This document shows, piece after piece, positions 1 to 64,000 of a DNA stretch of 64,000 nt. The stretch lies in NCBI RefSeq assembly GCF_964355755.1, contig NC_092673.1:20651001-20715000 (forward strand). The letters run 5' to 3'. Below the pieces are notes generated by a model. It worked only from the letters and a program-made list of their open reading frames with translations. It did not search any database and was not told where the DNA came from. The translations under genes and the position numbers were made by a program. This DNA comes from Antedon mediterranea (taxonomy: Eukaryota; Echinodermata; Crinoidea; Comatulida; Antedonidae). Position 1 is the first letter of the stretch. The number at the start of each line of letters is the position of its first letter.

Positions 1-23
1 AAATAATTTAATCTCTTCTACAG

Positions 24-10351
<10,328 letters not shown>

Positions 10352-10580
10352 TGTAAGGTTGTAGTTGAATAATGCTAAGCATTAAAAAATTAGACTGCTA
10401 AAACAAAGCTATAAATAGAATTATTGTTATATTAACAAATTATTATATATTCCTGAACAAGTATGATTTCTAATGTTGTTTTCATTTAATACAACTGTTT
10501 TTTTACATCAGTATTTTAATTGTTTTTATTTTAAAGTTATGATCTATTAAAATTTCAAAATATATGAGTGAGGAATCCTC

Positions 10581-10586
10581 AATAAA
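10581..10586 (+). terminator. Candidate GOT1 poly(A) signal
   Basis: AATAAA about 230 nt after the GOT1 stop, followed by a T/C-rich stretch at 10618-10661. Other weaker hexamers exist, so this is a best guess. Confidence 0.4.
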
Positions 10587-10734
10587 TATCGAAAGCAGGA
10601 GGCGGTGGGGTGGTATAATTCTTCTCCTTCCCCCCCCCCCCCTCCCCCTCTTTTTTTTTTTTCACCTAGATCAACCACTGCACTTGAGATTTGAACCAAT
10701 ATCATAGAATCTCAGTTGGGACTGTATTATAGGT

Positions 10735-11040
10735 ATGACTTATATATATCAGTATGACCTATATGTGTATGATCTATATGTGTATGACTTATATATGAGT
10801 ATGACCTATATATGAGTATGATCTATGTATATGGGTATGATCTAAATATGAGTATGACTTATATGAGTATAACCTATATAAGAGTATTACTTAATATGAG
10901 TATGACCTATATATGAGTATGGTCTATATATGCATATTTATATACATATGACCTATATATAAATATGACCTATATGTAAGTATGACCTATATGGGTATGG
11001 GATCTTCTACATACCTGTATATGAGTACAACTTATATATG
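10735..11040. repeat. Degenerate minisatellite (TATGACCTATATATGAG)
   Basis: About 17-18 bp units of the form ATGACCTATATATGAGT recur with many substitutions over about 300 bp downstream of GOT1. Confidence 0.8.
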
Positions 11041-11308
11041 AATGTTTTGACCATTACCTGCAGTATTGTGTGGATTATTACAAATATTTGGTTTTTAAGA
11101 ACTTTACTTATTTCGGTAATTTATGTTTTATTGAGTATCAAATGGATTTACAATGTGGAGTTTGAGAAGTTAGTGCAATTTAGATTCAAATTGTAATAAT
11201 GTATTATAAAATTATATCTTCATAACTATTAATCAATCAGGTAATAATACTAAATAATGAATTTTAAAATATGGTTTAATATGACATCAATAATAATAAT
11301 ATTACAAT

Positions 11309-11509
11309 TACCGTATTTATTTGAATAAAAGCATACTTTAAATAAACGCCTCCTTCGAAATCCCCCGTATTCCACATAGAACAACAATTTTGTTAGAATT
11401 TTTAATGTATTTTATCACAAAAAAAATAAACGCCTCCCTCGAATAAATTCCCCTCTCAAAACCTTCCTGAAATAAATGCCCCTGGCCGTTTATTTGAATA
11501 AGTACGGTA
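11309..11509. mobile_element. MITE with TACCGTATTTATTTGAATAA termini
   Basis: Left end TACCGTATTTATTTGAATAA pairs with right end TTATTTGAATAAGTACGGTA. The interior has repeated AATAAACGCCTCC segments. Relatives: 24401-24714 (both ends) and 20255-20446 (right part). Confidence 0.75.
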
Positions 11510-11746
11510 TCTCAAAATAAACCATTGAAATTAGATTTAAATTTCAGGTAACTTGTTTGAATGGCAAACTTTTATTAAATATGGTATAAATTGATGTGCA
11601 TAAATGGAATGAAACCCATAATTGTGTGCTACTAATGAAATAGTATTAAAGTAACTTTACTAAATGTTTGAGAAGACAAATCTATTCATAAACATAACTA
11701 ACCGTTGGTGTTGAAAAAAACATATTACTGGAGCTCTGATGAGCAC

Positions 11747-11935
11747 CAGTGGCGTAACATAGATACCTGAGGCCCCTGGTTTAAGTGGCTTTCCAACGCT
11801 GGAGGCCTCGAGAATTTTTAGCCTTTTTCGACCTATTTTAATGCCTGGTTTTTCCTCTGGGCACTGCTCAGGGGCCCCATAAGCTCCAAGGCCCCTGGTT
11901 TAGCTAGTGAGCGAATCATAGCCGTTACTTTACTG
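11747..11935. mobile_element. Short non-autonomous hAT element
   Basis: Begins CAGTGGCGTAACATAG, the standard animal hAT terminus, and ends GTTACTTTACTG. It is flanked by a perfect 8-bp duplication ATGAGCAC (11739-11746 and 11936-11943), as expected for hAT. At 189 bp it has no coding capacity. Confidence 0.85.
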
Positions 11936-12666
11936 ATGAGCACATCTTCTTGTTATCAAACTATTCAATGTGTTGATTTGATTAAGTTTGAAGATGGTAA
12001 CCGTTTCATTATACTTGAAGTATAAATTGTATAAATCCATAGGACGTAACCAAAGATTAGTTATAATAATATAATAATCTAATTTCAACGTGGAAAATAA
12101 CGTGTAATTCATCTACTGTGCTATTGTCTATTCATTGACATTGATGATATTGTATTATGAACACATTACTATTAATTGTATAGACAATGTAATTTACATT
12201 TATTGAGATATTTATTCTATTGCTAGTAGTTTGTTAAATGAGTTTGAAGTGAACAAATAGTGTCTATGACATGGCTTGTGTTGTTTTTTCCTCGAGAAAT
12301 TGTTCTTCCTTGTGCCAATTGATTGAATAAAAAATTATTTCCATTACAATTTGTTTTGTTAGCCTATTTGCTTTGATATTTTATATTAAATATACGATAC
12401 GATAAATCTGAAACGGCAAAAATAGTTATTAGGCCTAACTACTTGTTGTATGTATGATGAGATGGTTCGTTGGTTCACAAATATAGTCATATATAGAGCT
12501 CCTTTTCCTTTGAAGAAATATTATATTATTTTTATATGTTTATAAAACTAAAATAATAAATTCAGATGCGCGAAATAAAGTTTTGGTGGTGACCGAGTGG
12601 TAATCAATGTTTAGATGATTTTGTGGGGGCGCTACATCACATGTGTTTCAAAGAATCGCAAAACAA

Positions 12667-12682
12667 CAAAAATGGCGGATAT
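12667..12682 (+). promoter_or_regulatory. TISU/YY1-like start context of XPO7
   Basis: The start codon lies in AAAAATGGCGGAT, close to the SAASATGGCGGC element that combines a YY1 site near the transcription start with efficient initiation on very short 5' UTRs. If used, the XPO7 5' UTR would be very short. Only the sequence match supports this. Confidence 0.4.
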
Positions 12683-15600
12683 CGAGCAGGTAAAATATTA
12701 ATTAATTTTAAGTTTTTAGTAGTAATTTATTGATAAATTGTATAAATACATAGATAGTGGTGTTCTTTACTGTGCATTATCTGAAATGAATAAAATTGTA
12801 ATGATATTGTAAAGTATTTAGTGAAATATTCTTACTTTAATATTCGTTGTTTTGAAGCAGTGAGTGACTGTGTTGAATAAGAAAGTTAGCCGTTCGTAGC
12901 CGTACTGATATTTTCATGCATTAAACGATTGGAGTAGAAACGGTGGGCCTAGCCTACTTCTATATTAAGTTTTCCCAGTGTTTAAAATGTGTGGGCAGGG
13001 CTACTATACTAATTTATTCTAGATAAGTTAAGCATGCGTTCTATAGAAGAACGATACGTCTAATATGAATACATTACTAGCTGTGTCATGTAATTGCTAA
13101 CTACTACTAGGGGGCCTAGGCCTATTACTAATTATAATAATAATATTATTATTATATTAATAAATAATAAAAAATATAATAAATATATTTCTTCTTCTAG
13201 ACTAGCTAGCTAGGCCTAGGCTAGAGTGTATATATAGTTTAGTATAGACCTGAGATTAAGGTCTACACAGTAGTGTGTGCTATTATGTACCTGTACTGCA
13301 TATAAATTCATTAAAACAATTCTATAATCTATTTAATTGAATAGGGCCTAGCCTAGAGGTCTTCTATGCTTAATCAATGTATTTATATTATAATGTATGA
13401 TGTACAGGACTGCGTTTGTACAGCATATGAATTATAGATATAATTTTAAAACTTGATTCTTGTTCTCAAATATATTTTAGAATCATGGATTGCATATTTT
13501 GTACTGATTTACATTTTAAATAAAATATTTCATTGGGGTCATTTTCATAATGAATTCATGCCAAATACTCCATTTTTGGCTGGGAGACTTGTTTGTGTAT
13601 ATATTAGATTTGCCTCCCAGCCAACATTGTACTCCAGTTTTCCACATTTTCTCGCAGTTTTCCGCATTTTCTCCAGGATTACAAAGATAACTGAATTTCA
13701 ATGTAGGTCTATATGTGTTGTTTTTTTCATTAAAAATATAAAAAAAAACTCACACATTAAAATTTTTTTTAATGGAAAGGAGATTCTCTTTACATATCCA
13801 CCACGTGACTTGATACCGCTTGTCAGCACTCCTTGACTCTCCTCTGGTCTACATAATAGTAAAGGCCGCTGTTGACCTTAAAAAAACCACTTTTTTTTTT
13901 TTGTATGTTGGCATGTGAATTGATGCATGGTCAGTAAGATCATTGACGAGAACAAAAATTGTTGTCACCTGTTAGTGAATTGTACATTGTACGACAATGT
14001 CATTTAGGTTGCATTCATCTGAATGATGGATGAAACTAAAGCCATCCACCTTTGATTGTTCCTATCATTGATCAAAGGCTTCTCTTGACCAGAAGAAAGG
14101 CATCGGCCAATATGTCTGCGGTAATGCCAAGAGTCAGCAGTGATGATTTCACATGCCTAATGGGACCCCAGCTCCATATACAGCACCCGATATTCCCAGA
14201 TGGTCTTCCACCAAGCTCTAACCGGGCCCAAGCCATTTAGCTGTATTATATCATTAATTCCAGCTTAATTTAACCTGTACCTCTAACAAGGACATCTATT
14301 GATAACCTCTCGATAACCTCTCTTTACCTTTACCAGTTTTCTATGCAATCAGAACCTTCTTAAATTTGTTTACATTTTATTTTTGTAGGAACTAGGCCAA
14401 TTGGAGGCCTTATGCAAACAGCTGTATGAGACGTCTGATGGAATTCAACGAGCAGAGGCTGAGAAAGCCTTAGTCAATTTTGTAAACTCAGCTGATTGCC
14501 TTACGAAATGTCAGCTGTTATTGGAAAGAGGCAGTGTATGTTTACAATTCATATTCTGTTTACATGTAACTTACAACTCAAAATAACAGGATGTTCAGTA
14601 ATGAATCATCAAATTCATCACACATTCAATGTTAAACCGCGATGAAGTAAACACATTCATTTTAAACTAGAAAGCCACTCCGAGAGTGCATACCTCCGCC
14701 TACTGTAAAATTCTCCTACATAAGATTTTCTCCGGTAAAAAAAAAAATATATATATTTGTGTGTGTGATTTAGGCTAATTTCACTACAAGCATGTGTATG
14801 CGAGTTTGATGTAATGGTTATGTAACAAGCCTTTCAATTAACAATAGCTTCAGTTGACTAACAATAGAACAGCAACGCGAAAATCAAACGAGTGAATTTG
14901 AAAAGAAATAGGTTTTTTAAAATACTCGCATCAAAAAACTTGCACATTGAATCAAATTATGTTTTAAAATTACAAATTATAACTCTTGCCACTTTTACAA
15001 AAGTGAAGTTTTTTGGACAAGTAGTTCTCGAGAAAATGCAATTTCAGTTTACTTGTTACTTTAAGACTGCTCGCTGGCTTTTGAAAAATTCTGTCCTATC
15101 TTTTAACACTAGCAGGTCTGAAAAGTATACTAAAAAGTGGTCCAGAATTGAGACAAGGGTCCCAAATGGTCCCAAAATTTAATGGAATGGTCCTTGACCA
15201 CATATTTATCTGAATATTCTTTTTGGCAAAGATCTTACTTTTTGAGTAATCATGCTAACAAACAAACACACGCTACCGATTACATATACCTCCTTGGCGG
15301 AGGTAAACTAAGTACAGTCGACTCTCCCAATACCGGTCATTCTTGGGCTGGCCTAATATTTTTAGATGTCTGAAATTAGTGGAGCATTAATTATTTAAAT
15401 TTTTGGTAAATGAAGTTGTGGTGGAGTTGGTTAGGGTGACCAACCTTTATTGTTTTATCAAATTTTTATCTTTATACAAAGCATTTCACCAGATTATTTT
15501 ATTACAACGCCTACCCATCAGTAATGATTCTCTTTCTTAGTACTCCGTGGGGGATTTTTAAAATCCCTATTATATAATATTATTAGTCATCAATAAATAT

Positions 15601-18600
15601 AAAGAAGATACAGACTGATAAATAACACAGTAATCTACAACAAGCTATAATATTGCTATTGGTGTTAGAATACTAAAGTTAACTTATATAAATGTTTAAT
15701 CATCAAAATTAATTTCGGAAGCTTGGTTCCCAGTAGGACGCAACGCAAAGGCATAAGACACAGGAAAGCGATTTGGCCAATGAAATGTGACAGTTCGAAT
15801 AATTCATCGCTTGTGATTGGTCGAATCCCTTACGTTGTGTCATGTCATTGTGTTGCCTCTATTGTGGGAGCGCATCAGTAATTCAAGTTCATTTTAGCCA
15901 CCAACCTACAGCTCCTACAATACCTGAATCCACCCTTGCTATCAATATTACATTCCACAATTTCTTTACCACCTACACTATATTGACTTTTCAGTCTGCA
16001 TATGCCCAACTACTAGCTGCCTCATCACTCACAAAATTGGTATCAAGAAATGCACAGGCACTACCACTAGAGCAACGCATTGATATCAGTAAGTAAACTA
16101 GTTGTTAGTGAACAATTTAAGGGTTCTAACTGCATATAAAGGCCAACTCAGACAGTGTCTTACAACATGGCCAAACGAGTCGTCTCGTCTGGAGAAAATT
16201 GTCTCCAGATGACCAAAACGTCTCGTCACGCTGCAAGTCAGAGAGCACCGATTTTGACTCGTCGATCCTCGTCGTACAACGTTCCCAACTCAGACAGCAC
16301 CGACGAGTGAATACGACTCGTCGTACAACGCTGTCTGAGTTGGCCTTATTGACCGCCTTGTTGACCGCCAAGCCACTATTGCACACACTGATGATATAAG
16401 TATGTATGAAAAGCCGTAACTAATACTAATACTTTTATTTCAGAAAACTATGTTCTAAATTACTTGGCTAGCCGACCAAAATTACCCTCATTTGTACGTC
16501 AGGCTCTTGTACAGGTAAAGACCTTATATACACCGATTTTTTAATTCTTTATAAAGCTCTGTTTATGTTATCAAACTTTATGTGACAACAAAATGTGATG
16601 TGCCCATATATTAGCATGATGATGTAATATCGCTACCATATTTGAACATATCACTAACCATATTTGGGCACATCACACTTTTTTGTCAACTAGTTTGATA
16701 GTGTAGACAGAGCTTTACATTATTTTATTAACGTTCACATGAGCAATATTGATTTATATTAATATTATTGTCATTGTCATTTTTACACCAATTCTGTTCC
16801 TAATGATATAATTGATATTCATTGATTTCCACTCAGCTTTTTGCAAGGACTACTAAGTTGGGTTGGTTTGACAATCAAAAGACTGTCTGGGTTTTCCGTG
16901 ATGTTATGGTAGATGCAGGCAAGTTTCTACAGGTAAGATAGAGATATTTTTTTCACAAAGCATAATTACTAAACATTTTAAATTAACCAATCACTGACCA
17001 ATTACCAATATGTTATTTGGTAATTGACCAATCACCTTTACACAACATTGCTCTTGTTGCTTCAAAGCACTGTTGATGTGTTTTAACTGAAATTCTGAGA
17101 TTTTTATTCAGAATTCAATACACATGATGTTATCGCAAGCGTGTTGAATTAATTTGTTGTGTGTTTTTGTATAGAGTTCAGTGGAACACTTTGTTATTGG
17201 AGTTCAGCTTCTTACACAGTTAGTTAGTGAAATGAATCAGGTAAGTCCAGTCGATTTTGAAATCCATAAAGAACCCTAAGAACCAACTTTTAATAACCAT
17301 TTGGATCAATCCGAGGGTGAGCTTATATTCAGGCATGCATAACACTGAAGTTTAGGCTTCACTTATGCGGACTTTCTATTATAATTTAAGCTTGCTGTAT
17401 ACAGAGTGTACAGTTTTAGTCTTCTACTTTATAGCCATATCAATCTCAGGGTGAGCTTAAGCTCTGTCTACACTACCAAACTATTTTGACAAAAAAAAGT
17501 GTGATGTGCCTAAATATGGGAGTGATATGCTAAATATGGGAGTGATATGCTAAATTTGGTATTGGTATGCCAAATATGGTAGTGATATGACATCATCGTA
17601 TCCATATATGGGTACATCACATTTTTTTGTCACATAAAGTTTGATAGTTTAGACAAGACTTTATATTCCAAGTTATTTTATCCTTCAATTATTCTTGCAC
17701 TTAAGTTGTTTTCTTACACCACAATATGCTCCACAGTGTGCTTATATCATATCATGATGCACCTATTCTGTATATATAGTTTGTTTCTGTTTGTTTATAG
17801 CCGGATACAATTAGGCCTTTAACAAAACACAGGAAGATTGCTTCATCGTTTAGGGATACAGTTCTCTTTGAAATTTTCCAGTTGTCATCTAGTCTATTAA
17901 AACAAGTAAGTAAACCAACTATCTATCATTTTCTATTTCATTTTAGACTTTGTTTGCACAGCAAAAAATTAACTGATATTTAACCAATAATCGTCCTCTG
18001 GAAACGGGGATTAACCATCTCTGCTCGAGAAGCATATACATTGTTAAATAATATATAGTGTTTTTAAATATTGTAATTAATTATTTTTATATGAAACGTT
18101 TTTATATATTTTTGTACTATATTGTGAAAAGCACTCAAAATATTTTCCTATGTGGACGAAATAAAGTTATCATATCATATCAAGTCTAGAATTCATTCAT
18201 CAGTTGAAAATTATTTCCATTTATTGTTGTTTGTATATGAAATACACATATAAATAAAAACAATTACAATTCAAAGTGTCACATCACTCTTGTACGGTAT
18301 ACTGAGAAGCATTCAATGCCTGAATGGCAGCTGGATAAAACCTGTATTTGTCTACCGCTACGTAATACCTCAAATACATCATGCATGGGATGAGTAGAAT
18401 CTTGCAATATAGAATGTTTTTTCTTAATCGATTTTCAAAAATGGATTTAATAGAACTCTGCTCAATTCCAATGAAACTGTGATGCATAATTAACAACACG
18501 TTTTTGATATCCTTTGTTTTGTGATCATGCCATTTTAGATCGCTGTTAATCCTCACTAAATTTCAGTTACCTTTAATTTATCAACTCCATGTTTTTGTTA

Positions 18601-21600
18601 TTTTTTAGGCTTTGAAAGAGCGTTTCAACTTCAGTGATGAGAATAAGGTCAGTGCTATTTAAAATCCTTTTTAAAAAACCTCTTGGAAACGGTCATTCTG
18701 GCCAAACCATCCAGCCATCTTGTCATAAAATTGTATACTATATGTAGTGTACTGAACTACTACTACTAAATTTGTAAAAACTCATTTACAAAATGTGTTT
18801 TATTTATTTACAGCATGCAGTAATGGATCAATTACTCAGACTGGCGCATAATTGTCTTACGTTTGATTTTATTGGAACATCAACGGACGAATCATCTGAT
18901 GATATGTCTACAGTGCAGATTCCAACGGGATGGAGGTCAGGTAAGGTCATTGATGTGTAGGTCTATTTATAATTGTTAATCAGGTTAACAGAAGTTTTTT
19001 TTTTGTCTTTAGTGAAGTTAACAGAAGTTGATCTGCTATGACAAGCTAAGTAGTTACTACTGGAACAACGTTAATTTATTTTCATTGGGATTCCCCATGT
19101 CGTTAATCATTTTCGTGGGGATTCCCATGTCAATAATCATTTTCATGGGAATTCCTCTTTGTCCATAATCATTTTCATGGGAATTCCCCTGTGTCAATCA
19201 TTTTCATGGGGATTCCCCCATGTCATTAATCATTTTCATGGGGATTCCACTTCATTCCGACATCATTAATTTGTTTATCATTTTATTTCCAGCTTTTTTG
19301 GATGTTAGTACTGTTCTATTATTCTTTGACCTGTACAAAGCACTGCCTTCAACTCTATCACCAATGGTGAGTAAAGAAGCACATTGATTTATTGTGCTCA
19401 ATATATAGTATGAATATGATTTAATGATCCTCTATTTTTGATACCCCCTTTTATAGAAAATAGAAATACCACGGTCTGTTAAAGGAGTTGTAGCTTGGTG
19501 CTTACGATGCTCGGCTACCAATCCCTGAGTTCTTGGTTCAAGTCCTGTCAGATATCCGACAACTTCACATTCAAAGACTTATTAATGTAGAGCATCTTGT
19601 GTGTGTTGACCTGTGCATATACTGTAGATGGTCGCCTATATATTGGGACAGAGAAAATATTTGTTATTGATTGTCCTTTCATTGGCAATGTGCCTAAATG
19701 CAAGGATCTTAATCATCTGTTAAAATTGTTATACCTCTCTCTGTATAAATTTAGGCAAATTGCCCAGGAAAACCATAAGTGAATATAATTATCCACTATC
19801 CTTCCTAAAGGTGGCAAATCCCCTTCACAAGATAAACATATACACAAGATGCTCTACATAAAGTCTTTGGGAGTTATAAATTGTCATTACAGGACTTGAA
19901 CCCAGGACCCTTGGATTGGTAGCCAAGCATCATAACCACCAAGCCACAACTCCACTTATAACTTACACTCATTTCAGTAAACCGCATACCAAACTGAGCA
20001 CTGGCTTGAATATTTTAAAGGTTTTCAAATCAGTACTTATTGACACTATTGTTGACATTCTTGTGTTCTAAACTTTGTAATATTGTTTATTTCAGGCAAT
20101 ATCTTGTCTTGTTCAAATAGCATCAGTTCGTCGTTCATTATTTAACAATGCTGAAAGAGCAAATTTCTTAAAACACCTCGTCTCTGGAGTTAAGTTCATC
20201 TTGGAAAATCCTTCAGTAAGTTATTATTTTTTTTTAAATGCTTGGTCAATGAATTCTACTACAAATAATAATTTGTAATAATGCAATATTGCGTGTAATG
20301 TATGTGGCGAGGCATTTGAAGACAAAAATTAAGGCCACAGGCGTTTATTTGAGGGGGTGGGGGAGCATTTATTCCAAACGATGTTCTATGTGGAGCGTTT
20401 ATTTGAAGGAAGGGGTGGAGGGGAATTTATTTGAATAAATACGGTAAATATTAAATACAACAGTAATTACTACAATTAATGTTTTTTCTAATCTTTTTTC
20501 ATCATTCTTAATTAATTGATTTGTTCATTTTATAATATCTATCTTTATTTCAGGGTCTTACTGAAGCAACAAATTATCATGAGTTTTGTAGATTATTAGC
20601 ACGGTTAAAATCAAATTATCAACTTGGTGAACTTGTTAAAGTTGATATTTATCCTGACTTTATTCGACTTGTTGCCAAGTTCACTATAGAAAGTTTACAG
20701 GTAAATATAATATAAATATAAATAAATATATATATAAATATATATAAATATATATATAAATATAAATAAATATATATATAAATATATATATAAATATATA
20801 TAAATATATATCCTGTCCACCCAGGCAGCACTTGCCAGCTTTATACTACTGTATGACGTTATCCAAATTCCTTCACTTGCACTGACGAAGGGCTAGTATT
20901 GCCCGAAAGCTCTGCTAACTTTTCTGGCTGTTTACTTTATCGTTTTGATTTAGCTTTTCGCTTTTTATTTTTGTATCTCCATTGAGATCCAGCCACTGAT
21001 ACCCACAGCATTGTCATTTTTTTCAGTAATTTGCCTTTGGATTTATAAATAAATATATATAAATATAAATATAATTCGTTTATTATCTTCTTCTATTCTA
21101 TACACTACAGGACATAATCCCAAAGCTCTCCATTTACTCCTCTTTTTTGCTATTCTTTTTCTTAATCCATTTCTCCATCTCATTTTGAGTTTGTCTTTTT
21201 TCCCTTTTCGCTTTCATTGGTTGCCAAAGAGTCCTGTTTGTTCAACTATTATCGCACCTCGTTTTGTGTAATTTTATTTTTGTTTATAAGAAGGGCCTGA
21301 TCATTCTATTTAGTACCGGTTGACCTGTTGAATGTCACTAATGTGATTTAGGCTCCGTTTCTTCTCAGTTATTAACCATGTGAATAAATTAACCCTAATA
21401 TCTTGGCAGCAGAAACACAACAAATTTTCATTAACCGGTTATTAAATGGCAGCCTGAAAATAAGGGTTAAAAAACACCCAATCGATTCGGTGTCAGAACA
21501 CGATTTAACTGGGTTTTACTGTGCAACTTTTAGCTGCAACACAAAATAATGATTATTTGATTGACAGCTGCTGACCTTGAGTAAAGCAGTAACGTTTGAA

Positions 21601-24600
21601 TTGACCACCAGTGCCCATTGCATTTTAGGTACTGCTAACGATTTTCTTAGGACGCAACTCATGGATGTAAGTGAATTGACCAATCAAAAATGATAGTTTG
21701 AATAATCCATTGCTTGTGATTGGTTGATTTCATCCTTGTATTGCATCCCAGTAAGAACCAAGCTTAAACTTACTGAATTAAATCATTTAGACAGGTACAA
21801 ATATTGTTTATTTTATATTTAATTACAATTGATGACTACATATCAGAACACCTATTATGTTTGCAGATGTGGCAATTTGCACCTAACAGTATTCACTACT
21901 TACTCACACTGTGGCAAAGAATGGTTGCATCTGTACCCTACGTTAAAGCAGCCGAACCTCATTCACTCGAACGATACACACCTGAAATAACAAAAGCATA
22001 CATCTCATCTCGACTGGAGTCGGTTACAATTGTGTTGCGAGATGGTGTAGAAGATCCCTTAGAAGATAGTGGAATGGTCCAACAACAGCTTGATCAAGTT
22101 AGTGTATTAAATGACCTACATGACATGCAGTTTTCTAAAAATAAGAAAAATATCAAATCAGTTTATGTGTCTTTTCACATGACTGTAATGAATTTGTCTG
22201 AGGACAAACAAAAAATAAATAAAATAGAAACGTACCTTAATTATACTAAAATTGTATAGAGTAGAGTAGTACGTTCCTTTGATTTTACATGTGCCTAAAA
22301 GGACCAAACATTTTTAGTAATTTATTCAATAGTGTTATTGCTAGATGTGAAGCTAGGCCTAGCTAATGACCGCTGCATGCTGGAAGTAAAGTAGGCAACA
22401 CCGCAGTCTTTTTAGCTATGATCTATATATTTAGGGGTCAATTTAAGGTCAACCTGGATTTTACGAATCCCATGTTTTATGTATTGTGTCTTTCGGTCCC
22501 ATACCATACGTAAAATGAAGGTTCTACTCTATTAAATTATTTTTTTATATTAAAAGAGCTTTGTGTTTAATTACAATATCAAATTCTACTCATTTCTACA
22601 GAGAGAAACATTTCTCTTACAATTTTGTGAAATTTCTTTCCACAGCTATCAACAATAGGTCGCTGTGAGTATGAGAAGACGTGTTCTTTATTGATGCAAC
22701 TTTTTGACACATCTGCTCAGCGATACCAAAAGTTAATACAAACAAACACGTCTGGACCAGAATTGACAATCGAAGAAGGTAAGATGTTTCTTGTTGTTGA
22801 AATTCTTGTCCATTTATTAACAAGTTACGTTATACTACAATTAATAAGTGGAGGTCTAAGTGCCAAAAAGAGGCTTCGTTAAGGTGTTCCATTGGCACCT
22901 CTCTACAAACGAAGTTTTTTTTTGTTAGCCTAAACCTGTAGGAAAAATAATTCAGAGGTGTACCGTTGCAAATTTAATGCGGCCATCCTCAAATCCAAGA
23001 TGGCGTCCAAAATGGCTTCCATTTCTCATCAAAAGCCTATTTGTGTTCATAATAAATACCGTATGTATTTTATTAAAAATTATATAGATGGAAAGCTATT
23101 AAGATTATCTTTCGTAGATGGTATATTTACTTAGCCAGTTAATATGTAATAATTATTGGTTTATTCTTCAGGTCGACTTACATGGCTTGTTTATATCATT
23201 GGTGCAGTCATAGGAGGACGGGTATCGTATACAAGTGCAGATGAACATGATGCCTTAGATGGGGAGCTTGTTTGTAGGTAAGACAATACTGTATCTTTAT
23301 GAATGATACAAATTAATGTTATAATGATAATAACAATATTACTTATTCTTATATAATGCTTATTGCACAATGCTTCAAAACGCCTTATAGTTATTACCCT
23401 GGCCGTTTTTTGGATCAAACTCATATGGAAACATACTCCAGCCTATAATGCTGTCTTGTGGCTAAAAAAATATAAAAATTGGCAGTCCGGCTCGATCATC
23501 GTTATTTATTTTCAACTTCAAAGATTTTAAAATTTAACGAAACTCGGCATAACTCACCGACGATTGGAAAATAGGCTTTAAAATACAGTGGAACCAAGTT
23601 ATTTCAATTTATGAAAATAGTCTATCCCTTTCACTCATTTTTATTTTATTTACGGCCGACTACTGTCGTGAACGACAATGTCAATTAGTCTTATATTCAT
23701 CTGAATGAATGAAACTAAGCCAGGACTGTTTAAAGCATTGACCGTGGCCTTCTCTAGTCCAGTGCCCACCTTGATCAGAGGAGATACCATAAGACAACAC
23801 GTCTGAGGCAGATACTAGATACAGGGGCTGCCATAGTGGGACCCCAGCTCCATATACAGCACTTGATATTCCCAAATGGTCTCCCATCCAAGCTATAACC
23901 GGGCTCAACGTTGCTTAACTTAGATGATCTGAAAAGAACTGGTGTTAGGAAAAAGTGTGGGAAAGCTGTATGATAAATTTCACGCAAACATTCATTATTT
24001 GTGTATCATGTGTCGCTTTTCCCCTTATTTTCAATAAGTGTTATATTCTGTTTCAGAGTATTGCAATTAATGGACCTTACAGATGGCAGGCTTGCTCAGG
24101 GAGGAAGTGAGAAACTTGATATTGCAATGCTCAGCTTCTTTGAACAATTTAGGAAAATATATGTTGGGGATCAAGTACAAAAGACTTCAAAGGTTTACAA
24201 GAAGTTATCACAAGTGCTGAATATCAACGATGAAGCTATGGTGTTAAGTGTATTCGTAGGCAAAGTGTAAGTATCTACACTCGATCATTGATGTATTTTC
24301 ACTTGTCTTGTTTGTAGGTATCGATTCCCATTTTCATAATACAGTACACACATACTAATAAAAATATCATTCACTTACATACACTAAACAAAAAATTTAA
24401 TACCGTATACCCCCAGAGTGGGCACTTATTCGAGGCAGGCGTATATTCAGGGGGGAGGCGTTTATATTTTAGGTGTAATATGGTAATGTAAATCAAATAA
24501 ATACCACTACATATTAAAAAATACAACACAAGTGATAAAATGCAGTTAAAATTTTCTTGGCAAATTGTAGTCAATTGTCATGTCAAATTATGAATTCTAA

Positions 24601-27600
24601 TCCAAATAGAAAATAATGTTTTAATACAATATTGTGTATAATATGCATGTGGTAGGGCGTTTATTCAAGGAAATAAATGAATGGCCCGAGATGTTAATTT
24701 GAATAAATATGGTAATCATTTGATACTGCAAAACTACTATATACCCAACAACAAGACAAAAAACTTCTATCTTATCCACCTTTTTTGCTCTCATTTTCAG
24801 AATAACCAACCTAAAGTTCTGGGGTCGAAGCGAACCAATAATCACAAAGACATTGCAGTTATTAAGTGATTTGTCAGTTGGCTACAGTAGTGTTCGCAAG
24901 CTGATCAAGCTGGATGCAGTACAGTTTATGCTGCAAAATCACACAGTAAGGTCTTGAATTATTAAAAACTTCGTTTGGTGAAATGCTTACTAAACTTTTG
25001 GCCGAGAGGTTAAGGCAGGGGCACCGTTTACCATACCTAAAGCAGGCCTCGAATTTGGGGATTTTAGGGGCAAGGCCATTTGGCCTCCGGTTTTCATTGA
25101 TTTTAGGGGCACCAAGGCCAAATGGGAGGGCACCAAGGCCAAAATTAAAAAATATTTTAATAACTAGGCCAAAATTTAAAAATAGCTTGTTTCCGGTTGA
25201 GGGTGGAATCTTTTTCAAAAAAAAAAAATTCTACCCGCAAAATGTTTTGGGATTTCCCACTATTCATCAGATCGCGGAGTAGTAGTAGGACTGTCTACAA
25301 TACATCTTTTTGTATTTCATATAAATATTTACGTGTATTTACGATCCATATAAATAATAAATAGGTACGATGTTCAGCGTTTATAGTTTACCGTCCTGTG
25401 TTGAATGTTTCGTTTAGTTTCAAATAATGCGATAAAAAGGCATGTGAAGCCAACCAAGTAAGGCCCGGAACAGGTATAAAAACCCTTACAACAGCAAGCT
25501 ACTCAGCCTTATTAGCTAGCAGCCGACGGAGAAAACATGATACAAAAACAATTTGTTTGTAGGCCTTACCTACAACTATTCATACACAGAGTGTTAACCA
25601 CGGTAAAAATCAAGCCAATTACATTATGTAGTAGAATATAAATTATAGTTATTTTCCGAGTTTCGATTTCTGAAGCTTTTTTGTTAGTATAACCCATATT
25701 TATAAGAATTCAAAACACGGACGGACACCGACCCCTTTCTCTCTCTCTAGCCCCTTTCTCACAGATGTGCCTGCAATATACCGGTACAGTGCTGGCGTCG
25801 TGCCGGTATCGTTACCGGCATATACCCATTCTCATCGGACTATCGTGCCGGAAATATAACCGGTATATACCGGCTTTCTGTGAGAAAGGAGTCGGGCATA
25901 TTCGGCCAATAAAAAGTCTCTGACAAAATAATTATTGAGGGCGTCCTTTATTGTTATTATTTTTGTCTAGCGATGATATGGCGGCGAATGTTAAGTTACA
26001 GATTATTATCTTCCTTTATAGCATATTTATGCAATACATGCTATGTACAGTATATTGTGCATATATTATACAGGTATAGCAATTAATTTGCCGTCATCGG
26101 CAATCTGTAAAACACCTTAGAAGGCTGTAGGCCTACAATTTACAAGGCGACGAAAGGTCAGGCACCAACAAACAAAGTCTAAAGAGCTATGATGGCTGGC
26201 CTAGCCTAGCGGCCTATATAGATTATGCTACAAATTTCTTCTTGTCCCCTTATTTTAAGCAGCTCTCTTATCTCATTATCCCTCCAGTTCGACATTATTA
26301 TTGTTAATTGAATTGAATAGGTGCCAAAGTGATACACTTGACTGCGCAAGGTGTCAAAGCCTCGACGGGGAACCCCGGAATATAACGGCAATACGTTCTC
26401 ACAGAATGCCCGTCTGGCATTGCGGGGAATATCCCTAGAATATTACTAGGTCTAAAGCAGGTCATGTCGATGCCGGCATGGTGCCGGCATGATGCCAAGA
26501 CGACCCGTTCTCACAGAAAACCATACCGGCATGGTAATGGTATATTCCCGCAATATTCCTGGCACACAACTCTGTGAGAAAGGGGCTTCTGTTTAGCCTT
26601 CGGCGCGTGTATTCTGGACTATACCATTTCCTTGAATTCGGTAAAAACGCGTTTGGTAATTTAGTGTACGACGTTGTTAAACAAGATTTTTCGATGATCT
26701 GTCTGCTGGATTATTGAGGTGGGTGCGATAAAATATAAATATGATATAGGCTACTTCCAACGATCTTCGGGTTGAGGTGCAGGTTTAACTTTGGTGCTAA
26801 AGGTAAACACCCCTAATTTTACACGTATAATGGACTACACCATGCAGGAACGCACATGGTATTTTCTTTTCAGAGGGTGCGTGTACGTCAAAAGGAATTG
26901 TTTTTCCAACGATCCGCCGATCCTCCGCGCGTACTCTCACACGACGTTGTGTGTGAAATTTCTTATCAGAGGGTGCGTGTGCGTCAAATAGAATTGTTTT
27001 CCCAATGCATTGAATTGCGTGTGTTCGACCGGATCGGCGGCGGGAGGATAGGCTAGGCTAGCTAGAAGTCGAGTGCGTGTAATATTTTTTTCATCGAAGG
27101 CGGCTAGCTCGATTTGTGTGACTTTAATACTTTCAGTAACCTCCGATCGAGGAACGTTTTTAGCTTGATTATTAAAAGTTTACACCAATGTATTTTAATG
27201 TACTATCTATACCATGATTTACCACGCGCGGCGGCGGGATGATATTGTTTTGGTTACCCTATTGCAATGTTCGATGTTTTGTTTACTGTTTGTGTATTAA
27301 TAAATGCGGTTAGGGAAATCCCCTTGCAACGAAGACAGGCGATAGTTTTGCGTCTCGTCCGAGTCGTGTAAACAAATCTTCTTGACATTATTTTCTATCT
27401 AATTCAGTGGTTTTTATTGTGGTAAAACTCGGGAAGGGCACTCGCGGCCAACGCAAAAAAAAGGGCAGGCCAGTAGTGGCCGTGGGTGCTATTCATTTTC
27501 GAGGGCATTGAGGCCAACTGGGAGGGCACCGACGGCACTGGCCGCGGTGGCCGCGGTAAAATTCGAGGCCTGCTAAAGAGCCAACATTATCAGCAAAGGT

Positions 27601-30600
27601 TCTAGGCTGAATCGTTCTTAGTTCTGTTGGTGTAACAAGTCTTCTCGGACTATAAACCGTAGGTCCAGTGTACACAGTTATAACCTGTGTGCACTGTAAA
27701 AGAACTCAGTTAATTATTCGATACGAGTAGAGGGGTTACCCCGGTCAACCACCTATCTAATAGGACAGTTATTAATTTACTATTGATAATCTTTGGCTAA
27801 ATTAATAAAAATCTTTATGGTAAGCATATTTTGTTTATGTTTGTCTTGTGAACAAGATTGCTACCGTTTAAGGCTGCTACATACTAAATGTGTAAATGAG
27901 CCTTTAAGAAAGATTCTAAATGTATTTACCTAAATTACAAGAGCAGAAAAAAAGAAATGTTCAACATGCCCAGACATGTAGTATTATGTAAAACGTTAAT
28001 CTTTCAGAGTGACCAATTCCCTTTTCTTGGTGTAAATGGAACACTGTCGTTAAATGACATGAGATGTCGTACCACTTTTTATACTGCCCTCGGTAGACTG
28101 CTCATGGTAGATCTCGGCGAGGATGAACAGAGGTTTGAGAACTTTATGATGCCGCTGACACAGGCATTGGATTTTGTTGGAACTCAGTTATCAAATGCAG
28201 AGAAGGGTGTTGTTGGATTTAATGAAACACAAGCTAAGGTATCCTCTAACACTTCTTAAGCTTTGTTATGATTTTATTATTATTTAACCTGGCAGCACTT
28301 CCCTTCACATGCTGAGATTAAAGTTTTACACTATAATAAAGTTGCTATTCTTCAACCATTTGGCATATTCTAATATCATTTGTGAATGTGGGTCAATACT
28401 GCTACAACAAATTGTAATCACTAATAATCAGCCTAGCCAAATCATGGTTAAGTTTTTATTATTTACAAGAACCTTACAATTCACAGCATCTGATTGGCTA
28501 ATCCCACGTCTATAGTTATTGCCATGCCCTCGAACTATAGACCTGCTAAGCGGCGAATGTATGTAATGTTTCTAACCCATTGTTTACTTTTTCTCTCAAC
28601 AGAGAACACTAATAGGTGTTGCACGTGATTTACGAGGAATTGCGTTTGCGTTCAACACAATTACGAGTTATATGATGCTGTTTGATTGGATGTATCCTTT
28701 TGAAAATTATTTTCAGCAATATTGCTAAATCAAACTGATTTTTGAGTAGAGAAACATAGTTTTTGTATTGTATTTTTTTCTTCACAATTTTAGAAATCTG
28801 CAGCAATAAGGTTCTTTTGTATAGCTTTTTCCTATGCTATACTGGCAAAATTATTCCCTGATATTGCATAAGTGATAAGGTGGCCATCTAACCATCTGAT
28901 TTCTTCCTGCTTGTATCCTTAGGCAATATACTTTACTTTAATACGATTGCCTCTCTTCACTCAGCGGTACAAATGGGTACCTGCTAAACTTTGCGCTGAT
29001 TACAGTACTAGCTGCCTTATGGGAGTATGTTTCCATACATGTTTGATCCAAAAATGACCGGTATAATAACATGTACATCGCTTAAAAGTTTCACAACATT
29101 AGGATCTTTTAAATCCAGAATATCATTATTATTTTTCACCAGACAATCTCTATCAATTTACTCAATATTTTATCAAATTAATAGTCTGATTTAGTTTCTT
29201 AACGTAATTAATCAGATATCCAACATATACCCCAATCCTGTTGAGAGCTGTACAGCTGTGGTGCCACGATCCAGCAGTAACAACTCCTATCTTGAAATTA
29301 ATGGCAGAGCTTGTGCAAAATCGCTCACAGCGTTTACAATTCAATGTATCTTCACCAAATGGTATTTTACTGTTTAGGGAGACTAGCAAGATGGTCTGTA
29401 GTTATGGTCAGTACTGTATCATTAAAATAGTAATCATAAATATTAACTCTCTGATTTCTTCCCTTTCTGCCTACTCTTCAAATTAATTGTTATTTTATTT
29501 AAAATTAATTAAAGATGAAAACATGAAAATGAAGATTAATAAAATCAGACTTTAAATAGGCCATTTTGCAGTTTTAATAAAGTTATTCACTTCTGTAAAA
29601 AAACAAACCAAAATAATTATTATTATAGAAAGAAAAACAAAATGGAATCAATTTTTTATTCGATCCAGTTTTTGGTAAAGTGAATAACCATTACATGACA
29701 TTAAAATGGCATATTTTAAAAAAAATTGAATAAAAAGGGGGACAATGTCTTTAATGGTTGACAATATTTAAATTTTTTAACATACAACTAATTATTCACC
29801 GATTCCAACATTTTTAGACATAAAACTGTGAAATTTCATTCAGTTTTATCCGGTTTAAAAGTCTATGACGTCACGCCTGATACTTGTCTGCAGCGGGTGA
29901 TGAATTCAGCCGAGTATAAGAGGAATACGAGTCCTGGGCCGTTGAAATGAATTAAATGAACCAATGTTACATGCATACATAAACAATTTACATAAACGAT
30001 TTATATTGTGCCTCATCAAAAAATAGATATGGAACTGAATGGGATGAGTTTATTGTATTTAAATATTAATTTAATTTTCAAGGGAAAAATAAATTAAAAC
30101 ATTTTTTTTTGTTTTTTGTATAGGATCTTCAGTTTTGCAGCTTGGTGACATTCCTAAAGATCAAATTTACAGAATGAAATATCCTTTATCTTAATCTCTG
30201 TCTACATTATCAAACTTTATGTGATGTGCCCATATATGGACATGATAACGTCATATTACTACCATATTTGGGAATATCACTACCATGTTTAGGCACATCA
30301 CGCTTTTTTTGTCAAACTAGTTTGATAGTGTAAATAAAGCTTTTATTATGCTTTGAAAACCACATTTGGAAGACCAGACTTTCCAAAAAACCAGACATAT
30401 TATATTAGGCAGGCGTCCAAGCGTGTCTGGTATTGGGAGAGTTTACTGTAATATATTTGGACATTTAATTTTCTTCGCAAATTTCAAATAACCAGCTTGC
30501 ATACAATGCGAATGGGACCTATGCTGATTTATGTCAAAACAGTTCTACTGGCTAAAGGGTCATTCACACCTCAACCAACATCTCAAATCGAATGTCAATT

Positions 30601-33600
30601 TGTTGTTTTCATGCGGCTATGCGCATATCAATTGGCGCTTAGCCGCGTGGAGTGTCGTGAAAACCCAGCACCAGACTGAAACCATGCCAGAACAGGTGTG
30701 AGTTAGTTTAGAAGGTCTAGTTCACACAAGTTTGTTAATATAATAAAATCATTGTTAATAACTTTCCTTAATGTAATGCATTCACATTAAAAGGCATATC
30801 CATATGCTTCTCAATGTTAAAGGCAGCTTTGTGTGGTAGCTACGTCAACTTTGGTGTTTTTAGATTATATAACGACACAGCTCTTGATGATGCTCTTGCA
30901 GTCTTTGTTAAACTATTGATGTCATTGTTACAGAGTGATTTACTTGTAAGTACTTTTTTTTGACAAAAATGGCTTCACCCCATGGTCCCTGTACCATGTG
31001 ACACTATGCTCTATATCTGGCATGTAAGACTATTTGTAAATTACAATCTGTCCTACAGTAAACTGTAGAGAACCCTGGTATTATTGTAGCAAGGCAATCT
31101 TAACAATAGGATGCTGAGCTCCAGAAATTATCAAATGTGGCTGCCACACGATCAGTTCCATGCCCCTTAAAGACACCACCACATGTACTTGGTACAGTAC
31201 TGTTGGTATTTGTCGCAGCCAGACATAATATCAAATGACTGTTGGTGTTCCTATCTTGGCAAGGCGAGTTCAGTGTCCTGTTGTAGATTGCTTTGATTGT
31301 AGTTATGCTTGCGTTTACACCAGGTATTCCTGTTTGTTTATTATGTGTTTTCACATTGCTCTCTCGACATGACATTTGTATAAATTTTTTAGAAATTTGG
31401 TTTGAGTATGGATTGTAGATATTCCCCTACTGTATGTAGTATTCCCAATACAAATATGTTACTTTTACTTTATTATTTTGTAACTATGAACATGCGTATC
31501 TAAAATAAAAGTAAAATGTAATGTAAACGTTTTATTTATAATTTACAGGATTACCCAAAGCTTAGTCAGTCATACTACACGTTACTAGAATGTTTATCAC
31601 AAGATCACATGGACTTTATCAGTAGCCTTGAACCACCAGTCTTCCTCTCAATCTTGGGTTCAATATCTGAGGGTCTTACTGCCCTAGGTAAGATCAGTCG
31701 CAACTACCTCGGTAAAGTATTGAATCATTTCACATTCTGATTGCCAGCCTGGAGTGATTGTTGCTTTATCCTTCAGCTTCCTGGTATCTCTTAACATGTT
31801 ATGTTAAAAACTTTTTTATTTTTAACAGATAATGTTTTTGCTTGGAAATTTAATTTACTAACATTGACTTTCCACTATTGAGAGAAATAGCCATAGTTCA
31901 GATAACTAGCCTATTATTTTTTCTCTTTCGTGGGTTTAGCCCACTTTTGTTCATTATTCCATTCCATGAAAAAGATATACAAAGATTTATGTAATAATAA
32001 TATGGTTAAAAGAGATATTGTATCTTTTCATTAACATAACATAATTGGTTATATTGGCACATACCCTCTTATAAAATTTGGCCAACGTATTGAAGCATTG
32101 TTTTTTTTTATTTCTATATTTCTTTCTTTTTCATCTTTCTGTTTTATAGGTAAAACAAGTAGTTTTATGTGTCAACATATCACTGTACAAACCAGATAAA
32201 TAATTATTGATTAATTAACATACTTCCTTTTAAAAAATCAATTCAGCATGTGCATTTGGATATTATCAGCTAACCACAATTTATGTTATGATTTTAATGT
32301 TAAATTTATTTACAACCTTTTGATATATCATACCTAACCAATGATGTACTTAAAACTAAATAAGATTAGTATTTTGGGATTTGATTTGGTTTACAAATTT
32401 TAATTAATATAACTTGCTTGCAGACTTTTCCTAACATACAATGCGATGCTATGTCTGATAAATCTTGTAAAACAAAACAACTGGAATGTACAATATATTA
32501 GCTAAGAGTCTGCATACTTTATTATGAAGGTAGTGATGTAATAAGTGGTAAAACGAATTCAAAATGATGTTCTGAAGGCTTAATAGTATATAGCAGATCC
32601 AGTGCCGTTTAAGGCCTATTTACACAGACAAATTAAGCGGTAACGATAAGTTGTTACAGTAAGCGAGAAACTGCGTAGCTTTTCCCATTTACACAGCGCA
32701 TGGAATTTGAGAGCAGTGTGGTGGAAAATAGATGCTTGTAGGTCTTGACGCTTATGCATGTTGCAGGCACTGCTGGACTTGACATATACTGACTGTCCTG
32801 TCCCAGGCCTGGTCTTATTTTTAGAGGGCTAGCATTCATCAACACTTGTTGCCTAAACATCCCAAATCTATTTTTTTGTACACTATCCATATATAACAAT
32901 CAGTCGCGTCATATATTTTTGTAAGAATTTCTGAAACTAGGCTATGGTAGGCCTACTATGGCACTTTTATTATCGACATCTTGGACTCGACGGACACATG
33001 CTGAAAATTTGTTGGTAGATGATGTCATATCAATCATGTTGATTGGCCAGAATCCATGATTACTGCGCGGTATTTGGAAAAAATAGAGTCTGTTTCAATC
33101 CTGAGCGGATTTCTGCTTAACCGCCCATCCACTCCGCATTCTGTGTTAATAGAAATAGAATAGATTCTAGTTTTCTTGTAGTCTTACATTACCGCTTACT
33201 GTTACTGTGTAAATTGGCCTTTAGTTTGGTTCTGCCTGGTGCAATGTAAACAATGTGTCATGGATTTAATTGTGCTGGATGAAGGAGGTGGGCAGGCAGG
33301 CAGGCAGGCATACACACCAGTCCCCAACTCCCACCCCACCCCAAAATGTATTTTCAGAACAGTATTCAGATTCAGGTTAACAATGGGCGATAATTGAATT
33401 GATTTTCTAGATACAATGGTATGTACAGGTTGCTGTGCCACTCTAGACCACATTGTGACTTACCTATTTAAGAAACTGTCCAAGTCTAGCAAGAAGCGAC
33501 CTGGCACTCAACTTGAGAACACATCGTTCCTTAGAATATTAGAATTACATCCACAAATATTTCAACAGGTAAGTATCGCTGTAATTAATTGTGTTGTAAT

Positions 33601-35916
33601 TTTTGTAATGTTTGTAATGTAACTGCCTAGTTACATTCAAAAGGACGGAAGCATTAGGAAGTGTATTACCCGGACACTTATAGTTTACTAGGGCTGAACA
33701 AATTAGAATTTGTAAACTTAGACTGGGTATGCGCAAACCCCAGAGCACGTCTGGTCGTGTTGTTGTAGATGGATATGATATATTTTCATTTAAGTATAAT
33801 TATATATTTTTGTATAATTCAACCCAAAAATAAAAGTATTTTATCGTTTAAGAGAGTCTGTGAGATGTATGCAGACAGTAGTCTGTAAGAACTGTTAAAT
33901 AAACAAGTCATTTTGGCTGTGAACATAGGTCAAGTATAATATGATCAGTTTATCATTAAATAATGAAACAATCTTTCTTCTATAAATATTTTGGCGAATG
34001 GTGTGTATACAGTAGATAAAGAATTGTTTGTTTAGTGAGTATTTTTGTCGAAATCAATTTTTTTTTAAACTTAAAAATGTGATTTTATTTGTGTGATGAA
34101 CTACCCATTGCTGAGTAGGCAAACAAATTTATGAAATTTGTGTTATTGTTTTCCTTTAGATGTTGTCGACTGTGCTGAATATTATAATGTTTGAAGATTG
34201 CCGTAACCAGTGGTCAATGTCAAGGCCGTTGCTAGGCCTTATAACCCTCAATGAAGAGGTTAGTGTCGTGTATATTATTGCACATACAGCTCATATTTCT
34301 GAATGCAAATTTAAATAAAGGAGTAACCTACTGTACTGGGCTGAATTACGCACAGATGTGGACAACTTTCTTCTCCCGTAAGGGTCCCTTCGTGTCGAAT
34401 GCTGCCACCAAACAGCGCCCGGTGTAATCCCCTACTGGGTTCTTTAAAGATAGATGTGTACACTGGACCTACAGTTTTGAGTAGTTATCTGAAAAGACTT
34501 GTTCTAACACCAGAACAATGGTCGGGGGTGCTTTAAACCTGTGCCGATTGTATAGCTATGGTTTGTGGCGGCCAATTGTTTGCCACGAATTGCAACCTTC
34601 CCCCTGATGTCCAAGGATGGAATCCACCACTTAAATGTTTGTTTTGAGGACAGAGTATGTCCACAGATCTTAATACTATTGCAATTTTTAATTTATAGTT
34701 CTTAAGGTATTGTATAACATTTGTATTTCAAGTTAAATACGCATTTAGTATTAACACTATTACTTGTACTTGGTAAGTTTTATATTTTTGGTGGTTATAA
34801 TTATGTATATTTCTTTTATAGTATTTTGATAATTTACGCAAAACAATTACAACTGCTCAGCCCCCTGAAAAGCAGGAAGCAATGCACCGTTGTTTTGAGA
34901 ACCTCATGGATGGCATCGAGAGGAACCTACTCACAAAAAATAGAGACAGGTATGTATTGGAGTTTCTTATCTATTCAAACCTGGGCTCAAATCATCAATT
35001 AACAAACAGTTGTTAAGATGGTACAGTATATAAGAACTTTCCGCTACTTATTATTGTACTGATGATGAGAAATGGTTCTTGAAACATGTCTGAGCTCAAT
35101 TTAAATACTGTTTGGATTCTTATTATGCCATGTTTTATTTATGCTTATCCATAATTTTTTATTATCTTGATTATTGATTATCTTTAGTATTGATTATCTT
35201 GATAAATGATTATCTTGATTAATGATCATCTTGATTATTGATTATCTTACTAATTGATTATGTTGCTAATTGATTATATTGATTATCTTTATTATTGATT
35301 ATCTTGCTAATTGATTATCTTGATTATTGATTATCTTGCTAATCAATTATCTTGCTAATTGATTATCTTGATTATTGATTATCCTGATTATTGATTATCT
35401 TGCTAATCAATTATCTTGCTAATTGATTATCTTGATTATTGATTATCCTGATTATTGATTATCTTGATTATAATATTGTATGCTAATTGAGTATTTTGAT
35501 TATTGATTATCTTGATTATTGATTATCATGATTATTTATTATTTTGCTACTTGATTATATTGATTATTGATCATCTTACTAATTGATTATCTTGCTAATA
35601 AATTATTTTAATTATTTATTATCTTGATTATTATTTATTGATTATTTTGCTTATTGATTAAAGAAGAAGAAGAATAATCTTTTCATATTAAATATTTTTA
35701 AACAAAATTTCCAAATAATTACATTTAAGAACAGTGTTATCTTAGGGCCCATTTAATATAGCAAAATAATATTTCTACTGATTGTGTTTTTCACTTTGAT
35801 TTATTTTCAGATTCACACAGAATTTATCAATATTTAGAAGGGATGTGAATGATTCGTTAAAATCAACTTCTACGACAACCACAGTAGTAATTCAGAACTC
35901 GGACATGATGAGCTAA
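12672..35916 (+). CDS. XPO7: Exportin-7 (nuclear transport receptor, importin-beta superfamily)
   Basis: Twenty-seven exons: 12672-12689, 14389-14535, 15995-16088, 16444-16514, 16837-16932, 17175-17240, 17801-17905, 18609-18647, 18814-18940, 19293-19366, 20096-20215, 20554-20700, 21867-22097, 22646-22778, 23172-23277, 24057-24266, 24801-24945, 28008-28238, 28603-28691, 29216-29406, 30124-30178, 30786-30945, 31549-31687, 33411-33568, 34160-34258, 34822-34949, 35811-35916. They sum to 3285 nt, 1094 aa plus stop; human XPO7 is about 1087 aa. Conserved blocks include [113 protein letters not shown] and [17 protein letters not shown]; the protein ends in DMMS like the vertebrate one. The product is a Ran-GTP-binding HEAT-repeat receptor moving folded cargo through nuclear pores. 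The ATG sits in AAAATGGCGGA. Introns 19 and 21 look U12-type. No frame disruption was found. Confidence 0.96.
13993..14240 (-). mobile_element. 5S rRNA-derived SINE, copy A
   Basis: Reverse-strand 5S-like segment at about 14177-14236: ATTCCCAGATGGTCTTCCAC and TAACCGGGCCCAAG mirror the 3' half of 5S rRNA (GGGAGACC...GGGAATACC...GTGCTG). The body (CATTCATCTGAATGATGGAT etc.) matches copy B at 23672-23950. The 5S head is truncated. Lies in XPO7 intron 1. Confidence 0.7.
14640..15310. mobile_element. Possible inverted-repeat element with CCTCCGCC ends
   Basis: GCATACCTCCGCCTACTG near 14690 and ATACCTCCTTGGCGGAGGT near 15285 are similar segments, the latter itself palindromic. The intervening AT-rich sequence has no recognisable gene. 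Boundaries are uncertain. Confidence 0.3.
15722..15842. repeat. Dispersed repeat pair (AGTAGGACGCAACG family)
   Basis: CAGTAGGACGCAACG ... CGCTTGTGATTGGTCGA here resembles TTAGGACGCAACTC ... TGCTTGTGATTGGTTGA at 21645-21765. Both lie in XPO7 introns. Ends are not defined. Confidence 0.5.
16139..16347. mobile_element. MITE with AAGGCCAACTCAGACAG termini
   Basis: A 17-bp perfect terminal inverted repeat (16139-16155 and 16331-16347) bounds a 209-bp foldable element rich in GTCGTCTCGTC-type internal repeats, inside an XPO7 intron. TA lies directly outside the left end. Confidence 0.85.
16554..16715. mobile_element. TA-flanked MITE, copy 2
   Basis: Starts AAGCTCTGTTTATGTTATCA, ends TTTGATAGTGTAGACAGAGC plus TT; TA stands immediately outside both ends, the target duplication of Tc1/mariner elements. 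Inner ACCATATTTG..CATATCACTA units occur about twice. Confidence 0.85.
17459..17663. mobile_element. TA-flanked MITE, copy 3
   Basis: Same termini as the other copies. The interior is in reverse orientation and carries four AAATATGGGAGTGATATGC-like units, so it is longer than copies 2 and 5. Confidence 0.85.
18284..18556 (-). pseudogene. Possible LINE 3'-end ORF fragment
   Basis: The 90-residue stretch in an XPO7 intron contains NRLRKNIL and, later, [16 protein letters not shown], resembling the last residues of CR1/RTE-type LINE ORF2 (a basic block then a FxPSAIRxLN-like motif). Similarity is weak and recalled by eye. No polymerase domain is seen. Confidence 0.35.
19078..19252. repeat. Tandem repeat of about 36 bp (ATCATTTTCATGGGGATTCC)
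   Basis: About five imperfect copies of ATCATTTTCATGGGGATTCC followed by a short CATGTCATTA-like spacer, in XPO7 intron 9. Confidence 0.8.
19484..19625 (+). mobile_element. tRNA-derived SINE
   Basis: The head reads GTTGTAGCTTGGTGCTTACG (A-box-like) and GGTTCAAGTCC (B box, 19535-19545). The body contains AAAGACTTATTAATGTAGAG and CATCTTGTGTG. A homologous copy in opposite orientation is at 19826-19956. Confidence 0.7.
19826..19956 (-). mobile_element. tRNA-derived SINE, inverted copy
   Basis: Minus strand: GGAGTTGTGGCTTGGTGGTT (A box region), GGTTCAAGTCC at 19902-19892 (B box), then AAAGACTTTATGTAGAGCAT. With the + copy at 19484 it forms a large imperfect inverted repeat. Confidence 0.7.
20255..20446. 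mobile_element. Fragment of the TACCGTATTTATTTGAATAA MITE
   Basis: Right half only: GGCGTTTATTTGAGGGGGTG ... AATTTATTTGAATAAATACG GTA. The AATATTGCGTGTAATGTATG part is homologous to the interior of the 24401-24714 copy. Confidence 0.6.
20701..20815. repeat. (ATATAA)n low-complexity tract
   Basis: Nearly uninterrupted ATATAAATAAATATAT-type sequence begins right after the XPO7 exon 12 donor. It continues as a smaller patch at 21045-21075. Confidence 0.9.
20816..21020. mobile_element. Dispersed repeat with CTGACGAAGGGC...GCCCGAAAG motif
   Basis: At 20882-20909 CTGACGAAGGGC, TAGTATT and GCCCGAAAGC form a small stem. The following 100 bp (CTGGCTGTTTACTTT... ATCTCCATTGAG) match the copy at 44703-44860. 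A weaker relative (GATGAAGATTTGTCGAAAC) is at 60181. Such motifs occur in retroelement termini; family not determined. Confidence 0.5.
23325..23465 (-). mobile_element. SINE tail fragment
   Basis: TTACTTATTCTTATATAATG with GCTTATTGCACAATGC, then TTTTTTGGATCAAACTCATA and GGAAACATACTCC; the last part is reverse-complementary to 29010-29055 in the SINE at 28912. Boundaries approximate. Confidence 0.4.
23672..23950 (-). mobile_element. 5S rRNA-derived SINE, copy B
   Basis: On the minus strand 23945-23854 reads AGTTAAGCAACGTTGAGCCC, then TTGGATGGGAGACC, GGGAATATCAAGTGCTGTA, a clear 5S rRNA 3' two-thirds with its internal promoter region. A non-5S body follows down to 23672, shared with copy A at 13993-14240. 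This arrangement defines SINE3-type elements. Confidence 0.8.
24401..24714. mobile_element. MITE, TACCGTAT...ATATGGTA family
   Basis: Begins TACCGTATACCCCCAGAG and ends TTTGAATAAATATGGTA; inner GGCGTTTATATTTTAGG and GGGCGTTTATTCAAGG segments resemble the 11309 copy. Lies in XPO7 intron 16. Confidence 0.65.
25749..26587. mobile_element. Inverted-repeat element, AGCCCCTTTCTCACAGA termini
   Basis: A 17-bp perfect terminal inverted repeat (25749-25765 and 26571-26587) flanked on both sides by TCT. TTCTCACAGA or its complement recurs inside (about 25882, 26397, 26509), and CCGGTA/TACCGG palindromes are frequent, so the element looks built from repeated copies of its own terminus. No transposase seen. 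Confidence 0.8.
27631..27745 (+). repeat. Dispersed repeat (CTATAAACCGTAGGTCCAGT family)
   Basis: CTTCTCGGACTATAAACCGT, AGGTCCAGTGTACACA and GTGTGCACTGTAAAAGAACT recur at 46021-46145 (+) and in reverse at 34411-34515. A SINE-like element of unknown class. Confidence 0.6.
28692..29215 (+). other. XPO7 intron 19, U12-type GT-AG intron
   Basis: The donor reads GTATCCTTTT, matching the minor-spliceosome consensus RTATCCTTT. The sequence TTTCTTAAC, close to the U12 branch consensus TTCCTTAAC, ends 12 nt before the exon at 29216. There is no polypyrimidine tract at the acceptor. The splice restores codon frame (AT plus A gives Ile in DWIYPTY). A SINE tail lies within it. Confidence 0.85.
28912..29135 (+). 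mobile_element. SINE 3' part in the U12-type intron
   Basis: Starts CTTGTATCCTTAGGCAATAT and ends TTTAAATCCAGAATATCATT, followed by ATTATT; same family as 9634-9782. Confidence 0.5.
30179..30785 (+). other. XPO7 intron 21, U12-type AT-AC intron
   Basis: The only junction that keeps the conserved peptide (DQIYRMK then [11 protein letters not shown]) starts the intron with ATATCCTTTATC and ends it with CATTCAC. TTTCCTTAAT, near the U12 branch consensus, lies 13 nt before the exon. A GT-AG alternative preserving the frame was not found. A MITE copy begins about 15 nt inside the intron. Confidence 0.88.
30194..30342. mobile_element. TA-flanked MITE, copy 4, inside the AT-AC intron
   Basis: TCTCTGTCTACATTATCAAA at the left, TTTGATAGTGTAAATAAAGC at the right, inner CATATTTGGGAATATCACTA units. 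The insertion starts about 15 nt after the AT-AC donor. Confidence 0.8.
32611..33222. mobile_element. Inverted-repeat element, AAGGCCTATTTACACAG termini
   Basis: Left AAGGCCTATTTACACAGACA and right ACTGTGTAAATTGGCCTT pair, and inner AAGCGGTAAC / ACCGCTTACTGTTAC also pair. About 612 bp in XPO7 intron 23, with no ORF of known type. Termini match the element at 6853-7193. Confidence 0.75.
34411..34515 (-). repeat. Dispersed repeat (CTATAAACCGTAGGTCCAGT family), reverse copy
   Basis: TGTGTACACTGGACCTACAG and CCCCTACTGGGTTCTTTAAA are reverse complements of the 46021-46145 copy. Confidence 0.55.
35160..35662. repeat. Degenerate ATTGATTATCTTG tandem repeat
   Basis: About 500 bp in XPO7 intron 26 of 15-16 bp units such as TTGATTATTGATTATC and TTGCTAATTGATTATC, with a longer-range period of about 62 bp between 35330 and 35460. 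Confidence 0.9.
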
Positions 35917-36628
35917 GACAGACTAGAGCAACTTTTTTTACCTTGTATATGTGTTATTTCCAAAGAAGAAACAAGTTACTTTATCTTATTATCCTGATTC
36001 AATGATTTGTACTTGATGATGTCAATGAAAGGTTGAAGAAGAGGTACATGAAAACGTGACGGGACGGTTACAATCAGTTATATTGATGCAAATATTTGTT
36101 GATTTGAGAAGAGGAAGCGTTGATCTAAATCTGAGGATAAAAGAAATGGATGTGTTCTGATGCCTAGAACAAACAAGTTATGTGCATATCAGGTGATTAC
36201 AATGTTCATGCTGATAACAATTTGCAAAAATTGGAAAGCTCTCTAATATACACTACCATACTTTACCAAACATGTTTGCAAGTGCTGAGTTTATCACTGT
36301 GATTCCTGTCTAGGCCAGTTCCTGTAGGCATTTTGTCAAGAAGGTGTGCATTGCCTAACTTCTGCAAACTAGTTCAACTGGTCTACACTAGCACACTTTG
36401 GAAAATGTTTCTTGCAAAACTTTGTGTTTGCTTGAGTTTGAAAACTAAAGTCTGCTAGAGTAGACTAAGTCTAGTGGAAATAGTGTTGTGTATAAACATG
36501 TGTACTGGAACAAGAAGAAGTTAATTATTAAAATTACAATACACTCAGAAAATATGTAGATTATTATTAGTTAGCAATAATTTTAAATACTGAAATGTGA
36601 ATGTTGAAAAGTGTTGAATGCAAATATT

Positions 36629-36868
36629 GATACATACTGGTAAAATAGCCTAGCATAACTTGAGTTAGCACACACAGATACATACTGGTAAAATAGCTTA
36701 GCATAACTTGAGTTAGCACACACAGATACATACTGGTAAAATAGCCTAGCATAACTTGAGTTAGCACACACAGATACATACTGGTAAAATAGCCTAGCAT
36801 AACTTGAGTTAGCACACACAGATACATACTGGTAAAATAGCCTAGCATAACTTGAGTTAGCACACACA
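36629..36868. repeat. 48-bp tandem repeat, 5 copies, in the XPO7 3' region
   Basis: The unit begins GATACATACTGGTAAAATAG and ends GAGTTAGCACACACA. Five copies, 240 bp, differ only by CCTAGC/CTTAGC in one. Divisible by three, so two minus-strand frames stay open, but the peptide is only the repeat. If the XPO7 3' UTR is long this lies inside it. Confidence 0.95.
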
Positions 36869-37006
36869 GGGTCTCAAAACAGGCACTTTGTGTGGAGATG
36901 TAAGAAAGTTACAAGCATCAAGATATTATAGTGTCTTGAATACAAGGCAAATGTAAGAACAATTATGTTGAATAGTTTACAAAACTTCAAAATTAACGAA
37001 ATGCCT

Positions 37007-37012
37007 AATAAA
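37007..37012 (+). terminator. Candidate XPO7 poly(A) signal (proximal)
   Basis: AATAAA about 1.1 kb after the XPO7 stop. Another occurs at 37981-37986 (TTTTTCAATAAAGG). Either could end a long 3' UTR that would include the 48-bp repeat at 36629-36868. Confidence 0.3.
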
Positions 37013-37099
37013 ATGAATTGTTACAATGAAATCAAATGACATGTAAATTTATTGCTAATCAAGTTGTTTTAATTGAGGAACAATTTTCTGGATTTCATG

Positions 37100-37206
37100 T
37101 ATTCTCCCTAGATTATAATACGAGAAACCCTCCACATCTCCCTGGATTTTAATATGAGAAACCCTCCACAGCTTCCTAGATTTTAGTATCGGAAACCCTC
37201 CATGAA
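37100..37206. repeat. Tandem repeat of about 40 bp, 3 copies
   Basis: GAGAAACCCTCCACATCTCC and similar (GAAACCCTCCACAGCTTCC, GGAAACCCTCCATG), each preceded by an ATTTTAATAT-like stretch. Confidence 0.75.
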
Positions 37207-38520
37207 TTTCACCTGCAAATCTGTGCGTTATATCAAACTCCTTGCTCATGCTTTAATATTAAAATAATATTTGAAAACTTATTACATAAAATGATGTGTT
37301 TATTCTAATTTTGATATGTTTCATTTTTTTTTAAATTGTGATTGTGTTAAATTAAGCTTTTTTATCCTGTTTTTGATCATGTAGGCTTGAAAAGCAGTAT
37401 TATTTGTATATTGAAATAGCAGGTGTAAGTTGAAATAGTGGGTGTAAGTTGAATTGATGGAATTACGTTCAAATAGTGGGTGTAAGTGGAATTGATGGAC
37501 ATACTTATACATTGAGAAGGTTGAAAGTTTAAATAATAGGTATACTTGGAATGAAGTCTTTTGTTGTATCATATTACAATGTGTGTAAAATGCAATTTAT
37601 CTCACAGAATGAAAACAAGATTTTGTTTTTATTATAAGGTGTGTATATGATGCTAGATTAGATGTTGAATGTGTGTGAAATGATACAGCCTGAAAAAATT
37701 AAGAATTCAATTTAATATCAACAATTTTCTATTTGTTAATTGCCAGAAAAAAATGATATCACAGTTACACACAGTAATCACAATAATAAACAGAAATAAA
37801 AGAAATCATGCCAACACTTGTCCAAATTATGAATATATTTATGAAGTTAAAATTGCGGATTTAATTATATCCACAGTATGTTTTTTTCACTTACAGTTTG
37901 TGCTTTATGTATCCAGTGTTTATACTACATGTTTTTGTTTTCTGAGAGTGAGAGATTAGAATTGGATATATACATTTTTCAATAAAGGATATGTAAAGAT
38001 ATACTCTACTGAAGAAAACTGTTTGTAGACTATTTAATTTGTGCTAAAACTATTGTAGGCCTAGTCCTTACATTAAATTGAAATAGGCCCACAGTCAGAA
38101 ACATATGGGATATACCGTATACAGTATTGGTACATATGCACCATCCTATATCATTCTAGAACTTGGCCTAATAATGCCTGTATATTATTTGCCTCTCGGG
38201 TATTCACAATGTCATGCGCTTCGCACTATTTTAAATACCCTCGAGTGTGCCACATCTCCACTAACGCACTATGACTTGTGCATTATTTGTATAGTAACCA
38301 ATTCTGTAAAAAAAGGTCAAAATTGTGCAATTTTTTTGAAAACTGCATTTTCCGACCCTTTTGTTTATTGATAATATTGAATCTATATGACACATACATT
38401 ATTATATACAGTAGCAATTATCGCATTAATTGAATTTGAAGAAGTCCATATTTTTGTTATTTTTCAACTACACCCTCCCCCTTTGAACACAACTACCTCT
38501 TAATACAACTAACCCAAGGT

Positions 38521-38990
38521 AGTTGTCTAGGTGGTAATTGCCCAGATGGACATTGTCCAGCAGGTAATTGCCAAGATGGTCATTGTCCAGCAAGTAGTTG
38601 CCCAGATGGACATTGTCCAGCAGGTAATTGCCAAGGTGGTCATTGTCCAGCAGGTAGTTACCCAGATTGTCATTGTCCAGCAGGTAATTGCCAAGATGGT
38701 CATTGTCCAGCAGGTAGTTGCCCAGATGGTCATTGTCCAGCAGGTAATTGCCAAGATGGTTATTGTCCAGCAAGTAGTTGCCCAGATGGACATTGTCCAG
38801 CAGGTAATTGCCAAGATGGTCATTGTCCAGCAAGTAGTTGCCCAGATGGACATTGTCCAGCAAGTAGTTGCCAAGATGGTTATTGTCCAGCAGGTAGTTA
38901 CCCAGATTGTCATTGTCCAGCAGGTAATTGCCAAGATGGTCATTGTCCAGCAGGTAGTTGCGCAGATGTTCACTGTCCAGCAGGTAGTGT
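38521..38990. repeat. 30-bp tandem array with 60-bp alternation, about 15 units
   Basis: Unit CATTGTCCAGCAGGTAATTG plus CCAAGATGGT alternates with a version ending GCCCAGATGGA, giving a 60-bp higher period. Since 30 is a multiple of three, three frames on both strands stay open for 130-156 codons (e.g. LDNDHLGNYL, VIAKMVIVQQ). Non-coding is likelier: no splice context and no family match. It lies between the convergent XPO7 and PUF60 ends. Confidence 0.95.
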
Positions 38991-40089
38991 TTCAGGTGTA
39001 GTAGTGGTAATTTTCTGGGTTGTCCAGGGGGTAGTTTTCACATGTAGTACAGTAATAGTAATTGTTTGGGTTTTCCAGGTGGTCATTGTCCATAGTTATG
39101 CAGGTTGTACTTGTCTTGGTGGTCATTGTACAGAATTTGAGTTAATGTGTTTTTATTCAATACAACTGTAGTATGATAAAGATCAGCTTTCATCACTAAG
39201 AAACAACTATACACTCCAATATCACTTTTATAAAAAATTTAATATACATTTGTTAACATGAAACATGATACAATACAATGGTTGAAAATCTTCAATATTA
39301 TACAGACAAGAGTAAGAAAAGAAAACCGATTTGCTGTTGTACAGAGAGATAGTTCATTTTAACATGTTTTGTTGTGCATTCCTTTAACACCTGTACAGAG
39401 TACTATACCATTACAGTAAGAAATTCAACATAAAGACAAGATCTAAAATTAAACTAACTTGCATTTTAAAATCATTTTATGACTGCAGTTTAACATTATA
39501 CATATTTCTTAAGAAGCGTTCAAAGCAACTGAACATCAATTATTTTACAAGATTACAGAATCTTGTGAGGGTACAGTGTGCCATAATTATTCTCCAGTGG
39601 TTTGAATAATATTGCGTGCTGTTAATAACCAAAACACCCTGCGGTTAAATGCAAAAAAGTTGCAATAACCCAAGTGTACCAATTCACTAATCACACAAGT
39701 GACATATTTCCCTTAAACATGAAGTATTTCACTTTACTCAGGGAATTTTATTCACTTAGATACTAGGACATTTTTTTTTAGGGCGTTTTCCTTAGCCTTT
39801 TCAATAAATATCAATTAATTATTTCCAAGACCCTCAAGATGAATATAATAATACTAAAAGTAACTACATCAATTGCCCTGCAATTAAGGGTGTCTGAGGG
39901 CATATTGGCGCCACCAAAAAGGAAGGGTAAGCACGGGATAGATAGGGAATATCTCGAATACATTCCACTGTTAAGATTAAAGTAAGGTGATCGTGTTGGA
40001 CATTGAATAAAGTTTTGATGGAACCAATTGTACAATTTGTTTCCTGAAAACATCTATAATACATTATCATCATCTTCAACATTGTCCTA

Positions 40090-40214
40090 AAGCTTTGTCT
40101 ACACTATCAAACTTTATGTGACAACAAAATGTGATGTGCCCATGGACATGATGATATCATATCACTACCATATTTGGGGACATCACACTTTTTTTGATAG
40201 TGCAGACACAGCTC
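40090..40214. mobile_element. TA-flanked MITE, copy 5
   Basis: Starts AAGCTTTGTCTACACTATCA after TA and ends TTTGATAGTGCAGACACAGC before TCTA. It is the shortest copy, with a single inner ACCATATTTGGGG unit. It lies just beyond the PUF60 stop codon, in its probable 3' UTR. Confidence 0.85.
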
Positions 40215-40263
40215 TACATATTACAGTATTATTATACATGATACAATTACAGTATTTCTTTAA

Positions 40264-43200
40264 TCATGAGAAGTCTCCTGCTTCAAATTTGTCTTTTTCA
40301 AAAATTTCTGCTCGTACCATGCGTCCACCAAACCATCTCCCATTCAGGTTGTCCACGGCTGAGGTGGCTTCTGCAAATCAAAACAATCATAAGGCAAATG
40401 TATTAAAATTATTATTTGCAAATTCAGAAATGTTTTTACACCACACCGAATAATCGGAAGATACCATTAGTACTTGATAAAGTTAATATAATAATAATAT
40501 CCTGGATTTATATAGCGCCTAATGTTGTAAAACCGCTAAGCGCTGAACTGAGTTGTGCAGACAAGTCAACTTGAACTTGCTAGATGCAACTACATCAGGG
40601 CCAGCTTCATTCGTCTATGAGTTCCGACCTAGTTTATTACCGATTACTTTGTGTAATTTATTGCAATGTCTGTTATGTCACACACACACAAAAAAACTAT
40701 TGTGTACAACATCATTTTATGTCAATGTTGATATAGAGTTAGTTAAAGTTTCATTCAATATGTTTTGATTGTCATCAGGAATGAAAATATTGATCGAAGC
40801 GTCGAGAAATGCAACAAATCTTTTTAGAACTAATATATATGGTGTACCGCAAACTTTATTTCAACATTTACCAGATGTCTCGATGTAGACAGTTACTTGT
40901 ACCAGTACCAGATCACTTATGTTTGAAATCATTTTATTTACTTACCCTCTGGTTCACTGAACTTGACAAATATTTTTACGATGACTTCAGCATCCTCTTC
41001 TTCACCTTGGCGCTCCTGGTAGATGATCACACGATTGACAACACCGAATCGACCACATTCTTCCGTCACCTCACCTTCCAAGTCATCATCAAGTTCAGAA
41101 ATATCAACCATGTTTCTCAATACCACAACATTTGACTGAAAATACAGAAGCAGTTTATTATACAATCTTCTATTTAAATAACATGTATTTAAAAAAATCT
41201 ATATACACAATATTTATGTTATCAACCGAAGCTTTCAAAATATAATAATAGATGGAGGTTAAGCTTGGTTACCATTTCCACATAACACGCGTAGGTACAG
41301 CGGAAGTGAGTTGTCCAAGCACCAGTTCAGATTATCATCACGTCATAATTTGTCAAATTACCTGCGGCACAATTACGTCCTTGTGTTGTGTCCAAGTGGG
41401 AATCAAGCCATTTTGTTTCTTTATACAGACTGTCTCGTTCTGTAAACTTGATGATTAAAACTTACCTCAGACTTGCGTAATAATCTCTGCATCACCATAT
41501 GCCTTTGGTTCGTTCCAGATATTGACATATTCTCTTGCTCACTCAAGGTTTGTGGCATTTCTTTTTCAAGCTTTTTCTTGATTTCTTCTGCTGTGGATCC
41601 AGGAGCTGGAGCTGGTGGCGACATACTGGTGTTAATGGTCGAAGACATTGGCATGATAATTGCGGTTGGTACGGTGGTTGTCACAACTGGTGGAACGCCT
41701 TAAGAATATAATAATGCATTTAATATATATTATTTATTTCATATTGATAAACAATAGGTAGCTTTCGATGCAATGATTTCATTGTCAGCATCAAGGACAT
41801 TGGGATACACTTTTTTACTTGATTTACAATTTGGCTTCTGATATCGTGCAAACATCTGAAAATGGAAACAACAGCTTCTACTGTACACATACCAAGATAC
41901 AAACAGCACACTCACAGCACTTTGGGAGTGTAATTTGTAGCACACCTCTAATGATTTGTCACCCAAACAACATTTAACAGTGAGAATTATATGCATTATC
42001 AGCAGGGCCGTAGCCAGTATGCGGCAGAGCTCGTCTCGTCTGATTTTCACCACCCACCCCAACCCCCCAGCACATATGGGTCGCGTCATCACGAAAGGAG
42101 CCTTGTGTCGCAAAAGCTATATTGCTATAATTAGCTTTGAAAGTTGGAATAGTCAATTTTGACTGAAAATAATTTTTTTTTTTTTTTACATATTCGACAT
42201 ATTTAACTATTATAGTTTACTTTTCCTTAATTATTAAAACTTAATTTTGTTCCAAAATACATAAATTTTGACGTTTTTATAGACAATGTTGTAAGGTTTT
42301 GTGTGGAATTCTGACGATTTCAGTCGTAAACGGCCAAAAATCTACCCTATTTTTCAATCGAATGTTCTCGCCTTTCCAACATTGGAAACCCGTCACAACT
42401 GGTATGGTTTTAAAGCTTGAAACGTCATCTTTCAGAATATCATGAATAAACATTTGTATTTGCAATCATAGTCCAATCACAATCACTTTTATAAAGGCTT
42501 CGGCCTTAGATACAGCCAAACAAAAGGGACTAATCGCGTCCTCTGATTGGTCAATCACATGTGAGCATGCGTAGACGTATTGTTTACTTCCTTGGTAAGC
42601 TGTTCGCACGAGGTTTACAGTGTGCTAGATTATTGTTCTACTTTCGTGTTATAATTTACAATCTTTTAATAAACTATACTATAATTCTTTTGCATCATTC
42701 GAATTAGTAGTTTGATATAATTAATAGAAATGTCTAATTCTGATAATGAACGATCGGAAAAAGTCATAGCTGACGCTTTAAATGCTGGCCTTCTTGCTAA
42801 TGCTGACGATGCGGCCCGGCCCCTGTTAAGCGACTAGAGGCCTACATACATTCAGGATTTTTTTACTCGGTGAGGGGCTGAAGAAAATGGGGTAAGTGAA
42901 GATGAGGATGAGGATACTAAAGACTGGATGGGGATAGACGAAGATTCTGACGGCGAGGATAGTTATTGAAAACGAATAAGAATGTGTAAGAATTTGTATA
43001 GGCCTAATCATGATCTAGAGTAGAAGTGAGTTATGTTAACAGATTGTGTGCTCAAAATAATCCATTAATCAACATAATTATGCATTTTTAATTGTTGATT
43101 TTATATATGAAGATGATAATAAAATTGAAAGAAATTAAAGTGTAATCTTTATTCGTATTCATTCTTTAAGTGTGTAAAATTTCATGTAGATCCATTAATA

Positions 43201-46200
43201 ATAACTAATGGTATCCAAGGAGAAGTGTTGTGGATATTGAATAGAACCAATGTAATGGTCCACTGAACTTCAAAGGCTGTTTTCTAATTGTTGATAATCT
43301 ATTGAATTCGGAAGTGCTTTGTTGAAATCGGGTCATATCTTAATTGCCTTGAAAGAAATATAAAGCAAGTTACATATTTTTGGAAAGCTTAAAGAATGGA
43401 GATTAATATTATAATAAAAATTAAAAAAATTTAATTTCAACACAAGGCTCCTTTTGTGGTGACACGACCCATATTGTCATATTTTACATTAATAATTAAA
43501 ATTGTATTTAAAGCATCTTTGCCTAGTGTGTTTTTAACCTCTCGCTATGGCCTTGATCAGTACAGTCAACTCTTCCAATACCAGACTTTTCTTGCAGTCC
43601 AAAAAGTTCTAAATTCATGTTTACCATTAAAAATACATTTCAAATACCAGACGGTATTGGGAGAGTTTGACTGTATGAAAATTAGCAAACCTGTAATGAT
43701 GGCAGTTGGTAGAGATGGTGCAAGAATTGGTTGCGGTAAATTGGTAGGTGCTATCATGTTAGCTAATGTTGGTGGTGGTGGTACTGCCATTCCTACTGTT
43801 GACGGCCCAGACCCTGGTAACGACAGGCCTGTGACAGCATCTAATGCCTATAAATAAGTTTTTACTAATTAGTAAGAGATTTGCAGGTCTCAAATTAAAA
43901 AAATATATATTATATATACACTACACTTTCCATCTTTTTAATTTTTCTGGTTCTGGGCTCTTTTGACATGTTGTTGCACTTGTCAATTGTATGAACCACT
44001 GTACGACCCCCAGGAGGGGTGCGTCATTTAAAAATAATTATTGACGCAGAGATGCATACAAAAATGGTACGTCACATCAATGAGCAATGGTGTGTCACTT
44101 TACCAACCAATTGTTCTTCAAAATGGGTGCAACATAGTCACCTAAAGGTAAGTCACTTTTTTGACACGGGTGTGTGTCATGGTATTCATAAGGTATGATT
44201 GGACAAATGAGGTATCTCTCCCTGGGGTTATATAGTGCGACATATAATAATTAACAAGTGCATAAATCAATCTATGATCTATCTCTGGATTGGATAAATA
44301 AAGATGTGATGATTTTAGGCCAAAACTGAGGATTATATTTACATTGATTTCTTTTTCTATGATATTTTGTATATTTATTTCACTAAATCAAAATAAACAC
44401 CTAGAGTGCAAACTATATTTAAGTGTAATAATTATTAGTTTTTTACCACTGTATATAACACAACAAATTGGTCTTTTTGATATACTGTACTACAGATTGT
44501 ATAGATCCTAGCCTGTATAGTTTGCATACCTGAATCTTAGCGGTTGCAGCAGCCGCAGCTACAGCAGCTGCTGGTGGAAGACCACCAGGCCCTGAGGGAA
44601 CAGCTGCAGCTGGAGTTGGTGGTGTTATTGCCTGTAAGAAATGAAGCGAAAAATATAATATTTAGACATGGGACACTAGTATACTGTAATTCATTTGTAA
44701 TTCAGGCAGCACTAGCTTCTCAATCTTGTCCAAGTACTCGCTTACACTCAAGAAGGGCTAGTATTGCCCGAAAGCTCAGCAATTTTTTCTGGCTGTTTTA
44801 CTTTTTAGTTACTTTTTTGCTTATTTTATTTATATCTCCTTTGAGCTGTAGGTTTTTGGACAAATAACATTTTAAAAACATAAAATAAGAACAGAAATAA
44901 AAACAGCATGTGGCTGAATTAACTACTTACCCGTCCAACTCTTAAGTATTGACCACCAAGATCAAATAGATTCATAGAGTTAATAGCATCACCAGCAGAC
45001 TGCACTTTATCATACTCAATAAAACCATACCCTCTGTAAAAACAAAAGTATTATTTATCAAAGGAGTATGAACACACAGACAAAATGTCAGCTAAAAGAT
45101 TTTGAGGCACCACCACTAAAATTTCTCAATGCACTCGTGTGATCTACAAGAATATTAAAGTCGATTAAAATTAGTTTGTGTATATGACCAACCAACAAAC
45201 TTTATAGATAATATTCTTTCTAACACATGCTAACCAGCGTTCCACGACCTAAAACACAGTTTTCGGGAAGAAGTCACGGCTGTGCCATAGTTTTAGTGAC
45301 CCATGTAATGAAACAAATTGAAGCTAGTCTTCCATCTGCAGATTAAAAGAATCAGTTGAGAAAGGGTGGGTAATCTAACAAGAAAGAATTATTGAAACTT
45401 ACTTGTGTTTTCCAGGAGTAGCTGGGTCACAAGGCAAAGCACACGCCTTGATTTTACCAAATGCTTCAAACACACTACAAGAACAAGAAAATATAACAAT
45501 TAACTATTTATAGCAGTATTGCTTATTACAACTTTTTAGGGGAAAAATAAATTTTTATAATTTTATCTTAAAAAACTAATTTCTAACCTTTTTATATCTT
45601 CTGATGAAAGGTCTTGATGTATGGAAGCTATGAATATTCTTGGAAACTGTTTTGCTTCTTCATTTATTTGGTCTACTACTGGCTGGGCTTGTGGCATATT
45701 ACTTGGACGTCCAACCTATCAAGTAAACAATAATAAATTAACTGAACACTCTGGAAAAAATTGCCAGACAGAGAAATTTAATCTATCTTTTTCCCCATCA
45801 TAAACATACATTTAAATTACGATGGAGACACACAGCAAAGTTTGTTAGGTAGCAGAAGGTTCTAGGTCAAATTTGTTTCCAAATGCCTTACATGTCATCA
45901 TCTCCACCTAGAATCCACTGTAACTTTGCTCACAATGAATTGACATGACTAGGTTGACTGTCATCGCAAACCTAAATATATCTAGTAAGGGTTTGAGGCT
46001 CACTCACTCCATGGTTCTGGTGGTAGAAAGAGTCTTCTCGGATAAGGACTATAAACCGTAGGTCCAGTGTACACATTTAGCTTATGTGCACTTTAAAGAA
46101 ACTAGTACATCTTTCAAAACGAGTAGGGCTTTACTAGTACAAACACAGCCACTGTCACTCACAGTCACTTATCATAACTGAGCCGTCTGGGAGACCAGTC

Positions 46201-49200
46201 TTTTATTGCAGAGGTCACCCAGTATACATAAAATAAATAAATACTGTACCTTAATATTTCGACCTCCAATAACAACACCGTTCATTTGGTCGAGTGCTAG
46301 CTGAGCGGCTTCTGGCAATTCATACTCGACAAATGCGAAACCTTTGTGTTTCATCGTCACCGAATCCCAGGACATATTGATACTTTTGATTGGTCCAAAT
46401 GGATAAAACGCTTGGCGGATGGTGTCTTCACGGAGCTCAAAGCTAATAGATCCGACGTAAACACGACACATCAAGGCCAAAGCACGCTGTCGCTGGGCTG
46501 CCACTTGCAGGTTACACATTTGCTGTAAAAAATTATAAATATAATTATTTTGGTGGAAATAACATAAGTAATATGCAAAACACTGATTTACAATACATCA
46601 TTAAACAAAAACAAAGCAAGTTGCTATAAATTGTGTGTAATAAAATTGTGTAAAACTAACTTGTTGTTGATGGGCGATAGTCTGCTTGACAAGTACACTC
46701 TTAATACTCTGTTCCATGGCAAATTTCTTGGCTCTGGTCAAAGCGTCCTGCTGATCATTGGTCAGTTTAGGGAGGCCTTGCGATTCCTTCTTAGCTCCTG
46801 GGCCAGCAAGAACAGGTCCAGTTTGAGGAAGAATTGGCATCGGAGAAGGACTCCTTGCACGGACATCTAAACAAAGTCAAAACTTGTAAATTAATACCTT
46901 CATTGGTAGTTATATTAAAACGTTTAGCTGCTAACAATATTTGTTATACTGTATCTTAACCTTCAATCTAACTCTTATCAGACAATATTCGTCAGAAAGT
47001 TTTATTATGTAAAGGCTTTTTAAACAAATTAATTCATGCATAAAAAATGAAATATTTGTATGCTTCTGTAAGTAGTCGCAAACACCAACAACAAAATCTA
47101 AAAACTCCCATAACTTGTGCTTCACAACCGAAAGACAGTTTTTACAAATAGGTCTTTACCACAGACATCAATTTGGACCGTCGGGGCCTAACTATCAGCT
47201 GGCCACGGTCACGAGGAGCGCCTTGTTGATGGTTGCTCACTTTCCAGTAATTCGTTACTAGTTATACTGATCATGTCTCAGCCAGCAAACTGCAAAATTT
47301 TTAAACACACACAAAAAAAGAAAAACTTATGAAGAAACAAGCTATTCAGAAATGTAAAAATATATATCATGGAAACAACATAACTGGAATAAAAAAAATT
47401 TACAATTCCAAAATGGATTTTCTTTCACGAAGATGGAATAGTGTAATTTCTTTAGATTTAATAATAATCTTATTATTTGAACAGGCCACTATCAAAAACA
47501 ATTGAAAAAATATATATTGCAAAACCGGACTAGATAACCAATGGTCATAACAATAATGGAAAACTTAAAAAGGAACAAAAAAAAAAAAAAACATTTGTAT
47601 CATTGCCGAAAAATTTCATTTAAAAACAAAAAATGGGGAACAGTAACAATTATTGTTCTTTATCATTGAGGACCTAACAAATATTTCTTATCTTAAATCA
47701 GATGTTTCATGAGATTGTTTCAAAATTGTCGGCATATTAAACTAGTTTAATAATTTGCTCATCTTAAATCAACCAATTAGTATGGTAGGAATTGCAATAT
47801 CTATTACTTAAATATAGGTGGGATTTCACACTCAATTGTACATTAAAGTGTTGATGCGATTTAGGTGCTGCATTGTAAATACCCTCAAGTACGCCGTATT
47901 ATTCAAGTATTATTCGTATAGTAATGCATGTCTGATTGACGTATTCACACATGAATATACATTGCAAGTGTTTGGATTTAGCAAGACACACTTGATTTTA
48001 AACAATGTTGTAAGCATTTGTTACCGAGTCATATTTAGTTAACAGACTTGTGAAAATTGTCTAAATTTTCCATTTTATTAGGTTATGAAATAATTTGAAA
48101 ACGAGTTGAATCACAATGAAGCGTCAATAAAAGTTGAGTTGTAGAACCAGCATCAGAAATTAGCTCCAGTCACCTGTACTACGAAGGGAAGCTGCATATT
48201 GAAAAAAAAAGACACAAAAAAAGAAGGCATGTTATATTTCAATGAAGTTGAAGTCATAAGACCGATAGACACTTTGGAATTTCACAATGAACAACAATTT
48301 ATAATATTTAGATCCACGGGCCTTATGACTAATAACTAATTAGAAATGTTAAATTGAGCAGTTACTAAAAATAAGACTCAAACATACATGTAATGTGTTG
48401 TAATAATTTGTACAGTATGTTGTATGATAAATGACTAATTTCTAATGACATATAGAATCTAAGGTTCTGTCTACACAATCAAACTTTATGTGACAACAAA
48501 AATGTGATGTGCCCATACATGGACAGATGTGGTCCTTCGTCAGTATTCATCCAGATCCAGATCACTACCATATTTAAGCATATCACTACCATATTTAAGA
48601 ATATCACTACCATATTTTAGCACATCACTACTATATTGGGCATATCACACTTTTGTGTCAATCTAGTTTGATAGTGTAGACAGAGCTTGAATCAGTTCAT
48701 AATTTTGTTGAAAACTGCATATTAATCTACTGTAGACAATTGTTATCTTTAAACTATAAAAGGCTGGAAACTCAAATCTACTGTACACACATTTGGGTTA
48801 ACAACCCACCTAGCCTAGCAATTTGAATGGGCAAATTTAACTTCTTTCTTTCTTCTTTTTTTTATTATTAGGGATAAATGGTTCCCCCTGGGCCACATTA
48901 ACAAACACACTAGTTAAAACCTATAGTCGCTGAGTTGGCTTCATCATCTCGGTAGCCAAAGAGGTGTCAGTAGGCTCTTCAAGCTATTAACAGTACATGT
49001 ACTCTGAAAGAAACTCCAAAAACAGAGAAAAAAGAAAAAGAAAAATTATTATTGGAATAAGAATAAAAAAGTTCCTGTGGAAAAAAAATAGTGTTTTTTT
49101 TTCTCAGAAATTCACCTTAATAAACATTTTTTAGAATTAATGTTGTTTTCAATTCAAGTAAAAATAAATCCTTTTTAATCCTTGCAAATAGTACAATACT

Positions 49201-50329
49201 AAAAGTAGTTTAGCCTGCTTATTTGCATGCGCAAACAAAATGTATTTCTCCCTGTTTCTTTTACACCACCATTGGCTTTCCTTACAACTTTAGGTATTTT
49301 CATACAATTTGCAAGGATTTGAAAGTGTTTAAACTTAATAGAAAAAAAAAACATACCACTCACAGGCTCCATTTGCATCATCATACTAAAGTCTGGTTCA
49401 CCAGCAGGACCAACCATTGATGAAAGTTCTGGATTGCCATTTGAGATCAGTTCACTGGCAATGACTGGCATTAGTGGTGCTGTGCTTAAGGGTACACTTG
49501 GTGCAAGCATTGTCTGTTGCTCCATATCTGCAGCCATATCTGCAGCCATATCCACTGACGTCAGCATAGACTATTAAAGATATTATATAAATAAAATTAT
49601 ACAGTAATAATAATATGGAATGGGTACTGTATATATTTACCGTATATAAGAGCAGAATGTTGGTATGACAAATTATTTAAATTACCATGAATGATTATGA
49701 TACAATACAAAAGATGGCTTAAAATGATACTAAAACTATCACATAATACCAGGCACAAAAAGTTAGTATACTGTCAAAAGTTGCATTTCGGGCAATTGGG
49801 CCGAAACCTCCTGGATTTTATAGTGCATCAAAGGTGGTCCGAATCTTCCCTGATTTGATAGGAAGCCCTGGCCTACTGGCTAGGTCTAGCGATCTAGGCC
49901 TATCTTGGGTTGGCCTACACTATTTATAATGGTCAGTTATCTAAATCCATCAACATCTGTATATTTATTCAAGGAAATAACTATTTTCTATATGAAATAC
50001 TTTGTAGACTCTCCTAATATATTGTTAAGGTGGGTATTTATTTATTATCCATAAACTTAACATACTAAAAAAATAGTTTCATATGAATCGCAACAACGTC
50101 GTACCACTAAAGCAAGCCTATCTATGCCTATTAACTCACTCAACACACAGAGACCCGGGCCTAACTAGTTTAGCCTCTAGGCCTAGCTGGACAAGGCTCG
50201 TATTTTTAAAAATTCATTTTATCACAACTAAAAGGGTTTAATGCGTATGTTTTAATTCTTAAATTTACTTACAGGGTTAATTTCATCCATAATATTGTTC
50301 TCGAAACAATCAAGGGCATCAGCCATCAT
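40264..50329 (-). CDS. PUF60: Poly(U)-binding splicing factor PUF60 (half pint homologue)
   Basis: Twelve exons in transcription order: 50329-50273, 49570-49357, 46866-46661, 46522-46250, 45715-45588, 45474-45403, 45033-44931, 44631-44530, 43847-43691, 41698-41466, 41135-40946, 40370-40264. They sum to 1842 nt, 613 aa. The protein binds pyrimidine tracts at 3' splice sites with U2AF and U2 snRNP. Landmarks: [25 protein letters not shown]1 ([20 protein letters not shown], then KGFAFVEYE); RRM2 ([26 protein letters not shown]); an Ala/Pro-rich linker; [11 protein letters not shown] and [10 protein letters not shown]; then a C-terminal U2AF-homology motif domain with VVVLRNMVD and the RWF loop in NGRWFGGR. 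Two adjacent ATGs open the frame; the outer is used. The N terminus (exons 1-2) diverges from vertebrates. A possible extra 18-nt exon lies at 48174-48191. Confidence 0.95.
40488..40560 (-). mobile_element. SINE tail fragment
   Basis: TAATAATATCCTGGATTTAT followed by ATAGCGCCTAATG; reverse complement of the SINE tail at 9634-9782. In the last PUF60 intron. Confidence 0.45.
42074..43474. mobile_element. 1.4-kb DNA transposon derivative with 35-bp inverted ends
   Basis: ATATGGGTCGCGTCATCACG ... CCTTGTGT at 42074-42108 is the inverse of 43440-43474 with three mismatches. Inside, an ATG at 42730 opens a 35-codon frame ([20 protein letters not shown]...) ended by TAG at 42835. Shortly after comes an acidic stretch ([20 protein letters not shown]) at about 42900-42966. 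These look like coding remnants of an internally deleted transposon. Superfamily not assigned. Confidence 0.75.
42730..42837 (+). pseudogene. Transposon ORF remnant
   Basis: A 35-codon frame with acidic N-terminal composition inside the inverted-repeat element. It lacks any catalytic domain and probably marks the 5' end of the parent transposase gene. Confidence 0.4.
44703..44860. mobile_element. Dispersed repeat, second AGGGCTAGTATTGCCCGAAAG copy
   Basis: Shares AGAAGGGCTAGTATTGCCCG and TTTCTGGCTGTTTTAC with 20816-21020. The upstream core reads CTCAAGA instead of CTGACGA. In a PUF60 intron. Confidence 0.5.
46021..46145 (+). repeat. Dispersed repeat (CTATAAACCGTAGGTCCAGT family)
   Basis: GGACTATAAACCGTAGGTCC, AGTGTACACATTTAGC, then GTGCACTTTAAAGAAACTAG; third copy of the family at 27631 and 34411. 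Confidence 0.6.
47150..47295 (-). ncRNA. Possible structured RNA in PUF60 intron 2
   Basis: A GC-richer island in AT-rich intron sequence. On the minus strand GACCGTGGCC, AGCTGATAGTTA, GGCC and ACGGTC can form a stem-loop. No convincing snoRNA boxes were found, so this is only a pointer; it could equally be a transposon remnant. Confidence 0.15.
48174..48191 (-). CDS. PUF60: Candidate 18-nt PUF60 microexon
   Basis: On the minus strand a long T-rich tract leads to TATGCAG, then an 18-nt exon, then the donor GTGACT. Placed between exons 2 and 3 (both phase 1) it keeps frame and inserts six residues, giving [18 protein letters not shown]. It would be a cassette exon of the serine/arginine-bearing linker before the first RRM. 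Prediction from splice signals only; no transcript evidence. Confidence 0.5.
48463..48689. mobile_element. TA-flanked MITE, copy 6 (expanded interior)
   Basis: AGGTTCTGTCTACACAATCA to TTTGATAGTGTAGACAGAGC. The interior holds four ACCATATTTAAGCATATCAC-like units and an unrelated insert (CCTTCGTCAGTATTCATCC). In PUF60 intron 2. Confidence 0.85.
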
Positions 50330-50726
50330 TCCTCTTTTTGACTCGTATAATACTATGTAACACACACACACAAATTATTTACTCCACTACACCAAAACAA
50401 AGAGATAGTGTACACTCGACTCTATCTTTTTCGACGCCACCACGCACCAACAAACATATTTTAAGGGCTCTTTCAATAAATTAATTTATATAATGAAATT
50501 AATAAACAAAACAATTATTTTATAGTTTAGATAACTAAAATTTATTTTTTTCATAGGGCTTATAAAAATATTTAAATTGTAGCTGTCAAAACTGTATATT
50601 ATTCCTCACTTATATAATTATTTAATTTGTTGATTTATCCAAGAAATACACACATACTACACAGTGCGTGGGTCAAGTTTCCTCGATCGCACGTGTTTTG
50701 TATAAAATAAATAAATATTAAGAAAA
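50330..50726. promoter_or_regulatory. Head-to-head PUF60/NHP2 intergenic region, likely bidirectional promoter
   Basis: Only 397 bp separate the two start codons, which point away from each other. I see no TATA box at a convincing position for either gene, which is usual for housekeeping divergent promoters. The middle is AT-rich; a somewhat more GC-balanced stretch around 50405-50455 is the best place for shared start sites. Both products are RNA-binding nuclear proteins. Confidence 0.55.
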
Positions 50727-52280
50727 ATGGGTAAATCAGAAAAAGTAAATGAGAATGATGATACAATGGTAGAAGAGGATAAGGAAACAAAGAGCTACGA
50801 AGAACTCTCAGAGAACCTGTCACCAATTGCAAACCCATTAGCTTCAGAGAAACTAGCTAAAAAGCTATACAAAACTATAAAGAAAGGTAAGCTATGTAGG
50901 AGGGACTAGGGCTAGGCCTATAGGCCTAGGCTAGTATTTAGTAATATAGTATAGTTTAGGCCCCCGTAGACCTATCTATTTCCCCAGTAATAGCAGGACT
51001 CGGAGGGGTGGATAGATAGCCTAGACCGGCTTGGAATAGGGTCTCGACCAAATAATACTGTACTGTATAAATTAATCAAACTACAAAACTAATATATTTA
51101 TTTAATTAAATAAATAATATGAATAATTTGGAAGGAAACATCACTTTTTTTTATTATAGCTTCAAAGAAAAAAATGGTCAGACGAGGAGTAAAAGAAATT
51201 CAAAAATTTGTTAGAAAGGGTGAAACTGGGTAAGAAACACTGATAGTTTGTTTGTAAATATAAATGACTTGAAAACAATAATTAATAAGAAAAAGCCATG
51301 AAAAAAACCACTGACGTACATAAATAAAATATTGATTGTGTTTTCAGATTTGTCGTGTTCGCTGGTGACATCACTCCAATAGAAGTCATGTGTCATCTTC
51401 CATGTGTTTGTGAGGAAAACAAAATTCCATATGCTTATGTACCATCCAAGCGGGTAATTATATTGCTATATTATATTAATAATAAAAACTTTTTTTTTAT
51501 ATTCTAGTTTCATATGTAAGTCTATAGGTTTAACTAAAAAGTAAATTTTATAAATTGTAACAATAACCTTTAAAATCGTTAGTATACTATTGCACCTCAC
51601 TACTGGGTAAACAATTATGGTTAATAATACAGTATCCATCTTGTACTGTAGGTTAATCAGTATGCACTGTTCAATATAAATGTTGAAATCTGAAAGTGCC
51701 ATAATAATAAACACAAGTAATGTAACATTTAATATTTATGTTAAAAAAGTTAGGGTTAATACAGTATCCGTCCTCCGTACTGTATGTTAATTGGTATGCA
51801 CATTTCACTGAAAATGTTGAAATCTGAAAGTGCTCTAACTAATACAGCGTTCCGCAACCTTTTTTGACCGCAACCCCATAATCCTATTTTGGGAACTTTC
51901 GCGACCCAACATTGCGTATTTGATCTTACAGATTCTATAAAACTGAGAACATTTCACATATAGATCAGTGTATAGTTGATAACAAGTTTCAGTATCTGAA
52001 ACAATTTCGCGACCCATCAATTTGTTGTCGCGATCCATAGGTTGCGGAACGGCGCTCTAATAAATACAGTAGTGTAACTTTAGATAAATTAAATAACATT
52101 AATTAAATAATGTACATTATTAAATGATTTAAATCAAATTTTAATTAATTGCAGGACTTGGGATCAGCAACAGGAATCAAGAGACCAACTTGTTGTATCA
52201 TGGTGAAACCACATGAAGAATACCAAGAAGTGTATGACAAATGTTTTAGTAGTTTAAAATCAATGCCATTACCAATATAA
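50727..52280 (+). CDS. NHP2: H/ACA ribonucleoprotein subunit 2
   Basis: Four exons, 50727-50886, 51160-51229, 51348-51453, 52155-52280, encode 153 aa, the same length as human NHP2. The protein is a core H/ACA snoRNP component, needed for rRNA pseudouridylation and part of telomerase RNP, in nucleolus and Cajal bodies. An acidic, Lys-rich N terminus (about residues 1-25) precedes an L7Ae/L30e-type RNA-binding domain: [72 protein letters not shown]. The ATG is the first in frame and the N-terminal length matches the family. All introns are GT-AG. A poly(A) signal AATAAA stands at 52422-52427. It shares an upstream region with PUF60. Confidence 0.95.
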
Positions 52281-52421
52281 ATGTGTCATAACATTCACAC
52301 TGAATAAGGGGTAAAAATAAGTTTGTAAAAACACAAAATCACCAGGTACTAAAGACTCTATACTGTAGATTGTTTTGTTTTACTTGTATATAATATTTAC
52401 ACTAACCATCAGTTTAAATTG

Positions 52422-52427
52422 AATAAA
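52422..52427 (+). terminator. NHP2 poly(A) signal
   Basis: AATAAA 142 nt after the NHP2 stop codon, with a T/G-rich stretch (TTTGGTTTT) close downstream. The nearest good match after the gene. Confidence 0.7.
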
Positions 52428-52884
52428 GTTTGGTTTTAGCAGGAAAGAGAGTGAAAAATTTGTTGTGTCATAATTAAATAATGTTTATGAAACGAGGCGG
52501 AGGCGAGTTGAAAATAGAGCAGTCAATTTTTAATCAAATGAAATATTCTCTCCATTCAACGAATACAAAACAAGTTCATTATTTGTTTTACAACGTTGTT
52601 GTGCGGCGCTCACAATGTCAGTCAAAAGCGTCACGTAGCAAAAATGTTTAAAATTGAAAAAAAAAACATGCTTTAGATCATGTTATATTATCATGTATAT
52701 TATTAGATATCACGACTGTAGGCCATTAAAAAAAGCAGTGCACCTTTAGATGACGTGGCAGTTATAGACAGCACAGTAAGTTGAATTTCAAAAGCATCAC
52801 ATGACAAAAATTATCAACATGCATAATAGAGCATGTTAAAATTATCACCACTAGATACCACTTTTCAGTTCAGTAGCTCTAATT

Positions 52885-54448
52885 CAGCCGCGTAACAAGG
52901 GGGTCTTGTCAGGGGGGGGGGGGCAAAGAGGGGAAAATCCTTCCAGACACCAAGTACTTGAGCCACAGCCCCCCCATGGTGGGGGCTGTGGCGAAGCGAA
53001 TTTTGGTAAATGACACCCCTAGATCGTCGGAAATGGTACTCTCGCACATAAAATTCATGATAAATGGCGCCTAACTAGTAGTAGTTGGCCTGGAAATAAC
53101 ACTCCCATTTATTGCACAGCAATCAGCAAAATGATCGTACATTTTCCACCGTTAAAAACTCAGGTGACATAACATTTGAACATGTGAAAACCCAATCTAA
53201 CATTGGATCCGCACCTGGCAAAGGTAGTAATTTTTCCGGTTAGAAGACTGAAACAGGGCCGTAACCAGGTTTGACGGCGGGGTGGATCGTTAAATTGTTT
53301 AGTGGAACCATACCCTCGAATTATTTTTTCTCTATTAGGCCTAGGCCTATGTATGGCCGCAAATCGCATTTCCGGCTAAACTCTTTTGTTTATGAACTAT
53401 ATAATTTGGTGAAATTTCCAGCCCACGAATTTCAATTGCCGACCTTATTGCCGACCTTAAATTGTCAGAGGAATGCATTCTCTTGCCGACCGAAACTAGG
53501 CTAGATCCCTCCTCCCTTTAAGCCTCCTAACAACAACATGGTACATTAAGGGATCGTATCATTGAGACTTTAACAGGCATATTCACCATCATGTGGTGTT
53601 TAGGTAACAAACCATGGAATTAAGGTGATCCCTGAATTCACTCAACCATTGCATCTTGCACTTGCGTGAGCTGCATGCTTTCTCTCTATACTATCAAGCA
53701 GCTGGCTGGGCACGTCACACGCACGCAGAGACCTGTGTAGGGGAATACCCTTTTATGTCAAGCAAACAACTGTGCTCTGTGCCACGATGTTCAGCAGTTA
53801 TCAAATAGAATTTATCTTGTAAATTTAGTGTTAGGTTTTTATATTTTAGTTAAAATATACTTTATATTCTTATGTCGATTTATATTAATTAAATTTATTA
53901 AGGCTTGACTAGACCTGTAGTAAACAATCGTAGTGTTGTGTTAGTATGCCTGTGAAAGATTGAGTATTGGAGTGACAGCCAACCACGAAAGTACGTTCAT
54001 TTTGCTGATCGCTAGCGCGTTACATACGATTAGTAGGAGTGTATTTTTTTAAGGTGGCCTCACACGCACAGCACAGCGTCACAATTGTGTATGAGATGCC
54101 CGCGATGGCGGCTTAGATAAAAGACGCCAAAAACCACAGTCAACTGACCGCATGTTAATGTACTGATAAGCAGTGCGTCTTCCCACGAGTTGTCAGTCAG
54201 GATTTTGTGTATTTCATATCATCTTACTTGAATATCATACTGTACTGTGACTCATTTTTGAAGCCATATCATATATCGTATATTTTATTCTTATCTTATA
54301 TTTTCTTTCTTCTATCCCTTCTTTGTATTTTATTTTATTTTTTTTACTTGTTACCCAGCCCGATCGAACGCTTCTCAACCCGGTAAAATCCGCCAGGGGG
54401 GTATTCCGCCCCCCTGCCCCCCCCCCCCCCCCCGCCTCTTACGCCACT
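52885..54448. mobile_element. Non-autonomous hAT-type element, about 1.56 kb
   Basis: Left end CAGCCGCGTAACAAGGGGG, right end (reverse) CAGTGGCGTAAGAGGCGGGG, both close to the animal hAT terminus CAGTGGCGTAA. The repeat GCTCTAATT flanks both sides (52876-52884 and 54449-54457), containing an 8-bp target duplication. Runs of G/C adjoin both ends. CAGGGCCGTAACCAGG near 53256 may mark a nested relative. No transposase ORF. Confidence 0.8.
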
Positions 54449-54459
54449 GCTCTAATTTC

Positions 54460-55098
54460 AAATGACATGTGATGCTTAATTAACCAATCGAACTGCAAGA
54501 ATACAATCGGGTGGGTTATAATTAGGGTTTTTTCATACCATACATTATACGATGGGATAGGATGTTAAAGAAAGAAAAGCCAAGTCTGTTAAAAAATAAA
54601 GATTTATCGCTACAATACAGTAATTTCTACTAGTTATTTACTTTTGTGTGATTCTAATTCAATTTGTCCCAAAGATTTTATATAGCAGCGTGTTAAGCGT
54701 ATAACGCGAACGCATTCTATATGATCCTCGTATACAAAAAATGCTAGATATAGCAAGAAATTATTAATTCCATTGCGATTAACAATATAATTAATTTTAT
54801 AGAAACTTCACTGTGCATACAAGAATATGTGTTGTAATTTATGTGGTCTTAATGTATTATATTAGATTATTATTTCTTATATTAAATAATGTTTTTGAAC
54901 ACATTTACGGCCGCCATCTTCGTTTATCTCACTGATTTGTCCACATTAGTGCTAAGGTACAATTTTAAACTGTATTTAACCATTAAAATAAAACAGCAGG
55001 TCTTAGTTTTAAAAGGGGTTATTAGCTATAGAAAGTAGACCCATTTTGTAATAGGCCATTTTAGGAGAGTTCATGAGGATCAAACATGTAATAGGTTG
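54460..55098. other. Intergenic, nothing recognised
   Basis: AT-rich sequence between the hAT-type element and the 25-bp satellite. I see no ORF, RNA gene or repeat with defined ends. Confidence 0.5.
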
Positions 55099-58000
55099 GA
55101 GAGATCACTTAAACCATAGGTAGGGGAGATCACTTAAACCATAGGTAGGGGAGATCACTTAAACCATAGGTAGGGGAGATCACTTAAACCATAGGTAGGG
55201 GAGATCACTTAAACCATAGGTAGGGGAGATCACTTAAACCATAGGTAGGGGAGATCACTTAAACCATAGGTAGGGGAGATCACTTAAACCATAGGTAGGG
55301 GAGATCACTTAAACCATAGGTAGGGGAGATCACTTAAACCATAGGTAGGGGAGATCACTTAAACCATAGGTTGGGGAGATCACTTAAACCATAGGTAGGG
55401 GAGATCACTTAAACCATAGGTAGGGGAGATCACTTAAACCATAGGTAGGGGAGATCACTTAAACCATAGGTAGGGGAGATCACTTAAACCATAGGTAGGG
55501 GAGATCACTTAAACCATAGGTAGGGGAGATCACTTAAACCATAGGTAGGGGAGATCACTTAAACTATAGGTAGGGGAGATCACTTAAACTATAGGTAGGG
55601 GAGATCACTTAAACCATAGGTAGGGGAGATCACTTAAACTATAGGTAGGGGTGGAGATCACTTAAACCATAGGTATGGGAGATCACATAAATTATAGATA
55701 GGGGTGGAGATTACTTAAACCATAGGTAGGGAGATCACATAAACCATAGGTAGCGGAGATCACTTAAACCATAGGTAGGGAGATCACTTAAACTATAGGT
55801 AGGGGTGGAGATCACTTAAACCATAGGTAGGGGAGATCACTTAAACCATAGGTAGGGGAGATCACTTAAACCATAGGTAGGGGAGATCACTTAAACCATA
55901 GGTAGGGGAGATCACTTAAACCATAGGTAGGGGAGATCACTTAAACCATAGGTAGGGGAGATCACTTAAACCATAGGTTGGGGAGATCACTTAAACCATA
56001 GGTAGGGGAGATCACTTAAACCATAGGTAGGGGAGATCACTTAAACCATAGGTAGGGGAGATCACTTAAACCATAGGTAGGGGAGATCACTTAAACCATA
56101 GGTTGGGGAGATCACTTAAACCATAGGTAGGGGAGATCACTTAAACCATAGGTAGGGGAGATCACTTAAACCATAGGTAGGGGAGATCACTTAAACCATA
56201 GATAGGGGAGATCACTTAAACCATAGATAGGGGAGATCACTTAAACCATAGGTAGGGGAGATCACTTAAACCATAGGTAGGGGAGATCACTTAAACCATA
56301 GGTAGGGGAGATCACTTAAACCATAGGTAGGGGAGATCACTTAAACTATAGGTAGGGGAGATCACTTAAACCATAGGTAGGGGAGATCACTTAAACTATA
56401 GGTAGGGGTGGAGATCACTTAAACCATAGGTATGGGAGATCACATAAATTATAGATAGGGGTGGAGATTACTTAAACCATAGGTAGGGAGATCACATAAA
56501 CCATAGGTAGCGGAGATCACTTAAACCATAGGTAGGGAGATCACTTAAACTATAGGTAGGGGTGGAGATCACTTAAACCATAGGTAGGGGAGATCACTTA
56601 AACCATAGGTAGGGGAGATCACTTAAACCATAGGTAGGGGAGATCACTTAAACCATAGGTAGGGGAGATCACTTAAACCATAGGTAGGGGAGATCACTTA
56701 AACCATAGGTAGGGAGATCACATAAACCATAGGTAGCGGAGATCACTTAAACCATAGGTAGGGAGATCACTTAAACTATAGGTAGGGGTGGAGATCACTT
56801 AAACCATAGGTAGGGGAGATCACTTAAACCATAGGTAGGGGAGATCACTTAAACCATAGGTAGGGGAGATCACTTAAACCATAGGTAGGGGAGATCACTT
56901 AAACCATAGGTAGGGGAGATCACTTAAACCATAGGTAGGGGAGATCACTTAAACCATAGGTAGGGGAGATCACTTAAACCATAGGTTGGGGAGATCACTT
57001 AAACCATAGGAAGGGGAGATCACTTAAACCATAGGTAGGGGAGATCACTTAAACCATAGGTAGGGGAGATCACTTAAACCATAGGTAGGGGAGATCACTT
57101 AAACCATAGGTTGGGGAGATCACTTAAACCATAGGTAGGGGAGATCACTTAAACCATAGGTAGGGGAGATCACTTAAACCATAGGTAGGGGAGATCACTT
57201 AAACCATAGATAGGGGAGATCACTTAAACCATAGATAGGGGAGATCACTTAAACCATAGGTAGGGGAGATCACTTAAACCATAGGTAGGGGAGATCACTT
57301 AAACCATAGGTAGGGGAGATCACTTAAACCATAGGTAGGGGAGATCACTTAAACTATAGGTAGGGGAGATCACTTAAACCATAGGTAGGGGAGATCACTT
57401 AAACTATAGGTAGGGGTGGAGATCACTTAAACCATAGGTATGGGAGATCACATAAATTATAGATAGGGGTGGAGATTACTTAAACCATAGGTAGGGAGAT
57501 CACATAAACCATAGGTAGCGGAGATCACTTAAACCATAGGTAGGGAGATCACTTAAACTATAGGTAGGGGTGGAGATCACTTAAACCATAGGTAGGGGAG
57601 ATCACTTAAACCATAGGTAGGGGAGATCACTTAAACCATAGGTAGGGGAGATCACTTAAACCATAGGTAGGGGAGATCACTTAAACCATAGGTAGGGGAG
57701 ATCACTTAAACCATAGGTAGGGGAGATCACTTAAACCATAGGTAGGGGAGATCACTTAAACCATAGGTTGGGGAGATCACTTAAACCATAGGTAGGGGAG
57801 ATCACTTAAACCATAGGTAGGGGAGATCACTTAAACCATAGGTAGGGGAGATCACTTAAACCATAGGTAGGGGAGATCACTTAAACCATAGGTAGGGGAG
57901 ATCACTTAAACCATAGGTAGGGGAGATCACTTAAACTATAGGTAGGGGAGATCACTTAAACCATAGGTAGGGGAGATCACTTAAACTATAGGTACGGGTG

Positions 58001-58150
58001 GAGATCACTTAAACCATAGGTATGGGAGATCACATAAATTATAGATAGGGGTGGAGATTACTTAAACCATAGGTAGGGAGATCACATAAACCATAGGTAG
58101 CGGAGATCACTTAAACCATAGGTAGCGGAGATCACTTAAACCATAGGGTA
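55099..58150. repeat. 25-bp satellite, about 120 copies, with higher-order blocks
   Basis: The unit AGATCACTTAAACCATAGGT plus AGGGG is repeated with few substitutions for about 3 kb, ending about 415 bp past the subtilase stop. A diverged block (AGGTATGGGAGATCACATAA, ATTATAGATAGGGGTGGAGA, GGTAGCGGAGATCAC) recurs with TATGGGAG at about 55674, 56431, 57439 and 58021, so the array grew by duplication of multi-unit blocks. Confidence 0.97.
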
Positions 58151-58462
58151 GGTAAAGCTTGGTTTTCACTTGGACAAAATGTAATACCGTAGGCACACAC
58201 TTAGCAGTTCTGATGATCCTTTGTGTTGTAATTAGTCAAATTACTGCGATTTGCCGTCCCTTGAGAACTGGGTAATTAATCATTCCTTAACAATTAATTA
58301 ACAGACTAAATTTGCAGGGTACACACCGGTCCTTCAGGACTGTGTAGTGACATTTCAGATAAAAACATGAACCCATCTTAAAATGTAACTTCTATTGCTC
58401 ACATGAATTGTTAAAATGAACAATGAAATGGACACAGTGTTTGCATCATTACATAATCATTC

Positions 58463-58468
58463 TTTATT
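58463..58468 (-). terminator. Subtilase poly(A) signal
   Basis: AATAAA on the minus strand about 98 nt after the stop codon, the first such hexamer downstream of the gene. Confidence 0.65.
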
Positions 58469-58565
58469 ATCAACAACAGTAATTACATCTCTAATTTTTA
58501 ATTTAAATAACTTCACTATGTCAACTGCATTGCAGCTTTCTTTTATGGTAATAATCTACTGATCT

Positions 58566-61500
58566 TTATGCCAGATAAAGGAGAAGATTTGGAGATCCAG
58601 TGCCAACATTGTTAACAGCATCGGCAGTAGCATCACTTATAATCTTAGAGCTGGTTGCGCTAGCACTGTATCCATTACCAAGATGGACAGCTGCCACACC
58701 AGAGACGTGTGGGCAAGCCATGGATGTACCACTGATGGTGTTGGTGGCAGAGTTGCTGTTGTGCCAAGTGGAGGTGATGTCAGAGCCTGGAGCGAAAATG
58801 TCAACGCATGATCCATAGTTGGAGAATGATGATCTGTCATCATAAGAGCTCCAGGTACCAGAGATTGTTGTAGCTCCTACAGTGATGGCCTGCAATAATA
58901 ATTCATGTTGAAATATTCTAGTTTTGTAACAAAATAATCAACATTTACAGGACATTTTTAGGGATGTTTAATACATTTATTTCATCTTGATGCACTTAAG
59001 TAGAAATTGATCAGTGCTTCTAATTCTCTAATCTCATTATTTTGTTACATTTGGTAGGAACTTCTTTCATCTTTATCTTTTAAACAGTGTCAACATATAT
59101 ACATATAGGTTGCCACGTACTTATGACCTATGCCAACCTCGGTTTGATGAGCTGAGTGTATGCACATGCAATGCCAACACTGAAACATGTGCATTCCTCT
59201 GGCCTAGACCTGTCCCAAGTCTGTATTTATTTTCTTTTTTATGTTAGTCCACTGTCAGTGTTTTGATTTTTGTCTGGAAAGTGAGCTCAAGTATTATACA
59301 TATGAAAGGCCATATGTACAAATATTTGCGCAGCTTTTTGCAAATATTGGAAACACGGTCTAGAACCTAGACTACCCTTAAAGCTATAGCTATAAATTAT
59401 ACTTACATCACTGCTTCTAGCTGGTGAGTAGTTACAGGCATCAGCATTGTCATTACCAGCAGCGACAGAAACGACGACACCAGCATTGGCAAGACGTGTG
59501 ATTGCTCTGTCGGTGGAGATTGAAGCTCCTCCTCCAAGAGACATGGATGCCACAGCTGGATGTTTGGCATTGGATGCAACCCAATCAATACCTATAATAG
59601 TAAAAGTTTTATTTTATTTCCTGTAAATCATCTTACAATTAAAAAACATAGATTTATATAATTAATTTAGAATCTTTATTTCAATATTTATTTCCTGTAA
59701 ATCATCTTATAGAATACATTTATGACTGAGGTACAGTACAAGTAAATTAAAAGCATTCAAAAAGAAAAACAGATTTATGCATCATAATTCATTTAGATTT
59801 TTTAGAAGTCCCAGCATCTTTATCAAAGTTTCAATATTATTGTGTACAATTTACAAAGATCTTACCCTCTACAACATCACTGTTGCTACCAGATCCGAGA
59901 CATCCAAGAACTCTAACACCGTATACTTTAGCTCCCTTGGCTACACCCCAGGTGTTACTAGCGGTGGTTCCAGCGCAATGGGTTCCGTGTCCGTTACAGT
60001 CAACACCCTATAATCAATTACAATTTAATGCATATCTTCGAAAAAGGTTTTCATCTAGTTTTTTTTATCTGTATACAATTCTGTACATAAACCAGTAGTT
60101 AGATGCGTGCATGTGTTGGAGGCGCTGCTCCACAACTAGCAAAGCTACTCTTAACAGCCACTAACATCCAGTAATTACCAGATGAAGATTTGTCGAAACA
60201 AAGTCGAAACGTAGCACACACATGTTTCTAATTACTGGTTTAATGTAATGAATTGGATACAGAAATTTAATGTATAGTTTAGAGTTCATTTTGAATTCTA
60301 ATATTAAAACAATTTAGCAAATAACCATTTTGGTTGATTCATATGAATACATAACATTGGCTGCTGTTAATTTTAAAAATAATAAGCCATATGTCAATAA
60401 ATAGATATGCTGGACACAAATTCATTATTTATCTATAAAGCTCTGTCTACAATATCAAAATTTATGTGACAAAAAAACGTGATGTGCCCATATATGGACA
60501 TGATGGTGTCATATCACTACCATATTTAGGCATATCACTACCATATTTAAGACTTACATCACCGTCTCTGGCATCGTATGCTACAGCAGCACGTCCACTA
60601 AAATCGTTGTGAGTTGGGTTAATGCCAGTATCTATGACGTAGATATTAGCACCGCTACCAGTTCCTACCAAAAAATTAAATTAATTAATTTACAAAATGT
60701 CATATAATGTTTTGACACATTAGTCTTACTAATCTATCCTACTGCTCAATTGCACATTTACAGATTTTTAAATAATAAATATTTTATAAATAAAAAAGCA
60801 TTGCTCCCTACCGCTAACTGAGAAATCTCCGTCTAATGGAAGGTTTCTTTGATCGACACGATCAAGTCCCCATGTGACAGCCTGAGCTCTTACGATGCTG
60901 TCTTCTTCTATGTACTCGACGCCCTCAACTTCACGGATCTGTGAGTCGATATAAAAGAAATATTTTTGTCACTCATTTGATGGGTCCATCGATATCAGCT
61001 GCATTATTTGTGTTTGGGAAAATACTGTATTATTTAGAGGGTTGGCTTCTGTTTATTTAGGGGTTAGGTTGATTTTTTAGTCGTTAATGTTGATATATTT
61101 GGCTTTCAAATTTGTGTTTTGTGTTTGTTTGATTGTTTTAGAACCCCACTAAAATTACATTCTCCGAATGTATTTCCCTGTCCCAGGTGGTTCACATACA
61201 GACATCATGCGTATCTAACATACACAAACATGTGTAGAAAAAGTATAATAGTTTTGCTGAGTGTAATTTTTCACCAGCTAGTAATCATGAATTTGATGTG
61301 CGAGAGTAGGCGTACTAGAGTTGTCATTTAATTAATTAATCACCACAAGCTCCCCACACATACTCACTGTCATCTTTATGCCCTGGACCCCCTCTATTTC
61401 ACAATCCTTGATCCGCCCCTGATTGAAACAATTATAGGATACACCATTTTATAATAGATATACTAGTGAATCCGTGCTAGTGTACTTACCGCATTAACAG

Positions 61501-62583
61501 CCTCATCATCAAGTTCGGCTACAATGGCTTTGACAGTTTGCAATTTCTTCAAGATTTTTGCTTTTAGGTTACTTGCGAAAACAACATTGTCGACATTTGC
61601 ATCATCCTGTGAAATAGAATAAGCAGAAAATAAGCCTTAAATAATAACAATAACAGTGGGCGTCACTTGGAGGGGATTTTACACATCTAAGTACATCACA
61701 AACTTTAAATTTGTTAGATGTTTAATAATAGGACCTTGTCTGGTGCGAGGGAATTATCAAACTCATATGTAATACTGTAGGTGGGGAGTTTACTCAGACC
61801 AAAGCCGGCATTAGGGAGTTTACTCAGATCAAAACATGCATACTGTAGGTAGGAAATTTACTCAGACCAAAGCCTGCTTAGGTAGTGAGTTTACTTAGAC
61901 CAAAGCCTGGATAGGTAGGGAGTTTACTCAGACCAAAGCCTACATAGGTAGAGAGTTTACTCAGACCAAAGCCTAAATAGGTAGGGAGTACTGTATACTC
62001 AGACCAAGGCCTGCATAGGTAGGGGAGTTTACCGAGACCAAAGCCTGGATACGTAGGGGGTTTACTTAAACCATAGACTGGATAGGTAAGGAGTTTACTC
62101 AGACCAAAGCCTGCATAGGTAGGGAGTTTACTCAGACTAAAGCCTGCATAGGTAGGGAGTTTACTCGGACCAAAGCCTGCTTAGGTTGGGAGTTTACTCA
62201 GACCAAAGCCTGGATAGGTTGGGAGTTTACTTGGACCAAAGCCTGCATAGGTAAGGAGTTTACTCAGACTAAAGCCTGCATAGGTAGGGAGTTTACTCGG
62301 ACCAAAGCCTGCTTAGGTTGGGAGTTTACTCAGACCAAAGCCTGGATAGGTTGGGAGTTTACTCAGACCAAAGCCTGGATAGGTAAGGGATTTACTTAGA
62401 CCAAACTTAGAGCATGGTTTAATAGGAAGATGAAAAACCATGATGTAAAGTAAGAAGAAAATATTGTTTTACCTTGAGTCCAACGATGTATTTGCCTGGG
62501 ATTCTGTCAGCTCCATGAGTGTGGAGAGGTGCAAGCTTAGCACATGCAACAGTGGCGAGGAGAAGTACAATGAAGCAACGCAT
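58566..62583 (-). CDS. Secreted subtilisin-like serine protease, proteinase K subfamily (S8A)
   Basis: Seven exons in transcription order: 62583-62473, 61606-61490, 60938-60812, 60664-60558, 60007-59866, 59591-59407, 58889-58566; 1113 nt, 370 aa. Residues 1-15 ([15 protein letters not shown]) are a signal peptide. About 28-100 form an I9-type inhibitor propeptide ([10 protein letters not shown] ... [13 protein letters not shown]). The mature domain starts near [12 protein letters not shown]. Catalytic residues: Asp130 in VIDTGI, His161 in NGHGTHCAG, Ser319 in [11 protein letters not shown]; the oxyanion Asn248 is in AAGNDN. All are intact, so an active endopeptidase acting outside the cell or in the gut lumen is likely. 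Length and motif wording fit proteinase K-like enzymes of bacteria, fungi and some invertebrates rather than animal furins or tripeptidyl peptidase II. Introns are GT-AG. The terminal exon ends in LLLYLA with no C-terminal extension. Confidence 0.95.
60089..60241. mobile_element. Small inverted-repeat element in subtilase intron 4
   Basis: AAACCAGTAGTTAGATGCGT is mirrored imperfectly by TTTCTAATTACTGGTTT, 153 bp overall. GATGAAGATTTGTCGAAAC inside echoes the GACGAAGG...CGAAAG motif at 20882. Confidence 0.55.
60438..60551. mobile_element. TA-flanked MITE, copy 7, truncated at a splice donor
   Basis: Left end AAGCTCTGTCTACAATATCA after TA, inner TCATATCACTACCATATTTA units, but the right half is missing. 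Homology stops about 6 nt before subtilase exon 4 (60558-60664), so on the minus strand the intron begins almost directly with MITE sequence. Confidence 0.8.
61770..62405. repeat. 33-bp tandem repeat in subtilase intron 1, about 19 copies
   Basis: Unit GAGTTTACTCAGACCAAAGC plus CTGCATAGGTAGG with many substitutions. One copy near 62053-62080 reads TTTACTTAAACCATAGACTG, intermediate toward the 25-bp satellite at 55099-58150. Confidence 0.93.
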
Positions 62584-62650
62584 CTTGTTTCTTGTTATCG
62601 GTTGTAGTACAACGATTGAAGTGTGATCTCAACACTAGAACGCATCCCTT

Positions 62651-62656
62651 TTTATA
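62651..62656 (-). promoter_or_regulatory. TATA box of the subtilase gene
   Basis: On the minus strand CTATAAAAAGG lies about 70 nt before the ATG, predicting transcription start near 62620-62626 and a 5' UTR of about 40 nt. This is the clearest core promoter in the window and fits a highly expressed secreted-enzyme gene. Confidence 0.75.
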
Positions 62657-63300
62657 GGCACATATCTCATGTAATCTAAAGATAAAATAATAATAACCCA
62701 ATTAAAGTACACATTAAATTTTATCTAAATGAACAAATTGAAACATATGTGTAGGTATATATCTTTGAAATATGTTCATTTCCCACACAATGACATCACA
62801 GATACTGAGTTATAATTTCTCGTATTTCAGACACAAACTGTCCATATTATATACAGAGTATTCAAATTATGAATATTTAAGGTAGATAGATAATAAATCA
62901 TTCTAATCCCTGTATAAGGAAGAACACATATAAAGGTTGTACAAGGCTTGCCTGTCTCCGAAAACTAAAAAGACATTTTAAAAGTCCTGCAGAAACAAAC
63001 ATACCACTGGATGTTTGGGTCTATGTAACAAAATCATTATTATTATAACCATACTCAATTGATTATGTTATAACATACCTAGCTTGACATTTTTACATTT
63101 GTAGTTACATTATTAGGCCGTACTACAAAAGTACAAAAAGAACGAAACCTGATGTCTAAAAGATTGTACTTGTACACTACTTTATTTTTTTACTAAAATA
63201 ATAACTATTGTCAAAATTAATGATAATTTGTAAAATTGTTTAAACTCACCGAATCTACAGTAAAAGCAAAAGAGTACAAATATAAAGCACTATATTTATT
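62657..63300. other. Upstream of the subtilase gene
   Basis: AT-rich sequence holding the subtilase promoter proximal region. No gene or defined repeat recognised. Confidence 0.45.
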
Positions 63301-63471
63301 CACTTGCAGATGTATTTATTGCTGGGGTGGACCCAGTTTACTCGGAGGGGAGGTACCATACTATTGAGAAAAAAAGCATCTCAAAGTTTAATTTTAACCG
63401 ATTAACCAGACTTTTAGAGTATATAGGCTTACCCAAGGTTTTAAAATAACTATTATATCTATATATCTCAA

Positions 63472-63985
63472 TTATCCAAATAATGCATGGTATTTTCCCA
63501 ATAATGCATTGGGTGATATCCCAATAATGCATGGTATTATCCCAATAATGCATTGGGTGATATCCCAATAATGCATGGTATTATCCCAATAATGCATGGG
63601 GTGATATCCCAATAATGCATGGTATTTTCCCAATAATGCATGGTATTTTCACAATAATGCATGGGGTGATATCCCAATAATGCATGGTATTATCCCAATA
63701 ATGCATTGGGTGATATCCCAATAATGCATGGTATTTTCCCAATAATGCATGGGGTGATATCCCAATAATGCATGGTATTTTCACAATAATGCATGGGGTA
63801 ATATCCCAATAATGCATGGTATTATCCCAATAATGCATTGGGTGATATCCCAATAATGCATGGTATTTTCACAATAATGCATGGGGTGATATCTCAATAA
63901 TGCATGGTATTTTCACAATAATGCATGGGGTGATATCCTAATAATGCAGGGCGATATACCAATAATGCATGGCGATATAGTCTCC
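63472..63985. repeat. CCAATAATGCATGG tandem repeat
   Basis: Units of about 20-22 bp, CCCAATAATGCATGGTATT and CCCAATAATGCATGGGGTGAT, alternate for about 510 bp to near the window end. ATGCAT is palindromic in every unit. The open minus-strand frames are repeat artefacts. Confidence 0.93.
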
Positions 63986-64000
63986 AAATATTTCAGGTCT

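Follow-up and report, generated by a model that had tools for sequence, protein, structure and literature searches.

Intron 21 of the exportin-7 gene (XPO7) in the window, by which we mean the whole 64-kb stretch of DNA that was analyzed, is very probably (about 95%, as judged from its sequence) an AT-AC intron of the U12 type, the class removed by the minor spliceosome (Table 1). An earlier note had proposed an AT-AC minor-spliceosome intron in XPO7 at this place, and our analysis agrees with it: when donor and branch site were scored by consensus match for the U12 type, both reached 9/9, and genes for the minor-spliceosome snRNAs U12 and U6atac are present in the same genome. Intron 21 is not the sole minor-type intron of XPO7: intron 19 is a clear case by sequence and intron 18 a borderline one.

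Table 1. Positions of the XPO7 features within the window.
Feature	Positions	Strand	Description
XPO7 (exportin-7), coding part	12672-35916	+	27 modelled exons, 1094 aa
Start exon	12672-12689	+	6 codons; one of two scan candidates
Microexon, putative	18609-18647	+	39 nt, 13 residues, between LLKQ and HAVMDQ
Intron 18, GT-AG	28239-28602	+	U12-like donor GTATCCTCT after AAG
Intron 19, predicted U12-type GT-AG	28692-29215	+	phase 2, donor GTATCCTTT (9/9)
Exon 21	30124-30178	+	ends DQIYRM plus AA of a split lysine codon, phase 2
Intron 21, probable U12-type AT-AC	30179-30785	+	607 nt, phase 2
Intron 21, U12-type 5' splice site	30179-30187	+	ATATCCTTT, 9/9 to RTATCCTTT
Short dispersed repeat, MITE-like	30189-30343	+	directly 3' of the intron 21 donor; borders approximate
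Intron 21, U12-type branch site	30764-30772	+	TTCCTTAAT, 9/9 to TTCCTTRAY
Exon 22	30786-30945	+	its first letter A completes the split lysine codon

The XPO7 gene model and the intron 21 junction

The exons of XPO7 were placed by tblastn with a provisional human XPO7 sequence, and the splice sites were set by hand. The start exon and the microexon were added from a separate scan, followed by the final translation (MADIEQ...NSDMMS), which has one terminal stop and no internal stop. It is co-linear over its full length with the provisional human protein, with 72.3% identity over 1097 columns to this reference. The start exon was picked by its likeness to the start of the human reference and is the weakest part of the model. 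The microexon, one of six scan candidates, was picked by likeness and by its splice sites (TTTTTTAG upstream and GTCAGT downstream); it keeps the reading frame, and the provisional human XPO7 reads ASGKNLNLNDESQ at this position. The model has 26 introns, 25 of them GT-AG and one, intron 21, AT-AC. Several of the intron comparisons given below were made on an earlier model with 24 introns, before the start exon and the microexon were added.

In Pfam, the 1075-residue version of the product that lacks the start exon and the microexon matched PF25795 (TPR_XPO7) with 353.5 bits (cut-off 27, E 6e-106) and PF03810 (IBN_N, importin-beta N-terminal domain) with 46.8 bits (cut-off 21). The matches above cut-off cover residues 24-90 and 402-636 of 1075, and the intron 21 junction is located outside both. 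The N-terminal 426 residues matched exportin-4 and exportin-1 in the PDB (26 sequences). A 71-residue peptide spanning the intron 21 junction gave just four PDB matches, with E values of 1.5-1.9, and no match in Pfam. Based on the TPR_XPO7 match and the identity to the provisional human XPO7, the sequence identifies the gene as XPO7.

Exon 21 ends with the letters CAGAATGAA at 30178 and intron 21 begins with ATATCCTTTATC at 30179; the last letters of the intron are GCATTCAC at 30785, and exon 22 opens with ATTAAAAGGC at 30786. Joining 30178 to 30786 restores the conserved XPO7 peptide across the junction. All junctions between donors 30126-30499 and acceptors 30560-30879 were enumerated and scored against the matching stretch of the provisional human XPO7, which yielded 2473 stop-free pairs. 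Three register-equivalent junctions, identical in the mRNA they produce, tied for the top score of 274: 30179-30785 (AT-AC), 30180-30786 (TA-CA) and 30181-30787 (AT-AT). Of these, the AT-AC junction alone belongs to a known intron class; the register was set by the AT-AC termini and the donor consensus. The previous statement that only this junction keeps the peptide therefore holds, apart from the ambiguity among these three registers. The next-best pairs scored 267-271 and had termini of no known class. When ranked among GT-AG, GC-AG, AT-AC and AT-AG pairs, the runners-up were the AT-AC pair 30188/30785 (score 261, three residues inserted) and the AT-AG pair 30181/30793 (score 247), both without a U12 donor.

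Splice signals of intron 21 and snRNA genes of the genome

In U12-type AT-AC introns the 5' splice site matches ATATCCTT and branch sites resemble TCCTTAAC, according to PMC2831892. The donor of intron 21 matches ATATCCTT exactly at +1 to +8. The branch 10-mer TTTCCTTAAT at 30763-30772 differs from TCCTTAAC by a T for the final C. It ends 13 nt before the exon, and the intron has a CAC end, both as described in the earlier note. The putative branch A at 30771 lies 14 nt from the intron end. For U12-type introns the optimum distance from branch to 3' splice site is given as 11-13 nt in PMC3584512, and the spacing in intron 21 (13 nt from motif to exon, 14 nt from A to intron end) is at this optimum or one past it. 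U12-type introns typically lack a clear polypyrimidine tract. In intron 21, pyrimidines make up 10/17 of the letters upstream of the 3' end, which is at the low end of the range of 9-15 in the 24 introns then modelled, yet other introns have this content too.

Under a first-order Markov model, the chance of finding both motifs at one given junction was estimated at ~6e-9, with three registers allowed for the donor 9-mer and a 30-nt zone for the branch 10-mer. Neither motif is rare within 64 kb when taken singly: there are two copies of ATATCCTTT on the + strand and one on the - strand (expected 0.7 per strand), and two of TTTCCTTAAY on the + strand. The weight rests on both meeting at the junction. 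The ordinary intron 4 of XPO7 also has an 8/9 branch match, so the branch motif is weak alone and counts only together with the donor. Donors matched RTATCCTTT at 6/9 or less in 23 of the 26 XPO7 introns, the exceptions being intron 18 (8/9) and introns 19 and 21 (9/9). With 24 introns in the model at that stage, the probability of two 9/9 donors is ~2e-5, based on how often 9/9 RT sites occur in the window, these two donors included.

The genome contains a U12 snRNA gene (G000:C8:25324701-25324851, 125.7 bits, the one match in the genome), which includes GTAAGGAAAA, and a U6atac snRNA gene (G000:C1:13134313-13134437, 136.6 bits) plus a weak U6atac match of 33.7 bits. The same two families had no match in 14 control genomes, and Rfam at gathering scores had no match within the window. 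The AAAGGA of U6atac can pair with donor positions +4 to +9 at 6/6 in introns 21 and 19, at 5/6 in intron 18 and at 0-3 of 6 in the remaining 23 donors; this score uses consensus bases already counted and is not independent evidence. The duplex energy of the 3' ends with the U12 segment of this genome was dropped as a criterion, as it did not separate the classes. Intron 21 had -8.5 kcal/mol, third of 24 introns, with stronger duplexes in the ordinary introns 16 and 2, and the clear U12-type intron 19 had just -4.8.

From the gene, the junction, the motifs and the U12 and U6atac genes, all observed in the same genome, we infer how intron 21 would be spliced and which snRNAs would be used. U11 and then U6atac would read the donor ATATCCTTT. 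U12 would pair with TTTCCTTAAT, leaving the adjacent A bulged for branching, and exons 21 and 22 would be joined at 30178/30786 in phase 2 with the XPO7 peptide kept.

An intron with AT-AC ends might also be removed by the major spliceosome, and 85 major introns of AT-AC or related subtypes are mentioned in PMC8280824. For intron 21 we consider this very unlikely: its donor matches the major consensus MAG/GTRAGT at 3/9 against 9/9 for RTATCCTTT, and only 0.07% of random intronic stretches contain what it has, a 9/9 U12 branch match 9-20 nt from the end. That the true junction is instead an unseen GT-AG pair, with the AT-AC reading a by-product of keeping the peptide, has a negligible probability, because the best in-frame GT-AG pair (30145/30793, donor GTGACATTC) scores 199 against 274 and deletes 14 residues, and because both U12 motifs would have to fall by chance on the junction that keeps the peptide.

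The repeat directly after the donor has imperfect terminal inverted repeats (30193-30216 and 30319-30342, 79% complementary). At E <= 0.001 it matches the genome 56 more times, with some copies matched on both strands. In an alignment with seven other copies the similarity begins past the donor, which rules out the repeat as the source of the donor motif.

Introns 19 and 18

Intron 19 has the branch motif TTTCTTAAC (8/9), whose branch A precedes the intron end by 13 nt, and a continuous XPO7 peptide (12 residues across the junction) results when 28691 is joined to 29216. By these signals, it is a clear U12-type GT-AG intron. The donor of intron 18, AAG/GTATCCTCT, matches the U12 consensus at 8/9 and the U2 consensus at 6/9. 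Its 3' end combines CTAAC with a tract of 14/17 pyrimidines, and no good U12 branch was found in the expected zone, where the best match is 6/9. The type of intron 18 is ambiguous (U12/U2). Within 2.6 kb, the U12-type introns of XPO7 would thus number two, or possibly three.

We tentatively consider, at somewhat less than even odds, that intron 18 is a hybrid in mid-conversion from U12 to U2, since the U12-type donor is combined with the branch and 3' end of a U2-type intron. There is a precedent in the JNK family, where PMC3584512 describes a hybrid intron with a U12 5' splice site and a U2 branch point and 3' splice site and, as in XPO7, a U12-type intron downstream of it; an ambiguous class 'U12/U2' also exists in U12DB (PMC2831892). 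However, the JNK hybrid serves mutually exclusive sites, whereas full-length XPO7 needs both exon 18 and exon 19. Exon 18 is 231 nt long, phase 0 to 0, and splicing 28239 to the acceptor at 29215 would shift the XPO7 frame. Intron 18 may simply be a weak-donor U2 intron or a weak-branch U12 intron.

The likeliest history would be an ancient XPO7 with several minor introns, of which intron 18 drifted toward the major type. A wider proposal is doubtful: that the block comprises three minor introns of both subtypes within 2.6 kb (GT-AG for 18 and 19, AT-AC for 21), that intron 18 undergoes hybrid splicing (U12 donor, U2 3' end), and that the block is a relic from a time when the 3' region of XPO7 was largely minor-type. 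The exons between introns 18, 19, 20 and 21 measure 89, 191 and 55 nt.

Known minor introns and implications for XPO7

RANBP17 is a vertebrate paralogue of XPO7, and IPO5 is a nuclear transport receptor of the XPO7 superfamily. U12 introns are known to cluster within individual genes. About 50 human genes with two U12 introns are reported in PMC3584512, at odds with the five genes with more than one in PMC4506483. The latter also lists a definitive U12-type intron after exon 20 of RANBP17. The gene family is shared, but the XPO7 introns of U12 type come after exons 19 and 21, and possibly also after exon 18. An equivalence of the RANBP17 intron with intron 21 was dropped, because the minor introns of XPO7 follow exons 19 and 21 once the microexon and the start exon are included. 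IPO5 likewise has an AT-AC minor intron in a transport receptor gene, its intron 21 (PMC8280824), but it belongs to another gene family and the shared intron number is probably a coincidence.

The suggestion that AT-AC introns are a small minority even of U12 introns was overstated, as they account for 24-26% of human minor introns according to PMC8280824 and PMC10639083. Genes with AT-AN minor introns that are retained on CENATAC loss are described in PMC8280824 as enriched for nucleocytoplasmic transport. No mention of XPO7 as such turned up in the main texts searched, among them PMC10639083, PMC7367187 and PMC8280824; supplementary gene lists may well name it. PMC9372748 and PMC7545264 were set aside as sources on XPO7 minor introns, being unrelated by title.

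Compared with the U12-type AT-AC introns of animals, intron 21 shows no essential difference: it shares the ATATCCTTT donor, the TTCCTTAAY-type branch about 13 nt from the exon and the CAC end, in a genome with U12 and U6atac, and has in addition the repeat directly after the donor. It illustrates a known kind of intron well rather than a new kind, and the mechanism is textbook. Because gene predictors limited to GT-AG would break the conserved XPO7 at exons 21/22, the AT-AC junction is the one to annotate. This stretch of XPO7, in which two minor introns are clear and a third is borderline, is a natural case for intron-type conversion, and it also suits the study of how nuclear-transport genes depend on minor splicing. 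If the three-intron block proves true, it would allow U12-to-U2 conversion to be followed, as well as cross-talk of the major and minor spliceosomes across short exons.

XPO7 gene model and its surroundings

A human XPO7 (exportin-7) protein sequence, used as a probe only, aligned co-linearly with the plus strand of the window; weak scattered hits outside this series were excluded from the model. Splice sites were placed by hand, and because GT-AG was favoured wherever the peptide permitted, the fit of 25 introns to GT-AG is partly by construction. The similarity search had missed an in-frame microexon which, like the start exon, was obtained by scanning (table). The final model has 27 exons and encodes 1094 residues with a single, terminal stop, at 72.3% identity to the human probe over 1097 columns. 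A 1075-residue version lacking the start exon and the microexon matched Pfam TPR_XPO7 at 353.5 bits and the importin-beta N-terminal domain at 46.8 bits, neither match spanning the intron 21 junction. By these matches, the predicted protein belongs to the XPO7 family independently of the probe.

The window also contains two long tandem arrays, at 2990–5061 (98-bp unit × 21.2, 98% matches) and 55091–58152 (25-bp unit × 121.4, 93% matches). Open pieces lie at about 41424–49570 (minus strand; a neighbour of XPO7), at about 58569–62628 (minus strand) and at about 6071–10348 (plus strand); we take them to resemble a PUF60-type RNA-binding splicing factor, a subtilisin-like serine protease and an aspartate aminotransferase, respectively.

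Coordinates of XPO7 features (window positions) and of the snRNA genes in the source genome (G000; C1 and C8 are contigs)
Feature	Position	Details
Start exon, 6 codons	12672–12689	scan; one of 2 candidates, picked by likeness to human probe
Microexon, 39 nt, in-frame	18609–18647	scan; one of 6 candidates, picked by likeness to human probe
Intron 18	28239–28602	AAG, then U12-like donor GTATCCTCT
Intron 19	28692–29215	GT-AG; donor GTATCCTTT, branch TTTCTTAAC, ends CAG
Exon 21 end	30178 (last base)	CAGAATGAA
Intron 21 start	30179 (first base)	ATATCCTTT
MITE-like dispersed element in intron 21	about 30189–30343	short, imperfect terminal inverted repeats
Intron 21 branch motif	30763–30772	TTTCCTTAAT
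Intron 21 end	30785 (last base)	GCATTCAC
Exon 22 start	30786	ATTAAAAGG
U12 snRNA	G000:C8:25324701–25324851	125.7 bits
U6atac snRNA	G000:C1:13134313–13134437	136.6 bits

The AT-AC junction of intron 21

Intron 21 is very probably a U12-type AT-AC intron; what the earlier note observed is correct and of a familiar sort, belonging to a known class. Direct reading of the window bore out the sequence that the earlier note had placed here. Its claim that only this junction keeps the conserved peptide was examined by pairing donors at 30126–30499 with acceptors at 30560–30879, and among the 2473 stop-free pairs it held against all others except that three register-equivalent junctions, giving identical mRNA, share the top score of 274; of these three, 30179–30785 alone shows terminal dinucleotides that belong to a known class. 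The runner-up among GT-AG, GC-AG, AT-AC and AT-AG pairs was another AT-AC pair, 30188/30785, which scored 261 vs 274 and adds three residues, followed by an AT-AG pair, 30181/30793, at 247. A GT-AG junction in place of AT-AC was rejected, the best such pair scoring 199 vs 274 and losing 14 residues.

The probability of finding both donor and branch motifs at one given junction is about 6e-9 by a first-order Markov model; ATATCCTTT alone is not rare in the window, where further plus- and minus-strand copies lie at 18507 and 37992, respectively. We place the branch A, by our own count, 14 nt before the end of the intron, the published optimum being 11–13 nt (PMC3584512). Pyrimidines make up 10 of 17 positions at the 3′ end, which is low, yet other introns share such counts. 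The MITE-like element, with at least 56 further genome matches at E ≤ 0.001 from 40 scored candidates (some being one copy on both strands), begins immediately after the donor and is not the source of the donor motif.

Minor-spliceosome snRNAs and introns 18 and 19

The genome searched (354 Mb, 18 contigs) contains U12 and U6atac snRNAs, the former carrying the branch-reading segment GTAAGGAAAA. A second U6atac match (L011, G000:C7:8523554–8523655) scored 33.7 bits, barely above the cut-off of 33, and is perhaps a decayed copy. Donors of introns 19 and 21 match RTATCCTTT at 9/9 positions, that of intron 18 at 8/9 and those of the remaining 23 of 26 introns at no more than 6/9; pairing of donor positions +4 to +9 with AAAGGA of the genome's own U6atac, which rests on the same donor bases, gives 6/6 for introns 19 and 21, 5/6 for intron 18 and 0–3/6 for the other 23. 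In duplex energy with the U12 segment, intron 21 ranked third of 24 introns, behind two ordinary ones, and intron 19 was not distinguished among the 24.

Intron 19, whose branch A lies 13 nt upstream of the intron end and whose removal yields a 12-residue peptide across the joined exons, is very probably a U12-type GT-AG intron, a clear case in addition to intron 21 of the same gene. Intron 18 appears ambiguous between U12 and U2: its 3′ end is U2-like, with CTAAC followed by a pyrimidine-rich tract, and the best match to the U12 branch consensus in the expected zone is 6/9. It is possibly in conversion between types. By the intron phases of the final model, joining the donor of intron 18 to the acceptor of intron 19 shifts the reading frame, which makes a JNK-like alternative choice of sites unlikely to be productive.

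Splicing and place among minor introns

In the minor spliceosome, donor and branch are recognised jointly by U11 and U12, and U6atac then takes the place of U11 at the donor; removal of intron 21 by this machinery would join the exons at 30178/30786. Loss of CENATAC in human cells is reported to affect A-type minor introns most (92% vs 24% of G-type), with nucleocytoplasmic transport enriched among the affected genes (PMC8280824). Dependence on CENATAC, as in human, may extend to XPO7 intron 21.

The earlier note had called AT-AC introns a small minority even of U12 introns, which is too strong, since they are reported to make up 24–26% of human minor introns (PMC10639083, PMC8280824). Our literature search, covering main texts and, for the papers listed, titles, found none on XPO7 together with minor introns; supplementary gene lists may still name the gene. 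RANBP17 is the vertebrate paralogue of XPO7. A U12-type intron reportedly follows its exon 20 by human numbering (PMC4506483); the clear minor introns of Antedon XPO7 follow exons 19 and 21 of our model. U12 introns are reported to cluster within genes in 21 of 21 genomes tested (PMC7367187). In Antedon XPO7, intron 21 gains some interest from lying in a cluster with one, perhaps two, other introns of minor type.
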